Source of the DNA: a virus
Virus record (IMG/VR): IMGVR_UViG_3300042330_000875
Span: 1-64,000 of that record
Length of the DNA stretch: 64,000 bases
Direction: 5' to 3' (one strand)
Positions 1 through 64,000 of the stretch are shown here, one piece after another. Numbering within the stretch: position 1 is the first letter of the stretch; each line of letters begins with the position of its first letter. Made by a program: the position numbers and the translations under genes. The notes beneath the pieces were generated by a model that saw only the letters and a program-made list of their open reading frames with translations, was not told the origin of the DNA and did no database searches.

Positions 1-184
1 TATTTTCCAAATCAATAAATTTATTATTTTTTATTTTGTTTAAAATTTGTTCAGTTACTAAAATTTTAAGATATTCATCTTCATTTTTCATTTCATATTT
101 TGGTTTAATTTGTGTATGTAATCTATGTGAATAAAAATTCATCATATGATAATAAGTTTCAACTATTGTATAGAAATCTGTCAT
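1..184 (-). CDS. Partial hypothetical protein (runs off the left edge)
   Basis: An open frame starts at an ATG (complement of 182-184) and stays open to base 1, giving about 61 residues that begin MTDFYTIVETYYHMMNFY. It lies 10 bp downstream of the radical SAM gene on the same strand, so it is probably cotranscribed with it. No motif is recognised; the C-terminus is outside the window. Confidence 0.6.
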   Translation of the reverse strand, partial: MTDFYTIVETYYHMMNFYSHRLHTQIKPKYEMKNEDEYLKILVTEQILNKIKNNKFIDLEN

Positions 185-194
185 TAATTATTGT

Positions 195-1541
195 TTAAAA
201 TCCTTTTAATTCTTTAAAAATTTCTTGATAATCAGTATTTCTTGTTTTATCCAATAAATTTAACCATTCTTTTGTTTGCTCAAATCGATTAATATCTTCA
301 CTTAAACAATGTTTTAAAATACCTTCTAATCGAACAATTCCATGTGAATTATTGCGCCAAGTTTCATAATCTATATTAGGTGCAATTAATTTATGTAATT
401 TCTCAATTTCTACTATATCTTTTTTGTATTTCTCAGTCAATAATTGTTTTATTTCTTTTGGTAAAACTCTTACATCTAATTGGGGCGGATGATAAACAAA
501 ATGAGTATTAATCATACCAGCCGAATTGGGCCATGAATTTATTTTTTTAAAATTTTGATTAGCTTTCCAAATTATAAAATCAGGCAAAGACCAAATATTC
601 AATAATTGAACTGCACAAGCAATTGTAACTTCTACATTATTTGGAGAATTATCTAATACATGTAAATTTTTTACTATATTTTCAAATTTACTTGGAAAAC
701 GAATATAGTCATTTCTTTCAAAAATATCATCAACACTTGCATGAAAAATTACTTTTTTAAATTTACTCCAAACAGAAAACAACCAATCAGGAATAACAGT
801 AATATTTGAATTATATCGTAATTCAATATTTTTAGCAAATTCTGTTTCGGATATTTCTTTAATTAATCTTTCATGATGTGGCATAATTAATGGTTCACCA
901 CCAGCAAAATAAAGTTGTAAAATGTTTGGTAATTGATTGAAAAATTCATGCCAAAATTTTTCATTTTTAAACCAATTATAACTTGATCCATGTGTTTGGC
1001 CTTTTTCGTTCCAATCACGATGTTTTTTTAATTCAGGATTTTCAATTTGAGGAAAGATTTTTTTCCAATCAGAAATCCAACCAGTAGAATCATGTGGTGA
1101 ACACATAACACAAGCTAAATTACAATTATTTCCCATACGAAAATCAATATATTTTAAATTTGGAATGATTGAACCATCTTCTTTGGTATTTTCAATTAAT
1201 TCTTTAACGTCAACAATTTTTTCCCATTTTTTTGTTTCCCAAATTCTTTTACTTATATGAGAATTATTTTCTTCAACAAAACATTTTGTACACGAAGCTG
1301 GTATTTCATCATTTAACATTTTTTTTCTAATATTTTTCATATATTCATTGTTGACGGCTTCATTTAACGTGGTAGTATGAAAGTTCGCAGGTAAACCTTG
1401 ATCGGTTCTTAAAACTCCTATACCGCTTTCTGGTGCTTGGATATTTGCACCTGATGCGTTAGCTGTACAACAAACACGCATTTCTCCATTTGGTCGGGTT
1501 GAAAGATGTATCCAAGGTAATATACAAAAAGTTTTACTCAT
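195..1541 (-). CDS. Radical SAM protein with N-terminal cysteine-rich (twitch/SPASM-like) segment
   Basis: The 448-residue protein carries a canonical radical SAM Cx3Cx2C motif (C140, C144, C147 in NNCNLACVMC) and a GGEP motif near residue 215, so it should bind [4Fe-4S] and cleave S-adenosylmethionine. The N-terminus has further cysteines (C6, C24, C25, then C84xxC87) in a CILPWIHLSTRPNGEMRVCC pattern, as in phage twitch-domain radical SAM proteins. The proteins at 23409, 24463 and 27130 share this layout, so it is a fifth radical SAM gene lying 20 kb from the main cluster. It is divergent from the gene at 1569. The substrate is unknown. Confidence 0.85.
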   Translation of the reverse strand: MSKTFCILPWIHLSTRPNGEMRVCCTANASGANIQAPESGIGVLRTDQGLPANFHTTTLNEAVNNEYMKNIRKKMLNDEIPASCTKCFVEENNSHISKRIWETKKWEKIVDVKELIENTKEDGSIIPNLKYIDFRMGNNCNLACVMCSPHDSTGWISDWKKIFPQIENPELKKHRDWNEKGQTHGSSYNWFKNEKFWHEFFNQLPNILQLYFAGGEPLIMPHHERLIKEISETEFAKNIELRYNSNITVIPDWLFSVWSKFKKVIFHASVDDIFERNDYIRFPSKFENIVKNLHVLDNSPNNVEVTIACAVQLLNIWSLPDFIIWKANQNFKKINSWPNSAGMINTHFVYHPPQLDVRVLPKEIKQLLTEKYKKDIVEIEKLHKLIAPNIDYETWRNNSHGIVRLEGILKHCLSEDINRFEQTKEWLNLLDKTRNTDYQEIFKELKGF

Positions 1542-1568
1542 AGAATTATTTAAGAAAGGAATTTATTA

Positions 1569-2147
1569 ATGAATTTAATTGATTTAATGATTAAAGAAAA
1601 TAATACTGTTTATTTGCCTAACAATATTAAAGATGAAATTCTAAAAATATATGATAATATTCAAAATAAATATAGTCAATATTTTAATATCAAATTATAT
1701 TTTTCATCATACGGTAATAACTTTAATATTTTATCATATAATGAGAATAAAATCAATATTGATCATACTGTTGTAAACACACAAAAAATGGGAGATTTAA
1801 AATTAACTTTTTCTCTTAAAAATAATGTTTACGTTATGGATTCTCATTTTACAACTTTAGCAGATTTACAAGAATATAATTTAGACATAAATCCCAATAT
1901 TAAAGACGTATTAGGTAATAATGTTACAAATAATGATCATGTATTGGTTTGTGGTGAAGACAATCATCCATTACGTGGTCCTAAAAAATGTAATATTTTA
2001 AGTAATAAATGGTTTCATTATTCAACATTTAATTCTTATATATTTTTAAGTCATGATAATAATGATTTTCAATTTATTTATAATCCTGATTTACGAGTTA
2101 TTCTATTAGATAATACACAAGTTACATTACATTTATTAAGGAATTAA
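1569..2147 (+). CDS. Hypothetical protein, SH3-like GN-x-GD family, terminal LHLLRN tail
   Basis: The 192-residue protein has no recognised function. Its second half (DVLGNNVTNNDHVLV) matches the proteins at 4414 (DVIGNRINPGDSIIV) and 15664 (DYMGNKVEIGNYVLF), suggesting a small beta-barrel domain. It ends NTQVTLHLLRN, a form of the C-terminal tail shared by many small proteins here. An AAAGGA ribosome site precedes ATG 1569. With the gene at 2151 it forms a pair that is duplicated at 4414/5011. Confidence 0.75.
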   Translation: MNLIDLMIKENNTVYLPNNIKDEILKIYDNIQNKYSQYFNIKLYFSSYGNNFNILSYNENKINIDHTVVNTQKMGDLKLTFSLKNNVYVMDSHFTTLADLQEYNLDINPNIKDVLGNNVTNNDHVLVCGEDNHPLRGPKKCNILSNKWFHYSTFNSYIFLSHDNNDFQFIYNPDLRVILLDNTQVTLHLLRN

Positions 2148-2150
2148 AAA

Positions 2151-2480
2151 ATGGATTTTAATAACATAATTGAAAAATACAATTTACAAGAAATATTTGA
2201 AAATAAAAACATTTTTATTTTGGATGTTAATATATCTAGTGGCATAGTTGAAATGTATCCAGCAATTAATTATAAAAATGTAGCAGAAAAATATTATAAT
2301 TTAAATTTAAATGATTTGCATTGGACTTGGAATAATTTTACATCATTCAAACTGGCTTTAAATCATGTTTTATCTATAATTAGACAAGATAACGCTGATA
2401 ATATATTGAAATATAAAGATAAAATAAAAATTTATAAAATACCTTCTTCTGATAGATATTTTCCATGTTATAAAAAATAA
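2151..2480 (+). pseudogene. Hypothetical gene, 5' part, interrupted by an IS607-family element
   Basis: The frame begins at ATG 2151 and matches the protein at 5011 (IEKYNLQEIFENKNIFILD against IIKKYKLEYLFNNPNIYFLD). Native sequence stops after codon CCA (2463-2465). The last few codons to the stop at 2480 are insertion-element DNA. Joining 2465 to 4353 restores an open frame of 123 residues ending NDTEYVLWLLEQE, which closely matches the 5011 product (NDTEYVLYLLSKN). The gene was therefore intact before insertion. Confidence 0.85.
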
Positions 2481-2560
2481 TAATATTATTCATAATTATT
2501 AAATTTTTTTATTAAGATAAATGTTTTAAAACATTTACTTTAATGGGCTGAAACAAACAA
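2464..2560 (-). ncRNA. Candidate omega-RNA (TnpB guide RNA) at the tnpB 3' end
   Basis: TnpB nucleases use an RNA made from the 3' end of their own gene and the element right end, with the guide taken from flanking DNA. Here that zone is the tnpB 3' end and the following about 50 nt. It holds a perfect hairpin palindrome (AAATGTTTTAAAACATTT, 2519-2536) next to the tnpB stop. Guide sequence would be read into the flank below 2464. The extent is inferred and no covariance model was run. Confidence 0.4.
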
Positions 2561-3696
2561 CCTTTATCAGATCGAATATCAGGTAAATTTACTTTCAATC
2601 CATTTCTGATTACAAATTTTTTCATTATATTTGCTGCTGAATTAACATCTGCATTAATTACTTTACCTAATGAACTTTGAAATAAACCAGTTTTTATTCG
2701 TTGGCCCAAATAAATATCATGTTTTTGTATTAATTCATTTGCTAAATAATCACATTTTGATGTGTAACTTTCTTCGATTAATTCTATTTTAATGCCAGCT
2801 AAATCAGCTTTGTATTTTATTTTATCAATTAATTGTTTATAAGGCATAGAGCAAAAAAAGAAATTGTTTTTCTTACCCATACGTGATTGGTTCTGCCAAT
2901 CATCATTATACCCAATAACAATAGTTGCTATTTTATTTGTTATGCAATGATTAATTATATCACGAGAAACTTTATGAATATAATCATTTATTTTAGCAGT
3001 TTTTTTCATAGAAAATTTCTTTTTGTTTTTCTTATTTTTTATTTGTTTGGAATAAAAATGTGAAAAACTTTTTATAATTTTACCAGAATAAAGTCTTGGA
3101 TTATTATTTGTATTAGAAACCAATGTAACTAATTTATTAACTCCTAAATCAATTGAACATAAATTAGTTGGATTTAAAATTGGATTAGTTATATTAGCCT
3201 CATAAACAATAATAATTTTATAAATGTTTTTAGTAATATGTTTTATTTTAATTTGATTAAATTTGTTATTAAAAATTTGTGGTATTTTAATAATGTCATC
3301 TTTTGTGAAATAAATTTCATTGTTTTTTATCGTAGAACATTGATTAGTAAAAGTTAATGTCATTAATTTATTTGTAATTTGTGGTGGATTGGGTTTTCCT
3401 TTTAATAAATTTGAATTATTATACAACCAATTTAATTGTTTATAACTTTTAAATGATTTTTCAACTAATTTTAATGTTTGTTGAGCAGCTTGTGCTTTTA
3501 TTGAATTTTTATAAAATATAGAATTTTTAAAATGTTCATAAAGATCATTATAACTTGGATATTTTTTATTAATTATAAAGAAATTATTAGAAAAAGCCAC
3601 AGCCTCGTTCCAAAGATTGGTATTTGCTTTCAACCAATTAAAAATTAAATTATTTTTGTCTTTATAAATGAAATCATAAGTTAATTGCATTTTCAA
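2512..3696 (-). CDS. tnpB: TnpB, RNA-guided transposon nuclease (rearranged RuvC site)
   Basis: The 394-residue protein has the TnpB RuvC signature: D183 in SIDLGVNKLV and D350 in VINADVNSAANI. The usual second acidic residue is absent; that position reads VIGYNDDW. An EESYTSK motif (E308/E309) is present instead, as in the TnpB subgroup whose catalytic Glu has moved. The CxxC zinc ribbon of standard TnpB is not seen. Its start overlaps tnpA by 23 bp. RNA-guided DNA cleavage helps such elements persist at the donor site. Confidence 0.9.
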   Translation of the reverse strand: MKMQLTYDFIYKDKNNLIFNWLKANTNLWNEAVAFSNNFFIINKKYPSYNDLYEHFKNSIFYKNSIKAQAAQQTLKLVEKSFKSYKQLNWLYNNSNLLKGKPNPPQITNKLMTLTFTNQCSTIKNNEIYFTKDDIIKIPQIFNNKFNQIKIKHITKNIYKIIIVYEANITNPILNPTNLCSIDLGVNKLVTLVSNTNNNPRLYSGKIIKSFSHFYSKQIKNKKNKKKFSMKKTAKINDYIHKVSRDIINHCITNKIATIVIGYNDDWQNQSRMGKKNNFFFCSMPYKQLIDKIKYKADLAGIKIELIEESYTSKCDYLANELIQKHDIYLGQRIKTGLFQSSLGKVINADVNSAANIMKKFVIRNGLKVNLPDIRSDKGCLFQPIKVNVLKHLS

Positions 3697-4285
3697 GTTC
3701 CAAATCTTTTTTAACTAATTCTAATTTTTTCTTTCTTCTTTGACTATAAACTTTCATCGAAAAAGTATGTAAAATCGATATAATTTCATTTAATAATTCT
3801 TGTTCGAGTGTTTGTGAATTTTCAGAATTATTTACAATAATAATTTTAGTACCAAAATTTTTAAATAATTCTTCTAATGTTTTGAAATTTAATCTTGCCA
3901 AACGATCTTTATAACTAATTATAACTTTATCTACTTCATAATTAATAACTTGATTTATTAATTCATTAAGTCCTTTACGATCAATTGTCATACCACTTTC
4001 AATATCGGATATTTCTTGTTTTATTTGAATACCTGAATTTATTGCAAAATTTCTTAATGCATTTAGTTGGTTTTCTAAATCTTTCTTTTGTTTTTGTGTA
4101 CTAACTCGCGCATAAATCACCGAACCACGTTTATTTGTTTGCCCTAATAAAGCATAAACGTCATTTTCATCATAATCATAAAGTTTATTCGGTAATTGTT
4201 TAATTTTTATCTTGTTTTGTTTGACATAATTTGATAATGTAACTCTATGAATACGTAAAATTTTTAATACTTCTTTTGCTTTCAT
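3674..4285 (-). CDS. tnpA: IS607-type serine recombinase TnpA
   Basis: An N-terminal MerR-like helix-turn-helix (KAKEVLKILRIHRVTLSNYV) is followed by the serine-recombinase core with catalytic Ser about residue 62 in YARVSTQ, then DRLARL and a basic C-terminus. This order is typical of IS607 transposases. The start at 4285 (MKAKEV) is preferred over an in-frame ATG at 4300 that adds MLNIF. The enzyme should excise and integrate the element through a circular intermediate. Confidence 0.9.
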   Translation of the reverse strand: MKAKEVLKILRIHRVTLSNYVKQNKIKIKQLPNKLYDYDENDVYALLGQTNKRGSVIYARVSTQKQKKDLENQLNALRNFAINSGIQIKQEISDIESGMTIDRKGLNELINQVINYEVDKVIISYKDRLARLNFKTLEELFKNFGTKIIIVNNSENSQTLEQELLNEIISILHTFSMKVYSQRRKKKLELVKKDLELENAINL

Positions 4286-4352
4286 AAATATATTTAACAA
4301 AATTAAATATAATACATTTAATATTAATTAATAAATTTAATTTATTAAAACA

Positions 4353-4409
4353 TCATATATTGAATTAAATGATACTGAATACGTTTTATGGTTATTAGAA
4401 CAGGAATAA
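4353..4409 (+). pseudogene. 3' fragment of the gene interrupted at 2465
   Basis: Nineteen codons including the stop encode SYIELNDTEYVLWLLEQE. They continue the frame of 2151-2465 and match the C-terminus of the protein at 5011. They carry the shared (D/E)-x-V-L-W-L-L tail. The next gene starts 5 bp later with AGGAA as its ribosome site. Confidence 0.85.
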
Positions 4410-4413
4410 TTAA

Positions 4414-5010
4414 ATGACAGAATTAAATAATTTATTAGTTTTAAAAGAATATGACATAGACGGTTTTACTATTAAAACTATTTGTTTTGTAGAAGAATAT
4501 TATAAAAGATTAGAAAATATTGTTAATAACAATCAAGCTTTAAACAAATTAATTGAATGTTTTGATGTATCATTAATTATTGATGAAACACATAATACTA
4601 AATTTTTTAAAATTAAAAATTTAAAAACTCTTAATAATAAACCTTATTTAATCCAAAATTATAAAGAGTTTAGATCAACTGATTTAGAAAAAATTGATAA
4701 TGTTAAAATAGAATTTACTAATGGTATTTCTTTTTCAACTTTTGAAGAACTAGAAAATATTAAATTAGAAAATTATTTTAAGTCTTTTGTTGATGTAATT
4801 GGTAATAGAATTAATCCAGGTGATTCTATAATTGTTTTTAAAGATGATTATTGTTTTGTAAGCAGTTTTTGGTTTATCATTGAAAATGAAGATGAAACCA
4901 AATATTTCATTAAAGATAATAATGATAATGAATATTATTGGTTTACCGATTATATTCCTATTATGAAAATATCAAATACCGATGCAACTCTATTTATGTT
5001 ACAAAATTAA
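4414..5010 (+). CDS. Hypothetical protein, SH3-like GN-x-GD family, LFMLQN tail
   Basis: A 198-residue paralog of the protein at 1569, with the matching segment DVIGNRINPGDSIIVF near residue 127 and the same ending style (NTDATLFMLQN). It is followed after zero bases by the gene at 5011, repeating the 1569/2151 arrangement. The gene pair was probably duplicated in tandem before the IS607 element entered. Function is not recognised. Confidence 0.75.
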   Translation: MTELNNLLVLKEYDIDGFTIKTICFVEEYYKRLENIVNNNQALNKLIECFDVSLIIDETHNTKFFKIKNLKTLNNKPYLIQNYKEFRSTDLEKIDNVKIEFTNGISFSTFEELENIKLENYFKSFVDVIGNRINPGDSIIVFKDDYCFVSSFWFIIENEDETKYFIKDNNDNEYYWFTDYIPIMKISNTDATLFMLQN

Positions 5011-5409
5011 ATGGAGAAAAAACAAATGCTGATTGAAAAAATAATCAAAAAATATAAATTAGAATATTTATTTAATAATCCAAATATATATTTTTTAGAT
5101 ATTGATGATATTCTTAATAGTGATATTATTCTTTTTACTGGTAATGATTATAAAAATTTTATAATTAAAAACGGTATTTATGATTATAATGATTTAAATT
5201 TTGCGTGGACCAATCAAAAGAAAGACGAAAAGTCAAAATTAAATCAAATAGAAGATTGTTTAATTGATCAAAATACTCATTATTTACTTAATTACAAACA
5301 TAGGATAAAAATACATAGTTTTAATCTTACATCTAGACCTTATTTTTTTCTACCATATATTGAATTAAATGATACTGAATACGTTTTATATTTATTAAGT
5401 AAAAATTAA
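5011..5409 (+). CDS. Hypothetical protein, paralog of the interrupted gene
   Basis: A 132-residue protein directly abutting its upstream neighbour. It matches the reconstructed 2151 product at both ends (KYKLEYLFNNPNIYFLD and YIELNDTEYVLYLLSKN). It serves as the intact reference for the IS607 insertion. Its 3' end overlaps the convergent gene at 5406 by 4 bp. It may start at the ATG used here or at an in-frame ATG 15 bp later. Confidence 0.75.
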   Translation: MEKKQMLIEKIIKKYKLEYLFNNPNIYFLDIDDILNSDIILFTGNDYKNFIIKNGIYDYNDLNFAWTNQKKDEKSKLNQIEDCLIDQNTHYLLNYKHRIKIHSFNLTSRPYFFLPYIELNDTEYVLYLLSKN

Positions 5410-6245
5410 CATAAATTTTCCATTTTTCTAGTTAAAGTTCCAGAAATTGCTTGTAATTCTGGTGATAAATTAATTTGTTCTATTTTGTATCCAACATCTC
5501 TGCCATAAAATAAATTTGTCATATTGGGAATTTGTAAAATACCATACTTACCTGCATATGATTCCATAAATTGGTGCATTCGTTTTGCTACATCTTCAAA
5601 TCTAATCGGGTCTTTTTCTGTTGTTTGATACGTATCTCTTACTAAGAAAATAACCTGTAAACCGCGATTAAACGCCTCTACAGCTATGCTCTTATGTGCT
5701 TCGTGAAATCCTTGGTAACGCCCTGGTAAAGCTACTGTAGGGGCTTTAAAATCGAATTTTGATTGTTTAATTTGGTTACTTTCAATTAAATCTAAAATTT
5801 CTTTTGACCAAACGTTTGCATCAAAAGTATCATCGGTAATTAAATCAACTTTTTTAGGATTTTCCCAAATTTTAGTTGTATCTGTAAAATTTCTGGTTGG
5901 TTTTCTATTTGCCCAAACAGAAATAGTTGGGTTAAATAAATTTCTTGTTTCAATTAACGGGCAAACAAAATCACAAACAACATGATTGCCTGATTGATTA
6001 ACTTTATCAGCTAAAAAACTCATTCGTTTAGCTTGTTCAAAACGATCTTCTAAAGAAAATTTTAAATCTTTATTAACATTTTCTCTTAATTCATCACCAT
6101 TAAATGAAATAATATTAAGATGTTTTTGTAATTCATTTGATAATGTTGTTTTTCCACTTCCAGGCAAACCAAAAATCAATATTTTTTCTGGTTTAATTTC
6201 GATTGAAGGATGATGAAAGTATTTTAAGTTTTGATTCCACTGCAT
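5406..6245 (-). CDS. APS-kinase-like / nucleotidyltransferase fusion protein
   Basis: The 279-residue protein has two parts. Residues about 20-150 resemble adenylylsulfate kinase: Walker A GLPGSGKTTLSNELQ, then FNGDELRENVN and FSLEDR. Residues about 165-279 resemble the nucleotidyltransferase fold of ATP sulfurylases and NMN adenylyltransferases: GRYQGFHEAH (HxxH-type), GRD, and ISGTLTRK (ISGTxxR). One reading is a compact PAPS-making enzyme that could feed the sulfotransferases at 25526 and 32768. The other is an NAD-salvage enzyme, since nadE lies at 59336. The sequence does not decide between them. Confidence 0.65.
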   Translation of the reverse strand: MQWNQNLKYFHHPSIEIKPEKILIFGLPGSGKTTLSNELQKHLNIISFNGDELRENVNKDLKFSLEDRFEQAKRMSFLADKVNQSGNHVVCDFVCPLIETRNLFNPTISVWANRKPTRNFTDTTKIWENPKKVDLITDDTFDANVWSKEILDLIESNQIKQSKFDFKAPTVALPGRYQGFHEAHKSIAVEAFNRGLQVIFLVRDTYQTTEKDPIRFEDVAKRMHQFMESYAGKYGILQIPNMTNLFYGRDVGYKIEQINLSPELQAISGTLTRKMENLC

Positions 6246-6266
6246 TTTATTTCTTTCTAAAAAATT

Positions 6267-6770
6267 TTATTCTAAATCTAATGAATAGTCATGTAAATTA
6301 TATTTTAATTTATATAAATCTTCTAAGGGAGCAACAATTTGATAAGTATCTTCACAAATAAGGTCAATTTGCAAATCTTTATACAATTCATTTGTTTTTG
6401 CTAGATATTTTTTATCTATTATTAAATATACTGTTTTATCTTGATTTACAACAAAGCGAATATTTCTTATATCGTGCAGATAATTAACTTTAAAATCTTT
6501 ATTAATAGTGTTAATAAATTGTTTTCTATCTTCTTTAGTTAAAAACCAAAAACAAAAAGAAAAACCGCCGCCTAGATATGGCGTATTATTAAATGCCATT
6601 TGTTTAACGCTTTCATATGCGGAATTTACTTGTATTTTTATATCAGTATTTTCTATAAAATTGCAAATATTTTGCCACCATAAAAAATGTTCTTTTTCAT
6701 AAAATGAGGGTCTTCCAATATCTATTGTAAACATATTTTCTTTTTGTTCGGTTGTAAATTCGTATTTCAT
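6267..6770 (-). CDS. Hypothetical protein
   Basis: A 167-residue soluble protein with no recognised domain, beginning MKYEFTTEQKENMF and ending NLHDYSLDLE. It has a glycine-rich GGGFSFCFWF segment near residue 66. It lies in a same-strand run between the kinase fusion and the GNAT gene, each separated by 10-25 bp, so an operon is likely. Confidence 0.65.
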   Translation of the reverse strand: MKYEFTTEQKENMFTIDIGRPSFYEKEHFLWWQNICNFIENTDIKIQVNSAYESVKQMAFNNTPYLGGGFSFCFWFLTKEDRKQFINTINKDFKVNYLHDIRNIRFVVNQDKTVYLIIDKKYLAKTNELYKDLQIDLICEDTYQIVAPLEDLYKLKYNLHDYSLDLE

Positions 6771-6783
6771 TTTTTATTTCTTT

Positions 6784-7338
6784 CTAAGGTAATTTTTTTC
6801 CTACAACATAAAACCATCTTTGGATTTTATCGTGACTAATATCTTTTTCAGGCAATGTTATTATAGAACCATCTAATCCTTTAGTGCCTATTTGATTAAA
6901 ATCATAAACTGCCATAGTTTTCTTGTCAAAAATTTTCGCAGGATATTTAGTAATTAATTTTTTCCATATACGTTCTGATTCAATTGTTAAACTGTAATCA
7001 TTATACAACATCCAATTTTTACTGATTAAATAATCGTAAAAGAAACTACCAATTCCATTTTTTCGATAATTTGGATCGACGTGGACGTTTCTTACTTGAG
7101 CTAATCCCGGCGTGGTATAATCAAATTCAAAACCAGCAATCATATCGTCACCATCAAATAAAATATATGTATGATTCAATGATGGGTCGGTGAATTCATA
7201 AAGTTCATAATTTTTGTTATTAATTTTTACTTTTTGAATAAAATTGAGATTTTGTTTTACATATTCATTTGGTAAGCCACCGTCAAAAATAAACATATAA
7301 TATTCTTTTAAAAAAACCCATTGTTTTATTTCTCTCAT
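6784..7338 (-). CDS. GNAT-family N-acetyltransferase
   Basis: The 184-residue protein contains the GNAT acetyl-CoA binding signature VRNVHVDPNYRKNGIGSFF (R-x-x-G-x-G/A type) near residue 87. It should move an acetyl group from acetyl-CoA to an amine; the acceptor is unknown. The start codon overlaps the stop of the upstream gene (7335) by 4 bp, which indicates translational coupling. Confidence 0.8.
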   Translation of the reverse strand: MREIKQWVFLKEYYMFIFDGGLPNEYVKQNLNFIQKVKINNKNYELYEFTDPSLNHTYILFDGDDMIAGFEFDYTTPGLAQVRNVHVDPNYRKNGIGSFFYDYLISKNWMLYNDYSLTIESERIWKKLITKYPAKIFDKKTMAVYDFNQIGTKGLDGSIITLPEKDISHDKIQRWFYVVGKKLP

Positions 7339-7769
7339 TTATTTCGCTCCATAAATCTAAAAATATTTGTATCCGGTCTTATAAAACTACTATAATATAA
7401 ATTATATTTTGGTTTTAATATAATGTTTTCTTTATTAATGAAAAAAGTTAAATTATTATTAATTTTATAATATGGAAATATTCTCATTATTTCATTTTTA
7501 TTTAAAATTGCCTTTTTAAATTGATAAAATAATCGAAAATATATAATATACGCTTGATAGAAACAACTATTAAAACTTAAATCATTTTCATAAATAATTA
7601 ATTTATTATACTTAAATTTCATTTTTAATATTAGTTTATCTTTTTTATAAAAACAGTATTCTTCATTTTCATAATATAAAGTTAACTTTTTATAAGGTAC
7701 ATCAAATTTTTTCTTATTTAAAAAAGAATTTTTATTTTCTGGAATTTTAAAATTTTTTAGATTACTCAA
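7335..7769 (-). CDS. Hypothetical protein, tandem duplicate A
   Basis: A 144-residue basic, aromatic-rich protein. It is strongly similar to the 7787 product along most of its length (LILKMKFKYNKLI, YENDLSFN, CFYQAY, KNEIMRI). The two are recent tandem duplicates. The C-terminal 35 residues diverge. No known fold is recognised. Confidence 0.7.
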   Translation of the reverse strand: MSNLKNFKIPENKNSFLNKKKFDVPYKKLTLYYENEEYCFYKKDKLILKMKFKYNKLIIYENDLSFNSCFYQAYIIYFRLFYQFKKAILNKNEIMRIFPYYKINNNLTFFINKENIILKPKYNLYYSSFIRPDTNIFRFMERNK

Positions 7770-7786
7770 TTTAATACCCTCAATAA

Positions 7787-8209
7787 CTAATTAATAATAA
7801 GAAAAATATGCATATTTGGTCCGAAAAATTTAGAATATTCTCTTGTAAATTTCGCTTTTATATTAATCTTATTATTTTTGATAATATAATTGGTATTTAT
7901 TTTATAATGGGGATAAATTCTCATTATTTCGTTTTTATTTAAAATTGTTTTTTTAAATTGGTAAAATAATCTAACATAAATTACATATGCTTGATAAAAA
8001 CAAAGATTAAAACTTAAATCATTTTCGTAAACAATTAATTTATTATACTTAAATTTCATTTTTAATATTAATTTATTTTTCTTATAAAAACAATATTCTT
8101 CATTATTATAATGTAAAATTAAACCACGATAATCAATAGTAAATTTTTTCTTATTTAAAAAAGGGTGATTGGGTGGATGAGGTAAACCAAAATGCCGTAA
8201 ATTACTCAT
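7787..8209 (-). CDS. Hypothetical protein, tandem duplicate B
   Basis: A 140-residue paralog of the 7335 product, 17 bp upstream of it on the same strand. It starts MSNLRHFGLPHPP where its copy starts MSNLKNFKIPENK. Its ATG overlaps the stop of the putative tail gene at 8206 by 4 bp, so it is coupled to virion genes and may be expressed late. Confidence 0.7.
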   Translation of the reverse strand: MSNLRHFGLPHPPNHPFLNKKKFTIDYRGLILHYNNEEYCFYKKNKLILKMKFKYNKLIVYENDLSFNLCFYQAYVIYVRLFYQFKKTILNKNEIMRIYPHYKINTNYIIKNNKINIKAKFTREYSKFFGPNMHIFLIIN

Positions 8210-9579
8210 ATTCTAATTCTCCAAAAACCAACATCATAAATTCCATCTATTGCATACACCCATTCTTTACCAGTAAATTTTAATTGTTTATTGTCATAAA
8301 GATTTGTAACATATTGAATTCTATATTCATTTTTACTATCAAAACTAACAATCCAATTGGTGCCATTAAATTCTATAATATCATTTGTATTGGCTTTAAA
8401 TCCCCAAATTGCATTTTCTGAAATATCTTCTAATATCATAAATCGATCACCAGAAGAAAAATTAAATTTTCCATCGCCTGGAAATGTTTTTAATGGATCA
8501 ATAATTGCAGTAATATTTTGTAATGTGTTATCTGGCAAAGTAGCTAATCTTGGAACCCATAATAATTTATTTTTTTCATTTGGATGATAATCAATTATAC
8601 CAATTATATCACTATCCCAAATATTAACATCAGAAGTTGTTTTAATTCTAATATTACTATATGGTGGCTGAATATTTCCATAAAAAGCAATTAATTTTTC
8701 CCATTCATAAATATTACCATTTTCATCTTTATCTAAACCAGTTGGCCCTAATAGTTTTAATTCATTTCCTTCAACAGAAATTCTGTGCATACCAGGACTT
8801 ACAAACTGTTGATACATTTCTTGTGAACCAATAATTTCATCCATGTCAAAATTCATATCAGGATCACTTGGATTATGATTTATTTCACTTGCTTGATTTA
8901 TATTATTATTAACTTGATGAACAATTTGTTGATTGAGTTTTTTAACTGGTGGCTGAATCCACATTGGTAATAAAAAGGTTAACGTTAAAATATCAATTTC
9001 ATCGGCTGTTCCTAAAGGAAAAGTTCTTGAACTCCAATTTATATCTTGCAAAGTTGCTAAAGTTAAAGCAGTCCAATCTAAAGGATTATCGGAATTTTGT
9101 ATATCAAATCCAACATTAAACAAAGAATAAATTTGTTCAAAAATTTGATGTTTTTGTAATTCATTGCTTGTCCAAATATTAATTGTAAAAGTAAGATTTA
9201 ATGGATGCGCCATTGGTTTTAAAACACTATAACTTAATCCTTGTTCAGTTGAATACGTTCCAGTTGTTTTATCAATCAAACGTTCACTAACATCATCTTG
9301 TTTAATTAAAGAAGGAACTTGAGTATTGGCACGAATTGGCTTTACATCTTGAACTTCAACGGTAATTTGAGGAATTGTTAATACAACATTTTCACTATTT
9401 TTTCTTAAAATATGTGCAACTTGACGATCTTTAGTAGCCAAATAACAAGGAATTAAAGGTTGTTCTTTAATTCCTTCTCGATATCCAGTTTCATAAACTA
9501 ATCCAGAAAATCCTTTACAAATTTGATTTAAAAAACGGCGAATTTGGCCTGAATAAAAGTAATCGTATTTTTTTTCCAT
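8206..9579 (-). CDS. Probable tail sheath stabiliser / tail completion protein (gp15-like)
   Basis: The 457-residue protein begins MEKKYDYFYSGQIRRFLNQI, resembling the YFY..RR start of T4 gp15. It continues with a region like the gp15 core (PCYLATKDRQVAHILRKNS, LPMWIQPPVKK). It is longer than T4 gp15, with an extra C-terminal domain of about 200 residues. It lies among lysozyme and neck genes on the same strand. In T4, gp15 caps the sheath at the head-proximal end. The assignment rests on motif resemblance only. Confidence 0.55.
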   Translation of the reverse strand: MEKKYDYFYSGQIRRFLNQICKGFSGLVYETGYREGIKEQPLIPCYLATKDRQVAHILRKNSENVVLTIPQITVEVQDVKPIRANTQVPSLIKQDDVSERLIDKTTGTYSTEQGLSYSVLKPMAHPLNLTFTINIWTSNELQKHQIFEQIYSLFNVGFDIQNSDNPLDWTALTLATLQDINWSSRTFPLGTADEIDILTLTFLLPMWIQPPVKKLNQQIVHQVNNNINQASEINHNPSDPDMNFDMDEIIGSQEMYQQFVSPGMHRISVEGNELKLLGPTGLDKDENGNIYEWEKLIAFYGNIQPPYSNIRIKTTSDVNIWDSDIIGIIDYHPNEKNKLLWVPRLATLPDNTLQNITAIIDPLKTFPGDGKFNFSSGDRFMILEDISENAIWGFKANTNDIIEFNGTNWIVSFDSKNEYRIQYVTNLYDNKQLKFTGKEWVYAIDGIYDVGFWRIRI

Positions 9580-9594
9580 TATATTATTTCCATA

Positions 9595-10326
9595 TTAAAC
9601 TTCATTTAGAACTTTGCCTTTTAAAGAATTAAATTTTTTAAATAATAAATCATTCATTTCTTTTACGTTTTTTAAAATTATCTCATTATCTGTATTTGCT
9701 TTAATTTCACCTTTAATTAAATAAAGCGCAATTAATTCTATGCCTAATTCACCTGTATTTCTTAATGAGAATTTATCTTTTTTCCAAGAACGAAAAGAAA
9801 ATAAATCATCAAAACTATTATCTTTATAAAATATCGTGTTTTTACTTTTTAAAATCGTATTAATACATGACATAACTTTATCAGTAAAAGAATTAATATC
9901 ATATACATCGTCAACAATAGAATGACCAATTTTATGCGCTAATATCCAAGGAGTCATTGGTAATCGGTCATTGGGTGATAAATTTCCCAATGAAACAAAC
10001 GTAATAACTCCCGGTTTACCGTTTATTTTATTTTTATTAAAGTTAACACTTTTAGTGAATTTTTTATCTGGAATAAAATCTCCTATATCCGCATTATCTT
10101 TTTTAGAACTAGCATCAAAATTATCATGATAAAGAAAAACTATGTCAAAAACAAAAGGTGTATTTTTAAATGCATCTTTTATTCGTTTTTGATATTTTTC
10201 TGTTTGCAACATTTTAATTTCACCAGGAGTAAAATTAGTTGCTGTTGAAACATTTCCGACATGCGAAATATCTTCAATTGGGGCTTCTTTTATAAAATCT
10301 AAATATTCTTTTAATAATTTATTCAT
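9595..10326 (-). CDS. Zincin-like protein with degenerate HKxGH motif
   Basis: The 243-residue protein has TPWILAHKIGHSIVDD near residue 125, in the position and context of an HExxH zinc-protease helix, but the catalytic Glu is Lys. The fold is probably retained and peptidase activity is doubtful. Its start overlaps the lysozyme stop, and it precedes the tail gene in the same run, so a virion or morphogenesis role is plausible. Confidence 0.5.
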   Translation of the reverse strand: MNKLLKEYLDFIKEAPIEDISHVGNVSTATNFTPGEIKMLQTEKYQKRIKDAFKNTPFVFDIVFLYHDNFDASSKKDNADIGDFIPDKKFTKSVNFNKNKINGKPGVITFVSLGNLSPNDRLPMTPWILAHKIGHSIVDDVYDINSFTDKVMSCINTILKSKNTIFYKDNSFDDLFSFRSWKKDKFSLRNTGELGIELIALYLIKGEIKANTDNEIILKNVKEMNDLLFKKFNSLKGKVLNEV

Positions 10327-10766
10327 TATGAAACCTTTAAAAATAATTCGCGTTCATCTAAACGACGATTTGTTAACCCTTGTAAAATTTTTCCACCAGC
10401 ACGATTCCATTTAGGAAATTCTTCTGCTGCCCCACGATAATTTCCTTGATTTAATAAACGCAATAAAGTACAAGAATTTTCATTAAATTTTCCAGTACCA
10501 ATATTATATAAAAATGAACAAAGTGCATCAAACTGATTTTGAGTAATAGTAACTTTTACTCTTGAACGAATTGCAGTTTCTACACCTTGAATATGAATTT
10601 TTAACATATCAATAGCTTCACTTTCTGTTATTTTAGAATTAGGTCCAATATTTGCGCCTGTTGAACCATAACCAACCGTCCAAATTCCAACAGAATCTTG
10701 ATAAGCTTTGCTTTTAAAGCCTTCCCATTTTTTAATTAAATTAATACCATTTTCGCTTATGTTCAT
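10326..10766 (-). CDS. Endolysin, GH24 lysozyme
   Basis: The 146-residue length and motif order are those of phage GH24 muramidases: the Glu-8aa-Asp-5aa-Thr triad is E15, D24 and T30 in WEGFKSKAYQDSVGIWTVGYG. The downstream FDALCSFLYNIG and LTNRRLDERELFL segments are also typical. It cleaves the glycan strands of peptidoglycan. There is no signal peptide, so release should need a holin. It lies in the virion run, so a tail-associated role cannot be excluded. Confidence 0.92.
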   Translation of the reverse strand: MNISENGINLIKKWEGFKSKAYQDSVGIWTVGYGSTGANIGPNSKITESEAIDMLKIHIQGVETAIRSRVKVTITQNQFDALCSFLYNIGTGKFNENSCTLLRLLNQGNYRGAAEEFPKWNRAGGKILQGLTNRRLDERELFLKVS

Positions 10767-10781
10767 GTTTTGTTCCTCAAT

Positions 10782-11873
10782 TTAAAAATTAGCTCGCGGT
10801 TTAATTGCATTGTTTAAAGCAACTTTTTGTTCAAATTTTGTACCATCAGGTGCGGTTTCAATTTCATCGTTATTTATAAAACTATCTCTTATTTGATTAG
10901 CAATTTTCCATTCTTTGCCACGATGATCAACTTCTTGTGGTCGCCAAACACCGTCTTTGAATTGAAATAAAACTCCTTTTGGTGGCTGATAATCAGTTCT
11001 AAAAAAATAATCACCATTTGTAGGATTAAAAGGCCAACTTGTACCACTTCCTAATAATGTTGCACCATTTGGTGGAATACCATCGCCACAAAATATCCAA
11101 GGATAAGATTCATCTGCCCCTGGAACAAACCAAAATTGACGGGTATCAAAATATCTACCATTTACATCTTCATTTGCTTGTTTTGTTAAATCAGTATTAA
11201 TTTTATCAATGGCTTTTCCATTTCCTAAAATTTCTTCTAATGTAAAACCAGTTGGGTTAAAATCTGCATCTACAATTTCTCTTTGTAAAATATCTTTAAA
11301 TTCTTGTGAAACTGTCATAGGTTCAACTTTTACACGTATTACATAAGAACGCCAAGTGCTTCCAAATCCACCAGCAGCTCGATTAACATCTTTTACAACA
11401 TACCATTTATTAATAGCAGGATCATTTTTATCTAATAATAAATCATCACGTAAATGTGGTAATTCTAATACATCTCCTGGCATAATTTTTCTACCAATAC
11501 TATCAACCACGCTGTCAGTATGAAATTCTAAAAACAAACTATCATTTGTTAAAAATAATCCTTGAGCGCGTAAATCAAATTCATTGTCTTGAACATTATA
11601 ACATGCGCGTAATTCATATGTTTCTTGTGAATACTTTCTATCTCTATTTTCTAAAAATAAAATATCTTGAATTGTTGTTTCATCGGGATTTGGATTATCA
11701 GTAATAGTTGCATCTTTTTCATCGCCCAACATTCCGCCTTGTGCATGTGGACCCAAATATTTTGCTAAGTAAACACAAGTTCCGCTAATAAAGAAATATT
11801 CTCGATTATGTTTATTAATAAAATTATGGTCATTGGCTTTGCGACCACTATTCCAAAGAGAAAGTTTAGGCAT
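10782..11873 (-). CDS. Probable neck / head-completion protein (gp13/gp14-like)
   Basis: The 363-residue protein holds EFHTDSVVDSIGRKIMPGD followed by VLELPHLRDDLLL, a pattern I associate with neck proteins of T4-type marine phages, and a C-terminal half rich in Pro/Gly/Asn. Its start codon directly follows a TAAATATTTAT block with no Shine-Dalgarno sequence, suggesting a leaderless late transcript. It leads the run neck, lysozyme, zincin-like, sheath stabiliser. It could be another virion protein. Confidence 0.45.
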   Translation of the reverse strand: MPKLSLWNSGRKANDHNFINKHNREYFFISGTCVYLAKYLGPHAQGGMLGDEKDATITDNPNPDETTIQDILFLENRDRKYSQETYELRACYNVQDNEFDLRAQGLFLTNDSLFLEFHTDSVVDSIGRKIMPGDVLELPHLRDDLLLDKNDPAINKWYVVKDVNRAAGGFGSTWRSYVIRVKVEPMTVSQEFKDILQREIVDADFNPTGFTLEEILGNGKAIDKINTDLTKQANEDVNGRYFDTRQFWFVPGADESYPWIFCGDGIPPNGATLLGSGTSWPFNPTNGDYFFRTDYQPPKGVLFQFKDGVWRPQEVDHRGKEWKIANQIRDSFINNDEIETAPDGTKFEQKVALNNAIKPRANF

Positions 11874-11882
11874 ATAAATATT

Positions 11883-11910
11883 TAAGGGGGAAAGTTAACT
11901 TTCCCCCTTA
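11883..11910 (-). terminator. Rho-independent terminator hairpin
   Basis: A near-perfect palindrome (TAAGGGGGAAAGTT and its complement) lies between the minus-strand genes at 11940 and 11873. The T-rich tail is short on the minus strand. Its last bases run into the TAAATATTTAT block before the next start codon, so termination and re-initiation are packed together. Confidence 0.75.
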
Positions 11911-11939
11911 TTATTTTAAGTATAAATTATATTTTTAAT

Positions 11940-12290
11940 TTATGATGTTGCCCAAACTACAAAAATTTCTGGTTCAATAGTTTGTAATTTTTTTTTAAAT
12001 TCTTCGTCAATATCATTATTATTTAAAATTTCATTTAATTTATTTTCAAATTCTATTTTATGATTATCAGTAGGAGTAATATTTAATGGTGAAATGGGTT
12101 CAATATCGCCTTCAATTAATTCAAACAATATAACACCAATAAAAAATTGATCTTCAATTTCAGCATTTTCACAATAATAGTTTTCTATCAAACCTTCATA
12201 ATTATCATAATAATTATTTTCAATATTAAATTTATTAAAGTTTGGAGTATTTAAATTAATACCATAAACAATTGTTGCTTGAGAATACAG
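11940..12290 (-). CDS. Hypothetical protein, paralog of 12312, apparent non-ATG start
   Basis: Homology to the 12312 product runs upstream of the first ATG (12191): QATIVYGINLN matches LATIVYGINLN. The aligned start position is a CTG (complement of 12288-12290) behind AAAGGATATTTAAA, where the paralog has AAGGAAATTAAA then ATG. The full product would be 116 residues, with IEPEIFVVWATS at the end. Either CTG is used, or the start was lost and an 83-residue internal product remains. Confidence 0.6.
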   Translation of the reverse strand: MYSQATIVYGINLNTPNFNKFNIENNYYDNYEGLIENYYCENAEIEDQFFIGVILFELIEGDIEPISPLNITPTDNHKIEFENKLNEILNNNDIDEEFKKKLQTIEPEIFVVWATS

Positions 12291-12311
12291 TTTAAATATC
12301 CTTTATTTTTA

Positions 12312-12635
12312 TCAAGACGACCAAACAATAAAAATATCTGGTTTTTCTTTTCCAATTAGTTTTTTAAATTCTTTATCTACTTCAACATAATTTGAAATTT
12401 GTTCAAGTTGTTTATCTAATTTTAATTTATCTTCTTCTGAAGGCGTTAATTTCAATTTAAATAAAGAAACAATTTTACCTGCATGTAAATTAGTTAATTC
12501 AACACCAATCCAAAATTGATCTAAATCATTACAAGTATAACTCTTTAGTAAATAGTCATATTTTTGTGTAAATTCGGAAAATTTTTCATGGTTTAAATTA
12601 ATACCATAAACAATAGTTGCTAATGTATCTGACAT
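12312..12635 (-). CDS. Hypothetical protein
   Basis: A 107-residue protein beginning MSDTLATIVYGINLN, with an AAGGAAATTAAA ribosome site before ATG 12635. The frame extends upstream to 12695, but that part lies across a terminator hairpin and is unlikely to be translated. It is a paralog of the next gene downstream. Shared segments include DQFWIGVEL and PDIFIVW near the end. No known function. Confidence 0.7.
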   Translation of the reverse strand: MSDTLATIVYGINLNHEKFSEFTQKYDYLLKSYTCNDLDQFWIGVELTNLHAGKIVSLFKLKLTPSEEDKLKLDKQLEQISNYVEVDKEFKKLIGKEKPDIFIVWSS

Positions 12636-12659
12636 TTTAATTTCCTTTATTAAAAAAAC

Positions 12660-12686
12660 AAGAGGGATAGACGATCCATCCCTCTT
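12660..12686 (-). terminator. Rho-independent terminator
   Basis: A nine-base-pair stem (AAGAGGGAT / ATCCCTCTT) with a nine-base loop is followed on the minus strand by GTTTTTTT. It ends the transcript of the gene at 12696. Confidence 0.85.
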
Positions 12687-12695
12687 ATAATTCAA

Positions 12696-12974
12696 TTATT
12701 GACGATACCGTGAATAAACAATACCTTCACGCGCATCCCATTCAACAATAACATTATTACGCTTAATATTCTTACCAAGAATTTCTTGTGTTGCTTCGCG
12801 CACAAATTCAAGAATTTTATTGAATTCGTTATCGCTAAGACCAACCATCATAAAAGGTTGATAAAAATCAACTGTCATAATTGCGTTTAGATGATTTACG
12901 CCATTTACATGAATTTTACTTGGAATATTATGCTTTTTAAGGTTGTTAAGATAAGTGTTAAGACGTTTTGACAT
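12696..12974 (-). CDS. Hypothetical protein
   Basis: A 92-residue basic protein beginning MSKRLNTYLNNLKKHNIPSK and ending GIVYSRYRQ. No motif is recognised. Codon use is slightly richer in G/C than in neighbouring accessory genes. It has its own downstream terminator, and a TTTTCCTAAAAAGGAAAA hairpin overlaps its ribosome site, which could limit translation. Confidence 0.65.
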   Translation of the reverse strand: MSKRLNTYLNNLKKHNIPSKIHVNGVNHLNAIMTVDFYQPFMMVGLSDNEFNKILEFVREATQEILGKNIKRNNVIVEWDAREGIVYSRYRQ

Positions 12975-13071
12975 TTATTTTCCTTTTTAGGAAAAGGAGC
13001 ATTTAAAATAGGTTGCCCCTCGAAACCTCTAATCTCATTTATTAAGTTCTAAAAATTATAATCTAATTTTT

Positions 13072-13155
13072 TTACATTGGAACCTCCATGAGTAATCCAT
13101 AAATTAAAATCATAAAGGCAAAAGTTACAACGATCAATTCAAAAAGTTTAATCAT
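13072..13155 (-). CDS. 27-residue single-span membrane peptide
   Basis: ATG at the complement of 13153-13155, product MIKLFELIVVTFAFMILIYG then LLMEVPM. Almost the entire peptide is one hydrophobic helix. An AAGG element lies about 12 bases upstream. Such micro-proteins are common in phages (holin-like or inhibitor roles), but none is recognised. The remaining space from 12975 to 13348 holds repeat R1 and no other gene. Confidence 0.45.
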   Translation of the reverse strand: MIKLFELIVVTFAFMILIYGLLMEVPM

Positions 13156-13257
13156 TTGTTTTTTACCTTGTTTATCGTTTCAACAAAATCACTTTAGCAT
13201 AATTTTGGTTAAGGTCAAGATGTTTTTTGTTAGGAGTTTTATCAATTTATTTTAAGA

Positions 13258-13340
13258 TTTTTGTTAAGTTGCAGTTATAGGAACTCATTTAAAATCTCTA
13301 TATTTTCTGCGGCTCTCCATGAATAGAAAATTTATTAGAT
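13258..13340. repeat. Repeat R1, copy 1
   Basis: About 82 bp, also present at 40358 and 53407. Conserved blocks on the + strand are TTTTTGTTAAGTTG(C/T)AGTT, an AACT box, TTTTCTGCGGCTCT and GAATAGAAAATTTATT. TTTTCT can pair with AGAAAA, and AGTT with AACT, so two small hairpins are possible. In all copies it lies just 3' of minus-strand genes of one repeated cassette. Confidence 0.8.
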
Positions 13341-13348
13341 AGATCAAA

Positions 13349-13654
13349 TTATGTGTATTTTAACAACATTTCTACCTGAAAGGTATTTGTTTGATTTGGG
13401 TGATCTTTCAACCAATCATGAATGTTTTTATATTTTTTCCAGTTTAACCAATATTCCAGATAACCATCAGGCCAAATAATTGCTGGACCCGTTAAACGAT
13501 GGCGAAAATAGCGTTTTTTACACCAAACTTTATAACCAGTTAATATATATTCAACTGCCGGTTTATTTTCATTTGGTGAAGAAACTTTATGCCAAGGAAT
13601 ATCTTCTTCGTCATCAGTTGTATATTTTTTTCTATTAACATAATAAATGAACAT
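13349..13654 (-). CDS. HRLTGPA-family small protein (type A), copy 1
   Basis: A 101-residue member of the family that has 16 copies in this window. Shared order: YY(I/V)DG(E/K)KFTTD, SSP(D/N)E.TPA, W-C-x-K, HRLTGPA, DG...FYLNGK.Y, then HDWLKDHPNQ and EMLLKY. This copy has YYVNRKKYTTD at its start, RHRLTGPAIIWPDG in the middle and ends EMLLKYT. The function of the family is unknown; the core resembles the HR..GPA..DG repeats seen in some phage proteins. Confidence 0.8.
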   Translation of the reverse strand: MFIYYVNRKKYTTDDEEDIPWHKVSSPNENKPAVEYILTGYKVWCKKRYFRHRLTGPAIIWPDGYLEYWLNWKKYKNIHDWLKDHPNQTNTFQVEMLLKYT

Positions 13655-13719
13655 TTATATTGCTTTCTAATAATACAGGAGTTTTAATTTGTTAGTAATT
13701 TTTCAAGTGACAAATAACT

Positions 13720-14031
13720 TTATATGTATTTTAGTAACATTTCAACTTGAAAGGCATTGTCTTGTTTTGGATGATCTTTTAACCAATCATGAATATTATT
13801 AAAATAATTTTTATCATTTAACCAAAAAGAATAACTTCTATCAGAATAAATTCTTGCAGGTCCAGTTAATCGATGTAAAATTCTTCCTTTTTCGCACCAA
13901 ACTTTATGTTCAGAATTTAAATCTTGTAAAGCGGGTGTATTTTCATCGGGTGATGAAACATGATACCGAGGAATATCAAAATAGTTATCAGTGGTAAATT
14001 TTTCATTATCAATATAATAAATATAAGTCAT
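13720..14031 (-). CDS. HRLTGPA-family small protein (type A), copy 2
   Basis: A 103-residue copy with YYIDNEKFTTDN, ILHRLTGPARIYSD and a terminal EMLLKYI. Repeat element R2 fills the gap between its start and the upstream type B copy at 14150, so R2 would be in its 5' leader. The same arrangement recurs at 40450 and 53882. Confidence 0.8.
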   Translation of the reverse strand: MTYIYYIDNEKFTTDNYFDIPRYHVSSPDENTPALQDLNSEHKVWCEKGRILHRLTGPARIYSDRSYSFWLNDKNYFNNIHDWLKDHPKQDNAFQVEMLLKYI

Positions 14032-14037
14032 TTATCT

Positions 14038-14149
14038 TTCTTTCAAATAGCGGTTTAAAGGCGATTAGAGGCACATTACAGAGGTTTTAGATTGATTTAG
14101 GTATTTGGGTTAGTTAATTAAATTTAATCGGCTTTAAATCGCTTTAAAA
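14038..14149 (-). repeat. Repeat R2, copy 1 (candidate structured leader RNA)
   Basis: About 110 bp, also at 40762 and 54197. Arms of 18 nt (14050-14067 and 14125-14142) are complementary apart from one mismatch and one G-T pair, closing a loop of about 57 nt. Compared with copy 2, GATTA/TAATC becomes GTTTA/TAAAC, a paired change that keeps the stem. It sits between two family genes just before a ribosome site, so it may act as a leader or processing element. Confidence 0.7.
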
Positions 14150-14503
14150 CTAATTTTGTAAAAACCATAAGACTTTATCGGTTTCTGTAAAAACGCCAAT
14201 ATTATGAAAATAAAGATCGGGGTTTGGATGATCATTAATCCATTCTTTTATGGTTTTATAATATTTTCCATTTAACCAAAATTCTTCTCTTCCATCAGAA
14301 AGAATTCTTGCTGGTCCAGTTAATCGATGCCATATGTGTGATTTTTTACACCAAAGTTTTTTTAAAAATAATTTATTATTTTTATTTGATAAATTTTCAA
14401 ATGCTGGAATTTCTTCATTTGGTGAAGATATAAAAGCATACGGAACATAAAATTTTTCATTAGTTGTAAATTTTTTTCCATCGATATAATAAATAATAGT
14501 CAT
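14150..14503 (-). CDS. HRLTGPA-family small protein (type B), copy 3
   Basis: A 117-residue copy of the long type: after DHPNPDLYF it carries an extra tail ending ETDKVLWFLQN in place of EMLLKY. It has WCKKSHIWHRLTGPARILSD. Type B copies stand first on the minus strand in each repeated cassette, upstream of R2. Confidence 0.8.
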   Translation of the reverse strand: MTIIYYIDGKKFTTNEKFYVPYAFISSPNEEIPAFENLSNKNNKLFLKKLWCKKSHIWHRLTGPARILSDGREEFWLNGKYYKTIKEWINDHPNPDLYFHNIGVFTETDKVLWFLQN

Positions 14504-14549
14504 TTTTCTTTATTACATCATTTTATTGGATTGATCAACAAGAAAATTT

Positions 14550-15080
14550 TTAAATTAAATTTTGATTTTTAGATAATTTTACAAGTAGATTTAATTTTCG
14601 ATCATAATTTAATCCCCAAGTTTTTAAACTTTTAATCCATAAGAATAATTGTTTAATCCAATTTGGAATTATAGATTCTTCGATAGGTTTAACTTTTAAA
14701 CTTGGCGATACAATTGTCGTACTGGTGTATTTTTCTTTTATTTCAGTTAATTTTGTTAATAATTCAGGAGTTAAATGTTCAGTTAATTCATCTAATACTT
14801 TAGCATAAGCTACGGTATTTCTTGGTGCTGGATTTTTACTTAATGTAAAAGTAAAAGAAACTGTTTTAACTATTCTAGTTTTTGTTATATCTTCTGCTTC
14901 ATCGAAAAGATCGGCTACAAGTTCTTTTGTTTCTTGTTTTGTAATTTCTTTTAGCTCATCCAACTCTTTGGATAATTCAGAAATTTTTAATAAATTTTTA
15001 GCTAATTTAGTATATTTTGCGCTATCATAGCTTTTCAATTCAGCAACGCACTTATCAATTAATCTGGTAATGCTAATCAT
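14550..15080 (-). CDS. Hypothetical protein
   Basis: A 176-residue protein, charged and helical in its first 70 residues (KISELSKELDELKEI is coiled-coil-like) and hydrophobic/aromatic near the end (NWIKQLFLWIKSLKTWG). No motif is recognised. It is divergent from the HUH-like gene at 15112, with 31 bp between the starts. Confidence 0.65.
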   Translation of the reverse strand: MISITRLIDKCVAELKSYDSAKYTKLAKNLLKISELSKELDELKEITKQETKELVADLFDEAEDITKTRIVKTVSFTFTLSKNPAPRNTVAYAKVLDELTEHLTPELLTKLTEIKEKYTSTTIVSPSLKVKPIEESIIPNWIKQLFLWIKSLKTWGLNYDRKLNLLVKLSKNQNLI

Positions 15081-15111
15081 TTTGTTATCCTTAAAGGTAT
15101 TTTTAATATTT

Positions 15112-15654
15112 ATGAAAAAGAAAATTTTTAATAGAAATTACACAATAAATCCAAGCGTAAGATTATTACGTTGTTTAGAAAGTCGTAGGCATAGTTTATG
15201 TAACAATGAGTTTTGTGAGTATTGTGGTAAAGAAAAACGAAGTTCAATGAGCAATCAAATAGTAAATCGATTTTCAATGAGTAATCAGAGATTATGGGCA
15301 GTAACTTTATTAGACCCAAACAATAGTGAATTAGAAAATATAAAAAAATATCATGCTGATAATTTATTAACTGGTATTTGGGTTCCTGAGATTGTTTTTA
15401 AAAGAAAAAATGTTTCAAATTGGTTTGAAAATAATATTGTATTTCATTATCATGCTGTGGTAGTTAGTAATGATAATCCTGCTGAAACAATGAGAACAAT
15501 ATGGAATAAGTATCGTCAATTACACGTTCAAGAGATTTACAATTTATCTGGATGGGCAAATTATATGTGCAAAATGTTCGTTGATCCAAAAGATAAAAAG
15601 CAAACTAAATTTTTAGACAATCGATTAATAGAAAAAAAGTTAATAATATTTTAA
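15112..15654 (+). CDS. HUH Rep-like endonuclease candidate
   Basis: From ATG 15112 the product is 180 residues. It shows the three motifs of HUH replication/relaxase nucleases in order: WAVTLLDP (motif I, about 62-69), FHYHAVVV with H112-x-H114 (metal site), and YMCKM with Y151-x-x-K154 (nucleophile). A cysteine group (C30, C35, C38) precedes them. The ATG follows TTTTTAATATTT with no clear ribosome site. A lone Rep-type nickase is unusual in a T4-like phage. The family link is inferred from motifs alone. Confidence 0.45.
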   Translation: MKKKIFNRNYTINPSVRLLRCLESRRHSLCNNEFCEYCGKEKRSSMSNQIVNRFSMSNQRLWAVTLLDPNNSELENIKKYHADNLLTGIWVPEIVFKRKNVSNWFENNIVFHYHAVVVSNDNPAETMRTIWNKYRQLHVQEIYNLSGWANYMCKMFVDPKDKKQTKFLDNRLIEKKLIIF

Positions 15655-15663
15655 AGGAATAAA

Positions 15664-16254
15664 ATGAATACTATTAGTATAAAAGGTAAATTTGTTATTT
15701 TTGATAATTTTTATTTTTATGGCTGCCCACATGATACAGTTGAATTTATAGATGAAAATAATAAAATCCATTTAGTTCGATTAAATTTAACCACAAGAGT
15801 TTCAAAGAATTCCAGTAAAGTTTTTGGTAATTATTTCCAAGTTAGACAACTTGATGTAAAAAACAATTGGAAAAATGTTGATACACTTTTGGATTTTATT
15901 GAAAGTAGAAAAATCATTGGCTACAATCCAACACATTTAATGTTAAATTATCATATTAGAAAAACAGCTAGTAGACAAAAAACAGTTAAAAAAGAAAAAA
16001 AGCAATTAGATTATTATCAAGATTACATGGGTAACAAGGTTGAAATTGGCAATTATGTTTTATTTTCAGTTTATAATGAAAAATTTTTATTAGGAAAAAT
16101 TATTAATTTTGATGCAAAAAGATTGGTTGTGTTACGAGAAGACAATCAAAAAGAATATCGTTTAAATCAAACATCGGTTTTATTAATGTTTGATGAAGGA
16201 AAAAATATCGAAAAATTAAAAACTTCGGTTGTTTTACATTTATTAAAGAAATAA
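15664..16254 (+). CDS. Hypothetical protein, SH3-like GN-x-GD family, LHLLKK tail
   Basis: A 196-residue protein whose second half (DYMGNKVEIGNYVLFSVYN) matches the 1569 and 4414 products. It ends KTSVVLHLLKK, the common tail. It lies 9 bp after the HUH-like gene with AAAGGAAT as ribosome site, so the two are cotranscribed. A lysine-rich linker (KTVKKEKKQ) is near residue 110. Confidence 0.7.
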   Translation: MNTISIKGKFVIFDNFYFYGCPHDTVEFIDENNKIHLVRLNLTTRVSKNSSKVFGNYFQVRQLDVKNNWKNVDTLLDFIESRKIIGYNPTHLMLNYHIRKTASRQKTVKKEKKQLDYYQDYMGNKVEIGNYVLFSVYNEKFLLGKIINFDAKRLVVLREDNQKEYRLNQTSVLLMFDEGKNIEKLKTSVVLHLLKK

Positions 16255-16281
16255 AAAAGGGAGAATTAATTCTCCCTTTTT
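16254..16281. terminator. Bidirectional terminator
   Basis: AAAAAGGGAGAATT and its complement form a perfect hairpin flanked by A and T runs, placed directly at the stop of the 15664 gene. It should also end the short minus-strand transcript from the promoter at 16357-16385. Confidence 0.85.
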
Positions 16282-16356
16282 CCGTATTTTCATTTGGTGG
16301 ATGATCTTTTTAACTAAGTAATAACTATTCTGACATTTTATTTCTCCGTATCGTTG

Positions 16357-16385
16357 ATAAAACCAATATAAAAAATTTTTGTCAA
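16357..16385 (-). promoter_or_regulatory. Minus-strand sigma70-type promoter of a short transcript
   Basis: TTGACA (complement of 16380-16385), 17 bp, then TTTTAT. The transcript would run only about 75-95 nt to the terminator at 16254-16281. It contains a good GGAG site, ATG TCA GAA TAG, and fragments matching HRLTGPA-family codons (AAAGATCATCCA, then CCAAATGAAAATACG). It looks like the remains of a deleted family gene, or a small RNA. Confidence 0.5.
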
Positions 16386-16411
16386 GTATTTATTTATTAA
16401 AAAATATATTC

Positions 16412-16439
16412 TTGCAAAAATTATAATGTATGATAGTAT
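16412..16439 (+). promoter_or_regulatory. Promoter for the RNA ligase operon
   Basis: TTGCAA, 16 bp, TAGTAT, then an AAGGAG ribosome site before ATG 16464. It is divergent from the minus-strand promoter at 16357-16385. Confidence 0.65.
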
Positions 16440-16463
16440 CAATATACAAATAAGGAGATTATT

Positions 16464-17567
16464 ATGATCACACGCGCTGAAGCCAAATCAATCGTTGAAA
16501 ATAACGCTTGTTTCTTTTGTATTGAAGAAACTGTTGATGGTTATCCAGTTGAAATTTACAATTATGGATTGGCTGGATTGATGGATTTTGAAAACCCTTT
16601 AAAGCAAGATGTTGTTAATATCAACGCTTGGGATATGCGTAGCCTTTGTTTTGTTAAAATTGAAGATAATTGGCAACGTTGGTTTAGCTTGCCTAAATTT
16701 TTCTCATTAAATCAAACTCGTGGATATATGTTAAATGATTTGAAAAATATTCCAGTTGTTGGAGTTTATGAAAAATTCGATGGTTCGTTGATTACTGCAA
16801 TTGTAATCGATAATAAAGTTTATTGTCGTAGTAAAAATTCTTTTTATTCGTCGCAAGCTGTTAAAGCTAATCAATTAATTGAACAAAATATTGAATTGAA
16901 AGATTATATCATTGCTCAATCTAAGTTGGATAACGTTTGTATTTTTGAATTGATTGGTGTTGATCGAGTTGTTGTTGAATATGATAAAATTGAATTGCGT
17001 GGATTATTTTTACGCAATAATTCAACTGGTGTTTTAACTGCATGGGAAAACGATGGTCCTGAAAATTTTATTTCTCAATACCCAACTATTGAAAGTTTGG
17101 TTAATATTGATAAAAAGAATTTTGAAGGTGTTGTTGCGTTATTGGCCGATGGGCGATTAGTTAAGTCAAAAACCAATTGGTATGAAACCATGCACGATGT
17201 TACTGTTGAAAAAACTGATAATTTAAATCGCATTATTGCTTTAGTTTTGGCTGGACATTCGGATGATGCTATTGCATCTTTACAAAACGAAGAACGTAAA
17301 GAAATTATTCGTGAAGTTGAAACTGTTGTATTTTCGGCATATAAAGAAATTATGAAAAACGTAAAAGAAGTTTTTTCTCGTTTACAAACGGAAGATCGTA
17401 AAACTTTAGCTCAAGAAATTTCTGATAAGGGAATTTTTGGTATGGCTTGTCGGCTATTAAAACAAGAAAATATTGATTGGGATAAAGAAATTCGTCAATA
17501 TATTAGTGGTTCAACTAATAGCCGTATTAAAGCTGAAGAATGGTTTAAAAAATGGAAAAATATGTAA
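16464..17567 (+). CDS. RNA ligase, T4 Rnl1 family
   Basis: The 367-residue length and the motif KFDGS (Lys104 in YEKFDGSLITAIVIDN, the AMP-accepting lysine) match T4 Rnl1. FELIGVDRVVVEY and KSKTNWYETMH supply the later nucleotidyltransferase motifs. It seals RNA ends with ATP, repairing tRNAs cut by host anticodon nucleases. The probable cyclic-phosphate-processing protein at 18212 supports an RNA-repair group; no polynucleotide kinase is in the window. G/C at codon ends is a little higher than in neighbours. Confidence 0.92.
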   Translation: MITRAEAKSIVENNACFFCIEETVDGYPVEIYNYGLAGLMDFENPLKQDVVNINAWDMRSLCFVKIEDNWQRWFSLPKFFSLNQTRGYMLNDLKNIPVVGVYEKFDGSLITAIVIDNKVYCRSKNSFYSSQAVKANQLIEQNIELKDYIIAQSKLDNVCIFELIGVDRVVVEYDKIELRGLFLRNNSTGVLTAWENDGPENFISQYPTIESLVNIDKKNFEGVVALLADGRLVKSKTNWYETMHDVTVEKTDNLNRIIALVLAGHSDDAIASLQNEERKEIIREVETVVFSAYKEIMKNVKEVFSRLQTEDRKTLAQEISDKGIFGMACRLLKQENIDWDKEIRQYISGSTNSRIKAEEWFKKWKNM

Positions 17568-17866
17568 TTGATCAAAGTTTTAATTTAGTTAAAATGCAAG
17601 AGTTCAATCTTGCATTTGCAACAGCATCTATTCATTCAAGTAATTTAAATTTATATTTAGAAAAGAAAATTTCAGATATAGATTTTATAAATTCATTAAT
17701 AGAACATTTAGACCCAATTAAAAAAGAAAAATTATATAATATTTTAAAATATACTAATGTTGAAATAAAATTAAGTCGATTTGAATTAAGTTTATATGAA
17801 AATATTTTATTAATTTTAACATTTAAATCTTATGCTGATGAAATTTTATATTTTTTAGGATCATAA
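17552..17866 (+). CDS. Hypothetical protein with C-terminal ILYFLGS tail
   Basis: A 104-residue, Leu/Asn/Lys-rich protein whose ATG overlaps the last codons of the ligase gene by 16 bp. It ends YADEILYFLGS, a form of the shared tail. No domain is recognised. Overlap suggests coupled translation with the ligase. Confidence 0.65.
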   Translation: MEKYVIDQSFNLVKMQEFNLAFATASIHSSNLNLYLEKKISDIDFINSLIEHLDPIKKEKLYNILKYTNVEIKLSRFELSLYENILLILTFKSYADEILYFLGS

Positions 17867-17868
17867 TT

Positions 17869-18201
17869 TTGAGATTTATTTATTACATTGATGGTGAAAA
17901 ATTCACAACTGAAGATAAATTCAGTAATAGTCTTTGGAAAAAAATATCATCACCTGATGATAATACGCCTGCATTCGAAACTTCTAATGGTTATAAATTT
18001 TATTGCCATTTAGATGAACAAATATATCGATTAAATGGGCCTGCCGAAATTACTTCTGATGGAAGAGAAGATTTTTATTTAAATGGAAAAAGATATGAAA
18101 CCATAAAAGAATGGATTAATGATCATCCAAATCCTGATCTTTATTTTGATGCAATTGGTTTAAATGAAACCGAACGAGTTTTATGGTTTTTAAAAAAATA
18201 A
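17869..18201 (+). CDS. HRLTGPA-family small protein (type B), copy 4; TTG start
   Basis: A 110-residue type B copy ending ETERVLWFLKK. The start aligned with its paralogs is TTG at 17869, 2 bp after the previous stop; no ATG fits. It differs from other copies in having YRLNGPAEITSD for HRLTGPA and YCHLDE in place of WCxK, so it is one of the more diverged members. Confidence 0.75.
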   Translation: MRFIYYIDGEKFTTEDKFSNSLWKKISSPDDNTPAFETSNGYKFYCHLDEQIYRLNGPAEITSDGREDFYLNGKRYETIKEWINDHPNPDLYFDAIGLNETERVLWFLKK

Positions 18202-18211
18202 AGGAATTAAA

Positions 18212-18598
18212 ATGTATAATTTGATTATTGATGATGAATTGGTTCATAATAACTCTTATCGTCATCCAAATAAAATCCCCAATCTTTGTAATATTTCAGA
18301 TCAATTTTTGATTAACAAGTATTTTAATGAAGAATGGATTTTTGCGGCTACTTTTCAAGAAGCTATTGCTATTATTGAACAAAAAGGTTGTCCAAAATTT
18401 ATCAGTTTTGACAATGATTTGGGCAATAGCAGCAATGGTGATGGTATTGATGTTGCTAAATGGCTGGTAGTAAAAGATTTGGATAACAATGGCAAATTTA
18501 TTCTACCTGAATTTGGTTATTTTGTTCATAGCCAAAACCCAATTGCTGCTGAACAAATTAGCGGATTATTGTATAATTATCTTTGTACTAAATGCTAA
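18212..18598 (+). CDS. Receiver-like protein, probable cyclic-phosphate-processing (cREC) family
   Basis: The 128-residue protein has ISFDNDLG, then DGIDVAKWLV and FGYFVHSQNPIAAEQI. This pattern recalls phage proteins assigned to a receiver-fold family proposed to process 2',3'-cyclic phosphate RNA ends. Placement 650 bp after an RNA ligase fits such a role. The family name is from memory of motifs and was not checked. An AAGGAAT ribosome site is present. Confidence 0.5.
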   Translation: MYNLIIDDELVHNNSYRHPNKIPNLCNISDQFLINKYFNEEWIFAATFQEAIAIIEQKGCPKFISFDNDLGNSSNGDGIDVAKWLVVKDLDNNGKFILPEFGYFVHSQNPIAAEQISGLLYNYLCTKC

Positions 18599-18628
18599 AA
18601 AAGTAATTCTTCTTCTTTAAATATTTTT

Positions 18629-19066
18629 ATGTTTAATCATATTAAATTTTTAGAAATATTAGAACAACAAATTGACATTAAAAAACCATCTTTAAAATTT
18701 ATGCTAGTTGGGGATTTAAGCACCAAATTAAATACGTTATTTTGTAATTTACGTGGAACAGAAAATTACAAAGGTAAAAGATTAACTGAACAAGGAAGAA
18801 TTTTATGTTCAAGTATTTTTGAAAGTTATCAAGTAAATTATTCAAAAGATCATCGCATAACAAACAGTGATTTAATTTGGCTTGATAATAATACTAAAAT
18901 GCCTTATTGGTTAAGTCCTGATGAATTGGTTTTATACGAAAAAAAATTAGGCGTGCTTATGTGCTTAAATGATGGCGATATAACACAAATGATAAATCAA
19001 CAAGTAAATTCTGATAAACAAAATAATATTTCAAATTGGCGAGAAAGCGTAGGAAAATATAAATGA
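18629..19066 (+). CDS. Hypothetical protein
   Basis: A 145-residue protein with no known domain. Segments FCNLRGTENYKGKRLTEQGR and MPYWLSPDELVLYEKKLG look structured. Its ATG directly follows a CTTTAAATATTTTT block with no Shine-Dalgarno sequence, matching the leaderless late pattern seen elsewhere in the window. Confidence 0.65.
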   Translation: MFNHIKFLEILEQQIDIKKPSLKFMLVGDLSTKLNTLFCNLRGTENYKGKRLTEQGRILCSSIFESYQVNYSKDHRITNSDLIWLDNNTKMPYWLSPDELVLYEKKLGVLMCLNDGDITQMINQQVNSDKQNNISNWRESVGKYK

Positions 19067-19371
19067 GATACGTTTATTACGTTGATGGTGAGAAATATAC
19101 AACTGATAATTATTATGAAATTAATTTTTATGGTATTTCATCATTTGATGAAAATACCCCCGCGTTTGAAGATTTATCAACCGGTGAAAAAGGATGGTGT
19201 AAAAAAGGATATATTATTCATCGTTTAACTGGACCAGCCCGAATTCTTTCTGACGATATCGAATATTTTTATTTAAACAATAAACGTTACAAAAAAGTAA
19301 ACGAATGGTTAAACCATCATCCAAATCAAGATAATTCTTTTCAAGTTGAAATGCTTTTAAAATACAGTTAA
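19063..19371 (+). CDS. HRLTGPA-family small protein (type A), copy 5
   Basis: A 102-residue copy overlapping the previous stop by 4 bp: YYVDGEKYTTDN, WCKKGYIIHRLTGPARILSD, ending EMLLKYS. It is one of only two copies on the plus strand. Its 3' end overlaps the convergent methyltransferase gene by 4 bp. Confidence 0.8.
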   Translation: MRYVYYVDGEKYTTDNYYEINFYGISSFDENTPAFEDLSTGEKGWCKKGYIIHRLTGPARILSDDIEYFYLNNKRYKKVNEWLNHHPNQDNSFQVEMLLKYS

Positions 19372-20000
19372 CGATAACCAATTTTCATAAATCTAATATA
19401 ATTTTCTGTTTTCATTTCATTTAAAAATAAAGTTTTTTCGCAAGAATACATTCGATCAAATTCTTCTAAATCTTTATTACAATTTACGTGTTCAGGATAT
19501 TGAAATGCATCATTTGATTGGATTATAAATGCAGTATTTTTTTCTAAATTGTTCCACCATTTTTTTCCATCAAGGTGTTCACAAATTGTATTAATAATTA
19601 AGGTTGGTTTTTCAGTTAATTCAACTTCAGTATTATCGTTTCTTAAAACCTTAAAATTAATATAAGCACCTGTAATATTCATTATATCAATTTTAGAACT
19701 TTGAAATTTCCAATTGTTGGAAAGAAATCTTCGATTTAAATCTTTTGCTATTTCATTTGATTGATTGTCTAAATCAAAACTTCTAATTTTTTTCACTAAA
19801 TTTTCATTTAATAACAACCAAGATAAAATTCCTACCCATCCACCTAAAACAAAAACTGTTTCAGTATTAAATTCTTTTGGGAAGTTATCTATAATCCATT
19901 GTTTACTCTGTAATTGGCCTCTTGATAAAGCATCTTCCCAAGAAAAATTAGGATGTTTTTCTTGTGTTTTTATTAAGTCGGCTAAAAATTCATAATTCAT
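19368..20000 (-). CDS. Class I SAM-dependent methyltransferase-like protein
   Basis: The 210-residue protein shows a Rossmann methyltransferase pattern: VFVLGGWVGILSWLLL (motif I region, glycine-rich), FDLDNQSNEIA (acidic end of strand 2), and later LIINTICEHLDG. It should bind S-adenosylmethionine; the target is unknown. The start follows TTTTAAATATTTAAA directly, so a leaderless transcript is likely. Confidence 0.7.
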   Translation of the reverse strand: MNYEFLADLIKTQEKHPNFSWEDALSRGQLQSKQWIIDNFPKEFNTETVFVLGGWVGILSWLLLNENLVKKIRSFDLDNQSNEIAKDLNRRFLSNNWKFQSSKIDIMNITGAYINFKVLRNDNTEVELTEKPTLIINTICEHLDGKKWWNNLEKNTAFIIQSNDAFQYPEHVNCNKDLEEFDRMYSCEKTLFLNEMKTENYIRFMKIGYR

Positions 20001-20032
20001 TTTAAATATTTAAAACAATCAAGGAAACAATT

Positions 20033-20380
20033 ATGAAATTAAAAGAATATTTAATTGACAAACAAGAAGAATTGGCGCAAACTATTGATGATGGAATAAG
20101 ATCAATTGTTGAAATTAAACAAACATGTGATGATGTACCATTTTCACAAATGGAAGTTCAAGATATTTTAAGAACAATTGCTGGGATGGCAAGAAATCAA
20201 AAAATTTTTGGAAAAGATGCAAATGGTAGATATATTTTTAATCCAAAAGAAACAGTAGAAAAAATTTACATTTCTTGGCTTGATAATAATGTTGAAACTT
20301 GTGAACAATTTCAAAAATTAACAGATCGTTTAATTTTAATATTAGAAAAAATAAACAATAAATTAAGAGGAAAAGAATGA
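20033..20380 (+). CDS. Hypothetical protein
   Basis: A 115-residue, mostly helical protein; AQTIDDGIRSIVEIKQTC and FSQMEVQDILRTIAGMARN suggest a small helical or winged-helix domain. A CAAGGAAAC ribosome site precedes the ATG. It is first in a run of five overlapping or abutting genes. Confidence 0.6.
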   Translation: MKLKEYLIDKQEELAQTIDDGIRSIVEIKQTCDDVPFSQMEVQDILRTIAGMARNQKIFGKDANGRYIFNPKETVEKIYISWLDNNVETCEQFQKLTDRLILILEKINNKLRGKE

Positions 20381-20664
20381 TTGCTGAATTAGAAATTTTT
20401 AATGGAACAAAATTATATAAAACATATGATTTAAAAGAACTCGATGTTGTCATTGATAATTTTGATTTACTAAAATTGTTAAAATGTGATTTTATTTGTC
20501 AATTACAACGCATTTATTTTCCTTGTACTTTTAGTGAAGAACATGGCGCTTATTTAGAAGTGGCTAAATTGGCTGGTAAGCAATTTATTATTCAATGTAA
20601 AAACAAAGAAGAAGTTGAAAAAATTAACACTCAAATAGTTTTATATTCTTTACAGAAAGATTAA
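20377..20664 (+). CDS. Hypothetical protein, tandem array member 1 (VLYSLQKD tail)
   Basis: A 95-residue protein whose start overlaps the previous stop by 4 bp. Its last third (CKNKEEVEKINTQIVLYSLQKD) matches the ends of the next three proteins (CKNQEEYDKI, CKNKEEFEQY, CDNQKEYDQL), while the N-terminal parts differ strongly. Confidence 0.65.
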   Translation: MIAELEIFNGTKLYKTYDLKELDVVIDNFDLLKLLKCDFICQLQRIYFPCTFSEEHGAYLEVAKLAGKQFIIQCKNKEEVEKINTQIVLYSLQKD

Positions 20665-20665
20665 T

Positions 20666-20896
20666 ATGAGATTTTATTTTGATTATCCAGATTTTATTGA
20701 TTGTGACAAAAATAAAGTTTATTACGAAGAAAATAAACAAATATTAGAATTTAATAAAGTAATTGAAACTATAGATATTTGGCGACTAATGATGGGTATT
20801 GATATAGAAAAAAAGTATTTTGTTGAATGTAAAAATCAAGAAGAATACGATAAAATATATTTAGATTATACTTTGTTTTTATTAGGAAAAAATTAA
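20666..20896 (+). CDS. Hypothetical protein, tandem array member 2 (LFLLGKN tail)
   Basis: A 76-residue protein beginning MRFYFDYPDFIDCD and ending CKNQEEYDKIYLDYTLFLLGKN with the shared tail. Its start resembles that of member 4 (MRFYFEDIEFIDY). The stop overlaps the next ATG. Confidence 0.65.
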   Translation: MRFYFDYPDFIDCDKNKVYYEENKQILEFNKVIETIDIWRLMMGIDIEKKYFVECKNQEEYDKIYLDYTLFLLGKN

Positions 20897-21147
20897 TGTT
20901 TAAAGATAAACAACCTGAATATATATTTAAATTTGATAATAAACAATTTATTTTTGAATTTTCTGATAAACAAATTTTTTATTATTTGTTTAAAGAAAAA
21001 TGGCATAAATTTGTAAAAACTGATTGTACTTTATTGGACAAAGCAAAAATATCAATTTGTCCCATAGTTGCTATCTATTGTAAAAACAAAGAAGAATTTG
21101 AACAATATCAAACCGATTATACTTTATTTTTATTAAAGGGCGAATAA
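20896..21147 (+). CDS. Hypothetical protein, tandem array member 3 (LFLLKGE tail)
   Basis: An 83-residue protein ending CKNKEEFEQYQTDY then TLFLLKGE. The body is aromatic- and Lys-rich. It overlaps both neighbours by one base (TAATG), indicating translational coupling along the array. Confidence 0.65.
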   Translation: MFKDKQPEYIFKFDNKQFIFEFSDKQIFYYLFKEKWHKFVKTDCTLLDKAKISICPIVAIYCKNKEEFEQYQTDYTLFLLKGE

Positions 21148-21398
21148 TGAGATTTTATTTTGAAGATATTGAATTTATAGATTATACTCTAAAAGTTTGT
21201 TACTTAGATTTCGGAGATAGTTTTGAAATTTTTGATGAACAACTTTTGATAAGGAAATTAGCAGAGAATATTTATAATATTTTTACTAATATAAATGCTA
21301 AATGGACAGATACTCGAATGTTTATTTTTTGTGATAATCAAAAAGAATATGATCAATTAAATTCAGAATATACTTTATTCTTATTACAGAAAAATTAA
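21147..21398 (+). CDS. Hypothetical protein, tandem array member 4 (LFLLQKN tail)
   Basis: An 83-residue protein, close to member 2 at its N-terminus and ending CDNQKEYDQLNSEYTLFLLQKN. Conserved ends with variable middles suggest fast-evolving duplicates. Confidence 0.65.
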   Translation: MRFYFEDIEFIDYTLKVCYLDFGDSFEIFDEQLLIRKLAENIYNIFTNINAKWTDTRMFIFCDNQKEYDQLNSEYTLFLLQKN

Positions 21399-21434
21399 AT
21401 TTGTATTCTTCTTTAAAATTAAATATAATTAATA

Positions 21435-22145
21435 ATGATCGATTATCCTCTCTTAGAACGCCATACCGACGAAATCGGTAACAGAAAATACATTATACCA
21501 AATGGTAAAAGATTACCATCGGTAACAACAATCCTTTCAAATTCTGGTGATAAAACATTTTTAGAAAATTGGAAAAATTGGGTTGGACATGATAAAGCCG
21601 AAGATATTAGAAATGAAGCTGGAAAAATCGGTACGTTAATGCATGAGCATTTAGAAGCGTATATTGAACAAAGAGAACGACCAACAGCGAATACCTATGC
21701 TCGTAAATTAGTAAAAAATATGAGTGAACAAATTATTGCAAATGGGTTAAGCAAAGTTGATGAAGTTTGGGGTATTGAAAAAGCATTATATTCATCATTA
21801 GGATGGGCAGGAACAGCCGATTTAATTGGTACTTATCAAGGCATCCCAAGTATAATGGATTATAAAAATACTAGAAAATTAAAAACTAAATCAGATGAAT
21901 TAATAACACCAGAAAATAAATTAGGTGAATATTATTGTCAATTAACTGCTTATATAATTTCACATAATGAAATGTTTCCTGATAAAAAAATTCGTCAAGG
22001 CGTTATTTTCATGGTTGATCGTGAATTAAATTTTGAAACTTATGTATTAAGAGAAGATTTATTAGAATTTTGGAATGATGTTTGGTTAACACGAGTGGCA
22101 GAATATTATTCAAAAAATCCAGAATTAATTGAATTGTTAGATTGA
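21435..22145 (+). CDS. PD-(D/E)XK exonuclease, MGME1/RecB-like
   Basis: The 236-residue protein carries the PD-(D/E)XK nuclease pattern: GTLMHEHLEAYI, then GTADLIGTYQGIPSIMDYKN with the D...DxK metal site near residues 132-149, and YYCQLTAYII after it. Many marine phages encode such single-strand exonucleases for recombination or replication. The start follows TAAATATAATTAATA without a clear ribosome site. Confidence 0.8.
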   Translation: MIDYPLLERHTDEIGNRKYIIPNGKRLPSVTTILSNSGDKTFLENWKNWVGHDKAEDIRNEAGKIGTLMHEHLEAYIEQRERPTANTYARKLVKNMSEQIIANGLSKVDEVWGIEKALYSSLGWAGTADLIGTYQGIPSIMDYKNTRKLKTKSDELITPENKLGEYYCQLTAYIISHNEMFPDKKIRQGVIFMVDRELNFETYVLREDLLEFWNDVWLTRVAEYYSKNPELIELLD

Positions 22146-22196
22146 CTAACTGATCAAAATTATTCTATTTCTGCAAATGATATGAATGCTTATGAA

Positions 22197-22228
22197 AAAG
22201 TAGAAAACAATTAATTGTTTTCTACTTT
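22197..22228. terminator. Bidirectional terminator between convergent transcripts
   Basis: A perfect hairpin (AAAGTAGAAAACAATT and complement) lies between the exonuclease gene and the end of the biosynthetic cluster. It covers the last codons of the radical SAM gene at 22222. Confidence 0.8.
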
Positions 22229-23394
22229 GATTTAGGAATTTTAGAATCAGCACTTGAAACACAACTTTTACTTATGCATTTTGTTGGTTGATCAAATATT
22301 TTAAATCCATTTACTAAATCTCCTAATGGTTGATCAGCACAACTATAGCCGCGTTTAACAATTCCATTTGGTTCACGAATAATAATACTTTGATAACCAG
22401 AATTACAATTCCAATTTTCAAAATTATTAAAATTAAAACTGTTCATACGTTCAGCTTGATCAAGATACCATTTTTTGTTTTCTTCATCGGTTAATTCTAC
22501 TTGCATTATTTGTGGAATTTTTTCTTGATTTTCTAAAACATCTTGTAATTTTTTATATTTTGGACGGGTTGGAATTTTATTATTTTTATCTAATGCTTGT
22601 TGTGTAAAGTCTCGTTGTGGCATACCATTATAAAGACGATTTAACATGTCTTGTGAATATCCATCAACAATCTTTGTAGCATTATAATTGCTTTGTGGTT
22701 TTAATGTTGTATTAATCCCCAATTCATGAAAATAAAGTGCATTTTCCCAATCGAATTCAAATAAATCAGGACGCATAACCATATTAATTGTTACTTGTAT
22801 ATCATTTTCTTGACAATATAATAATTTTTCAATAAATTTTTCTTTTTTAGCAAATTCAGAATGAAAACTAGCTGTAATACTTACACGATGTAAATTTTTA
22901 GTTACTTCAACATATTCTTTTAACCATTTTAAATTTTTACTCATATTAGTTGTCATATGCACACTTTGATAATTTGTTTTTTCCAAATGAGTTGTATAAT
23001 GATTTAAAATTTTTAAATAATCTGGATGTGCAGTAGGTTCACCACCAGAAAAACTAAAATGAAATGAATTAAAATTGTTTTCATTAGCTTGATAGATAAT
23101 TTCATCAATTGTTTTTGTAATTACATCTAATGGTCGAAAATCTTTAATGTGTGTACTGGCGTAGCCCCAGCAGTAGGAGCAATGGGCATTTTCATATTTT
23201 TTCCCATTTACTTCAATAATTTTTTTAGATTTTTCATCAGGTTTTTTTAAAAAATTAAAATTGCAATATCTTTGCAAAATCCAACTGACATTGAATAGAT
23301 CACGCTCTAACATAGTGCGTTGACCAAATGATTTTATCTTATCAAAGGGAATTTTAGTAAAGTCATATTGTGACCATTTTAAATTATCGTTCAT
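22222..23394 (-). CDS. Radical SAM / SPASM enzyme with split cysteine motif
   Basis: The 390-residue protein has a GGEP motif (FSFSGGEPTAHP) and a C-terminal SPASM-like cysteine set (WNCNSGYQS, YSCADQPLGD, KCISKSC). The cluster-binding cysteines are spaced C44-x27-C72-x2-C75: a normal RYCNFN start is followed by a 24-residue Lys-rich insert and then HCSYCWGY. It lacks the CxLPW N-terminus of the other four radical SAM proteins here and is a different subfamily. It is the last gene of the cluster. The start follows TAAATATTATTT with no Shine-Dalgarno sequence. Confidence 0.85.
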   Translation of the reverse strand: MNDNLKWSQYDFTKIPFDKIKSFGQRTMLERDLFNVSWILQRYCNFNFLKKPDEKSKKIIEVNGKKYENAHCSYCWGYASTHIKDFRPLDVITKTIDEIIYQANENNFNSFHFSFSGGEPTAHPDYLKILNHYTTHLEKTNYQSVHMTTNMSKNLKWLKEYVEVTKNLHRVSITASFHSEFAKKEKFIEKLLYCQENDIQVTINMVMRPDLFEFDWENALYFHELGINTTLKPQSNYNATKIVDGYSQDMLNRLYNGMPQRDFTQQALDKNNKIPTRPKYKKLQDVLENQEKIPQIMQVELTDEENKKWYLDQAERMNSFNFNNFENWNCNSGYQSIIIREPNGIVKRGYSCADQPLGDLVNGFKIFDQPTKCISKSCVSSADSKIPKSK

Positions 23395-23408
23395 AAATAA
23401 TATTTAGT

Positions 23409-24470
23409 TTAACTTTTAAATAATTTTGTCAATTTAAAAAAGTCTTGTTTTCTCAATTGATCTAATTTATTGTTGTTTTCTAAAAAATTATTCCAATTTC
23501 CTTCTTTGATATTCAACAAATATTTTTTTATTTTATCAAATTGATTTTCAGAATAATAATCAATTAAATATTGTTTTTTATCAAATGAAATATGTTTTAA
23601 GTTTAAATAATCAGGATGTTCTAAAATATTCCAATAAATTTCACGATCACACCAATTATCTAATTCTTTTAAAAATTCGATATTGGTTATTTGAACTGTG
23701 CAGTGAATTTTTATTTCAGCTTTAAGTTGTTTTATAGTTTCATAATTTTTTAAAAATTGATTCCATTTTGCAGGATAACGAATATACTCATAAACATTTT
23801 CAATTCCATCAACCGACAAATGTAATTTTAAATTAGAAAATTTTTCCCATAATTTTAAAACTTTATCAGGTAATACAGTTAAATTTGTATTGTACTTTAA
23901 TTCTATATTAGTTTTGTTATTATCGATCAACCATTGTAATATATCAATATGATGAGGGTTCAATAAAGGTTCTCCACCTGTAAAATAAATTGCTTCAATA
24001 AATTGTAAATTATTTTTTAATTGAACAAAAAATTCTTGGTTTTTATCCCAATTGTAAAGTTTAGTTTGTTCATTCCACATTTTTTGATGATCTTCTTGCC
24101 AAGCAGAACTAGAATAGCCATTACACATTCTACAACGTAAATTACAACTATTACCTAATCTTAAATCTAAATAAACAATTTCTGTTTTTTCATTGTTTTT
24201 TATTTTTTTTAAATGAACAGAAAATTTTTCATTATAAGCTAATCTTGCACTTTTTAAACCAAAACTTTCTTCATTAAAACATCGTTTACAAACTGTTGGT
24301 TTTTTATTTTCCAACATTTCATTTTTAATTGATTTAAGGTAATTTTCTTTGTATTCTTCTATTTGATCAAAGCGATAATTTGAAGATGATTGTGCATTAC
24401 AGCAAACACGTAATTTTCCTGTTGGAGTAGTTGCTAAATGAATCCAAGGTAAAACACATAAATTATTCAT
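23409..24470 (-). CDS. Radical SAM protein (twitch/SPASM-like N-terminus)
   Basis: The 353-residue protein has Cx3Cx2C at C109, C113 and C116 (LGNSCNLRCRMC), YFTGGEPLLNPHH, and an N-terminal cysteine group (C5, C23, C24, C61, C64). It shares the CVLPWIHLATTPTGK start with the 195 gene and is probably its closest paralog here. Its start overlaps the upstream radical SAM gene by 8 bp. The substrate is unknown. Confidence 0.88.
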   Translation of the reverse strand: MNNLCVLPWIHLATTPTGKLRVCCNAQSSSNYRFDQIEEYKENYLKSIKNEMLENKKPTVCKRCFNEESFGLKSARLAYNEKFSVHLKKIKNNEKTEIVYLDLRLGNSCNLRCRMCNGYSSSAWQEDHQKMWNEQTKLYNWDKNQEFFVQLKNNLQFIEAIYFTGGEPLLNPHHIDILQWLIDNNKTNIELKYNTNLTVLPDKVLKLWEKFSNLKLHLSVDGIENVYEYIRYPAKWNQFLKNYETIKQLKAEIKIHCTVQITNIEFLKELDNWCDREIYWNILEHPDYLNLKHISFDKKQYLIDYYSENQFDKIKKYLLNIKEGNWNNFLENNNKLDQLRKQDFFKLTKLFKS

Positions 24471-25533
24471 CGATCCAACCTACTATTTCTTTGTCGATAA
24501 CATCTTTATAATTTAAATTTCTAGTTGTATTAAAATAGTTTAAAGCAAATTTTAATTGTTCTTTATCAAATTTATTTTCTTGTTGAATAAAATTAACTAA
24601 TTCATCGTATTGATTGTGATTTTTTAATAATTGTAATTTGTTTAAAATGTATTCTTTTTTATCAGTTATATTGGCTTGGAAATATTCAGGCTTTCTTAAT
24701 ATCTCAAAATTTATTGGGATATTAAAATATTCATTTATTTTACCTAATTCACAAATATTAAAAAGCTGTACTGTACAATTAATCAATTGTTTTATATGTT
24801 GAAATTGTTGTAATTTAATTAAATTTTCTTCTATAATAGAAAATTTCAAAGGATAACGAATATATTTAAAAACATTATCTAAACCATCAATTGAGATTTT
24901 TATTTTGGCTTTGAGTTTATCAGTTAAATCAAAAAATTCTTCATCCCAAACAGATAAATTTGTTACAATATTTAATTGTGGGCTTAAATTATTTTCAACT
25001 AAATGTTGTAATACTTTTTTATTATTAATATCTAATAAAGGTTCGCCACCTCGCAAATTAATTCTTTTTGCATTTTTTAAAAAAGGTTTAACTATATCAA
25101 AATTTAATTCTGATTTTAAATTTTTGCCTTTATAATGAATTGGTACATTTTTATTTTTAACCTCTGATGCTATTGCCGAAGAACAACGTGGCGTACACAT
25201 AATACATTTACTGTTACAAATATTAGAAAAATTTAAATCTAAAATTTCTGCTTGATCAAAAAATTCAGTTAATTTGTTTGGTAAAATAAATTGTTCATTT
25301 ACAGTTAATCTTAAAGATTTTTTTCCTAATTCTTCATCTTTTTCACAACGCAAACAATTTTTTGGAAATTTATTATTAATAAAATCATTTCTAATTTGTT
25401 TCATAATTTCAGAATTATGGCGATTTTCAATGGGAATATTTTCAAAAGGCATATTTATTACAAAACCACACGGTACAAACGTGCCATCTGAATGAAAACC
25501 ATAACTTTTCCAAGGCATTACACATTTAACCAT
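24463..25533 (-). CDS. Radical SAM protein (twitch/SPASM-like N-terminus)
   Basis: About 356 residues from ATG 25533 (MVKCVMPWKSYGFHSDG). The motif cysteines are C106, C110 and C113 (SNICNSKCIMC), with LRGGEPLLDI downstream and extra cysteines C4, C22, C60 and C63. It overlaps the sulfotransferase gene upstream and the next radical SAM gene downstream, so it sits in the middle of a coupled operon. Confidence 0.87.
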   Translation of the reverse strand: MVKCVMPWKSYGFHSDGTFVPCGFVINMPFENIPIENRHNSEIMKQIRNDFINNKFPKNCLRCEKDEELGKKSLRLTVNEQFILPNKLTEFFDQAEILDLNFSNICNSKCIMCTPRCSSAIASEVKNKNVPIHYKGKNLKSELNFDIVKPFLKNAKRINLRGGEPLLDINNKKVLQHLVENNLSPQLNIVTNLSVWDEEFFDLTDKLKAKIKISIDGLDNVFKYIRYPLKFSIIEENLIKLQQFQHIKQLINCTVQLFNICELGKINEYFNIPINFEILRKPEYFQANITDKKEYILNKLQLLKNHNQYDELVNFIQQENKFDKEQLKFALNYFNTTRNLNYKDVIDKEIVGWIDE

Positions 25534-26311
25534 TATCAATCCAATCTAAAACTTCATTCCAATTTAAAATTATTTTATTTACATTATCAAAAGAGTAAGG
25601 ATTTTTTCTTACAAAACCTTCATGATTAAAAGAACTTTTTTCAAAAATTGTTTCACCAATTTCATGTGGTAATTTATTTACAATTGAATTATATTCAATA
25701 TTTTTATAAATTGAAAATTTATCTTTTGTTTGAATAAAAATTTCATATCGTTTTTTTATTTTATCAACTGTATTTTTATCTAAATTAAATGGTTCGGGTA
25801 ATTGATACTCTAATCCATTTAACAAATGAGTTGGATTATTTGAAAACCAAGAAATTGCATAACTTGCTATAATTTCTTTTAAATCACGATGTAAAACAAT
25901 TGCTTGATAATTTTCTTTCAAATACTCAAAATCATCATCGGGAATTAAATGATGACTTAAAATTTTTAAAAAATAATGTTGATGTTTGTATTTTTCTAAA
26001 ATTGTTTTAACTTTATAATCGTTTTTTAATAAAATATGATTTTTATTTATTAAATCTTCTTGGCAAGTAATATAAACTTCATTGGGAATTTTTCTTGTTC
26101 CTGGCGAATGTCTTACTTGAACTAAATTTTCATTTGTATCAACTAACCAGGGACATTCATTTTTATTTTGATTGAATAACTCAGTTGGAGTTACACCAAA
26201 ACTACAACTTGTTTTTGTTGCTAAATTATTATAAAATAAATAAAGTTGTAAACTACGATGTAATAAAAAACTTCCACTTCTACCACAAGAATAAACAAAA
26301 TACTTTTTCAT
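25526..26311 (-). CDS. Sulfotransferase-like protein
   Basis: The 261-residue protein starts MKKYFVYSCGRSGSFLLHRS, which fits the 5'-phosphosulfate-binding loop of PAPS sulfotransferases (RSGS). The later AIVLHRDLKEIIASYAISWF fits the 3'-phosphate-binding motif (R......S). It should move sulfate from PAPS to a hydroxyl or amine. It is inside the biosynthetic operon next to radical SAM and PLP genes. A PAPS source may be the fusion enzyme at 5406. Confidence 0.75.
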   Translation of the reverse strand: MKKYFVYSCGRSGSFLLHRSLQLYLFYNNLATKTSCSFGVTPTELFNQNKNECPWLVDTNENLVQVRHSPGTRKIPNEVYITCQEDLINKNHILLKNDYKVKTILEKYKHQHYFLKILSHHLIPDDDFEYLKENYQAIVLHRDLKEIIASYAISWFSNNPTHLLNGLEYQLPEPFNLDKNTVDKIKKRYEIFIQTKDKFSIYKNIEYNSIVNKLPHEIGETIFEKSSFNHEGFVRKNPYSFDNVNKIILNWNEVLDWIDNG

Positions 26312-26318
26312 TATCTAT

Positions 26319-27152
26319 TTACTTTTTCAAATAAGTCAATAAAGCTCTAGTACCAATTAGTTTATTTTCAAAAATTGCACTATGAATACAATTTGTTTTT
26401 GTTAAATTAAAATCAAAACAAAGTTTTTCATATTCTTCTCGATAATAGTTCCATAAAAAATTATCACCTAATGTTTCTATATAATGTAATGCCATAGCAG
26501 AATTAGTTTTATCAATCATATCATAAGCGTTCATTATACCAATACTTGTATTAGTTAAATCATTTTTAGATAAAATAACTCCAATTCTATTATTCATCAT
26601 ATCAAAAGATTTACTTAAACTAAAACCAATTTGTTTTATTTGACAATGACTTAAATCTAAAGTTAATTGTTCGCTACAACCCAACCAACAAGCATCAATA
26701 TAAATATCAATATTTCTTTCCGAACATATTTGTGAAATATCATTCCAATTATTGGGTAAAGATGATGTGCATGTATTTGGTATGCTAATTATTAAAGGTA
26801 TATTATTTTTTAGTTCTAATAATCCAACAGAATTATTGCCTAATTTTTGATGATATGAATATTCACCATGTAAAACTTGTATTTTATTTGATTGATAACA
26901 ATTATTAATAAAACCAGTACAGCCATTGGTTAAGTAATTATAATTAAAATTTTCTAATCCATATATATTATTATTTTTTGTAACATATTCGATAATTTTA
27001 CTTTTTATTATTGATTGAAATTTTTTATCAGTTATTATTGATCGATATTTTTTTATGTCAAAAGAAAAATACGTATCATAAAAAATCTTATTCCAAATTG
27101 GTTTTGGGGTTGGTAATAAAAATTCTTTATTATAATATGGTGCAGTTTTCAT
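26319..27152 (-). CDS. Short fold-type I PLP-dependent enzyme (aminotransferase-like)
   Basis: From ATG 27152, behind an AAGGA site, the product is 277 residues. IDACWLGC (D153, the pyridine-nitrogen Asp) and SLSKSFDMM (K181, Schiff-base Lys) are the class I/II aminotransferase signatures. LHGEYSYHQ near residue 95 is shared with the 31155 product (FVGEYSYYQ). At 277 residues it is over 100 shorter than usual, lacking most of the C-terminal domain. It overlaps the radical SAM gene upstream. Confidence 0.72.
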   Translation of the reverse strand: MKTAPYYNKEFLLPTPKPIWNKIFYDTYFSFDIKKYRSIITDKKFQSIIKSKIIEYVTKNNNIYGLENFNYNYLTNGCTGFINNCYQSNKIQVLHGEYSYHQKLGNNSVGLLELKNNIPLIISIPNTCTSSLPNNWNDISQICSERNIDIYIDACWLGCSEQLTLDLSHCQIKQIGFSLSKSFDMMNNRIGVILSKNDLTNTSIGIMNAYDMIDKTNSAMALHYIETLGDNFLWNYYREEYEKLCFDFNLTKTNCIHSAIFENKLIGTRALLTYLKK

Positions 27153-28176
27153 TAGCATTCCTTAAAATATTATCAATTGCAATTGGACTTATATCTTTAA
27201 ATTTTTTTCCTGTTTTAGTAAACCATAAATTTTCATAAACTATTAATTGTTTTTTATCAATATCAGAGATATTGATGTTATCAATTAATAAATTGTCGAT
27301 TATTATTTTTGTTTTTTCTGGTAAATCAATTTCATTTAAAATATCTTTTGTTAATAAATTACAATTTAAAAAATTAGGATTTCTTAATATATGAAAGTAC
27401 CAAGGTATATTTAAATTTAAAAAATAATCTTCAATTGATTTTAAATGCTCTAAATTTAACCATTGAACAGTTGTTTGAGTTCTTACGTCTGATATTTTTT
27501 TAAATTCTTGTAAGTTTTTTTCTAAGGTTTTCCAATCAGTTCCTAATCGAATATATTCTGCAATATGTCCTATTCCATCCACACTAACATTTATTTTTAT
27601 ATTTGAAAATTTTGATAATATTTGCCATATTTTTTTATTAAAAACACTTCCATTGGTTAAAAATTCTATTTCACAGGATAAATTATCGATTGATATTAAT
27701 TTTTCTAAAATATCAATAACTTTATTTTCTAAAAATGGTTCACCTCCTGCAAAACTAATAAATTTAGCATCGTGTAAATTATTCAAATAATCATAATTTT
27801 TAATAACTTTATTATGTTTTTGTTTTAATTCCTTTTCCCATTTATTACTTGCGCTTGGCCCACACATAATGCATTGAAAATTACAATGATTAGATAATTT
27901 AAAATCAAACGTTTGATAAATTTTATGATCTTTTTTAGCATCTTCAAATGAATATAAATTTCTGTTTAATTCTAAAATTCTTCTTGATTTTTTTCCTATT
28001 TTTTCATCATTATAACATCTTTTACATTCTGCGCTTTGCAAGTCATTTAACATATTATTTTTTATTTTTTTTAAAACATCATCATTGACGATTGCATCAG
28101 AATGGGCGCATAATCTTTGAGTATTATCAGTTTGGATATAAAAATGATTCCAAGGAACAGGACAAAAAGTTTTCAT
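27130..28176 (-). CDS. Radical SAM protein (twitch/SPASM-like N-terminus)
   Basis: The 348-residue protein has motif cysteines C98, C102 and C105 (NHCNFQCIMC), FAGGEPFLENK, and N-terminal cysteines C5, C23, C51 and C54 (FCPVPWNHFY start). It overlaps the gene at 28173 by 4 bp and the PLP gene by 23 bp. It lies in the second of two blocks that each contain an oxygenase, an amidinotransferase and a PLP gene. Confidence 0.88.
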   Translation of the reverse strand: MKTFCPVPWNHFYIQTDNTQRLCAHSDAIVNDDVLKKIKNNMLNDLQSAECKRCYNDEKIGKKSRRILELNRNLYSFEDAKKDHKIYQTFDFKLSNHCNFQCIMCGPSASNKWEKELKQKHNKVIKNYDYLNNLHDAKFISFAGGEPFLENKVIDILEKLISIDNLSCEIEFLTNGSVFNKKIWQILSKFSNIKINVSVDGIGHIAEYIRLGTDWKTLEKNLQEFKKISDVRTQTTVQWLNLEHLKSIEDYFLNLNIPWYFHILRNPNFLNCNLLTKDILNEIDLPEKTKIIIDNLLIDNINISDIDKKQLIVYENLWFTKTGKKFKDISPIAIDNILRNANENCTIL

Positions 28177-28574
28177 TTTTTCATTATTTCATTAAAGTAA
28201 TTTTCGGGCCAATTGTTATAATAAACTGTTTTTTTTAATATATTTCTTTTAATTTCCATATCTTTTCTGTTTTGTATAAAAATACAATTGGTAAAATTTT
28301 TAACAAAAAGTCCAGATGTTGGTGTTGATTTTAAAACGATCCAATCATCATTAAATTTTAAAGTTAAAAATGTTAATAAAATATTATCAATTTTATTATC
28401 ACACCAAACGACATAAATTTTATCATTATCTGTAAAATTAAAATTATCAGTTGGTAATAAAAAATCAATTTTATTATTTATTCTAGCTGATTGGGCATAA
28501 GGACAAATATTTTTCTTTTCGATATTTGCTATTGACCATTCAATAAATTGTTTTTTAAATTCATCAAATTTCAT
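28173..28574 (-). CDS. Hypothetical cluster protein with NICPYAQSAR motif
   Basis: A 133-residue protein without a recognised domain. NICPYAQSARINNKID near residue 22 looks like a conserved Cys-Pro element, and IYVVWCDNKIDN supplies a second cysteine. It overlaps both neighbours by 4 bp, so it is a bona fide operon member, perhaps a carrier or partner of the flanking radical SAM and amidinotransferase. Confidence 0.6.
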   Translation of the reverse strand: MKFDEFKKQFIEWSIANIEKKNICPYAQSARINNKIDFLLPTDNFNFTDNDKIYVVWCDNKIDNILLTFLTLKFNDDWIVLKSTPTSGLFVKNFTNCIFIQNRKDMEIKRNILKKTVYYNNWPENYFNEIMKK

Positions 28575-29584
28575 AAATAATTTTCCATTTCACCAACTCT
28601 AGCAATATCTTGAGTACAACAATGAATGCCGCCATCCCAAAAATATTGATGTTTAAAATTCCATATTATAGGATTTACTTTAAATTTTTCTAATTGATCA
28701 AATACTTTTTTATTAAAATGCGTAAAAATAATATTATTTTCATCAATACTTAAAGCATTAACATCAAAAACAGTTTCATCCACATAACCAACCCAATCTT
28801 TTAACCATTTTTGAATAAAATCACCATAAAAATGTTGTTTTCTTAATGATAAAAATTCATTTGGTAATGGATTAAATTCTTCAATTAAAATAACATCCCA
28901 ATTTTTTAATTGTTCAGGAATCCAATCTTTATTCCAAGTAATCAATAATCCTGGTTTAACTAAACAAATTTTTCCATCAATATGTCCGCCAATAGGAAAA
29001 TCAACAAATTCACAATCGTAAAATTTGGGTAATATGTTTTTAATCCATTCTTTTCCTTTTAAATTTCCTTTGCCATTTTTTTCATCTTCTTCTATTGATT
29101 GGGATATTAAAATATGTTTACCTAGTTTAATCATATTAGCAGCATCAAAATATAATTCTACATTTTTATTTTTTTCTATTTTAGGTTGTGGCATAGATAA
29201 ATTAACAAAATCATCGATCCAATTTTTTTTATAACTTAAATGTTCAAATTGACGATTATCATGTTTAGTAAACATATCAATTGCTAAATTACCATAAACA
29301 AATAAAACATCTCTTGGCATCAAAGGTGGACTCATAAACTTATAATCATTCCAAGGTAAAGAAATATTTTCTTCAAAATTATCTACTAAAATATCAGGGC
29401 GAATAACTTCAATATCAAATGTTTTTAGTAATTTTTCTAATTCATTTAATTGTTCATTTGTTTCATGTAATATAATTTGTATGCTATTTTTAAATTCTTG
29501 ATTTTTATGATAATCAAAAATCTTTTGGTCATATGTTTTACCTACAATAATTTTTTTTAATTTTTGAAACTCAGTAAAAGTCAT
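28571..29584 (-). CDS. Amidinotransferase (arginine:glycine amidinotransferase family) 1
   Basis: The 337-residue protein has the three catalytic elements of the GATM/StrB family: Asp in FDAAN (D147), His-x-Asp in GGHIDG (H201, D203), and Cys in GGIHCCTQ (C322). These enzymes move the amidino group of arginine to an amine, making a guanidine compound. A second copy is at 31152. The enzyme is overlapped by the oxygenase gene upstream and the gene at 28173 downstream. Confidence 0.85.
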   Translation of the reverse strand: MTFTEFQKLKKIIVGKTYDQKIFDYHKNQEFKNSIQIILHETNEQLNELEKLLKTFDIEVIRPDILVDNFEENISLPWNDYKFMSPPLMPRDVLFVYGNLAIDMFTKHDNRQFEHLSYKKNWIDDFVNLSMPQPKIEKNKNVELYFDAANMIKLGKHILISQSIEEDEKNGKGNLKGKEWIKNILPKFYDCEFVDFPIGGHIDGKICLVKPGLLITWNKDWIPEQLKNWDVILIEEFNPLPNEFLSLRKQHFYGDFIQKWLKDWVGYVDETVFDVNALSIDENNIIFTHFNKKVFDQLEKFKVNPIIWNFKHQYFWDGGIHCCTQDIARVGEMENYL

Positions 29585-30351
29585 TCGATTTCCTCATAAA
29601 GAGTAAACGCCAATCCACATTTTGTTTTAGTATTATTTTTTCTATGATCAGCACTACAATGAATTTGTGTTGGATCAATAACCATAATTGAACCAATTTT
29701 CCAAGGCAATATTTTTTCTATATGTAAATCAGTTAAATTTTCTTTTGGAAGAAATGAAAGATATTCATCGTATATTTTTTGATCTTGCCAATTATTTTCT
29801 TTATTATATTTTCTTGATCCTTTTTCTAAATCATAAAATTCTATATCATCATGAGAATAAACATCTTTCCAATAACCTTTTACGCTATCTTTTTTAAATC
29901 CTTGACAAAAAATAGTACCATAATTTAAAACTCGTTCACGAAAGCAAATTAATCCAGAATGTAAGTCTTCATTTTTACTTGGGGTTACAAATAAAGGTAT
30001 GACAAAATGTTTTAAAGGTATTAATTTATGATCAAATATTGATGATTCTTCTTCGCTCATACTGTCTGCGTGTAAAGCATAAGGATGTAAAGTTAAATAA
30101 AAATTTCCACCATAATGTTTTTTTGAGAAATCTTTATTTATTAATCTTTTAAACCTATCAGAAAATTTATCAGCAATAATAGTATGTTTATTTTTAATTT
30201 TAAACAACATTGTGCCACTTTCTTTTATTGTTGTTGATGAATGCTCTCGCCACATAAAATCAATCATCCAAGAAATTTCTTCTTTAGAGAAAAAATCATC
30301 AACTTGAAAACATTCACTTAAATTTGTTTTCCATTTATCAAAATTAGTCAT
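29581..30351 (-). CDS. Fe(II)/2-oxoglutarate-type dioxygenase 1
   Basis: The 256-residue protein has HPYALHADSM (H94-x-D96), a long beta-strand region, and IHCSADHRKNN near residue 231, giving a plausible His-Asp-His iron site. TVH: no signal peptide is present. It would hydroxylate a small molecule or side chain. Its start follows TTTAAATATTTAC directly, so it begins a transcript at a leaderless-type promoter inside the cluster. Confidence 0.65.
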   Translation of the reverse strand: MTNFDKWKTNLSECFQVDDFFSKEEISWMIDFMWREHSSTTIKESGTMLFKIKNKHTIIADKFSDRFKRLINKDFSKKHYGGNFYLTLHPYALHADSMSEEESSIFDHKLIPLKHFVIPLFVTPSKNEDLHSGLICFRERVLNYGTIFCQGFKKDSVKGYWKDVYSHDDIEFYDLEKGSRKYNKENNWQDQKIYDEYLSFLPKENLTDLHIEKILPWKIGSIMVIDPTQIHCSADHRKNNTKTKCGLAFTLYEEIE

Positions 30352-30384
30352 GTAAATATTTAAATGAAAACCGATTTAATGATT

Positions 30385-31155
30385 TTAGTATAAACTAGAT
30401 AAACAAATTCTTGAATATTCGTTTCCACGATTAAATTGTTTAAACTTACCAAAGCTGTATCCTAAAATAACACTATCACTTGGTATTATTTTTAATTTAT
30501 CACAAATAGAAATTTGTTTAATTCTATATTTTTCATATAACGTATCTATATTATTATGTATAATATAATTATAAGCTATATTCATTCCTAGAAACGGTAA
30601 ATGATTATTTTGATTTAATAATTCAATAGGATCATCATCATATTTTTTAGTAAATCTAATACCACATCTATATTGAAAAACCGGAATTATTTTATGCATA
30701 GAATGCGCTATAACATCAATACAATTGTTATTTGGTATTTTTATCTTTTTTGTTGTGCCATAATAAGCCAAATCTAAAAAAACTTTAATATCGTTTACAT
30801 CACAATAATTTAATATTTCATCAATATTTTGAAAGCATCCGTTATCACAAAACGGAAAACTAATAGCTAAAATTCCTTCTTTTATTTCTTTAAAATTTTT
30901 TATAAAATTAATATTCATATTTAAAAATTTTGCCACATTTTGATAATATGAATATTCACCAACAAATAAATTCAAGGTTTTTGTTTTATTTTTCATTAAC
31001 CAAACATCAATTGATTGTGTTATTCCTGTTGTTATATTAATTTGATCAAAATCATTTATACCTAAAAATTTTTGATATTTTAATTTATAATCATTTGATA
31101 ATATAAATGAATTAGTTATTTTATTAAAAATTGGTTTTATTTGTTTTAAACTCAT
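30385..31155 (-). CDS. Short fold-type I PLP-dependent enzyme 2
   Basis: From ATG 31155, which overlaps the upstream stop as ATGA, the product is 256 residues. FLDLAYYGTT (D128) and AHSMHKIIPV (K155) are the cofactor-binding Asp and Lys. GEYSYYQN near residue 66 matches the other PLP protein. Like it, the protein is truncated relative to normal aminotransferases. The pair probably arose by duplication within the cluster. Confidence 0.68.
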   Translation of the reverse strand: MSLKQIKPIFNKITNSFILSNDYKLKYQKFLGINDFDQINITTGITQSIDVWLMKNKTKTLNLFVGEYSYYQNVAKFLNMNINFIKNFKEIKEGILAISFPFCDNGCFQNIDEILNYCDVNDIKVFLDLAYYGTTKKIKIPNNNCIDVIAHSMHKIIPVFQYRCGIRFTKKYDDDPIELLNQNNHLPFLGMNIAYNYIIHNNIDTLYEKYRIKQISICDKLKIIPSDSVILGYSFGKFKQFNRGNEYSRICLSSLY

Positions 31156-32165
31156 TTTCTTTTTAAATCCAAAGTAATACAATGTGGACCACCACCCAAT
31201 GTCCTACAATGTGTTAGTTTAATTGGTATGCAATCAAAATTGTGGTTTTTTAATAATTTCATTAAAGGTTTTTGTGTTTCTTCTACTATAATAGTTCGTT
31301 CATCAATACTTAATATATTCATAGCCATCCAAATACTACTATTACCAAAGTCTTGATGTATTTGAGTAGGGATCGGTTCATCGAAATAAATACAATTCCA
31401 ATTTTTGAAAAATTCCGGCAGGTTATGTTTATTAACTCTTGAAGAATTTAATAAAATTGTATTATCATTTAATGGAACAAAAGTTGTATCAACATGCATG
31501 TAAGAATAAAAATTTTCTAAAATATGTAGTTTATAATTTTTTGGTATATTTCTTTTTAACCATTCTGCGCCTTTTAAATTTCCAGTATTGCTTACTAAAT
31601 AAAATATATTATTATCTACTTTAAAAATATTTGCGGCATCAAATAAAATTTCTTCATTTGTTAATGTTGGTATTTTTAAATCATTTAATTGATAATTTTT
31701 ATCTAATAATTTTTGCTTTGGGGCGCTGATCCAGTTAAACCCTTCTTGAAATTTTTCTTCAAAAATTTCAAATAAAGAGAAATTCTCAAAATATCTTGAT
31801 CGTAACACATTTGGTGATTCAATTATAGTATTTTCTATTACTAATGCTGTGTCTCTTGGGCAATAAGAAAAATATTGTTCAGTTTTCCAAAAGCTATTAC
31901 TAATTTTATTTTTATTAATTGGTTTACTTCTATATGTTTTTATATTATGCGACCTTAATAATTCTTCAAATTTTTCTAAATCATCGAATGTTTCATCAAT
32001 AATATTTTTAGGATATTGACCTAATTTCAATTTTTTAAATTCATTATTTGATAAATTAGCATATTCGATACTATGCATAGATTTATCTTTTGTATTAGGT
32101 TTAATAGCATTTATAATATTACCTATTATAACTTCTTGTAATGTTGAATATTCGTTTTTAATCAT
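31152..32165 (-). CDS. Amidinotransferase (arginine:glycine amidinotransferase family) 2
   Basis: The 337-residue protein contains FDAANI (D176), YMHVDTTFVPL (H224, D226) and GGGPHCITLD (C329), the catalytic Asp, His-Asp and Cys of GATM-type enzymes. HVDTTFVPL is especially close to the animal and bacterial enzymes. It differs considerably from copy 1, so the two may act on different amines, as StrB1 and StrB2 do in streptomycin assembly. It overlaps both neighbours by 4 bp. Confidence 0.87.
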   Translation of the reverse strand: MIKNEYSTLQEVIIGNIINAIKPNTKDKSMHSIEYANLSNNEFKKLKLGQYPKNIIDETFDDLEKFEELLRSHNIKTYRSKPINKNKISNSFWKTEQYFSYCPRDTALVIENTIIESPNVLRSRYFENFSLFEIFEEKFQEGFNWISAPKQKLLDKNYQLNDLKIPTLTNEEILFDAANIFKVDNNIFYLVSNTGNLKGAEWLKRNIPKNYKLHILENFYSYMHVDTTFVPLNDNTILLNSSRVNKHNLPEFFKNWNCIYFDEPIPTQIHQDFGNSSIWMAMNILSIDERTIIVEETQKPLMKLLKNHNFDCIPIKLTHCRTLGGGPHCITLDLKRK

Positions 32166-32755
32166 TTATAGATGCTCTTTCTTGGTATTACATTTTCAGT
32201 ATCAGACGTATAATATATAAATCTCAATGCTTCTGCATTATTAGAATTTTTACTAACTGAATGCCAAGAATTTTCAGTATTTTCAAATATAACAAAATTA
32301 TTTTTAATCCAATCGTATGTAACTTTATTATTATCATTTTCTAAAATTAATTGACAATCGCTATTATTTAAAAAATAAATTCCAGTTAAAAATCTTTTTA
32401 AACCTAGATAGCTATTAATTGTATAATCTATATGTGCTTCAACCATATGATTTTCAGGTATTCGCATAAAACCCCCGCCCCAAAAATTCATATCAACAAT
32501 TATTCCTTTTTTATTAAAATAATTTTCTAATTTTTTTATAAATTTATGATTATAAAAATAATTTACGGGTATATTAGTAATATTTTCATCTAAATCATAA
32601 ATCCAAGTATACTCGTGTAATAATGTGTTTTTATTTTGATAAATTTTGCATTCTTTTTCTGTTAATTTATTAAAATAAATTTCTAATGTATTTGTAATTT
32701 CATTAGAAAAAACATTTGTTAATAATAAATGATTATAAGGTTTATTTTTAAACAT
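32162..32755 (-). CDS. Fe(II)/2-oxoglutarate-type dioxygenase 2
   Basis: The 197-residue protein carries EAHIDYT (H108, D110) and SWHSVSKN (H165) with R178 in ALRFIYY, the His-Asp-His iron site and 2-oxoglutarate Arg of prolyl-4-hydroxylase-type enzymes. It is the first gene of the minus-strand operon. Its ATG is only 12 bp from the divergent sulfotransferase ATG. Confidence 0.75.
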   Translation of the reverse strand: MFKNKPYNHLLLTNVFSNEITNTLEIYFNKLTEKECKIYQNKNTLLHEYTWIYDLDENITNIPVNYFYNHKFIKKLENYFNKKGIIVDMNFWGGGFMRIPENHMVEAHIDYTINSYLGLKRFLTGIYFLNNSDCQLILENDNNKVTYDWIKNNFVIFENTENSWHSVSKNSNNAEALRFIYYTSDTENVIPRKSIYK

Positions 32756-32767
32756 ATAAATATTTAT
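32756..32767. promoter_or_regulatory. 12-bp palindromic divergent promoter (probable late, leaderless)
   Basis: The entire space between the two divergent start codons is ATAAATATTTAT, a perfect palindrome. Each strand reads TATAAATA if the adjacent start-codon base is included, identical to the T4 late promoter -10 box. There is no room for a ribosome site on either side, so both mRNAs would be leaderless or nearly so. Confidence 0.6.
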
Positions 32768-33409
32768 ATGAAAATATTATTATTATCTTCTGAAAGAAGT
32801 GGAAGTACCGCATTTCAAGAATTTTTAGCTAATAAAAATAATATTAAAAATTATTTAGAACCTTTTGAAAATACTCAAAATAAAAGATTTACAAAAAGTA
32901 ATGAATATTCAATAATTAATGCTATAAATATATTATGTAACGATAATAATTATATTATAAAAATACAAATGAATCAAATGAATGATAATAAAATAAAATT
33001 TATAATTAATGAGTTACAAATTGATAATATAATAGTATTATTGAGAAAAAATTTTATTGAACAATGTTTAAGTAATCAATTATCAAATTATACGGATAAA
33101 TGGCACAATTCAGATTTAAAACCAAAAGATAACATAATACATCATGAAATGATAAAAAATAAAACATTTAAGGCAAATGAAAAATATTTTATAAATCAAG
33201 AAACTTACAATAAAAGATTATTAAATTGGGGGTTAAAAAATCCTATTTATTTTCATGAAGATAATATTGTTAATTTTAATTGTACACGTTATAAAAAATT
33301 AAATAACAATATTATCACTAATTTTACTAATCAAAATGAAATATTTCATTTTAATACTAATTATAATGTTAGTTTGAGAAAATATTTAAATGAAAATTTA
33401 TATTATTAA
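32768..33409 (+). CDS. Sulfotransferase-like protein (Stf0-like)
   Basis: From ATG 32768 the product is 213 residues. LLLSSERSGSTAFQEFL is a standard PAPS-binding loop, and IIVLLRKNFIEQCLSNQLS is the 3'-phosphate motif with Arg and Ser. It starts the plus-strand arm of the cluster and overlaps the next gene by 20 bp. The acceptor is unknown; sugar hydroxyls are plausible given the glycosyltransferase-like genes that follow. Confidence 0.78.
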   Translation: MKILLLSSERSGSTAFQEFLANKNNIKNYLEPFENTQNKRFTKSNEYSIINAINILCNDNNYIIKIQMNQMNDNKIKFIINELQIDNIIVLLRKNFIEQCLSNQLSNYTDKWHNSDLKPKDNIIHHEMIKNKTFKANEKYFINQETYNKRLLNWGLKNPIYFHEDNIVNFNCTRYKKLNNNIITNFTNQNEIFHFNTNYNVSLRKYLNENLYY

Positions 33410-34430
33410 AGAACCAACAGAAAATGATTTTTTTTATATAGAAGATTTAATTTCTTATTTTAATTTAGAAATAGTCGAAGATATTAAACAAGCAGATATT
33501 TTGTTTTTTCAACCTTATTATGATTATGGTAATTATAATAATGCACATACGATTTAATCGTATGTGCATTATTATAAACCTATTGTTTATTTTGATATTT
33601 GTGATTATAGCCCATTATATGAAAATAAAGAACTATTTAATTTTTTAAAAGAAAACAATATAAAATTAGTAACCTTTGATAAAGAAAATATTAAAATTAT
33701 AAATGATGAATTTATAATGAATTATTGGGAATTAAAAAGTTATCTAACAACATTAACAATAAAAAATGAAATTAATAAAAGATTTTTATGTTTAAATCGC
33801 AGGATTCATGAATTTAGAAATACATTAATTGGTGAATTATATAATCAAAATTTATTAGATAATTTTTTATTAGGTTTTGGGCGCGAACGATCAGGTAAAA
33901 AACAACATTTTGATTATAATAATTTAAAATATATAACAAATAACAATTATAAAAATTTTGAAAAACAATTACCAATTATATTACAAAACAAAGTTAACAA
34001 TTTAACTGTTGAAGATATATTTTTATTAAAACAAGATTTGTTCTCTAAAACCCAAATGAGTATAGTAACAGAAACAAACTTTAATTTTCCCATTTTAACA
34101 GAAAAAACATATTTAGAATTAAGTAATAATCGACCTTTTATAATAGCTGGCGGCGCTTATTCATTAAAAAAATTACACAATAAAGGTTTCAAAACTTTTT
34201 CTTTATTATGGGATGAAAATTATGATTTAATAGAAGATCATACAAAAAGGTTAAATGCTATCGTAGAAGTAATTAGATTTCTAAATAATTTAGATAGTAA
34301 AGAGTTTAATAATATTATTGAGAAATCAAAAATAATATCAGAATATAATAAACAAATATGTAATGAAATTTTACAAAAAACTAAAAATAACTTTAATCAA
34401 TATATTAGGAATATAAATGAAAATATTTGA
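33390..34430 (+). pseudogene. Glycosyltransferase-like gene split by an in-frame stop in a palindrome
   Basis: From ATG 33390 the frame reads MKIYIIKEPTENDFFYIEDL, meets TAA at 33555, then continues in the same frame to 34430 (HYYKPIVYFDICDYS and onward). The second part has SIVTETNFNFPILTEKTYLE and NNRPFIIAGG, resembling the donor-site region of fucosyltransferase-type (GT10-like) enzymes. The protein at 34417 shows the same organisation without a break. A GTG at 33564 could restart a 288-residue product, and read-through or bypassing is also possible. Overlaps with both neighbours suggest the full frame was one gene. Confidence 0.6.
33533..33577. repeat. Perfect 45-bp palindrome (22-bp arms, 1-bp centre)
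   Basis: Left arm 33533-33554 (TTATAATAATGCACATACGATT is its sequence in two parts: TTATAATAAT and GCACATACGATT) is exactly complementary to 33556-33577. The central T (33555) is the first base of the in-frame TAA. A 27-base segment, 33543-33569, looks like extra sequence relative to a continuous reading YNN-YYKP. Confidence 0.85.
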
Positions 34431-35397
34431 TCCAAACTATAAAAATAATATTGAAATAAAAAATAATTGGAATTGGTATGGATTACTTGGTTTAAAAAGA
34501 TTAATTCCTGAAATAGAAATAACTGAAAATATCGAACAAGCAGATTTTGTTTGGATTGAAAACTCACCTAATAAAAGAGTTAGTAAAAGAAAAGATTTTC
34601 CTGTTTATTCAAATAAAACACATATTTTAAATGCAGGTTTAGAATATGAAAATACTAAATATGATTTACCAAAAAATTATATTGTGTTTGATTGTAATGA
34701 AAAAAACAATCAAATAGATTTTAACTTATGTAAATTAACAAGTTGGTTAGATGGTCAATTAGTCACAGGAAATAAAGAAATAAAATTTAATTTTGGATTT
34801 CGTCGCCCTGATATTCATAGAAACTCATTGGAAAAATTAATAAATAATTTTTCTGTTTATCATTATCGTTGTGAAATTCCCGAAAAAATAAACGATGATA
34901 TTTTTTTAAATTCAAAATATGCCGATTTATTTCAAGAAAATATATCGGATAATATCTTTACAGATATTGCTGGTGTTCACAATCAAGTTCCTGAATCTTT
35001 TGTTAACATGTATAAAGAAACAAATATATCAATTGTAATGGAAACAATGTTTTGGCATGATTTATGCTTTGATAGTGAAAAAGTTCATCGAGAGTTAGCT
35101 TGTGGAATGATACCAATTATTTTTGGACCTATTGGTATTGTTGAAAAATTAAAAAATCAAGGATTTATTTTTCCTGAACATTTATGGGATCATAGTTATG
35201 ATAAGATTATTGATCCATTAAAACGATTTGATTTTCTCGTTGACCAATTATTTGAAATAGAAAAAACATCTAATAGAGAATTTGATTTATGGAAAAAAGA
35301 ATTTGAAATAATTGGTTTTAAAAATCATCAAACAGCTAAACGGAATTTAAAAAATGATATTGATAATCTTAGAAAAATTTTTCATAATTTTCTGTAA
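34417..35397 (+). CDS. Glycosyltransferase-like protein
   Basis: A 326-residue paralog in layout of the split gene before it. NIEQADFVWIENSP matches DIKQADILFFQP. The donor region reads ISIVMETMFWHDLCFDSEKVHREL, then CGMIPIIFGP and HLWDHSYDKI, resembling GT10-type enzymes (acidic residue, E-K, then G.IP...G). It would attach a sugar in the cluster pathway. It overlaps the upstream frame by 14 bp and the convergent gene at 35369. Confidence 0.5.
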   Translation: MKIFDPNYKNNIEIKNNWNWYGLLGLKRLIPEIEITENIEQADFVWIENSPNKRVSKRKDFPVYSNKTHILNAGLEYENTKYDLPKNYIVFDCNEKNNQIDFNLCKLTSWLDGQLVTGNKEIKFNFGFRRPDIHRNSLEKLINNFSVYHYRCEIPEKINDDIFLNSKYADLFQENISDNIFTDIAGVHNQVPESFVNMYKETNISIVMETMFWHDLCFDSEKVHRELACGMIPIIFGPIGIVEKLKNQGFIFPEHLWDHSYDKIIDPLKRFDFLVDQLFEIEKTSNREFDLWKKEFEIIGFKNHQTAKRNLKNDIDNLRKIFHNFL

Positions 35398-35746
35398 TAT
35401 CGTTTTTTAACAAAAATAAAACTTCATCTGTTTCATTAAAAAAGCTAAATGATAAGTAGAATGTATATATTATTTTACCATCTTCACAATCATCAATTAT
35501 ATTTGTATGTTCTATGTGATAGTTTACGTTCATGTGCCCAATTAACGAATTAATATCAATTAAAAATTTATTAATTAATTTATTATTTAATATTGGGAGT
35601 TTGTTGTTGAGTTGATAAAAACCGTGATTGGAATTAATAACTATTGAGCATAAACCTGATCCATCTTTATCTAATTTTCCCATAGCCGAAACGGGATAAA
35701 TTTTTTCATCACCGATAAAGAATTTTAATCTTGTTTGAGAAACCAC
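35369..35746 (-). CDS. Hypothetical protein with DEVLFLLKN element
   Basis: A 125-residue protein. Near the C-terminus it has FFNETDEVLFLLKND, the shared tail motif, followed by ten more residues. Two similar genes lie directly upstream (35725 and 35981). No domain is recognised. Confidence 0.6.
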   Translation of the reverse strand: MVSQTRLKFFIGDEKIYPVSAMGKLDKDGSGLCSIVINSNHGFYQLNNKLPILNNKLINKFLIDINSLIGHMNVNYHIEHTNIIDDCEDGKIIYTFYLSFSFFNETDEVLFLLKNDITENYEKFF

Positions 35747-36003
35747 AATATTTCATCCAAATTGTTTTTAAATTCGATTGTTATTCTTATTTTATTAAAC
35801 CATTCATTATCATAATTTATTGTACCATATTTTTCAATGTTAATATTGATATTTTCCGGCAAAGTATCAATATCATCAACAATTATTTGATTTATTTCTT
35901 TATCTGTATGATAAATTGGTAACATATAAGCTAATTGGTTTAATTTTTTGTCTGAAGTTAAGATTAATTCTGGATAACATTCAATTATGTAATATTTTGT
36001 CAT
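35725..36003 (-). CDS. Hypothetical protein ending LDEILWFLKQD
   Basis: From ATG 36003 the product is about 92 residues (MTKYYIIECYPELIL). An upstream in-frame ATG at 36042 is possible but deeper inside the preceding gene. It ends with the common tail and overlaps genes on both sides by about 22 bp. Its central TINYDNEWFNKIRITIEF resembles the neighbouring small proteins. Confidence 0.6.
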   Translation of the reverse strand: MTKYYIIECYPELILTSDKKLNQLAYMLPIYHTDKEINQIIVDDIDTLPENININIEKYGTINYDNEWFNKIRITIEFKNNLDEILWFLKQD

Positions 36004-36283
36004 TATAAATTCTTTCATTTTGTAATAGCCATAATATTTCATCTACTTCATTATTAAATTTAAAAGAAATACTAATAAATTTCAAAGAAATACAGTCATA
36101 TTCTATTTTTAATAGACTATATATTATATTTTTAGGATAATTAATTTTAAAAATATGGTTAAGTTTTTTTATATGATCTTGATCACTTGTATTATCATTT
36201 AACTCAATGAAATACCCAAAAGCATATTCTTTGTTTTTTGTAAAAGTTACAGGGTTTATAGAATATATAAAATATTCATTCAT
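35981..36283 (-). CDS. Hypothetical protein with VDEILWLLQN element
   Basis: A 100-residue protein. VDEILWLLQNE lies 11 residues before the end; the extra residues are encoded in the overlap with the next gene. The ATG abuts the dNMP kinase stop. It is a member of the three-gene group at 35369-36283. Confidence 0.6.
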   Translation of the reverse strand: MNEYFIYSINPVTFTKNKEYAFGYFIELNDNTSDQDHIKKLNHIFKINYPKNIIYSLLKIEYDCISLKFISISFKFNNEVDEILWLLQNERIYNDKILHN

Positions 36284-36903
36284 CAGTTATTCCATAATTT
36301 CACTAAATTTTCAACTTGGCTTTCTAATTGATCGATTGATCCATTATTATAAATGATATGGTCAAACGCGCAGTTCAACCAATTCCATTCTGAAATATGT
36401 ATTTTAAGCTCGTTTAAGCGTTCTACAGCAATTTTGTCGCCTCTTGCGGCTTTCACCCCATCTAATATCCAAGAGGGTTCTGGATCGCGCCTAATCCAGA
36501 TTGTAGGGTACTTATTTTTCTTTAACCAATCAAATTCATTTGGGAATCTACAGTCGGTTACAACAACATCCTTGCCATCAAATTTTTTAGCTAAACTTAA
36601 CAACCAAATGTCAGGATGAAAATGTTCACGCATAACATCAGTTCCGATAAATTGCAAAGCAAAACGTGGAGTAAAATTATTAATACCCAATCGGTTACTC
36701 CACCAAACATCAATAGTTTCTCTCCAAACTCTACTTTCAGTTGTTTTGCCTTCTAATAATTCTCTATCCCAAGAAAAAATATTAGCACAAGCATCTTTTA
36801 ACGTGCCAGCAAAACTGGCTTTTTCAAAATGATAATTTTCAATTAAGATACTTCCTAGCGTATCTTTTCCTGCGCCAGCAAATCCACCTATTCCTACAAT
36901 CAT
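36283..36903 (-). CDS. Deoxynucleoside monophosphate kinase (T4 gp1-like)
   Basis: The 206-residue protein begins MIVGIGGFAGAGKDTLGSIL (Walker A GFAGAGKDT) and contains PRFALQFIGTDVMREHFHPD and VVTDCRFPNEFDWLKK, all typical of phage dNMP kinases. It phosphorylates dNMPs to supply DNA synthesis. G/C is locally higher than in the flanking small genes. A GGAG site precedes the ATG. Confidence 0.9.
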   Translation of the reverse strand: MIVGIGGFAGAGKDTLGSILIENYHFEKASFAGTLKDACANIFSWDRELLEGKTTESRVWRETIDVWWSNRLGINNFTPRFALQFIGTDVMREHFHPDIWLLSLAKKFDGKDVVVTDCRFPNEFDWLKKNKYPTIWIRRDPEPSWILDGVKAARGDKIAVERLNELKIHISEWNWLNCAFDHIIYNNGSIDQLESQVENLVKLWNN

Positions 36904-36904
36904 A

Positions 36905-37213
36905 TTAGCTCCATTTTAAAATCATTTCTACTTGAAAAGCGTTATCTTGAATTGGGTGATCTTTTAACCAATCATGGACATTATCATATATTTTGTTATT
37001 TAAACAAAAAGAATATTTCTCATTGGGCCAAATAACTGCTGGTCCAGTTAATCGATGCCAAATATAATCTTTTTCACACCAAACTTTATGACTGCTTTCT
37101 AAATCTTCAAAAGCAGGTGTATTTTCATCAGGTGAAGAAATTTCATATAATGGCATATCATTAGGATCATCAGTAGTAAATTTTTCACCATTTACATAAT
37201 AACGGTATGTCAT
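36905..37213 (-). CDS. HRLTGPA-family small protein (type A), copy 6
   Basis: A 102-residue copy: YYVNGEKFTTDD, SSPDENTPAFE, WCEKDYIWHRLTGPAVIWP, ending EMILKWS. It lies between dNMP kinase and the Pth2-like gene in one operon, overlapping the latter by 4 bp. It is embedded among core-metabolism genes. Confidence 0.8.
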   Translation of the reverse strand: MTYRYYVNGEKFTTDDPNDMPLYEISSPDENTPAFEDLESSHKVWCEKDYIWHRLTGPAVIWPNEKYSFCLNNKIYDNVHDWLKDHPIQDNAFQVEMILKWS

Positions 37214-37677
37214 CTCATTAAATCAAATTGAGAAAATAATGGTCCGATTTCATCTTTATTACCAAAATAATAAAATACAGTCATTTCTTCACGCAAACAA
37301 AGACGAACGATTTTTCCACTTTCAATTTTAAAATTTTCTGTAACTGTAATATCATTATCTAAACATTTTACAATTTCTTCATCAGCCCAAAATGGATAAG
37401 TTGGATCGATAACAACATCTTTAAAAAATGTATAATTTTTATTAAAATCTTCAATTTGTTTATAAGATGCAGTTAAAGCAATTGTTGTACCAAATCCATT
37501 GCCTGAACGAATCCAAAGATCAAATAATTCATTATTGATTAAACTTGATGGATTGGTAAGATAATCATAAACAAATTTTGTCCCAGCATGATTTGCTTGA
37601 GCACAGGCTTTACCAGGATTCATACTATATAAATCACTTGGGATTAAAAGATAAAGAATAGGGGTTGTTGTAGTCAT
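37210..37677 (-). CDS. Peptidyl-tRNA hydrolase 2-like protein
   Basis: The 155-residue protein has NPGKACAQANHAG near residue 20, matching the GK.aAQ.aHA signature of Pth2 enzymes. These release peptides from stalled peptidyl-tRNA. The C-terminal half differs from standard Pth2 (about 115 residues), so the activity is inferred. It is first in an operon with its own TTGACT/TATAAT promoter. Confidence 0.6.
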   Translation of the reverse strand: MTTTTPILYLLIPSDLYSMNPGKACAQANHAGTKFVYDYLTNPSSLINNELFDLWIRSGNGFGTTIALTASYKQIEDFNKNYTFFKDVVIDPTYPFWADEEIVKCLDNDITVTENFKIESGKIVRLCLREEMTVFYYFGNKDEIGPLFSQFDLMR

Positions 37678-37702
37678 TAATTTTTCCTCTTAAATTTTTA
37701 TC

Positions 37703-37731
37703 ATTATAAATTAATATCAATTATTAGTCAA
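37703..37731 (-). promoter_or_regulatory. Sigma70-type promoter for the Pth2-like/dNMP kinase operon
   Basis: TTGACT, 17 bp, TATAAT on the minus strand, 5 bp after the upstream terminator. A GAGG ribosome site lies before ATG 37677. Confidence 0.8.
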
Positions 37732-37735
37732 GAAA

Positions 37736-37761
37736 AAAGGGGAAATTTAAATTTCCCCTTT
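37736..37761 (-). terminator. Rho-independent terminator
   Basis: A perfect palindrome (AAAGGGGAAATTT and complement) is followed on the minus strand by TTTTTT. It ends the TilS operon from upstream. Confidence 0.88.
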
Positions 37762-37778
37762 ACACATTTATATGTAAT

Positions 37779-38234
37779 TTAAAATAATTGTTTTAGTAAC
37801 TTAATTTGTTCTAATGTAATATTTTCCCAATCAACAACATTATTATCAATTGTAATTTTAAGAATTTCTTTTTTAGAAAATGGTTCGTTAAAATTAATAG
37901 TTACTTTATGGGGAATTTGTTCAGTTTTTCGTTTAGTTGGTATAAGAATTTCCCAAGGGTCTTTTCCCCTATTATCATTTGGTACTTCAATATTTTTATA
38001 TGTATAAACAGTTCCAGAAATATTTTTATGCGTAACATCTTCAACATCCAAATAGTTTACATTTGGATATTTATCAGCATTACCATTGATTTGATTTAAA
38101 ACCATTAGTGCTTGTTTATATTCATATAATTTATGATATTTATAAAATAGATGTTTGTTTGAATTATAAAGAATTTTTTCTTCTTTATTATTTTCTATAA
38201 AATCATTTATTGCCATATGTAATGTTGTTTTCAT
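37779..38234 (-). CDS. Hypothetical protein
   Basis: A 151-residue protein with no recognised domain; the second half contains RKTEQIPHKVTINFNEPFSK. An AAGGAAAAATT ribosome site precedes the ATG. It is the last gene before the terminator of the operon that begins at the 39976-40004 promoter. Confidence 0.65.
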   Translation of the reverse strand: MKTTLHMAINDFIENNKEEKILYNSNKHLFYKYHKLYEYKQALMVLNQINGNADKYPNVNYLDVEDVTHKNISGTVYTYKNIEVPNDNRGKDPWEILIPTKRKTEQIPHKVTINFNEPFSKKEILKITIDNNVVDWENITLEQIKLLKQLF

Positions 38235-38244
38235 AATTTTTCCT

Positions 38245-38550
38245 TTATGAATATTTTAATAACATTTCTACTTGAAATGCATTAACTTGATTTGGGTGTT
38301 CTTTCAACCAATTATGAATATTTTCATAAAATTTACCAATTAACCAAAAATATTCTTTTCCATCATTGTCAATAAACGCAGGGCCAGTTAATCGATGCCA
38401 ACAATTTTTTTCTTTACACCAAAGTTTTTCGCCTGTTATCAAATCTTCCCAAGCTGGTGTTTCTTCATTTAATGAACAAATTTTATCATGTGGAATTTTA
38501 TAATAATCTTTAGTTGTAAATTTCTTACCATCAATATAATAAACAATCAT
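38245..38550 (-). CDS. HRLTGPA-family small protein (type A), copy 7
   Basis: A 101-residue copy: YYIDGKKFTTKD, WCKEKNCWHRLTGPAFIDND, GKFYENIHNWLKEHPNQ, ending EMLLKYS. It lies 2 bp after the gene at 38553. Confidence 0.8.
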   Translation of the reverse strand: MIVYYIDGKKFTTKDYYKIPHDKICSLNEETPAWEDLITGEKLWCKEKNCWHRLTGPAFIDNDGKEYFWLIGKFYENIHNWLKEHPNQVNAFQVEMLLKYS

Positions 38551-38552
38551 TT

Positions 38553-38855
38553 TTATTCTCGTAATTTAAAAATAGTCAAATTTGCACTATTAAGTTCTTG
38601 TTCAAAATGATCAAAAACATCTTCATAATGAACAAATAGATGAACTTCTTTTTCAGCAGCAAATTTCATAATTACAGGAAGATTATCTTCTTTTCCAATA
38701 GTTAATTGATAAGCAGTAATTTTTTCTTGAAAATCTTTTGGATATTGAGGAAAAGCTAACGTATCCAAGGCGCGCATAACAGCATCTTCAATTTTAAAAA
38801 TAATAACATAACCTTGCCCACCAACCCATTTATCTGTAAAAGCATATTTATTCAT
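38553..38855 (-). CDS. Hypothetical protein
   Basis: A 100-residue protein from ATG 38855 (MNKYAFTDKWVGGQGYVI) with a GGAG site six bases upstream; a longer in-frame start inside tilS is less likely. VIIFKIEDAVMRALDTL and HYEDVFDHFEQEL are helical. It overlaps the end of tilS by 8 bp. Function is unknown. Confidence 0.65.
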   Translation of the reverse strand: MNKYAFTDKWVGGQGYVIIFKIEDAVMRALDTLAFPQYPKDFQEKITAYQLTIGKEDNLPVIMKFAAEKEVHLFVHYEDVFDHFEQELNSANLTIFKLRE

Positions 38856-39711
38856 AACTAATCTCCAATTTTGTTTTGTTTTGTTTAAAAGAATATTTTC
38901 CAAACTTAAATGAAATTTTTGTATTTTCATTTTTTAAGTTTAGTTGTTTTAAGTATGTTTCAACTGAACGATATTTGACATTTTGAATATTATTTCTATT
39001 AAGAAATCCCATCCAAGCATTTTTTTGTCGAACGAAGGATAATTGAAACATTGCAGTTAAGTCAATAACATTATTTTGAAAAAATTTATTCCAATCTTCT
39101 AACGCCAATTCATCAATTAATTGTTCTTGTTCACTTAAAACATTAACTGTTTGTGAAACAATTTGTTTCACATCTTTATAATGTGTTTCAATGTTTGGAA
39201 TTAAAGTATTTCTAATAAAAACACGATTTCTATTATTGTCAAAATTAGTTGGATCATTGATCCAATCAAGAAAATTTTCTCGGCAATAATTTAAAATATC
39301 TTTTTTAAAAAGATTTAGCAATGGTCGATAAATTGTAAAATTTTCAAATTCAACAATTTCTTTAATTCCAGTTAATCCACGCAAGCCTGATCCACGAAAC
39401 AATCTTAGAAAAAATGTTTCGATATTATCATCTTTATGATGCCCAACTAAAATTTTATCACCATGTTTTGCTAAAGCAGAATATCGTTGATTTCTTGCTG
39501 TGTTTTCAAAATTACCCTTTTTACAAAAAACATTTTCTACAATTAAATGAAAATTGTGTTTTTTAGCAAAATTTTTACAAAATTCTTCTTCAAGTTTATC
39601 TTGATTGGATTGGTTATGATTTACATAAACAATTTTAGGATTTAAATGTTGTGTTTTATGCCAAAGACAAACCGAATCTGCCCCGCCCGAAAATCCTAAA
39701 ACCCAATTCAT
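38848..39711 (-). CDS. tilS: tRNA(Ile)-lysidine synthase TilS
   Basis: The 287-residue protein has the PP-loop SGGADSVCLWH and ILVGHHKDDNIETFFLRLFRGSGLRGLTG, diagnostic of TilS. The enzyme adds lysine to C34 of tRNA-Ile(CAU) so that it reads AUA. It lacks the extra C-terminal domain of the E. coli enzyme. In an AT-rich phage with many ATA codons this would support translation. An AAAGGAG site precedes the ATG. No tRNA gene is seen in this window. Confidence 0.9.
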   Translation of the reverse strand: MNWVLGFSGGADSVCLWHKTQHLNPKIVYVNHNQSNQDKLEEEFCKNFAKKHNFHLIVENVFCKKGNFENTARNQRYSALAKHGDKILVGHHKDDNIETFFLRLFRGSGLRGLTGIKEIVEFENFTIYRPLLNLFKKDILNYCRENFLDWINDPTNFDNNRNRVFIRNTLIPNIETHYKDVKQIVSQTVNVLSEQEQLIDELALEDWNKFFQNNVIDLTAMFQLSFVRQKNAWMGFLNRNNIQNVKYRSVETYLKQLNLKNENTKISFKFGKYSFKQNKTKLEISYE

Positions 39712-39723
39712 AATAATCTCCTT

Positions 39724-39942
39724 TTATTTTAATTTACATTGAATTAATTCATTATCTTTTTCTTTTCTTTCTGTACGTCTATCAAAGTCTCTAGTTTGTC
39801 CATAATAAACATAACGGTTTTCAATAATAAATTGTCTTGCCGCCATACATGTATCGTATGAAGAAAATTCTTGCATACTAACATTATTAGCTGGTCCTGA
39901 TAAATTACCAATAACAATTAAAACATATGCAATATTATTCAT
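39724..39942 (-). CDS. Small protein with N-terminal hydrophobic segment
   Basis: A 72-residue protein: residues 1-20 (MNNIAYVLIVIGNLSGPANN) could be a signal peptide or membrane anchor, followed by a charged C-terminus with two cysteines. It is the first gene after the promoter at 39976-40004. Confidence 0.6.
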   Translation of the reverse strand: MNNIAYVLIVIGNLSGPANNVSMQEFSSYDTCMAARQFIIENRYVYYGQTRDFDRRTERKEKDNELIQCKLK

Positions 39943-39975
39943 AATTTCTTCCTTATCTTATAAAAATCGATTAAT

Positions 39976-40004
39976 ATATTAGAAAATTTTTTATTATTTG
40001 TCAA
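39976..40004 (-). promoter_or_regulatory. Sigma70-type promoter of the tilS operon
   Basis: TTGACA, 17 bp, TAATAT on the minus strand. The -35 box lies in the last codons of the small gene at 39994. A GGAAG site precedes ATG 39942. Confidence 0.8.
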
Positions 40005-40152
40005 GATAATTTACTTCAAGATTTATTAAATCCCAATAACATCCAACAATAAAACCTATTGCAAATAAATGATGTACATAAAAAGTTAAAAAAGCGCTTG
40101 CACATAATACAAGTATAATTAAATTTTCTAAATTAAAAATCGTCTTAATCAT
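39994..40152 (-). CDS. 52-residue membrane protein
   Basis: The ATG overlaps the stop of the upstream gene (ATGATTAA). The product has two hydrophobic spans, LIILVLCASAFLTFYV and FAIGFIVGCYW, and ends EVNYLDK. Holin-like dimensions, but no family is recognised. Confidence 0.55.
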   Translation of the reverse strand: MIKTIFNLENLIILVLCASAFLTFYVHHLFAIGFIVGCYWDLINLEVNYLDK

Positions 40153-40339
40153 CATTTTTGTAAAATCCTATAATAGAAATTGCATTTTCCATAAATTCCA
40201 TACCTTGTTCAATTAAAGAATCATTTTGATAACAATCTTCTTCACATGAAATTTTATTTTCATCTCTAAACTCTTTAACCATTTCGTAAAGTTTAATCAT
40301 TTTTTCTTGTTCGTCAATAGAATATTTTTTAAATTTCAT
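40145..40339 (-). CDS. Hypothetical protein
   Basis: A 64-residue, acidic helical protein (MKFKKYSIDEQEKMIKLYEM; EEDCYQND). An AAAGGAG site precedes the ATG. It follows repeat R1 on the minus strand, so R1 may be in its leader. Confidence 0.6.
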   Translation of the reverse strand: MKFKKYSIDEQEKMIKLYEMVKEFRDENKISCEEDCYQNDSLIEQGMEFMENAISIIGFYKNDD

Positions 40340-40357
40340 AATTTACTCCTTTTGTAA

Positions 40358-40439
40358 TTTTTGTTAAGTTGCAGTTGTATGAACTAGTCGGAAATAGTGA
40401 GGTTTTCTGCGGCTCTTCATGAATAGAAAATTTATTAGA
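40358..40439. repeat. Repeat R1, copy 2
   Basis: Matches copies at 13258 and 53407 in the TTTTTGTTAAGTTGCAGTT start and the TTTTCTGCGGCTCTTCATG / AATAGAAAATTTATTAGA end. The middle 15 bases differ. It lies between a type A family gene and the gene at 40145. Confidence 0.8.
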
Positions 40440-40449
40440 AATGATAAAA

Positions 40450-40755
40450 TTATGTGTATTTTAACAACATTTCCACTTGAAAGGCATTGTCTTTATTAGG
40501 ATGATGTTTTAACCAATCATTTACATTTTCATATTTTTTTCCATTTAACCAATATTCCAAATATCCATCAGGCCAAATTGATGATGGTCCAGTTAATCGA
40601 TGATTAATATCTCCTTTTTTACACCAAAATTTATATCCTGATTCTAAATTTTCATAAGCAGGCGTATTTTCATTGGGTGAAGAAATTTTATATATAGGAA
40701 TATTTTCATATTTTTTAGCTATATATTTTTCACCATCGATATAATAAATAATCAT
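40450..40755 (-). CDS. HRLTGPA-family small protein (type A), copy 8
   Basis: A 101-residue copy from ATG 40755 (MIIYYIDGEKYIAKK). It has WCKKGDINHRLTGPSSIWPDG, where the usual Ala is Ser, and ends EMLLKYT. It sits between R1 and R2 in the repeated cassette. Confidence 0.8.
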   Translation of the reverse strand: MIIYYIDGEKYIAKKYENIPIYKISSPNENTPAYENLESGYKFWCKKGDINHRLTGPSSIWPDGYLEYWLNGKKYENVNDWLKHHPNKDNAFQVEMLLKYT

Positions 40756-40761
40756 TTTAAT

Positions 40762-40871
40762 TTCTTTCAAATAACGGTTTAATCGCGTTTAGAAGCATGT
40801 TACAGGGGTTTTGAATTGATTTGTGTAATTGAGTAAGTAATTAGCTTAAACGGCTTTAAATCGCTTTAAAA
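40762..40871 (-). repeat. Repeat R2, copy 2
   Basis: Arms 40774-40791 and 40847-40864 pair at 13-14 of 18 positions around a three-base internal loop. GTTTA/TAAAC replaces the GATTA/TAATC of copy 1, conserving pairing. It spans from the ribosome site of the type A gene to the stop of the type B gene. Confidence 0.7.
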
Positions 40872-41204
40872 TTAATTTTGCAAATACCAAAGAATTTTAT
40901 CTGTTTCAGTAAAAATACCAATGGCATCAAAATACAGATCGGGATTTGGATGATCTTTAAGCCAATCATGAATATTTTCATAATATTTTCCATTAAGATA
41001 AAATTCTTTTGTTCCATCTGACCAAATTCTAGCTGGTCCCGTTAATCTATGATAATTTATTTCTTTTTCACACCAAAATTTAAAACCATCAGCTAAACCT
41101 TCAATTGCTGGCGTTTGTTCATTTAAAGATGATACATTAATAAATAGAATTTTTGAATAATATTTCGTTTTAAACTTTTCACCATCAATATAATAAACAT
41201 ACAT
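40872..41204 (-). CDS. HRLTGPA-family small protein (type B), copy 9
   Basis: A 110-residue copy from ATG 41204 (MYVYYIDGEKFKTK), with AAGGAAT upstream; a longer in-frame start inside the AAA+ gene is not supported by the family alignment. It has YHRLTGPARIWSDG and ends ETDKILWYLQN. Confidence 0.8.
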   Translation of the reverse strand: MYVYYIDGEKFKTKYYSKILFINVSSLNEQTPAIEGLADGFKFWCEKEINYHRLTGPARIWSDGTKEFYLNGKYYENIHDWLKDHPNPDLYFDAIGIFTETDKILWYLQN

Positions 41205-41223
41205 TATTTTATTCCTTATAAAA

Positions 41224-41249
41224 GATTTGCAGCTAATTAGCTGCAAATC
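41224..41249 (-). terminator. Hairpin at the end of the AAA+ gene (weak terminator)
   Basis: GATTTGCAGCTAA and its exact complement form a 13-bp stem covering the stop codon of the ATPase gene, followed by TTTT on the minus strand. Partial termination or 3'-end protection is likely. Confidence 0.6.
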
Positions 41250-43344
41250 CAAATTGTTTAGTAAATTCTTTTTTATTTTCCGATTCAATTTTCAAAAGAA
41301 TTTCTGGTGTTTCTGTTGCACCAAAATCAATAAATTCTTTTACTGTTTCAAAATCGCCAGGAGCTAAAACATATTGATCATTAAGAATAAATTCATCGGG
41401 TTCTCGATCCCAATACATTTTAAACATTTTTAATTTTTGATCTTTGTTCATATAATTAAATTTAATCTTAATTTGAAACCGTCTTAAAAATGCTTGTTCT
41501 AAAGATTTTTCATAATTGGTTGTAATTGCAAAATCGCATTTACGCAATTGTGTTTGAACTAAAAATTCATTTGCAATACTTTTCATATATTCGGCGCTTT
41601 TACCTTCTTTATTTGTTAAGAAAGTTTCAGCTTCATCAATTAATAAAATTGAATCTTCTTGATAAGCTTGTTCAAAACTTTCGGCAATATTTTGTTCAGT
41701 TTCTCCATAATAAGCAGAAATTAAGTCACTTGGTTTTTTAACCAAAACATTTTTGTTAAATTTTTCACCTAAATAATGAACTAATTGACTTTTACCTGTT
41801 CCACTTGGGCCTGATAAAAGCATATTCCATTTTTTATCAACTGATTTTAATTGATCAACAATTGAATTAACATTAACGTTTGTATTCAATAAACTAAGAT
41901 CATAAACTTTTGAAGCTTCGGTTAATTTAAATTCTCGTTTACGCCCCCAACGATTCATACGGTCGATTTGTTGAACAACATCAATTACGTTTTCTTTTGG
42001 GTTTAAAGCGATAATTTCACAAACTCGTTGAATATCCCAAGGAGTAATGTCGAATGTTTTTGCAAATTGTTTCTTTTGTGTTTCATTAAAGATTTTTTCA
42101 CCGTATTTATTCCAAGTTTTAATGCGTGTTTTTGCACTATGAACTTTAAATTCGGCTGTATATTTCATTCTTCTTAAAAATGAAGTTTCCATATAAACAT
42201 GATTGGCAGTAAAGATTGTTGGGATTGTTGCTTTTTCTAATAAATTATTAACAAACAATTTACTAAATTCTTTATCTTCTCTTGTTAAATCTTCTAATTC
42301 ATCAAAAAGCAAAATAGTATTTTTTTTATTTTTAAAGAATTTTTGAGCTAACACAAAATCACCCAAGCGCTGATCTCTTTTCTTTTCACCCAATGAACTT
42401 TCGCCAACTCGAATTAATTTATATCCAAGAGAGTTTGCTAATGCGCCTGCATATTCGGTTTTACCTGTTCCTGGTTTTCCCCATAATAAAAAGTTTGTTC
42501 CGCGATCATTTTTCTTAATTAAATTTTTAAAAATATTATGAGGAATTGTATCATCATAATCATCTAAACTTAATACTGATTTTTGATCAGTTGGGAAGAA
42601 AATATTTTCAATATCTTTTTTATTGATTTCAGGTGTATCTAAAATTTGTTTTAAACGGTCATCAAATTCAAATGATAAACAACTAAACATCATATCAGAT
42701 TGTTGATAAGTTTTTTTGAAAAACCCAAAACGAAACAAATCAGTATTGCCTAAAAGAATATTTTTTATTTTTTGTTGATCAACTTCAAGAACAATTGATA
42801 ATGCGCGATAATCGCTACCAATTTTCTTAATAAAATAATCAAGATATTCTTTTACGTACCAAAGAGTTGTTTGTTCATTTTCATACATTAAATAAAGTAT
42901 TTTCATTTCTAATTGGTCAAGTGAAATACTTTTACCAAATTTTTTAATATTTTTTGGTAATTTAAAGTTTTCAACAAGCCAATTGTCTTTAATTGTATTA
43001 ACATAAAATTCTAAATCGAAATTTTGAATAAATTGTTCATTTCTACTTTTAATAAAAATATTTTTTTGTTTACCTTCGCGCTCGCCAACTGGATTTTCTT
43101 TTTCATGTTTCATTAATTCATCTTGAAAATTTTGAAACGCTGTTTGTCCTAAAAGTTTTTCATCTCCATGTTCGAATATAAATTCTCTAATAGCAAATGG
43201 TTGTTGAACATAAAGATGATCGAATAATTTATAAAAAATATTTTTTAATAATGTGGATACAATATTCACGTCTGGTTGTCCTTTACCTAAAATTAATTGT
43301 CTTATCCTGTGACCATGTAATTCTTCTATTCGCATTACTTGCAT
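41233..43344 (-). CDS. Double AAA+ ATPase
   Basis: The 703-residue protein has about 270 N-terminal residues without a known domain, then two AAA+ modules. Module 1 has GKPGTGKTEY and ILLFDELEDL. Module 2 has GPSGTGKSQL, PSDLISAYYGETEQNI and ILLIDEAETFL. The arrangement recalls Cdc48-type unfoldases. It may remodel a phage or host complex; a ClpP protease gene at 51090 is a possible partner. Its start overlaps the GGCT-like gene. Confidence 0.82.
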   Translation of the reverse strand: MQVMRIEELHGHRIRQLILGKGQPDVNIVSTLLKNIFYKLFDHLYVQQPFAIREFIFEHGDEKLLGQTAFQNFQDELMKHEKENPVGEREGKQKNIFIKSRNEQFIQNFDLEFYVNTIKDNWLVENFKLPKNIKKFGKSISLDQLEMKILYLMYENEQTTLWYVKEYLDYFIKKIGSDYRALSIVLEVDQQKIKNILLGNTDLFRFGFFKKTYQQSDMMFSCLSFEFDDRLKQILDTPEINKKDIENIFFPTDQKSVLSLDDYDDTIPHNIFKNLIKKNDRGTNFLLWGKPGTGKTEYAGALANSLGYKLIRVGESSLGEKKRDQRLGDFVLAQKFFKNKKNTILLFDELEDLTREDKEFSKLFVNNLLEKATIPTIFTANHVYMETSFLRRMKYTAEFKVHSAKTRIKTWNKYGEKIFNETQKKQFAKTFDITPWDIQRVCEIIALNPKENVIDVVQQIDRMNRWGRKREFKLTEASKVYDLSLLNTNVNVNSIVDQLKSVDKKWNMLLSGPSGTGKSQLVHYLGEKFNKNVLVKKPSDLISAYYGETEQNIAESFEQAYQEDSILLIDEAETFLTNKEGKSAEYMKSIANEFLVQTQLRKCDFAITTNYEKSLEQAFLRRFQIKIKFNYMNKDQKLKMFKMYWDREPDEFILNDQYVLAPGDFETVKEFIDFGATETPEILLKIESENKKEFTKQFGFAAN

Positions 43345-43687
43345 CTAAATTTTTAAACCTTTCATAATCTTCACCACTATCAATTAAAATATAACACCAT
43401 GCTTTATTAGCATGTTTATTATCTAAAATGTTGATTTCTTCTCTTTGGTAAAATTTACCATTACTTTCCAAATAATCTAAATCTTCTAAAGTTAATATAT
43501 CAACTTGATAAATTTCTCCTTCAACTGAATTATTTCCTTTAATCATACCAGGAAAACTTCCTAAGTTAATTAAATCAAAATTAAATTCAGTTCTTGCATT
43601 TCCTAAAAATTTATTATTTGGATTATTAATAATTAAATCATTATTATGAAAATTTTTCTTTAAACTTCCATAAACAAAAACATTATA
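43283..43687 (-). CDS. Gamma-glutamylcyclotransferase-like protein
   Basis: From ATG 43687, behind AAAAGGAG, the product is 134 residues. YNVFVYGSLKKN is the substrate-binding loop of the GGCT/BtrG fold, and LEDLDYLESNGKFYQRE contains the expected catalytic Glu. Members release 5-oxoproline from gamma-glutamyl amines. BtrG works in aminoglycoside assembly, but this gene is outside the cluster. Confidence 0.75.
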   Translation of the reverse strand, partial: YNVFVYGSLKKNFHNNDLIINNPNNKFLGNARTEFNFDLINLGSFPGMIKGNNSVEGEIYQVDILTLEDLDYLESNGKFYQREEINILDNKHANKAWCYILIDSGEDYERFKNLDASNANRRITWSQDKTINFR

Positions 43688-43710
43688 CATATTTTTACTC
43701 CTTTTAACAA

Positions 43711-43738
43711 AGATTAACTTATTTTTTGGTTTTGTCAA
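43711..43738 (-). promoter_or_regulatory. Sigma70-type promoter of the GGCT/AAA+ operon
   Basis: TTGACA, 16 bp, TAATCT on the minus strand, shortly before ATG 43687. The plus strand from here to 43827 is the leader of the tail-fibre gene. Confidence 0.72.
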
Positions 43739-43826
43739 GCTAAACATTTTAAAGAATTTTATATTCTAAAAAATTAACAATTTCTTTTAAATAATTAAAA
43801 TATCTATGTTTTCTGAGGATTTTTAA

Positions 43827-46634
43827 ATGCCAGTTGTATCAAATGCAAGAATTACGCCATTAACCGGAGAAGTAACATTTTTACCTGATGATCCAAATCA
43901 AGCAGCAAGTGGTAATTCAAATGCTGATGCTGGTGCAACCGCGCCTATTTATGTAAAAACCGTTCAAGGAGAAAATCTTGGTAGTGGTGAAGAATTATTT
44001 AAATCTTCATTAGGTAGTCAAGATATTGTTTTTACTTTTAAAACATTAAAAGCCGGTACTGGTGTTGTTTTACAATCTGATGGTGAAGAAATTACAATTA
44101 ATAATACTGGAACCAGTAGTTTTATTGGATTATCAGATGGTCCTGGTTCTATTGTTTCAAATGGTATTTTAGTTGGTAATCAAAGTGCTGATCAATTAGT
44201 TTATATTACTCCACCTGCACAATCAAATTTATTTTTATCATTTAATGGAACAGATTTTGTTTGGGATACAATACCTGTTAATGTTGGTGAAATTAATACA
44301 GGTAATAATTTAGGTTCAATTGGTGAAGGTGTTTATGCTAGTAAAACTGGAACAGTATTAAACTTTAAAAAAATTCGTGCTGGTTCTGGAATTACAGTAA
44401 CTTCATCATTAAATGATATAACAATTACTGGTTCTGGTGAAGCAAATAGTGGAAGTAATTTAGGAAGTGGATTAAGCGTTTATGCTGGAAAATCAGGAAC
44501 AACTTTAAATTTTAAAACCTTAAAGGTAACAGGTGATTTAACTTCAAATTTTACAGCAAATGATATAACAATTAATTCCAATTTACAAGCAGAAAATATT
44601 GGTTTAACTGGAACTGGTTTGTTTGCACAAAAAAATAATAATTTTTTGCAATTTAAAAAATTATTAAGTGGTGGCAATATTACAATTTCAGAAACAGCAG
44701 AAAATGTAACATTAACTGTTCCTGCCGGTGAAATTGCAGAAATGACAAATTTAGGTGTAGGTGGTGCAGGAACAGGACAAATTTTCCGTGATAAAACTGC
44801 ATCAACATTTAATATGCGTCGTTTAGTTGCTGGTTCAAACGTTTCTATTGTTCAAACAGGCAATGATATTACTATAAATTCAACTACAGGTGGTGGAACA
44901 GTAACAAGTGTTACAGCAGTTGGAGCAAATGGAATTGTTGTTACAGGTGGACCAATTACAACATCTGGTTCATTAACTGTTGGTTTAAATCCAAGTGGTG
45001 CTTCGGCTGGTTCTTATGTAAATCCAACATTAACAGTAAATGATCGTGGATTAATTACATCAATTACAAGCAATCCTAGTGGTGGTGAAGCTAATACCGC
45101 AAGTAATTTGGGTGTAGTTGGACCAGGAACCGCACAAATTTTTTCTAATAAAACAGGTGTTGATTTACAATTTAGACGTTTGGTTGCTGGTGCTGGTATT
45201 AATTTATCTCAAAACTCAACTGACATACAAATTTCAAATAGTACATTAGGAACCGTAACATCAGTTGGTTTAACCGGCTCAAGTAGTATTTCAATAACTG
45301 GCGCATCACCTATTACTTCTTCTGGAACATTTGCTTTAGATTTAACTAATACAGGTGTTGCTGCTGGAACTTATTCTTATCCAACAATGCAAATTGATGC
45401 AAAAGGAAGAATTTTAGCAATTAGTAACAATATAGTTTCAGGTGGAACTGTAACAAGTGTTACTTTAAATCCATTAAGTAATAAAATTTCAATTTCAGGA
45501 AGTCCAATTACAACATCTGGAACTATCAATTTAGATGTAAATGAAAATAATTTAAACATTGCTAATATGACTGGTACTTTAAGTTATACTCGTGGTGGTA
45601 CTGGATTAACAACAACAACATTAGGAAGTTTATTAGTTCAAACTGCAACTGGTTATAATTCATTACCAATAGGTACACAAGATCAAGTATTAACCGTTGA
45701 TAGTGGAAACATTATTTGGTCAACTATTTCTGCAATGACCGATCCAACAACTACGGCAGGTGATTTAATTTATCGCAATACAAGTAATGCGATTGATCGT
45801 TTACCCGTTGGTTCAAACAATCAAGTATTAACAGTAGTTTCAGGAACATTACAATGGGCGAATAGTCCAAGTGGTTTTGCTGATCCAATGACAACAAGTG
45901 GTGATATTATCATTCGTAATAATTCAAATATTACAAGCAGATTACCAGTTGGAACAAATAATCAAATTTTAACTGTTATTGGTGGGAATGTTGTTTGGAG
46001 CAATCCTGCTTTTACAAATCCATTAACAACTGCTGGCGATTTAATGTATCAAAATTCTTCAGCAACGAGATTACCAATTGGTACCAATGGTCAAGTATTA
46101 ACTGTTGATGCTGGATTACCTAAATGGATGAACAATGCAAGTGGTTTTTCTGATCCAATGACCAATGCAGGCGATATTATTATTAGAAATGGTTCAAATA
46201 CAACTACAAGATTACCAATTGGTACAACTAATCAAGTATTATCTGTAGGTGTATCAGGTGTTCCAGAATGGGCAACTACCACAGCCGCACAAACCACTTA
46301 TACGTTTAAAGTAAATTTTGATGGTTCAGGAAACATTGATATAACAACACCATTTTCTGATGTTCCTGTTGGTTGGTCAATTAGTCGAGATAATACCAAT
46401 CAATTTACAGTAACACACAATTTAGGTAATGGTGCAACACCAAAAACAGCGTTGATTGGTTATGCTTTACATACAACTTATGGTTTTATTCAAAAAATTG
46501 TAACAGGTAATCCACCTACTCAATATTCTTGCACATTTAGTCCTACTAATAAAACATTTACTGTTTATAGTGCAAGTTTATCAAATGCACAAGTAAGTAT
46601 TAATTCATACATTTTATATAAAATAACTTTCTGA
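43827..46634 (+). CDS. Tail fibre protein, repeat-rich
   Basis: The 935-residue protein is built of repeats. The first type is GSNLG..G...Y..K.G..LNFK..., seen at least five times. Next are TVTSV......I...G.PITTSG units, then DP.T.AGD.I.RN......RLP(V/I)G..NQVLTV units. Such beta-rich Gly/Ser/Thr repeats form trimeric fibres. The C-terminal 100 residues (VTHNLGNGATPKTALIGYAL) are non-repetitive and may be the receptor or attachment tip. A GAGGA ribosome site precedes the ATG. It is first of three fibre genes. Confidence 0.85.
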   Translation: MPVVSNARITPLTGEVTFLPDDPNQAASGNSNADAGATAPIYVKTVQGENLGSGEELFKSSLGSQDIVFTFKTLKAGTGVVLQSDGEEITINNTGTSSFIGLSDGPGSIVSNGILVGNQSADQLVYITPPAQSNLFLSFNGTDFVWDTIPVNVGEINTGNNLGSIGEGVYASKTGTVLNFKKIRAGSGITVTSSLNDITITGSGEANSGSNLGSGLSVYAGKSGTTLNFKTLKVTGDLTSNFTANDITINSNLQAENIGLTGTGLFAQKNNNFLQFKKLLSGGNITISETAENVTLTVPAGEIAEMTNLGVGGAGTGQIFRDKTASTFNMRRLVAGSNVSIVQTGNDITINSTTGGGTVTSVTAVGANGIVVTGGPITTSGSLTVGLNPSGASAGSYVNPTLTVNDRGLITSITSNPSGGEANTASNLGVVGPGTAQIFSNKTGVDLQFRRLVAGAGINLSQNSTDIQISNSTLGTVTSVGLTGSSSISITGASPITSSGTFALDLTNTGVAAGTYSYPTMQIDAKGRILAISNNIVSGGTVTSVTLNPLSNKISISGSPITTSGTINLDVNENNLNIANMTGTLSYTRGGTGLTTTTLGSLLVQTATGYNSLPIGTQDQVLTVDSGNIIWSTISAMTDPTTTAGDLIYRNTSNAIDRLPVGSNNQVLTVVSGTLQWANSPSGFADPMTTSGDIIIRNNSNITSRLPVGTNNQILTVIGGNVVWSNPAFTNPLTTAGDLMYQNSSATRLPIGTNGQVLTVDAGLPKWMNNASGFSDPMTNAGDIIIRNGSNTTTRLPIGTTNQVLSVGVSGVPEWATTTAAQTTYTFKVNFDGSGNIDITTPFSDVPVGWSISRDNTNQFTVTHNLGNGATPKTALIGYALHTTYGFIQKIVTGNPPTQYSCTFSPTNKTFTVYSASLSNAQVSINSYILYKITF

Positions 46635-46643
46635 GGTAATTAA

Positions 46644-48008
46644 ATGCCAATTTTTCCTTCTAAACTATTACCTTTGGATATTTTAACAATTGTGCCACAA
46701 GCCAATTGGATAGAAAATGATGGAACTGGTGATCCTTGGATTGGTAATCCTTATCGTTGGACTTTAACGGCCAATGTTTCTGCACAAACCCATTCTTGTC
46801 ATTTAACTCCAACTCCTTTTTTATATGACGGAAATGATATTTTTGTAGGTATGTGGTTAGCTGATATATTAAGTGGGTTATCAGTAAAAATTGTTACTAT
46901 AAATTCACAAAATGCAAATCAAATAAATTGTATTGTTGAAGATGTTGATCGTTTTAATACATTTTCTGATCCTTCACAAAACGGAATTGGAATTGGAAAT
47001 ACCGGAACTGGTTTTTGTTTTCAATTAGGGGAAGATGGTTTACCAGTTTTAGGAAATATGACTTCAAGTGGCCCAATTTTAAAACAAAATCCAGCTTGGC
47101 AAGAAGATTTAGTTGGTAGATTTCGTTCAAGAAACTTTACAAAAGATTATATTAATGTTTTACAACCTTCACACGGTTTACAACCCGACGATTTAATTAG
47201 ATTAAATGGTTCTGGTAATTTTGTTAAAGCGCAAGCAACAAGTTTATTGGCTGCAAACGTAATTGGTAAAGTAGTTGATGTTGGAATTCCCGGTATTAAT
47301 TATTTTAGTTATAAACCATTTGGTGATATTCGTTCAACTTCTACTGTATTACCTGGAACACCTGGAAATTTATTATATTTAAATCCAACTACTCCTGGAA
47401 CATTTACTTTATCTAAGCCTTCTATTTGGAGTAAATCAGTTGCAATTAAAATGTCAGATACAAAAGCAATGTTTTTTGCTAGTAATTTTGATGCTATTAC
47501 AAGTGCAGGATATACAAATAATGCTTATCAAGTTAACACTATTGCAGAACGTGATGCTTTAATTGGGGTTAATATTGGTGATCAAGTACGAGTTAATAAT
47601 GTTGGAAATAATCGTTGGGGATTATACAGTTATTCAACTGGTAATGTTTGGAGTTTAATATCAACACAAGAAGCAGTTGCAACTGATGCACAAACAATTA
47701 ATTTAATTGTTAATTTTGATTCAATTTCGCCAACTCAAATAGCACAAGTATTAAGTGGAACTAAAATTATTGAGGCAACTATTAGAGTAATTACGCCATT
47801 TAATGGAACTACACCAACAATAACAATTGGTGGTCCTTCAAGTAATGATTCAATAATGAAAATAAATCATAGTGATTTAAAAGCAATTGGTTTTTATGAA
47901 AAATCTTCAGAATTTGTATATCCGGTTGATTCAATTGTTAATTATTATTTAAATACTTCAGGTTCTACCGCAGGTTCACTTGAATTAACATTAACTTATG
48001 TTCGATGA
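46644..48008 (+). CDS. Tail fibre-associated protein
   Basis: A 454-residue protein, 9 bp after the previous gene, with ribosome site GAGGTAAT. It begins MPIFPSKLLPLDILTIVPQA, has a central IGKVVDVGIPG and LLYLNPTTPGTFTLSKP region, and ends with beta-strand-rich sequence. IAERDALIGVNIGDQVRVNN resembles a unit common in phage fibre proteins. It is probably a baseplate or fibre subunit. Confidence 0.65.
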   Translation: MPIFPSKLLPLDILTIVPQANWIENDGTGDPWIGNPYRWTLTANVSAQTHSCHLTPTPFLYDGNDIFVGMWLADILSGLSVKIVTINSQNANQINCIVEDVDRFNTFSDPSQNGIGIGNTGTGFCFQLGEDGLPVLGNMTSSGPILKQNPAWQEDLVGRFRSRNFTKDYINVLQPSHGLQPDDLIRLNGSGNFVKAQATSLLAANVIGKVVDVGIPGINYFSYKPFGDIRSTSTVLPGTPGNLLYLNPTTPGTFTLSKPSIWSKSVAIKMSDTKAMFFASNFDAITSAGYTNNAYQVNTIAERDALIGVNIGDQVRVNNVGNNRWGLYSYSTGNVWSLISTQEAVATDAQTINLIVNFDSISPTQIAQVLSGTKIIEATIRVITPFNGTTPTITIGGPSSNDSIMKINHSDLKAIGFYEKSSEFVYPVDSIVNYYLNTSGSTAGSLELTLTYVR

Positions 48009-48018
48009 GGAAAAATAA

Positions 48019-49656
48019 ATGACTACTAAAAATTTTGGTTTAATTGGTGTAGGTTCTACACTTCAACTTGGGAAAAATGGCGGTGTTTTTGATTTTAACA
48101 CTGGCAAATTACGTGCTAGAAATGCTGCCAATTCAGCATTTATTAATTTTCAAGCAGCAAGTCCAGTAGCAAATGATGATGTAGCAACTAAACAATATGT
48201 TGATGGCTTAGTTGCAGGTGGCGTAAGATATCGTGGTACAGTTGATGCAAGTGCAGCCAACCCTGCTGCTGCTGGTGTTATTGGTATTCCCGCAAATGGC
48301 GATCAATATAAAGCAACAACAGCCGGTAATACTGCATTTGGTTTTCAATTAAATGTTGGTGATTTTGTCATTTATAATGGTACAATTTGGGATAAAATCG
48401 ATGCAACTGATCCAAGTATAACTGGTACGTCAAATCGTATTACTGTAACTGCAACTGGTGATACATCTTATCAAGTTGATATTGCTTCAACTTATGTTGG
48501 TCAAACTTCTATTACTACATTGGGTACAATTACAACTGGTACTTGGAATGGTACAGTAATTGGAACAACTTATGGTGGTACTGGATTAGGGTCATTAGGT
48601 ACAGCCAATCAACAATTACGTGTTAATGCTGGCGGAACTGCTTTAGAATATTTTACACCTACTGCAATTGATTCAACAAGAATTACAAACTTAGGTGGCA
48701 CAACTTTTGTTGATACAGATGAGGTTGCTAATACTGTTGTAGCAAACGTAAATGGTGATCGTGTATTTGAAATTAAAAATACTGGCGGAACTGCTGATAG
48801 CATTTTTGAAATTGAAGCTGGAACCGCTGGTGAAATTTCTATTAATGTTACTTCTGGTACTGCAACTGATAGTGATCTTCGTTTAAATCCGCTTGGTAAT
48901 GGTCGTGTTATTGTTGGTGGAACAGGCGCAGCAGTAGTTCAAGCTAATACAGATGAAGATTTGCAATTATTTGCTGGTGATGGCGTAAATGGTGGCGATT
49001 TAGTTCTTAAAGCTGGTAATGGTTCTACAACTTCAGGCACAATTCGTTTCTTAGATAATTCAGCTTCAGAAAATCTTATTTTTGAAGTTGGTGCTGGTAA
49101 TGCTGCAACCAATCTTGAATTAACTTCAAGTGCAACTGGTGTAACATTGTCTGCAAAAGGTTCAGCAACTAATATCGATTTAATTCTTGGTTCAAAAACC
49201 CCAGGTAATAACGTTGGTTTAGTAAAAGCTGTTGCTGGTTATGATGCTGCTTTAACAACCAATTATGCAACTGATTCTAATGAAACTTTTGTAACATTAG
49301 GTACAGTAAAAGCTAAATTAGCTGAAGTTGCTGCTGGTGTTGATCCAGAAGTTCGTCGTGGTTCATTTACAACAACTGCTTCAACCAATATTGGTACAGT
49401 ATTACCAACTGTTGCATATATCGGTCGTGCAATTGTAAGAGTTACAAGTGCTTATACAAGTGGTGGCACATTTACATTAAAAGCTGGTGCGACTACAATT
49501 GCCGGTGATTCTGATGTTGATTTACAAGCAACTGGTACTTATTTGATTGACATTTATGATGGTGCAAATTATGGGGCAACACAACTTGCAGTTGAAATTG
49601 GTGGTTCACCTGCTGCTGGTGCTGCAATAATTTCGGTTGAATATAAAATTGCTTAA
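48019..49656 (+). CDS. Tail fibre protein
   Basis: The 545-residue protein contains DDVATKQYVDGLVAGGVRYRG, a signature widespread in phage fibres and virion needles, then YGGTGLGSLGTANQQLRV and repeated GTA/AGN-rich strands. The C-terminal 100 residues (RRGSFTTTASTNIGTVLP onward) form a separate beta domain. Composition is richer in Ala/Gly than the rest of the genome. A terminator follows directly. Confidence 0.8.
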   Translation: MTTKNFGLIGVGSTLQLGKNGGVFDFNTGKLRARNAANSAFINFQAASPVANDDVATKQYVDGLVAGGVRYRGTVDASAANPAAAGVIGIPANGDQYKATTAGNTAFGFQLNVGDFVIYNGTIWDKIDATDPSITGTSNRITVTATGDTSYQVDIASTYVGQTSITTLGTITTGTWNGTVIGTTYGGTGLGSLGTANQQLRVNAGGTALEYFTPTAIDSTRITNLGGTTFVDTDEVANTVVANVNGDRVFEIKNTGGTADSIFEIEAGTAGEISINVTSGTATDSDLRLNPLGNGRVIVGGTGAAVVQANTDEDLQLFAGDGVNGGDLVLKAGNGSTTSGTIRFLDNSASENLIFEVGAGNAATNLELTSSATGVTLSAKGSATNIDLILGSKTPGNNVGLVKAVAGYDAALTTNYATDSNETFVTLGTVKAKLAEVAAGVDPEVRRGSFTTTASTNIGTVLPTVAYIGRAIVRVTSAYTSGGTFTLKAGATTIAGDSDVDLQATGTYLIDIYDGANYGATQLAVEIGGSPAAGAAIISVEYKIA

Positions 49657-49676
49657 TAATTAAAATATTAAAATAA

Positions 49677-49707
49677 AAAGGGGGAGAAATAATTCTCCCC
49701 CTTTTTT
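49677..49707 (+). terminator. Rho-independent terminator of the fibre operon
   Basis: A strong stem (AAAAGGGGGAGAA / TTCTCCCCCTTTT) with a short loop and a T run, 20 bp after the last fibre gene. The following 125 bp up to 49832 hold no gene that I can support. Confidence 0.9.
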
Positions 49708-49832
49708 GTTCTGATAAAAGAAACTAAACTCAGAACTAACTTGCTTTTTTTAATCTACTGTACAATCAGGAGTGATAGGTTTCTTTATATTCTAAATATA
49801 TCTTTTATTGATCGAATTGTCAATCTTTATTT

Positions 49833-50171
49833 TTATTCTTTTGAAATATTTTCTACATTATATTCCATAAAATCGCTTAGAACAAAAAACAGATATACTA
49901 AAGCAGGAGCGCCGTTAAACAATAAAATCGCAAATAAAACAATAATATTTAGTTTACCACCAGAAGTATTAAGAAAGTAATCAGCAAGTGATTTGGAATT
50001 AAAAACTTTTTGTCCATACGTATTATACATTTTTTTCATATTATGCAATGAGTAAAATAGATAAGCAAAAATAAGAAAAACAATTGCAAAATAAATAATC
50101 GAACCTGTTGTAATAGCCAAAGTTGAATTTACAATTACATCTTGTGATGGGAAAAAAGTAGTAGTAGGCAT
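49833..50171 (-). CDS. Two-span membrane protein
   Basis: From ATG 50171 (AAGGAG upstream) the product is 112 residues. Hydrophobic spans are at about residues 20-42 (SIIYFAIVFLIFAYLFY) and 72-97 (IIVLFAILLFNGAPALVYLFF), with a basic loop between. A holin or antiholin role is possible from size and topology. It has its own promoter. Confidence 0.65.
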   Translation of the reverse strand: MPTTTFFPSQDVIVNSTLAITTGSIIYFAIVFLIFAYLFYSLHNMKKMYNTYGQKVFNSKSLADYFLNTSGGKLNIIVLFAILLFNGAPALVYLFFVLSDFMEYNVENISKE

Positions 50172-50217
50172 ATTGATTTCTCCTTGTGTTTGGCGATATT
50201 GCCGTGTTGATAAAATG

Positions 50218-50246
50218 ATATTAGTATATTTGTTATTAGTTGTCAA
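50218..50246 (-). promoter_or_regulatory. Sigma70-type promoter with hairpin leader (gene at 49833)
   Basis: TTGACA, 17 bp, TAATAT on the minus strand. The leader of about 40 nt contains ATCAACACGGCAATATCGCC, a small hairpin, then ACACAAGGAGAAATCA before the ATG. The layout matches the leaders at 50606 and 53360. Confidence 0.85.
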
Positions 50247-50264
50247 TACCTTTTTTATTATTGT

Positions 50265-50558
50265 TTAAGAAAAAATAATAAAAACCATACCGACACCAAT
50301 CATAAAAATAGGTCGAAAATAGGCCATAAATTTGAAAAATTTTTTATTTATTTGTCCTTCTTTTCCGGTAAGTTTTAAAATTAAAGCATCATTTGCTTTA
50401 ATCCAAGCATCCCAATTAACTTGTGTCGTTTTTAGGTCAATGTCCGCAAACCCAAGAGGAATAGTAATTGTTTTACCATTTAAAACATAGATAAACAATC
50501 GGCGTCCATAAACAAGCATTAAAAATACACCAAAAATTTGCAATGCATACGTAATCAT
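50265..50558 (-). CDS. Two-span membrane protein
   Basis: A 97-residue protein with an N-terminal span (ALQIFGVFLMLVYGRRLFIYV) and a C-terminal span (FRPIFMIGVGMVFIIFS) separated by a soluble segment of about 45 residues (IDLKTTQVNWDAWIKANDAL). It lies just upstream of the other membrane gene but has its own promoter. Function is unknown. Confidence 0.65.
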   Translation of the reverse strand: MITYALQIFGVFLMLVYGRRLFIYVLNGKTITIPLGFADIDLKTTQVNWDAWIKANDALILKLTGKEGQINKKFFKFMAYFRPIFMIGVGMVFIIFS

Positions 50559-50605
50559 TTGATTTCTCCTTGGTTGTGTTTTGACGTTTCCGTCTTGATG
50601 TACCG

Positions 50606-50634
50606 ATAATAGAAAATTTTCTGGTTTGTGTCAA
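50606..50634 (-). promoter_or_regulatory. Sigma70-type promoter with GACG-GAAA-CGTC leader hairpin (gene at 50265)
   Basis: TTGACA, 17 bp, TATTAT on the minus strand, then ATCAAGACGGAAACGTC. GACG and CGTC pair around a GAAA tetraloop. The same promoter and hairpin are found before the gene at 53003. Confidence 0.88.
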
Positions 50635-50664
50635 GCATATTTTTTGAAAATGTTTTGAAAAATT

Positions 50665-50690
50665 AAAAGGCGGGAAATTTCCCGCCTTTT
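50665..50690 (-). terminator. Rho-independent terminator (GGCGGG type)
   Basis: A perfect palindrome (AAAAGGCGGGAAA and complement). On the minus strand it ends the candidate small RNA. An identical 26-bp sequence forms the terminator at 52624-52651, so the module has been duplicated. Confidence 0.88.
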
Positions 50691-50811
50691 ATGATAATGT
50701 TTTGTTTTCCTCACCATGAAACGCATTAACTTAACAAAGGAACAAAACTTGGTATGCTTGGTTTTATCACGAAACCCCTGGAGGTAGTTAAGTTTTTACT
50801 ACGTGCGCCAT
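50665..50811 (-). ncRNA. Candidate small RNA with own promoter and terminator
   Basis: A consensus promoter (50818-50846) and a strong terminator (50665-50690) bracket about 145 nt. The region is richer in G/C than its surroundings and has no long reading frame. The only minus-strand frame with a start near the 5' end is seven codons (MAHVVKT). ACCAAGCAT-ACCAAG is a direct repeat within it. No known RNA family is recognised. Confidence 0.5.
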
Positions 50812-50817
50812 AATTGA

Positions 50818-50846
50818 ATATTATTATTTTTAATGGTAGTTGTCAA
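50818..50846 (-). promoter_or_regulatory. Consensus sigma70 promoter of the small RNA candidate
   Basis: TTGACA, 17 bp, TAATAT on the minus strand, 12 bp after the gene at 50858. It has an ideal -35 box and one of the best -10 boxes in the window. Confidence 0.82.
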
Positions 50847-50857
50847 GAAGTTTTATT

Positions 50858-51028
50858 TTAAAGTTTAAAATATTCTGATTTAAATTCATAAGAATTAATT
50901 TGTTTCATACGAGCAAAAATTCTTGCTAAACTTTTTATAGAATATTCTTTTTGACAAACACCAGCAAACATCCAAGAAGAATTTTCTGGTTTTATGTAAA
51001 CTTCATAACAATAAGAATTTTTATTCAT
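50858..51028 (-). CDS. 56-residue hypothetical protein
   Basis: ATG at the complement of 51026-51028; product MNKNSYCYEVYIKPENSSWM, then FAGVCQKEYSIKSLARIFAR and so on to YFKL. The composition is that of a real soluble protein. It is 61 bp downstream of clpP on the same strand. No family is recognised. Confidence 0.55.
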   Translation of the reverse strand: MNKNSYCYEVYIKPENSSWMFAGVCQKEYSIKSLARIFARMKQINSYEFKSEYFKL

Positions 51029-51089
51029 AGTTTATTTATTTTGAATTTTATAAGAAGAGAATTAATTCTCTTCTTATTAAAAATTGCTA

Positions 51090-51698
51090 TTATCGAAGAG
51101 CGGGTGTAATTTGGTCAATTAAACCAATTTCAAGTGCCTGTTCTGGCGTCATCCAATAATCATGGCGCATTGTTTCTTTAAAATAATTATAATCTTTGCC
51201 TTTAAATCCACAATGTTTAACATATTTTTGTGTAAGAAGATCGTTTAAACGTCGCATTTCTTCAAGATTAATTTCCATATCATTTAATTTGCCGCCGCCC
51301 CCGCCATGTTGTGCAATTTGATGAATCATTATAGTTGAATTGGGAAGTGCGTATCTGTGATTTGGCTCCCCGGACATAAGCAGGAACGATCCCATGCTGG
51401 CACACAAAGATACGCCATAGGTATAAATTGGGCTTTTGCTGGCTAAAATACAGTCGTATAATCCCAGGCCCGCCAGAACTGAGCCGCCTTGAGAATTAAT
51501 ATAAAAATGAATAGGTTTTGTATCATTTTCATAGTTTAAATAAAAAATTTGTGCAATCAAAGATGATACAGCCTGATCTGTTACTTGTCCATTTAAAAAA
51601 ATAGTGCGATTACGTAATAACATTGAAAAAATATCCATAGCTCGCTCTCCGCGAGAATCGCTTTCAATTACCATAGGTACTAAACTATTCACATTCAT
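51090..51698 (-). CDS. clpP: ClpP-like serine protease
   Basis: The 202-residue protein has the ClpP triad: Ser101 in LCASMGSFLL, His126 in TIMIHQIAQ and Asp180 in MRHDYWMTP, and the usual INSQGGSV oxyanion strand. It would form a barrel protease needing an AAA+ unfoldase, host ClpX/A or perhaps the phage protein at 41233. The stretch 51340-51500 is close to half G+C, far above the genome, suggesting acquired or conserved host-like sequence. Confidence 0.9.
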   Translation of the reverse strand: MNVNSLVPMVIESDSRGERAMDIFSMLLRNRTIFLNGQVTDQAVSSLIAQIFYLNYENDTKPIHFYINSQGGSVLAGLGLYDCILASKSPIYTYGVSLCASMGSFLLMSGEPNHRYALPNSTIMIHQIAQHGGGGGKLNDMEINLEEMRRLNDLLTQKYVKHCGFKGKDYNYFKETMRHDYWMTPEQALEIGLIDQITPALR

Positions 51699-51712
51699 TT
51701 ATTTTGTTTCTC

Positions 51713-52006
51713 CTAAATATAAATTTTACTTTGTAATAATAACATAACTTCATCGGTTGAATCTTCCAACCAGATATAAACTTTTTCATTCCATCGTTGA
51801 CAATGAAACTTTCCTTTACATTTATTGTCTAAATGTTTTTTAATTAAATTATCTAAAATATATTCTGATTGATAATCTCCTTGATAATCTATACTAATAA
51901 AATAATAATTATTTTTTACATTATCATTAAATGCTTGAAATTTGGTTTCTTCAAATGCTTGAATAGGTAATTCAATTTTTCTCAATCTATTTGCAGATTT
52001 AATCAT
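51713..52006 (-). CDS. Hypothetical protein with DEVMLLLQSK element
   Basis: A 97-residue protein whose end, WLEDSTDEVMLLLQSKIYI, is a form of the shared tail. It overlaps the Nudix gene upstream by 8 bp and has an aromatic-rich body (KNNYYFISIDYQGDYQSEY). Function is unknown. Confidence 0.62.
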   Translation of the reverse strand: MIKSANRLRKIELPIQAFEETKFQAFNDNVKNNYYFISIDYQGDYQSEYILDNLIKKHLDNKCKGKFHCQRWNEKVYIWLEDSTDEVMLLLQSKIYI

Positions 52007-52568
52007 CTAAACTCCCATTAAAAATTTTCATAATTCCAATGCTTGCAGTTGGCGCATTAAAAGTTTTACCAATCATACCAATTACATCATTTACATTGAA
52101 AATGCAAATTTCAATATCTTCATTTTCTTCAACCAAACCTTTGAATTTTGCGGTAGGCAATTGATTAATTTCAGCAACCAACAAATGTACCTTTTCAGAA
52201 CATGCTCCTGCGCTTGGATAATAATAACCCAAGTTATGCATTTTTACAACATGTTCTTTTTTAATGTCAACTTCTTCGTCAAGTTCATTATATGCAGTTT
52301 GTAAAACATCATCGTTTTCAACAACGCCAGCAGGTGCATCAAGAACAAGCCCGTTGCCATGCGAAAATTCAATTGGCACACGCATTTGTTTAACCAAAAC
52401 GATTTGATTTGTTTCTTTATGCCAAGGCACAATAACAACTGCATCTTTACGCACGATAACTTCTCGTGTATATTGTAAAGTTGTTTTATTATCCAATGAT
52501 TGATGCTTTACATCGACTTTGAAAATTTTAAGAAAACCATTGTAAATTTTTTCTGCATTGATTTCCAT
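51999..52568 (-). CDS. Nudix hydrolase (ADP-ribose pyrophosphatase-like)
   Basis: The 189-residue protein contains a Nudix-type box, LDAPAGVVENDDVLQTAYNE followed by LDEEVDI. The APAG lead and downstream YYYPSAGACSEKVHLLVAE are typical of ADP-ribose/NADH pyrophosphatases. The REUXEE core reads NELDEEV, so the first Arg is replaced. Together with nadE it points to NAD(P) turnover in infection. It has its own promoter. Confidence 0.8.
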   Translation of the reverse strand: MEINAEKIYNGFLKIFKVDVKHQSLDNKTTLQYTREVIVRKDAVVIVPWHKETNQIVLVKQMRVPIEFSHGNGLVLDAPAGVVENDDVLQTAYNELDEEVDIKKEHVVKMHNLGYYYPSAGACSEKVHLLVAEINQLPTAKFKGLVEENEDIEICIFNVNDVIGMIGKTFNAPTASIGIMKIFNGSLDD

Positions 52569-52591
52569 GATTTTCTCCTTGTTAGATTTTG

Positions 52592-52620
52592 AGAATATCT
52601 TATGAATGATTTTTTGTCAA
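52592..52620 (-). promoter_or_regulatory. Sigma70-type promoter of the Nudix operon
   Basis: TTGACA, 17 bp, TATTCT on the minus strand, then AAGGAG before ATG 52568. It directly follows the terminator at 52624-52651. Confidence 0.85.
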
Positions 52621-52623
52621 TAG

Positions 52624-52651
52624 AAAAAGGCGGGAAATTTCCCGCCTTTTT
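52624..52651 (-). terminator. Rho-independent terminator (GGCGGG type)
   Basis: AAAAAGGCGGGAAA and its complement, touching the stop codon of the family gene at 52651. It has the same core as the terminator at 50665. Confidence 0.88.
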
Positions 52652-52959
52652 TATCCCCAACGTTCAATCATTTCTTTCTTAAAAGTTTCATCTTGATTAG
52701 GATGGTCTTTTAACCAATCTTGAATATTTTCATAAAGTTTATCATTTAACCTAAAAGAATAACTTCCATCAGGCCAAATTCTTGCAGGTCCAGTTAATCG
52801 ATGAAATTGCCAACCTTTTTTGCACCAAAGCTTTTCGCCTGTTTCTAAATTTTCATAAGCAGGAATTTCTTCATCTGGTGAAGAAATATCCAGCCAAGGA
52901 ATGTCATCTTCATTATCAGTTGTGTATTTTTTACCATCAACGTAATAAATATAATTCAT
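52651..52959 (-). CDS. HRLTGPA-family small protein (type A), copy 10
   Basis: A 102-residue copy: YYVDGKKYTTDN, WCKKGWQFHRLTGPARIWPDG, ending KKEMIERWG rather than EMLLKY. Its 3' and 5' ends are nearly identical in DNA to the next copy (53003), whereas the middle differs, so it is a recent duplicate that has diverged or recombined in the centre. Confidence 0.82.
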   Translation of the reverse strand: MNYIYYVDGKKYTTDNEDDIPWLDISSPDEEIPAYENLETGEKLWCKKGWQFHRLTGPARIWPDGSYSFRLNDKLYENIQDWLKDHPNQDETFKKEMIERWG

Positions 52960-53002
52960 AATTCATTCTCCTTTGTTCGGTTGCGTCATTCCCGCCTTTT
53001 GT

Positions 53003-53311
53003 TTATCCCCAACGTTCAATCATTTCTTTCTTAAAAGTTTCATCTTGATTAGGATGGTCTTTTAACCAATCATGGATGTTTTGGTATTTTTTATCATTTA
53101 AATAAAAATCATAACTTCCATCGGGCCAAATAATAGCTGGTCCAGTTAATCGATGCCAAATTCTACCTTTTTCAGTCCAAATTTTTTCACCTGATTCTAA
53201 ATCTTCATAAGCAGGTGTATTTTCGTCTGGTGATGAAATTTTATCAAACGGAATTTTATAACCTTCTTTTGTTTTGTATTTTTTACCATCAACGTAATAA
53301 ATATAATTCAT
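53003..53311 (-). CDS. HRLTGPA-family small protein (type A), copy 11
   Basis: A 102-residue copy: YYVDGKKYKTKEG, WTEKGRIWHRLTGPAIIWPDG (the usual WC is WT), ending KKEMIERWG. It is expressed from the promoter at 53360-53388 with a hairpin leader. The 43 bp separating it from copy 10 carry half of a GGCGGG terminator fused to half of that leader. Confidence 0.82.
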   Translation of the reverse strand: MNYIYYVDGKKYKTKEGYKIPFDKISSPDENTPAYEDLESGEKIWTEKGRIWHRLTGPAIIWPDGSYDFYLNDKKYQNIHDWLKDHPNQDETFKKEMIERWG

Positions 53312-53359
53312 AATTCATTCTCCTTTGTTCGGTTGCGACGTTTCCGTCTTGATAAATTG

Positions 53360-53388
53360 ATAATAGAAAATTTTTCGTTTTCTGTCAA
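53360..53388 (-). promoter_or_regulatory. Sigma70-type promoter with GACG-GAAA-CGTC leader hairpin (gene at 53003)
   Basis: TTGACA, 17 bp, TATTAT on the minus strand, then ATCAAGACGGAAACGTC and AAAGGAG. The -10 box and hairpin are the same as at 50606, including the preceding ATTTTC bases. Confidence 0.88.
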
Positions 53389-53406
53389 GTGATTTTTTAA
53401 ATTTAA

Positions 53407-53487
53407 TTTTTGTTAAGTTGTAGTTGTAGAAACTCATTCAAAAAACCTATATTTTCTGCGGCTCTTCGTGAATAGAAAATTTATTGA
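53407..53487. repeat. Repeat R1, copy 3
   Basis: Matches copies 1 and 2, with AAGTTGTAGTTGTAGAAACT and TTTTCTGCGGCTCTTCGTG / AATAGAAAATTTATTGA. It closes the third cassette at its minus-strand 3' end. Confidence 0.8.
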
Positions 53488-53519
53488 TATAATCAAATTA
53501 TAGGTATTGGATACGTATT

Positions 53520-53891
53520 TTAGTTATTAATTTCTGATATTTCAAAATAGTTTTTATTTTTTAAATTAAAATAATCTTTATAAACTCCCTTAACTATTTC
53601 ATAAATTAATTTTGTTAATCGATAGGTTTCTTTATTAGAGATAAATTTATCATTTACAATTAATAAATGTTCGTTCTTTTGAAAAACATGTTCGATTGCA
53701 ATAGTTAATTTTAAATTTTTATCGATAAATTTATTATTAGATAAATCAACTAAGTAAACAGTAAAATCTTTAATATAAATTGATGATATTATTTTTTTAT
53801 TATTTTGCATACAATTTTGATTTATTTCAGCAATTAATTTTTTAATTTTAGAAAAATAATATTTTATTAATAATCGATAAATTATGACCAT
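53520..53891 (-). CDS. Hypothetical protein in the third cassette
   Basis: A 123-residue Lys/Ile/Asn-rich protein (MVIIYRLLIKYYFSKIKKLI start; EHLLIVNDKFISNKETYRL). Its ATG overlaps the stop of the type A family gene at 53882 (TGGTCATAA). It is not a family member and replaces the second type A gene found in the first cassette. Function is unknown. Confidence 0.6.
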   Translation of the reverse strand: MVIIYRLLIKYYFSKIKKLIAEINQNCMQNNKKIISSIYIKDFTVYLVDLSNNKFIDKNLKLTIAIEHVFQKNEHLLIVNDKFISNKETYRLTKLIYEIVKGVYKDYFNLKNKNYFEISEINN

Positions 53892-54190
53892 TTTAGTAAC
53901 ATTTCAATTTGAAAGGTATTATCTTGATTTGGATGAAATGATAACCAATATTTAATATCATTATAATAACAAACGGAGTTTAAATAAAAATATTTTTTAC
54001 CATCAGGAAAAATTTCTGCGGGTCCAGTTAATCGATGATAAGCTCTTAATTTTTTACACCAAATTTTTTCACCTGTTAAAGTATCTTCATACGCAGGTAT
54101 TTGTTCATTTGGTGAAGAAATATAATCCCAAGGTACTTTTTTCTTTTTTGATTTTATAATTTTTTTACCATCAATATAATAAATTTCCAT
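53882..54190 (-). CDS. HRLTGPA-family small protein (type A), copy 12
   Basis: A 102-residue copy: YYIDGKKIIKSK, WCKKLRAYHRLTGPAEIFPDG, YYNDIKYWLSFHPNQ, ending EMLLKWS. The HDWLKDHP segment is altered to KYWLSFHP. R2 precedes its start. Confidence 0.8.
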   Translation of the reverse strand: MEIYYIDGKKIIKSKKKKVPWDYISSPNEQIPAYEDTLTGEKIWCKKLRAYHRLTGPAEIFPDGKKYFYLNSVCYYNDIKYWLSFHPNQDNTFQIEMLLKWS

Positions 54191-54196
54191 TTATCA

Positions 54197-54307
54197 TTCT
54201 TTCAAATAGCGGTTTAATCGCGTTTAGAGGCACATTGCAGAGGTTTTAGATTGATTTAGGTAATTTGGATAACCAATTAAGACAATAGGCTTTAAATCGC
54301 TTTAAAA
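54197..54307 (-). repeat. Repeat R2, copy 3
   Basis: Outer arms GCGGTTTAA (54209-54217) and TTTAAATCGC (54291-54300) pair as in copies 1 and 2. The inner arm is less complementary here. TTTAGAGGCACATT and CAGAGGTTTTAGATTGATTT in the loop are almost the same as in copy 1. Confidence 0.68.
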
Positions 54308-54640
54308 CTAATTTTGTAAAAACCATAAAATTCTATCGGCTTCATTCATACCTAATGTATCAAAATAAAGATCGGGATTTGGATGATCTTTAAGCCAATC
54401 ATTTACATTTTCATATTTTTTTCCATTTAAATAAAATTCTTTAAATACATCAGAACAAATCCTGGCAGGACCAGTTAAACGATGTAAAACTTTATCTATT
54501 TGATACCAAAGTTTATATCCAGTTTCTAAGTTTTGACAAGCAGGCGTATTTTCATCTGGTGACGAAATATAATACTGAGGTATTTCTTTATAATTATAAG
54601 TTTTAAATTTTTCACCATCTATATAATAAATATATTTCAT
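54308..54640 (-). CDS. HRLTGPA-family small protein (type B), copy 13
   Basis: A 110-residue copy: YYIDGEKFKTYN, LWYQIDKVLHRLTGPARICS, ending EADRILWFLQN. The usual WC is WY. It heads the third cassette and overlaps the gene at 54637 by 4 bp. Confidence 0.8.
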   Translation of the reverse strand: MKYIYYIDGEKFKTYNYKEIPQYYISSPDENTPACQNLETGYKLWYQIDKVLHRLTGPARICSDVFKEFYLNGKKYENVNDWLKDHPNPDLYFDTLGMNEADRILWFLQN

Positions 54641-54843
54641 TTTATTTTTCCATTATAAATTAAATTTACCATTTCAATTAATGAATACTTAGTAACTTTA
54701 GTATCAGTTAAAAATATACCAATATCGTTAATAGTTATACTAGATGTTTTTAATAAAATATAATTTTCATTATTACTGTATAACATACGGCAAGTTCCAA
54801 TTAATTCTATTAGTAATTTTGTTTGTAATTTTATTTTATTCAT
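54637..54843 (-). CDS. Hypothetical protein
   Basis: A 68-residue protein from ATG 54843 (MNKIKLQTKLLIELIGTCRM), overlapping the stop of the gene at 54836. No domain is recognised. Operon position and coupled start support it being real. Confidence 0.5.
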   Translation of the reverse strand: MNKIKLQTKLLIELIGTCRMLYSNNENYILLKTSSITINDIGIFLTDTKVTKYSLIEMVNLIYNGKIK

Positions 54844-55021
54844 CAATTAAATCATTTATTGTTTTTACAAAAGATTCGTATTTTTGTTTTGAAACAATCA
54901 AGCCAAAAAAATTATTATATTTTTTTCTTATTTCTATTTGTAATTCAAATCTTAATTGATCACCAATTGTATCATAAAAATTATCATATAATATTTTATT
55001 GGGTAAAAATTTTTCATACAT
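54836..55021 (-). CDS. Hypothetical protein
   Basis: A 61-residue protein (MYEKFLPNKILYDNFYDTIG; FVKTINDLIDE end) that begins the minus-strand run. AAGGAAAATTT lies before the ATG. It is divergent from the gp32 gene. Function is unknown. Confidence 0.5.
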   Translation of the reverse strand: MYEKFLPNKILYDNFYDTIGDQLRFELQIEIRKKYNNFFGLIVSKQKYESFVKTINDLIDE

Positions 55022-55079
55022 TTTTATAAAATTTTCCTTTATTTTTAATTTTAATTTTGAAAAAAGAGAACAAAAGCGG

Positions 55080-55195
55080 TATAAATATATTTGTAAGCGC
55101 GAAAGTTCTTACAATGTACAAATTAGCAAAGTTTAATAGAACAAATTTTACAAGCAAAGTACAAATAACTTACAAATTATAGGACAAATAAAAAA
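55080..55195 (+). promoter_or_regulatory. T4-type late promoter and probable autoregulatory leader of gp32
   Basis: TATAAATA at 55080-55087 is exactly the T4 late -10 box. The 108 nt that follow contain a TTGTAAGCGCGAAAGTTCTT segment able to fold, then at least five ACAAAT units spaced through AT-rich unstructured sequence up to the ATG. T4 gp32 represses its own mRNA by binding an unstructured AT-rich operator; the repeated ACAAAT units are a good candidate for the same control. Confidence 0.6.
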
Positions 55196-56173
55196 ATGAC
55201 ATTCGATCTAAACAAAATCCGTGAAGCTTTAAATCAATCAAAACCCGCTTACGAAAATCAATCAACAGGCGATAATGCATCTTATCCTTTTTGGAATGCA
55301 AAAGAAAAAGAAACTGTATTTCTTCGTTTCTTACCTGATGGGGATACAAATAATCCTTTTTTCTGGCGTCATCGTCAAGTAATTAAATTACCTTTTGCTG
55401 GCGTAGTTGGTGAAAGTGATCAACCAGTAGAAGTACAAGTTCCTTGTATTAAAATGTGGGATGATAAAGCAGTTTGCCCAATCACACAAAAAATGAACGT
55501 TCTTTGGAAAGGTTCAGAAAGTGACCAAGCAATTGCTAGAATTTACAAACGTCATCACACTTACATTTATCAAGGTTTCGTGATTCAATCACCAATTGAA
55601 GAAGAAACTGTTCCTGAAAATCCAATTCGTCGTTTTGTAATTAATAAAACAATTCATGATATTATTGAAAAATCACTTCATGATACTGATCTGGAATATG
55701 TTCCAATTGATTATGAAAATGGTCTTGAATTTAAAATTTCAAAAGAAAAATCTCCTGGTCAACAATTTGCAAAATACATTTGTTCTTGGCGTCAAAAAAC
55801 AACTCCATTAACTGATGAACAATTAGTTGCAATTGAAACTTTTGGTTTATTCAATCTTGGAGAATTTCTTGGTCGTCGTCCAGATGCAGATGAATTAGCT
55901 GTTCAAGAAGCAATGTTAATGGATTCTCGTGCTGGTAAACAATTCGACAAAGCAAGTTATGGTCATCTTTATCGTGCTTATCCAACTCGTTCTGGTGGTT
56001 TTGTTCCACAAACACAAGCCACAACTAATACTCCTGTTTTTAATGGTTATACACCAAATCAAGCAGCAAGTCAAGTGCCAGTTCAAGAAGCACAAGAAAC
56101 TGCATCACAAAGTTCAGCAAGTGCATTGCTTCAACGTTTGAAAGCAAATCAAGCTGCACAAGCTGGCGGCTAA
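55196..56173 (+). CDS. Single-stranded DNA-binding protein, gp32-like
   Basis: The 325-residue protein has a basic N-terminus (MTFDLNKIREALNQSKPAYE), a core with VQVPCIKMWDDKAVCPITQ followed by IYKRHHTYIYQGFV as in T4 gp32, and a low-complexity Gln/Ala/Ser C-terminus that would contact partner proteins. Only two cysteines are in the zinc region, so zinc binding is uncertain. It coats ssDNA in replication and recombination; uvsX follows. Confidence 0.85.
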   Translation: MTFDLNKIREALNQSKPAYENQSTGDNASYPFWNAKEKETVFLRFLPDGDTNNPFFWRHRQVIKLPFAGVVGESDQPVEVQVPCIKMWDDKAVCPITQKMNVLWKGSESDQAIARIYKRHHTYIYQGFVIQSPIEEETVPENPIRRFVINKTIHDIIEKSLHDTDLEYVPIDYENGLEFKISKEKSPGQQFAKYICSWRQKTTPLTDEQLVAIETFGLFNLGEFLGRRPDADELAVQEAMLMDSRAGKQFDKASYGHLYRAYPTRSGGFVPQTQATTNTPVFNGYTPNQAASQVPVQEAQETASQSSASALLQRLKANQAAQAGG

Positions 56174-56201
56174 AAATTGGGGAATTTAATTCCCCAATTT
56201 T
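56173..56201 (+). terminator. Rho-independent terminator after gp32
   Basis: AAAATTGGGGAATT and its complement, touching the gp32 stop codon, with a short T-rich tail. It probably reduces read-through into uvsX. Confidence 0.78.
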
Positions 56202-56230
56202 ATCTTTTAATTTTAATTAAGGAAAATGTG

Positions 56231-57745
56231 ATGAAACCTTTTGATCCAAGTAAGCTTATAAAAGCTGTTAATAAATCTGTACCCAATGTTAGCATTGGTT
56301 TTAATGATCCTCAAATTTGGCTTAGTACAGGCTGTTATCTTTTAAATTATCTGATATCAGGTGATTATAAAAAAGGTATTCCTTTAGAGGGCAAAATTAC
56401 CTGTGTAGGTGGTGAAAGTGGTTGTTTACCTTCAACTGCCGAAGTTATTTTAAGATCGAATTTTACCAATAATGAAAATTTAGATTATAAAACAATAACA
56501 GTTGGTGAATTAAAAAATATTTATTTTGAAAATAAAAGTAAACAATTGCCTACATTTATTGAAACTCCTGATGGTTCACAAACAATTGTCAATTGGTTTA
56601 ACAAAGGTCAATTACCTTGTGTTAAAGTAATTACTGAAAGTGGTAAAATAACAATTTGTGCAACCAATCATATGTTAGAAACTGCAAAGGGTTGGGTATT
56701 AGCTGAAAATTCTTTAAATGAAAATGTTATTATTCTTAATAACAATCAATCATTTGAAGATAAAGTTGTAGAAGTAATTCCTTACGATACAATTGAATGT
56801 TTTGATTTTGAAATCAATCATCAAAATCATCGTTATTGGGGTGATGGATTTAGTTCACATAATAGTGGCAAATCTTATATTGTTTCGGGCAACTTAGTAA
56901 AAGACGCACAAGAAAAAGGTATTTTCGTAGTTATGTTTGATACTGAAAATGCTTTAGATGAAGAATGGTTGCATAATTTGGGCGTTGATACTGATCCTAG
57001 TAAATTAATGCGAATTAATGTTGCTATGATTGATGATGTTGCCAAAACTACTACTAAAATTTTAGATGAATATAAAGAAACATTTGATGGTGTTCCTTAT
57101 AATGAACAAGCTCCTATTCTTTTTATTATTGACAGTTTAGGAATGCTTATTACACCAAACAATGAACGGCAATTCGAAGAAGGTGACATGAAAGGCGATA
57201 TGGGCATTAAAGCAAAACAATTAACTGCTTTAATGCGTGGTATAAGTGCAAAAATTGCAAATAAAAGAATTGGTATGATTTGTACCAATCACGTTTACGC
57301 TGCACATGATCAATATTCACCTGATACATTAGCTGGCGGTAAAATGGTTGAGTATGCTACTAGCATTATTATCCAAATGAATAAACTTTTATTAAAAGAA
57401 GATGAATTTGGTAATAAATTAACTGATGGCGCGGTAGCTGGTATTCGTAGTAGTGTTGTAGTTAGAAAAACACGTTATAACAAACCATTTGAAAAAATGA
57501 AAATTGAAATTCCATATGAACAAGGCATGAATCCTTATTCTGGATTATTTGATTTCTTATTTAGTAGAAATATTTTAGTTAAAGAAGGTAATCGATATTC
57601 TTATACTTCACCAGTAACAGGTGAAATTTTAAAAGATTTTCGTAAGAATTTCAAATATGAATGGTTAGATCAAATTATGGAAGAATGGTCTCATTGGACA
57701 AAACATGTTGAACAAGTAGCACCAGTTGAAATAGTAGAAGATTAA
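56231..57745 (+). CDS. uvsX: UvsX/RecA-type recombinase containing a mini-intein
   Basis: The start at 56231 (MKPFDPSKLIKAVNKSV, AAGGA upstream) is preferred to an upstream in-frame codon that lies in the terminator. The precursor is 504 residues. Removing the 147-residue intein gives 357 residues with Walker A GGESG-SGKS, VVMFDTENALDEEWL and ILFIIDSLGM (Walker B). It pairs and exchanges DNA strands during recombination-dependent replication. Because the intein splits the ATP-binding loop, the protein can work only after splicing. Confidence 0.92.
   Translation: MKPFDPSKLIKAVNKSVPNVSIGFNDPQIWLSTGCYLLNYLISGDYKKGIPLEGKITCVGGESGCLPSTAEVILRSNFTNNENLDYKTITVGELKNIYFENKSKQLPTFIETPDGSQTIVNWFNKGQLPCVKVITESGKITICATNHMLETAKGWVLAENSLNENVIILNNNQSFEDKVVEVIPYDTIECFDFEINHQNHRYWGDGFSSHNSGKSYIVSGNLVKDAQEKGIFVVMFDTENALDEEWLHNLGVDTDPSKLMRINVAMIDDVAKTTTKILDEYKETFDGVPYNEQAPILFIIDSLGMLITPNNERQFEEGDMKGDMGIKAKQLTALMRGISAKIANKRIGMICTNHVYAAHDQYSPDTLAGGKMVEYATSIIIQMNKLLLKEDEFGNKLTDGAVAGIRSSVVVRKTRYNKPFEKMKIEIPYEQGMNPYSGLFDFLFSRNILVKEGNRYSYTSPVTGEILKDFRKNFKYEWLDQIMEEWSHWTKHVEQVAPVEIVED
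56423..56863 (+). other. Mini-intein in UvsX (no homing endonuclease)
   Basis: 147 residues from Cys1 (CLPSTAEVIL) to the terminal His-Asn, followed by Ser as +1 extein residue. Block B is TNHMLETAKGW (T-x-x-H type), and blocks F/G are YDTIECFDFEINHQNHRYWG then GFSSHN. There is no LAGLIDADG or HNH region, and the length is that of a minimal splicing domain. Insertion is between Gly and Ser of the Walker A motif. Confidence 0.9.
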
Positions 57746-57755
57746 TCTTCTACTA
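57732..57755 (+). terminator. Rho-independent terminator after uvsX
   Basis: TAGTAGAAGATT and its complement overlap the uvsX stop, followed by TTTTT. Confidence 0.82.
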
Positions 57756-57783
57756 TTTTTCTTATAAAGAACTAAGGAAAAAT

Positions 57784-58077
57784 ATGTTTGATAAAAATTT
57801 AGAATTTTTAATAAAATTTATACCTAATAAATCATTTAGAGAATTTATTAATGATGAAATTATTATTGTTAGAATACAAAACCATTCAATACAAATTTTT
57901 AATTATCCAAACGGAGAAGAAAATATAATTTTTAAATCATATATTAAAGATGATAATTTAATAAAAGAAATTAATACAAATATTGATATTGAAAAATTAA
58001 TTAATGATATTACGGGTTTGCTTATAGCATCGGATTTGTCATGGTGGAAAATCTATAGCGCTTATATAAGATTATGA
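57784..58077 (+). CDS. Hypothetical protein
   Basis: A 97-residue Ile/Asn/Lys-rich protein (MFDKNLEFLIKFIPNKSFRE; ends WWKIYSAYIRL). AAGGAAAAAT precedes the ATG. Its 3' end overlaps a convergent family gene by 6 bp. No domain is recognised. Confidence 0.6.
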   Translation: MFDKNLEFLIKFIPNKSFREFINDEIIIVRIQNHSIQIFNYPNGEENIIFKSYIKDDNLIKEINTNIDIEKLINDITGLLIASDLSWWKIYSAYIRL

Positions 58078-58380
58078 ATATTTTAAAAGCATTTCAATTT
58101 GAAAGGAATTGTCTTGATTTGGATGTATTGATAACCATTTATGAATATTATCATAAAAATAATCATCTATCCAAAATTGAATTTTTCCGTTAAAACAAAT
58201 TCTTGCTGGTCCTGTTAAGCGATGCCATCGCCATCCTTTTTCACACCAAAGTTTTTCACCTGTTTCTAAAACTTCATAAGCAGGTGTATTTTCATCAGGA
58301 GAGGAAATTTCATCAAAAGGAATTGTATTGTAATTATCGGTTGTAAATTTTTTATTATCAATATAATAAATATATCTCAT
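58072..58380 (-). CDS. HRLTGPA-family small protein (type A), copy 14
   Basis: A 102-residue copy: YYIDNKKFTTDN, WCEKGWRWHRLTGPARICFNG, YDNIHKWLSIHPNQ, ending EMLLKYS. It stands alone on the minus strand between two plus-strand genes. Confidence 0.8.
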   Translation of the reverse strand: MRYIYYIDNKKFTTDNYNTIPFDEISSPDENTPAYEVLETGEKLWCEKGWRWHRLTGPARICFNGKIQFWIDDYFYDNIHKWLSIHPNQDNSFQIEMLLKYS

Positions 58381-58452
58381 AACATTTTATCCTTTTTTAT
58401 TGTAATTGTTTGTTAAATAGATTAAATTTAATTTTTAAAGAGGAAAGAAAAA

Positions 58453-58686
58453 ATGACACCAGAAAGTATTTTAATTGAAGAATTGTGGGAAACCATTAAA
58501 GGTTTTACGCCTGCAAAACAAAAAACAGAAGTTCTTTATCAATTATTTCGTTTATTACAAGAATATGGAATTGAACAAGAAGATTTTGAAGATTTATTAG
58601 ACCATGATGACCTTGCATTAAAAAAAGCATTTATTCATGTTTATGAATTAGATTTAGATGAAAAGGATGATGAAGAGGAAGATTAA
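58453..58686 (+). CDS. Small acidic hypothetical protein
   Basis: A 77-residue helical protein (MTPESILIEELWETIKGFTP) whose C-terminus is strongly acidic (ELDLDEKDDEEED). An AGAGGAAAG ribosome site is clear. The acidic tail could mimic DNA or bind a basic partner; no family is recognised. Confidence 0.65.
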   Translation: MTPESILIEELWETIKGFTPAKQKTEVLYQLFRLLQEYGIEQEDFEDLLDHDDLALKKAFIHVYELDLDEKDDEEED

Positions 58687-58696
58687 TCTTCCTCTT
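58673..58696 (+). terminator. Rho-independent terminator
   Basis: AAGAGGAAGATT and its complement cover the last codons of the acidic gene, followed by a run of T. The palindrome could also serve the convergent gene at 58700. Confidence 0.82.
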
Positions 58697-58699
58697 TTT

Positions 58700-59008
58700 T
58701 TATGTGTATTTTAACAGCATTTCCACTTGAAAGGCGTTATCTTGATTTGGGTGATCTTTTAACCAATCATGTACGTTTTTATAAGCGTTATCATTTAGCC
58801 AAAAGTGTTCTTGTCCATCAGAATTAATTACTGCGGGTCCAGTTAAGCGATGCAAAATTAATCCTTTATTACACCAATATTTTTTACCTGTTGATAAATT
58901 TTCCCAAGCAGGTGTATTTTCATCGGGTGATGAAATTTTTGACAAAGGGATTTCATGAGTTTTATCAGTTGTAAATTTTTCACCATCAACATAGTAAACA
59001 TATGTCAT
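58700..59008 (-). CDS. HRLTGPA-family small protein (type A), copy 15
   Basis: A 102-residue copy: YYVDGEKFTTDK, WCNKGLILHRLTGPAVINSDG, ending EMLLKYT. It is the second of two tandem copies, 19 bp downstream of the copy at 59028. Confidence 0.8.
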   Translation of the reverse strand: MTYVYYVDGEKFTTDKTHEIPLSKISSPDENTPAWENLSTGKKYWCNKGLILHRLTGPAVINSDGQEHFWLNDNAYKNVHDWLKDHPNQDNAFQVEMLLKYT

Positions 59009-59027
59009 ATTATTTTTCTTTCATATT

Positions 59028-59333
59028 TTATGTGTATTTTAATATCATTTCTACCTGAAAGGCATTGTCTTGATTTGGGTGTACTTTTAACCAATCATTT
59101 ACATTGTCATATCTTTTATCATTTAAATAAAATCGTACTCTTCCATCATCCCAAATAAAAGCAGGTCCGGTTAATCGATGATGAATACCGCCATTTAAAC
59201 ACCAAAATTTAAATCCTGATTCTAAATTTTCAAAAGCGGGTGTTCGTTCATTAGGTGAAGAAATTTCTAACAAAGGAATTACACTATTATCTTCAGTTAG
59301 AAATTTTTCACCATCAATATAATAAATAATCAT
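59028..59333 (-). CDS. HRLTGPA-family small protein (type A), copy 16
   Basis: A 101-residue copy: YYIDGEKFLTED, SSPNERTPAFE, WCLNGGIHHRLTGPAFIWDDG, ending EMILKYT. It follows nadE by 2 bp and so is cotranscribed with it. Confidence 0.8.
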   Translation of the reverse strand: MIIYYIDGEKFLTEDNSVIPLLEISSPNERTPAFENLESGFKFWCLNGGIHHRLTGPAFIWDDGRVRFYLNDKRYDNVNDWLKVHPNQDNAFQVEMILKYT

Positions 59334-59335
59334 TT

Positions 59336-61000
59336 TTATTCCTTGAATTTGTTAGTTACTGGAAAACGTCTATCTAAGCCAAATTGCAAACCAGTAATTT
59401 TTGGTCCAACTGATTTACAAAATTGTCGTTTGTATTCATTATTCATTACTTTTTTTGCAATATCACGATACAATTCAACCGTACATTTTTCAGCAATTTC
59501 AACAGGAACATTTTTTAAACACTCTTTTTGATTTAATTCAAAAAAACTAGCAGAAATGTTTTGATTGATAATTAAATCAAGTAACTGATCTAATACTGGA
59601 TATTCAGGAAGTGATTGGTTGTCTTGTTGATCTTCACGTAATTCAGCACTAGGCGGTTTAACAATGATATTTGTTGGTATTGCATTATTTTTATGTTGAT
59701 TAATCCAATGGCATAATTCAAAAACTTTTGTTTTAGGAATGTTAGATAAAACATTAATACCATTCGCACTATCACCAAAAATTGTACAGTACCCAACTGA
59801 TAATTCACTTTTATTGCCGGTTCCTAAAACCACATGACCAAATTGATTGCTTAATGCCATAAGCACAATCATTCTTGCACGACTTTGAACATTTTCATCT
59901 GCTACACCAGTTAAAGAAACAATTGGAGAAATTTGACCACGAATTGCATTAACAATAGGTTCAATTTCAACAGTTGATAAATTAATTTTTAAATTTTTTG
60001 CTAATTGTTCGGCATCGCTTAAACTATGACTGCTGCTAAATTTACTTGGTAATCGAACAGCAAAAACATTTTCTGTTCCTAAAGCTTCGGCTGCAATAAC
60101 TGCAACCAATGCACTATCAACGCCGCCACTTAATCCTAAAACAGCAGTTTTGAAATTTTGTTTTTTAAAATAATCACGCAAGTTTACAACCATTGCATTA
60201 TACATTTGCCAATTTTCATTGTATTCAGGTAAAATAAAACCTGTAAATTTTTTAATCATATCAAAATTAACATAACGAATTGGATTTGGGTTACAATCAA
60301 AAATTTCAAATGGGCGTTCATGCATCGTGTCAAAACTTCCACCATCAAAAACAAGATCATCTTGTGCAGATGTTCCAATATTAACATAAAATGCATGTTT
60401 AATATTTTTTGCAAATTTCAAATGAGTTTCAACGATTTGCATACGAATTTGTTGTTTATTAATTTCAAAAGGACTGCCATTAATTGCAATTAACAATTCG
60501 GCACCTAAATTATCAAGATGAGTTACAACATTGTCTTTCCAAATATCTTCACAAATTGCAAAACCAATTTTTACATTATCAATTAAAATTGGGTGAATTT
60601 TTTTAATATTTCCTGGAACAAAATTGCGTTTTTCATCAAACACGCCATAATTGGGTAGATGAATTTTATTTTGTTCATAAACGACTTTGCCGTTTTTAAC
60701 AACTTTTAACGTGTTGTAAATGTTACGTTTTTCAAAATTTTCAACTGTAACTGTGCCATAAACGATAAAAGCAGAAATTGTTTTAGAAAATTCTAAAATA
60801 CGATTTTCTTCTAAGGTTGCTTTTTCAATAAAACCTTTACGTTCAATTAAATCTCCTAAAGGATAGCCAACTGTTGAACATTCAGGAAACACAATAATTT
60901 GTGTATTACTATCTACGTCTTTCATTCGTTCAATCATTTTTGAAATATTATTTTCAATATCTCCAACAGTAGGGTTGAATTCAATTCCAGCTACTAACAT
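59336..61000 (-). CDS. nadE: NAD+ synthetase, glutamine-hydrolysing
   Basis: The 554-residue protein joins an N-terminal nitrilase-type glutaminase domain (FPECSTVGYP Glu, NKIHLPNYGVFDE Lys, FAICEDIW Cys) to a C-terminal ammonia-dependent synthetase (LGLSGGVDSALVAVIAAEA PP-loop; GTGNKSELSVGYCT). It makes NAD+ from nicotinate adenine dinucleotide. It points to phage control of NAD+ pools, perhaps against NAD-depleting defences. GGAG precedes the ATG. Confidence 0.95.
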   Translation of the reverse strand: MLVAGIEFNPTVGDIENNISKMIERMKDVDSNTQIIVFPECSTVGYPLGDLIERKGFIEKATLEENRILEFSKTISAFIVYGTVTVENFEKRNIYNTLKVVKNGKVVYEQNKIHLPNYGVFDEKRNFVPGNIKKIHPILIDNVKIGFAICEDIWKDNVVTHLDNLGAELLIAINGSPFEINKQQIRMQIVETHLKFAKNIKHAFYVNIGTSAQDDLVFDGGSFDTMHERPFEIFDCNPNPIRYVNFDMIKKFTGFILPEYNENWQMYNAMVVNLRDYFKKQNFKTAVLGLSGGVDSALVAVIAAEALGTENVFAVRLPSKFSSSHSLSDAEQLAKNLKINLSTVEIEPIVNAIRGQISPIVSLTGVADENVQSRARMIVLMALSNQFGHVVLGTGNKSELSVGYCTIFGDSANGINVLSNIPKTKVFELCHWINQHKNNAIPTNIIVKPPSAELREDQQDNQSLPEYPVLDQLLDLIINQNISASFFELNQKECLKNVPVEIAEKCTVELYRDIAKKVMNNEYKRQFCKSVGPKITGLQFGLDRRFPVTNKFKE

Positions 61001-61024
61001 TTTATTCTCCTAAAAATTTATTAA

Positions 61025-61053
61025 TTGACATTTTGAATATATTTGCATAAATA
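61025..61053 (+). promoter_or_regulatory. Promoter for the SleB-like hydrolase gene
   Basis: TTGACA, 17 bp, TAAATA on the plus strand, then AGAGGAAATT before ATG 61078. It is divergent from nadE. Confidence 0.65.
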
Positions 61054-61077
61054 CCTTCTTTTGTCAAAGAGGAAATT

Positions 61078-61608
61078 ATGAAAAATATTTTATTAATTTT
61101 AATGGTTGTGTGTTTTGCATCAACGGCCAATGCTCAAATTTCCCACTGGAAAAACAAAGTTGAATTTGAAGAAAATTTAATTTCTGCCAGTTCAAACGTA
61201 AAAGATTTTAAATGTTTATCGGTTGCATTATATATAGAATGTCGTGCATGTTCAGGAAAAGAAATTCATACATTAGCTCAAACATTTATCAACCGAAAAT
61301 CCAATGAAAATTTTCCTGATTCAATTTGTAAAATTTTAGATCAAAAAGATCGTTTTAAAAATAAATTGGTTAAACAATTTCCTTGGGTTTATAACAAACG
61401 AATTTTAACCAAATTTTCTATTAAAGAGGAAAATAATTGGGAAACTGTTCAAAAATACGCTTATATGGTTTTAGAAAGCACAGATTCTATCGACATTTCA
61501 AATGGTGGAATTTATTTTACGCTTCCTCATGAAGTTCAAAGTTGGACTAAAAAATTAGAAATGGTTGTAAAATTGCCTTACCATAATGTTTACAAAAACA
61601 GAGAATAG
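61078..61608 (+). CDS. Secreted SleB/CwlJ-type cell-wall hydrolase
   Basis: The 176-residue protein has a signal peptide (MKNILLILMVVCFASTANAQ, cleavage after ANA). CLSVALYIECRACSGKEIHT is then followed by INRKSNENFPDSICKILDQ and later GGIYFTLPHEVQSW with HNVYKN. This is the order of Hydrolase_2 (SleB) domains, with the catalytic Glu in YIEC. It would attack peptidoglycan from outside the inner membrane, a second lysis enzyme beside the GH24 lysozyme. Confidence 0.75.
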   Translation: MKNILLILMVVCFASTANAQISHWKNKVEFEENLISASSNVKDFKCLSVALYIECRACSGKEIHTLAQTFINRKSNENFPDSICKILDQKDRFKNKLVKQFPWVYNKRILTKFSIKEENNWETVQKYAYMVLESTDSIDISNGGIYFTLPHEVQSWTKKLEMVVKLPYHNVYKNRE

Positions 61609-61723
61609 AAAATTTTCCATATTTATCTTGCCAAAAAGCACTTTTAGGAATAGCTTGTGTTTGTCGCTGAAAACAAATCGGCAAAATTCAAAAAATCAAG
61701 TTAAAAAGGATTGAAATTTAAAA

Positions 61724-61816
61724 ATGCTAAAAACTAATCGTAAACATCAAAAGGATGATAACAATCAATTAACAGTTTTTAAGTGGGCTAAACCGGGTTT
61801 CGGTTTTAAAAGTTAA
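61724..61816 (+). CDS. 30-residue basic peptide
   Basis: ATG 61724 with AAGGA 10 bases upstream; product MLKTNRKHQKDDNNQLTVFK then WAKPGFGFKS. It fills part of the 246-bp gap before the MoxR gene; the first 115 bp of the gap hold no feature I can support. A leader peptide or a small regulator is possible. Evidence is only the ribosome site and codon content. Confidence 0.4.
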   Translation: MLKTNRKHQKDDNNQLTVFKWAKPGFGFKS

Positions 61817-61854
61817 TAAAATCTTTACACAATTTACAGGAGAAAGTATTTAAT

Positions 61855-63036
61855 ATGGCTAAAAAAACATCAATGAGCGCTACATCACTAACACAAGTTA
61901 AACCAAGTCAACTTGTAAAATTTTTACAAAATCAGCGCCGTTCAAAAACTACAGTTATGATTTGGGGTGCCCCAGGCATTGGTAAAAGTTCACTTGTACG
62001 TGATTATGCTGATTCAATTTATGGTATTCGTAACGGCAAACAAGTACAATATCGATTAGTTGATATTCGCCTTGCACAAATGGAACCTACCGATCTTCGT
62101 GGTATTCCAATTCCAGTTACCATTAGTGATCCTGATCTTGCTAAAATGGCTGGTGTTAAAGAAGGCACTACTGTTATGGTTAAATGGGCTTCACCTGAAA
62201 TGTGGCCTACTGAAAACGACGCACCAACAGTTATTTTCTTGGATGAAATGAATTCTGCACAGCAAACAATTCAAGCTGCTGCTTATCAAATTCTTCTTGA
62301 TCGTGGGATTGGTGAACTTCGTTTCCCTGAAGATACTATCATCGTCGCTGCTGGTAATCGTGAAACTGACCGTGGCGTAACATTCTCTCTTCCAACTCCG
62401 GTTCGTAATCGTGTTGCTCACGTTGAATTAATTTTTGACTTTGAAGAATGGCGTACAATTGCAACTAATAAGAATTATCATGCTCTTGTAATTGGTTATC
62501 TTTCAAAGTTTACCGATGCAACCGATGAGTTTGACCCTACTTCTTCAGAAAACGCATTTGCTACGCCCCGTACATGGCAATTCGTTTCTGATTCATTAAA
62601 TGCAAATCCTGATTTGCTTGATGATCCAATTAGTTTAGGAATTGACGTTGCTTCAAAAGTTGGCACTAAACACGCTATTCCTTTCGTTGCACACGTAAAA
62701 GATGCAAATCGAATTCCTGCACCAGAAGATATTTTCACTGGTAAAATTAAGAAAATTGGTGAAAAACTCGACGTGGGCATTCAATGGACTCTTGTTACCA
62801 TGCTTATTCAAGCATTGCGTAAAATTCCTGATAATGAAAAAATTGATGCAAAAACAAAAAACAAATACGGGGAAAATTTCCTACAATTTGTTACAGTTAA
62901 TTTCTCTAAAGAATACAACATTTTAGTTGCACGTACTGCAATGAAAGACAAAATTATTGCAGACGGCTTTGTTTGGCGTGATATGCAAATCATGACTGAT
63001 TGGGCGAATGAATACGGTCCTTACATTCGTGGTTAA
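61855..63036 (+). CDS. MoxR-family AAA+ ATPase
   Basis: The 393-residue protein has Walker A WGAPGIGKSSLV, Walker B VIFLDEMNSAQQ, and sensor IIVAAGNRETDRG, typical of MoxR ATPases that act with metallopeptidase or VWA partners. The partner is encoded 630 bp downstream (63664). GC is higher than in accessory genes, and codons end more often in C. AGGAG precedes the ATG. Confidence 0.9.
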   Translation: MAKKTSMSATSLTQVKPSQLVKFLQNQRRSKTTVMIWGAPGIGKSSLVRDYADSIYGIRNGKQVQYRLVDIRLAQMEPTDLRGIPIPVTISDPDLAKMAGVKEGTTVMVKWASPEMWPTENDAPTVIFLDEMNSAQQTIQAAAYQILLDRGIGELRFPEDTIIVAAGNRETDRGVTFSLPTPVRNRVAHVELIFDFEEWRTIATNKNYHALVIGYLSKFTDATDEFDPTSSENAFATPRTWQFVSDSLNANPDLLDDPISLGIDVASKVGTKHAIPFVAHVKDANRIPAPEDIFTGKIKKIGEKLDVGIQWTLVTMLIQALRKIPDNEKIDAKTKNKYGENFLQFVTVNFSKEYNILVARTAMKDKIIADGFVWRDMQIMTDWANEYGPYIRG

Positions 63037-63067
63037 AAATTAGGAGAGATTTAATCTCTCCTAATTT
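63037..63067 (+). terminator. Rho-independent terminator after the MoxR gene
   Basis: AAATTAGGAGAGATT and its complement at the stop codon, with a weak T-rich tail. Confidence 0.75.
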
Positions 63068-63084
63068 ATTCATAGGAGTTTTTA

Positions 63085-63636
63085 ATGGAAGAAATGTTAT
63101 TAAAAATTAAAACATCGATTATTTTATTTAAAAATCCAGAATATAGATTTTTTGTTTCTAATTTAAAAAATGTTGGTAATTCTATGGTTGATAATTTTAA
63201 AATTGAAAATAATATTTTGTTTTATAATCAAAATATTAAACAAAAATCATTTTCTGAATTAATCGATTTATTATTAGAAGAAATTAAAATTAAATTTGTT
63301 GAACCAGATTTAACTTTAAAAGATAGTATCTCAGCAATTGATGTATTTTCTGGTAATATTAAAAATTTTAATTCAAAAAATCCTTTAGGATTAATTTCAT
63401 TTCTTCTTAAAGAATTTGAAACAATTATTCAAAATAATGAAATTGACAAACAAGTGAAACAAGAATATGCTAATAATTATTTAGAATTTATTATGAATAA
63501 TTTTTCTTATGAACATAATATATTAAATTCGCGTTTAATAATGTCAAATAAAACATTATGTTATGGCGTTGATTATAGGGATTTAACTTCTATGAAAAAA
63601 CTTGCAGAAAAAGTTGGAAAATATTTACGTAATTAA
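63085..63636 (+). CDS. Chimeric hypothetical protein sharing segments with both neighbours
   Basis: A 183-residue protein. The last 85 residues align with the end of the MoxR protein (NFSYEHNILNSRLIMSNK against NFSKEYNILVARTAMKDK; GVDYRDL against GFVWRDM). The first 70 residues align with the start of the metallopeptidase at 63664 (MLLKIKTSIILFKNP against MIMKAKSFIMMHNP; ILFYNQ against RLYYNR; SELIDLLLEE against GELIFICAHE). It lacks Walker motifs and the HExxH site. It may be a regulatory or decoy subunit, or a degraded fusion. AGGAG precedes the ATG. Confidence 0.6.
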   Translation: MEEMLLKIKTSIILFKNPEYRFFVSNLKNVGNSMVDNFKIENNILFYNQNIKQKSFSELIDLLLEEIKIKFVEPDLTLKDSISAIDVFSGNIKNFNSKNPLGLISFLLKEFETIIQNNEIDKQVKQEYANNYLEFIMNNFSYEHNILNSRLIMSNKTLCYGVDYRDLTSMKKLAEKVGKYLRN

Positions 63637-63663
63637 ATTTAAAAAAGAAAAGAGGTAATTTAT

Positions 63664-64000
63664 ATGGCAAATGATCCAGTTGAAGTTATGATTATGAAAG
63701 CTAAAAGCTTTATCATGATGCATAACCCTTTTATGGCCCCACTTATTGCTAGTTTAATTTCTGTTGATGCTTCTACTTGGCTTCAAACGATGGCAACCGA
63801 TGGTTTAAGATTATATTACAATCGAGACTTTGTTTTAAAACGTCCAATTGGCGAATTGATCTTTATTTGTGCTCATGAAGTTTTACATTGTGCATATGAT
63901 CACATTGGGCGCGGGTATGGTAGTTATGATCGTAATATTATGAATATGGCGATGGATTATCGTATCAATTACGATATTGTTGCATGGAATGAAAAACTCA
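63664..64000 (+). CDS. VWA-like metallopeptidase, partial (runs off the right edge)
   Basis: The first 112 residues contain FICAHEVLHCAYDHIGRG, an HExxH zinc site followed by a third His, and MAMDYRINYDIV, as in the metallopeptidase half of DUF2201-type proteins that pair with MoxR ATPases. The VWA part would be outside the window. AAAGAGG lies before the ATG. Confidence 0.75.
   Translation, partial: MANDPVEVMIMKAKSFIMMHNPFMAPLIASLISVDASTWLQTMATDGLRLYYNRDFVLKRPIGELIFICAHEVLHCAYDHIGRGYGSYDRNIMNMAMDYRINYDIVAWNEKL

Follow-up and report, generated by a model that had tools for sequence, protein, structure and literature searches.

Timms et al. described clusters of several radical SAM (rSAM) genes and one amidinotransferase (AT) gene in the Campylobacter phages CP220 and CPt10, beside genes annotated with nucleotide-diphospho-sugar transferase domains, and already called the rSAM and AT genes an interchangeable module (PMC2853527). 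In the relevant passages they suggested a fitness gain for the infected cells, and a glycan is not named there. In the Synechococcus phage S-SCSM2R, an island at about 228-236 kb (PQ898602.1) contains an AT annotated as inosamine amidinotransferase together with 2OG oxygenases, an rSAM gene, a PLP enzyme (compact DegT) and several glycosyltransferases (GT). In streptidine biosynthesis, a part of the streptomycin pathway, the amidinotransferase StrB1 works after an aminotransferase. As for phage glycans, glycans on capsid and tail tube proteins of mycobacteriophages have been reported (Freeman et al. 2023, as cited in PMC12619734), and the citing passage mentions no guanidine or radical chemistry.

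In the present study, we analyzed a 64,000-nucleotide stretch (hereafter, the window; positions 1 to 64,000 of the IMG/VR record IMGVR_UViG_3300042330_000875) of a tailed phage, in which a 13-kb set of enzyme genes lies at 22222-35397. The AT of CP220 is 30% identical to the second AT of the window (AT2) over the full length, but CP220 has no match to our PLP, DegT or GT models, whereas the window has two AT, two PLP, two 2OG and one additional gene, U. The AT of S-SCSM2R is 34% identical, but its aminotransferase is DegT rather than the PLP family of the window, and no match to the GT family model of the window was found. Compared with the streptidine system, the AT family and the catalytic residues are shared, but no DegT match was found in the own record, and rSAM and 2OG enzymes accompany the AT of the window. 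An exchangeable rSAM and AT module was reported in Campylobacter phages in 2010; the partnership with aminotransferases and GT is what the present analysis adds.

Enzyme families encoded at the locus

The preliminary description, made from sequence alone, listed fifteen mostly overlapping genes for four rSAM proteins, two PLP enzymes, two GATM-type amidinotransferases, two Fe/2OG-type oxygenases, two sulfotransferases, two GT-like proteins and one unknown, with catalytic residues visible in nearly all. This observation was confirmed, in that all 15 ORFs exist, although the sulfotransferase calls rest on motifs only. They form two divergent blocks, 12 genes on the minus strand (22222-32755) and 3 on the plus strand (32729-35397), and 10 of the 14 neighbouring pairs overlap. 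Pfam gave none of the AT, PLP, GT or sulfotransferase-like proteins of the window a match over a cut-off.

All four rSAM proteins exceed the cut-off of PF04055. rSAM1 (22222-23394, minus; 390 aa; 43.6 bits) does not have the CX3CX2C motif but a 27-residue spacer inside it (C44-x27-C72-x2-C75), although its 54% identical relative, the last gene of the cluster at locus L096 (see below), has a normal motif (CNYRCSYC). The other three have CX3CX2C. rSAM2 (23409-24470, minus; 353 aa; CNLRCRMC) is an N-terminal-twitch rSAM protein, which scored 320 bits against the curated cut-off of 170 in NF033640 (it was the only rSAM protein of the window compared with NCBIfam). rSAM3 (24463-25539, minus; 358 aa; CNSKCIMC) is of twitch/SPASM type, with PF04055 and PF13186 over cut-off, and rSAM4 (27130-28176, minus; 348 aa; CNFQCIMC) is of twitch type, with 46.9 bits in PF04055. 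A profile of the twitch rSAM proteins hit the peptide maturases SkfB (best, E 7.3e-16) and YydG, and reached BtrN (E 6.7e-9) and cytosylglucuronate decarboxylase (E 1.7e-8). BtrN is an inosamine dehydrogenase of butirosin biosynthesis.

The two AT, AT1 (28571-29584, minus; 337 aa) and AT2 (31152-32165, minus; 337 aa), have no Pfam or NCBIfam match over cut-off, but match phrog_25854 (E 8.8e-27 and 4.3e-31, respectively). The profile of the AT alignment (A1) hit StrB1 (1bwd, E 4.3e-79, positions 3-342 of 343), HsvA, AGAT and SxtG. The catalytic Asp, His-x-Asp and Cys are invariant, as D176, H224, D226 and C329 for AT2 in A1 and as D147, H201, D203 and C322 for AT1 in a separate alignment. Around the His, AT2 has SYMHVDTT and AT1 has IGGHIDGK, so the two may differ in acceptor.

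The two small PLP proteins, PLP1 (26319-27158, minus; 279 aa) and PLP2 (30385-31182, minus; 265 aa), have no Pfam match on their own, and 6 of 9 family members match Aminotran_1_2 weakly (best E 1.8e-4). A structure model was made for PLP2, not for PLP1. It has a pLDDT of 80 and a predicted fold of type I, the aminotransferase fold (VIA Z 20.8, rmsd 2.9 over 242 residues). Asp for the PLP nitrogen and the Schiff-base Lys are invariant in the alignments of both proteins (D137 and K164 in PLP2). PLP1 lacks the YNRG...NR segment found near the C-terminus of its relatives.

Both 2OG/Fe oxygenases keep the HxD...H metal triad. OX1 (29581-30351, minus; 256 aa) has H94, D96 and H231, judged from an alignment of only two sequences. 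OX2 (32162-32755, minus; 197 aa) has H108, D110, H165 and R178; it is prolyl-4-hydroxylase-like, with E 1.4e-5 in PF13640 (26.4 bits, just under the cut-off of 27) and prolyl hydroxylase hits with its family alignment.

The GT-like pair, GT1 (33564-34430, plus; 288 aa) and GT2 (34417-35397, plus; 326 aa), is probably GT-B but gave no sequence match in the libraries searched, and no Pfam GT match was found in 15 family members. The same frame upstream of GT1 (from 33399) still matches the family but holds one TAA, so the N-terminus of GT1 looks truncated. A structure model of GT2 is GT-B-like, but it is good only in its C-terminal half (pLDDT mostly over 90) and weak in the N-terminal half. Glycosyltransferases head its VIA list at Z 8.0-8.8, including EXT1 (8.8), FUT11 (8.6, tied with other GT), the protein glycosyltransferase SdgB and the T4 beta- and alpha-glucosyltransferases (8.2 and 8.1, tied with the rest), although Z near 8 can be a common arrangement. 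The best Foldseek match in PDB has E 0.028, and viral models named GT10 and fucosyltransferase match at E 0.0022 and 0.0028.

The assignment of the two sulfotransferase-like proteins rests only on motifs. ST1 (25526-26311, minus; 261 aa), a putative P-loop protein, has no match in Pfam, PHROGs, NCBIfam, PADLOC or PDB sequences. ST2 (32729-33409, plus; 226 aa) has only a match to phrog_5843 of unknown function (E 0.002), and none in Pfam or PADLOC. However, Pfam and NCBIfam also missed the AT family, so the absence says little. Neither protein has a relative in the first set of AT loci described below, except in the twin locus L003, or in the 38 loci of the second. U (28173-28574, minus; 133 aa), a protein of unknown function with conserved CP[YF]A and YYxxW, matches phrog_10325, also of unknown function (E 4.7e-6); its relatives were found in 7 of the 38 loci of the second set and in 0 of the 17 of the first.

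Neighbourhoods of amidinotransferase genes in other viruses

AT genes are common in viral contigs, and at least 441 and 508 stretches were confirmed by tblastn in two overlapping scans. We compared 55 viral AT loci (17 in the first set and 38 in the second), in which the AT are under 80% identical. The GT family occurs in 31 loci, a 2OG family in 31, twitch-type rSAM in 28 and PLP in 14, whereas each of nine control genes of the same record occurs in 0 to 5. However, gene content and order vary a lot, and 3 of the 55 loci have no other family and 10 have one.

In rotation controls for genes within 5 kb of AT, 12 of 22 records have PLP (2.1 expected), 18 have GT (5.6 expected), 17 have rSAM (7.8 expected) and 17 have PLP or DegT (3.7 expected). 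With one record per AT cluster (14 records), the values are 7 for PLP (0.9 expected), 10 for PLP or DegT (1.7 expected) and 11 for GT (3.4 expected), each with p 0.0002. Per hit, the test for rSAM is weak (31 of 148 within 5 kb of AT, 20.5 expected, p 0.06), because rSAM genes are spread all over these records. PLP is an immediate neighbour of AT on the same strand in 40 of 82 loci, and UDP-glucose/GDP-mannose dehydrogenase-like genes lie within 7 kb of AT in 15 of 82 loci (redundant loci included in both counts). DegT (PF01041) was found in 14 of 31 AT-bearing records but not in the own record. Compact DegT-like proteins of about 200 aa sit near AT elsewhere, and the three that we read keep the Asp and Lys of the cofactor site. 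The cluster is not a chance mix; its core (AT near aminotransferases, GT and rSAM enzymes) recurs in other, distant phages, and the absence of joint conservation in any relative, which had been named beforehand as a refuting condition, was not observed.

In locus L096 (IMGVR_UViG_3300021959_000022), relatives of PLP, OX1, U, rSAM2 and rSAM1 (24-54% identity; 37% for rSAM2) stand in the same relative order as in the window, and the relative of OX1 lies between PLP and U. The AT of L096 is 41% identical to AT1, and a GT-family gene lies about 10 kb upstream of it. However, L096 has one AT, placed before PLP, whereas in the window AT1 lies between OX1 and U; AT position is not conserved between the two. 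L096 also has one PLP, more rSAM genes, and no ST1 or ST2.

A putative cassette for a guanidine-bearing sugar and alternatives

The best explanation, which we hold with moderate confidence, is that the locus is an exchangeable phage cassette for making and attaching a guanidine-bearing sugar-like residue. In this view, a twitch rSAM enzyme and/or a 2OG oxygenase would oxidise a C-H or C-OH of a sugar or sugar-like acceptor, a compact PLP aminotransferase would turn a resulting carbonyl into an amine, an StrB1-type amidinotransferase would move the amidino group of arginine to that amine, and GT-B glycosyltransferases would link or extend the glycan; the sulfotransferase-like proteins may add sulfate. 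Two AT and two PLP enzymes with different sequences suggest two positions or two acceptors. What the analysis shows is the families, their catalytic residues and their repeated co-location; the activities and acceptors of the enzymes, the order of reactions, the sugar nature of the substrate and the destination of the product on the virion or host surface are inferred, and the product itself has not been seen. In addition, no complete nucleotide-sugar pathway was recognised in the own record, where an epimerase-like ORF (L009:661-1512) was the only candidate seen, by eye, and rSAM and 2OG enzymes also act on proteins.

The preliminary description had inferred that the phage makes or modifies a guanidino-amino compound or glycan, such as a virion decoration, modified nucleotide or anti-host molecule, and had compared the AT and PLP pairs with streptidine assembly. 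This interpretation is partly supported. A phage-borne cluster of enzymes of amination, guanidinylation, hydroxylation, radical chemistry and glycosyl transfer is supported, and the glycan is better supported than modified nucleotides. The streptidine analogy holds for the AT family and, in other phages, for DegT/StrS-type aminotransferases near AT. Sulfation is unproven, and virion decoration could not be told apart from an anti-host molecule.

An alternative possibility, less likely, is that the cassette modifies a protein or peptide (a tail fibre, capsid protein or small precursor peptide), in which rSAM and 2OG enzymes change side chains, the PLP enzyme and AT act on a released or carrier-bound residue, and glycosyl and sulfo groups are added to the protein. 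The hits to SkfB and YydG, the resemblance of OX2 to prolyl hydroxylases, the presence of SdgB among the listed structures and the lack of a recognised complete sugar-nucleotide pathway are consistent with this. However, the solved AT relatives act on small molecules, and DegT-family enzymes, mostly sugar aminotransferases, lie near AT in other phages. A hypermodified DNA base or a sugar on DNA is still less likely. Although phages are known to modify bases with amino and amidine groups (PMC6884629; PMC5567051) and the T4 glucosyltransferases are among the structures listed for GT2, PF00303 (the thymidylate synthase family, which includes the known pyrimidine hydroxymethylases) matched in only 1 of 23 records, which may be fragments, and not in the own one. 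QueC was over cut-off in 3 of the 23 and not in the own one; CP220 is the one strong match, and the other two are at the cut-off.

It is equally unlikely that the genes are separate auxiliary metabolic genes, with the AT, for example, for guanidinoacetate, which lie together only because phages collect such genes in one hypervariable region. A lake virus study lists a glycine amidinotransferase under amino-acid metabolism (PMC8226683), and an ocean survey discusses viral creatine synthesis, there for the methyltransferase GAMT (PMC11360552). The variation between loci and the frequency of rSAM genes throughout the records also fit this view, but the excess of PLP, DegT and GT neighbours over rotation controls, the five-gene order shared with L096 and the adjacency of PLP to AT do not. 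Least likely is a diffusible anti-host or anti-competitor small molecule related to aminoglycosides, for which the closeness of the AT to StrB1 and the reach of the rSAM profile to BtrN may speak. The own record has no DegT match, and inositol, self-resistance and exporter genes were not recognised among the ORFs read by eye (of at least 70 to 150 aa).

A further-reaching possibility, which is tentative, is that phages of several lineages share an exchangeable "guanidino-glycan" cassette, in which compact aminotransferases of two unrelated kinds stand in for each other and hand an amine made on a sugar to the StrB1-type AT, with rSAM dehydrogenases making the ketone. Virions or infected cells would then carry a positively charged, possibly also sulfated, guanidinium sugar not known from viruses. 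If the viral AT genes belong to a sugar-tailoring cassette, their filing under ordinary amino-acid metabolism, as done for such a gene in at least one study, misleads for many of them, and a new kind of phage surface chemistry, with compact aminotransferases and many uncharacterised rSAM enzymes, becomes testable in cultured phages such as S-SCSM2R.

Possibly related genes outside the interval

Three other genes of the window may be related to the cluster. A twitch rSAM protein (rSAM5; 195-1541, minus) has a 49% identical relative in the L096 cluster. A protein encoded at 19368-20000 (minus), methyltransferase-like by eye only and without a Pfam match, has a 35% identical relative in the L096 island and relatives in 4 of the 55 AT loci. 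An APS-kinase-domain protein (5406-6245, minus), with 59 bits in PF01583 (cut-off 21.1) and matches to APS kinases among PDB sequences, might supply PAPS for the sulfotransferase-like proteins, although this is an inference.

Gene content and protein families of the cluster

The IMG/VR virus record, of which the window is the first 64,000 bases, has 146,077 bases and belongs to a tailed phage, since it encodes a tail sheath protein (phrog_11196, E 9.5e-80), a virion structural protein (phrog_11591, E 2e-79) and a phage single-strand-binding protein. The preliminary description of a cluster of fifteen mostly overlapping genes was confirmed at the level of the reading frames, because all 15 ORFs exist. 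Twelve of them run on the minus strand, beginning with the oxygenase gene OX2 and ending with the radical SAM (rSAM) gene rSAM1 at 22222, and three run on the plus strand from 32729 to 35397. Ten of the 14 neighbouring pairs overlap, which fits two divergent operons. Another contig (L003, 96 kb) carries 21,011 bases around the cluster at 100% identity, and this twin was left out of the locus counts.

Although the two amidinotransferases (AT1 and AT2) have no Pfam match over cut-off, a five-sequence profile reaches StrB1 at E 4.3e-79, as well as HsvA, AGAT and SxtG, and the columns of the catalytic Asp, His-x-Asp and Cys are invariant. The radical SAM proteins rSAM2, rSAM3 and rSAM4 have the CX3CX2C motif, and rSAM2 scores 320 bits in NF033640 against a cut-off of 170. 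In contrast, rSAM1 (22222-23394) has C44-x27-C72-x2-C75, with a 27-residue spacer between the first and second cysteine, whereas its 54% relative in the viral locus L096 has the normal spacing and reads CNYRCSYC; thus there is an insertion in the most conserved loop, and it is present also in the identical twin. A tblastn search with rSAM1 gave no match in phage records, and a single-sequence search of viral contigs gave only the twin contig; the relative in L096 came up through the scan for amidinotransferases. The two PLP proteins are compact (265 and 279 aa). A structure model of PLP2 (pLDDT 80) matches aminotransferases at Z 20.8, with an rmsd of 2.9 over 242 residues, and Asp137 and Lys164 are invariant in 27 sequences.

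The glycosyltransferase-like (GT) proteins have no sequence match. The model of GT2 is good only in its C-terminal half, and Foldseek gave nothing better than E 0.028 in PDB. In a second structure comparison glycosyltransferases lead the list (EXT1 Z 8.8 and FUT11 Z 8.6, tied with many others), and viral models named GT10 and fucosyltransferase match at E 0.002-0.003. The reading frame of GT1 continues upstream in homology (33399-33564) but holds one TAA, and thus the gene looks N-terminally truncated. Searches of PDB sequences with the PLP and GT profiles gave nothing at E below 0.1. The two 2OG/Fe-type oxygenases, OX1 and OX2, keep HxD...H. ST1 and ST2 are sulfotransferase-like by motif only; an APS-kinase-domain gene at 5406-6245 could feed them, although this is an inference.

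Recurrence of the gene families around viral amidinotransferases

To determine whether the cluster is more than a chance mix, we compared loci around amidinotransferase (AT) genes in other viruses. Two scans gave at least 441 and at least 508 confirmed stretches, of which the best 80 of each were retrieved. The first set consisted of 79 of the 80 loci (without the twin L003) together with Synechococcus phage S-SCSM2R, Campylobacter phage CP220 and F379, that is, 82 loci in 17 clusters at 80% AT identity. Of these 17 clusters, rSAM was found in 13, GT in 13, a small 2OG family in 11, other rSAM in 7, PLP in 7, OX2 in 4, OX1 in 1 and the protein of unknown function, U, in 0. PLP is an immediate same-strand neighbour of AT in 40 of the 82 loci. 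The second set came from a scan with AT1 in front, which gave 79 new loci with AT, 13 of which were dropped as already seen or twin, and formed 38 further clusters. Scored with models made before this set was fetched, it contained 2OG in 20, GT in 18, rSAM in 15, PLP in 7, U in 7, other rSAM in 7, OX2 in 3 and OX1 in 2, and ST1 and ST2 in none. Of the 55 loci, 3 have none of these families and 10 have one.

Nine control genes of the phage's own record, labelled by eye or from PHROGs matches, were found in 0 to 5 of the 55 loci. However, the family models were iterated three times on the first set and the control genes once on the 55 loci, which flatters the contrast. Furthermore, the 2OG family was picked for its frequency in the first set, so that its count there is not independent, and the group labelled rSAM1-like is a mix of rSAM proteins without the N-terminal twitch rather than a set of rSAM1 orthologues. 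Several clusters of the second set still share the gene order GT, a gene of about 410 aa, 2OG and AT; thus the 55 loci are not fully independent, and some loci are shorter than 10 kb (5 of 38). We also tried other genes of the own record as possible members of the cassette. In the own-record stretch L010, an SGNH-like and a sulfotransferase-like gene were found in 0 of the 55 AT loci, and the gene at L010:5897 in 4; an epimerase-like gene was found in 5, the gene at 19368-20000 of the window in 4, and the rSAM gene at L009:10170, in a further stretch of the record, in 24.

As a whole-record control, the AT positions were rotated in 22 records that we had chosen as long. Within 5 kb of an AT, PLP occurred in 12 records against 2.1 expected, GT in 18 against 5.6, and rSAM in 17 against 7.8, each with p at most 0.0002. 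Counted per hit, the rSAM association is weak (31 of 148, 20.5 expected, p 0.06), since these records hold rSAM genes all along. The single viral records G017 (locus L033) and G010 (locus L085), of 60 and 76 kb, have 18 and 21 radical SAM profile matches. The positions, copied by hand, comprised 30 of 34 AT rows (four split pieces of the same frames dropped), 65 of 66 GT rows (one split piece dropped), all 15 PLP rows, 148 rSAM rows (split pieces of frames in record G001 dropped), which do not cover all rSAM matches, and 14 DegT places on the 22 records, halves of one frame being counted once. Since the 22 records fall in 14 AT clusters, the PLP, DegT and GT tests, but not that of rSAM, were repeated with one record per cluster, which gave PLP in 7 of 14 (0.9 expected) and GT in 11 (3.4).

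Two kinds of aminotransferase were found near AT. Members of the DegT/StrS family occur in 14 of 31 AT-bearing records, but not in the own one. Within 5 kb of an AT, DegT lies in 7 of 22 records (1.8 expected) and PLP or DegT in 17 (3.7); with one record per cluster, the values are 5 and 10 of 14 (0.9 and 1.7 expected). Most DegT matches are in frames of about 200-240 aa that match only the two ends of the family model, and the three that were read keep DAA and the K of the cofactor site. Such compact DegT-like proteins of about 200 aa, matching only both ends of PF01041 yet keeping the cofactor-site residues, lie near amidinotransferases in L174, L176 and L004:17281-17868. That two unrelated aminotransferase types sit by the amidinotransferase is the best hint that it acts on an amine made by the cassette.

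A distant copy was found in locus L096, an 81.6-kb contig, which reads AT (41% to AT1), rSAM, PLP (28% to PLP2), OX1 (24%), U (36%), rSAM2 (37%) and rSAM1 (54%). The window has PLP2, OX1, AT1 and U, then rSAM4, PLP1, ST1, rSAM3, rSAM2 and rSAM1. Thus PLP, OX1, U, rSAM2 and rSAM1 keep their relative order, but AT has another place and the window has extra genes. A GT-family gene lies about 10 kb before the AT of L096. The L096 island also holds relatives of own-record genes that lie outside the interval of the 15 genes, namely rSAM5 at 195-1541 (49%), the gene at 19368-20000 (35%), L010:5897-6742 (31%) and L009:10170-11144 (28%); the pathway may therefore be larger than this interval.

Among the neighbours of the amidinotransferase in CP220, CPT_0082 is not related to the PLP or GT profile and looks GT-A-like by eye, and no assignment was obtained for CPT_0085. 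U matched in Synechococcus phages Sf-FP1 and Sf-CH3 only at E 0.03, and no AT is annotated around it in Sf-FP1, so that these matches were not used. With regard to a cellular origin, the PLP profile gave 2 relatives, 28-29% identical, among 41 pattern matches in genome contigs.

Inferred pathway and alternative readings

BtrN, which the twitch rSAM profile reaches, oxidises an inosamine alcohol to a ketone, aminotransferases turn ketones into amines, and StrB1 moves an amidino group from arginine to an inosamine phosphate. The simplest reading of the cluster is oxidation, amination and guanidinylation of a sugar or cyclitol, followed by linkage by glycosyltransferases. UDP-glucose/GDP-mannose dehydrogenase-like genes, found within 7 kb of AT in 15 of 82 loci (redundant ones included), point to sugars. 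While the families, the conserved residues and the co-location of the genes were established by our analysis, the order of the reactions, the substrate and the destination of the product are inferred. The interpretation in the preliminary description, that the phage makes or modifies a guanidino-amino compound or glycan by enzymes resembling those of streptidine assembly, is partly supported.

A protein target cannot be excluded. Hypermodification of DNA was tested with PF00303 and QueC and became less likely; as evidence against pyrimidine hypermodification, PF00303 matches in 1 of 23 records and not in the own one. The absence of a DegT match in the own record speaks against a streptidine pathway proper. 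A role in defence was dropped, because a PADLOC scan of 10 of the 15 proteins gave only pVip, a radical SAM relative, at E 6e-7 for rSAM1 and CARF6 at E 0.0085 for AT1. The production of creatine or guanidinoacetate remains a rival explanation; PMC8226683 lists a viral glycine amidinotransferase under amino-acid metabolism, and PMC11360552 discusses viral guanidinoacetate methyltransferase as creatine metabolism.

Timms et al. 2010 described in Campylobacter phages CP220 and CPt10 an interchangeable cluster with five rSAM genes and a putative glycine amidinotransferase (PMC2853527). Among the literature entries seen, which included PMC3322345, PMC12619734 and PMC7150976, no other paper describes a phage cluster of rSAM plus amidinotransferase, and none describes a phage cassette combining amidinotransferase, aminotransferase and glycosyltransferase. 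Thus a phage cluster of rSAM and amidinotransferase genes is already known, and the present cluster differs in this combination; a new viral surface chemistry remains a possibility.

Other features of the phage record

A family of repeated proteins of about 100 aa with RLTGPA and DWLKDHPNQ motifs is present in many copies across the record, for example, at 13349-13654, 13720-14031, 17869-18201, 36905-37213, 52651-53311 and 58072-59333 of the window. Two genes contain what looks by eye like an intein, namely that for a RecA-like protein at 56177-57745 of the window and that for a ThyX-like thymidylate synthase at L010:2293-3744. At 2512-4300 of the window, a serine-recombinase-like gene is followed by a TnpB-like gene, an arrangement inside the phage that is IS607-like by eye. 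Furthermore, L008:8898-10685 and L010:11062-12876 encode two related large proteins with, by eye, a glycoside-hydrolase-like front and FYNTKTGTHFYT-like repeats.
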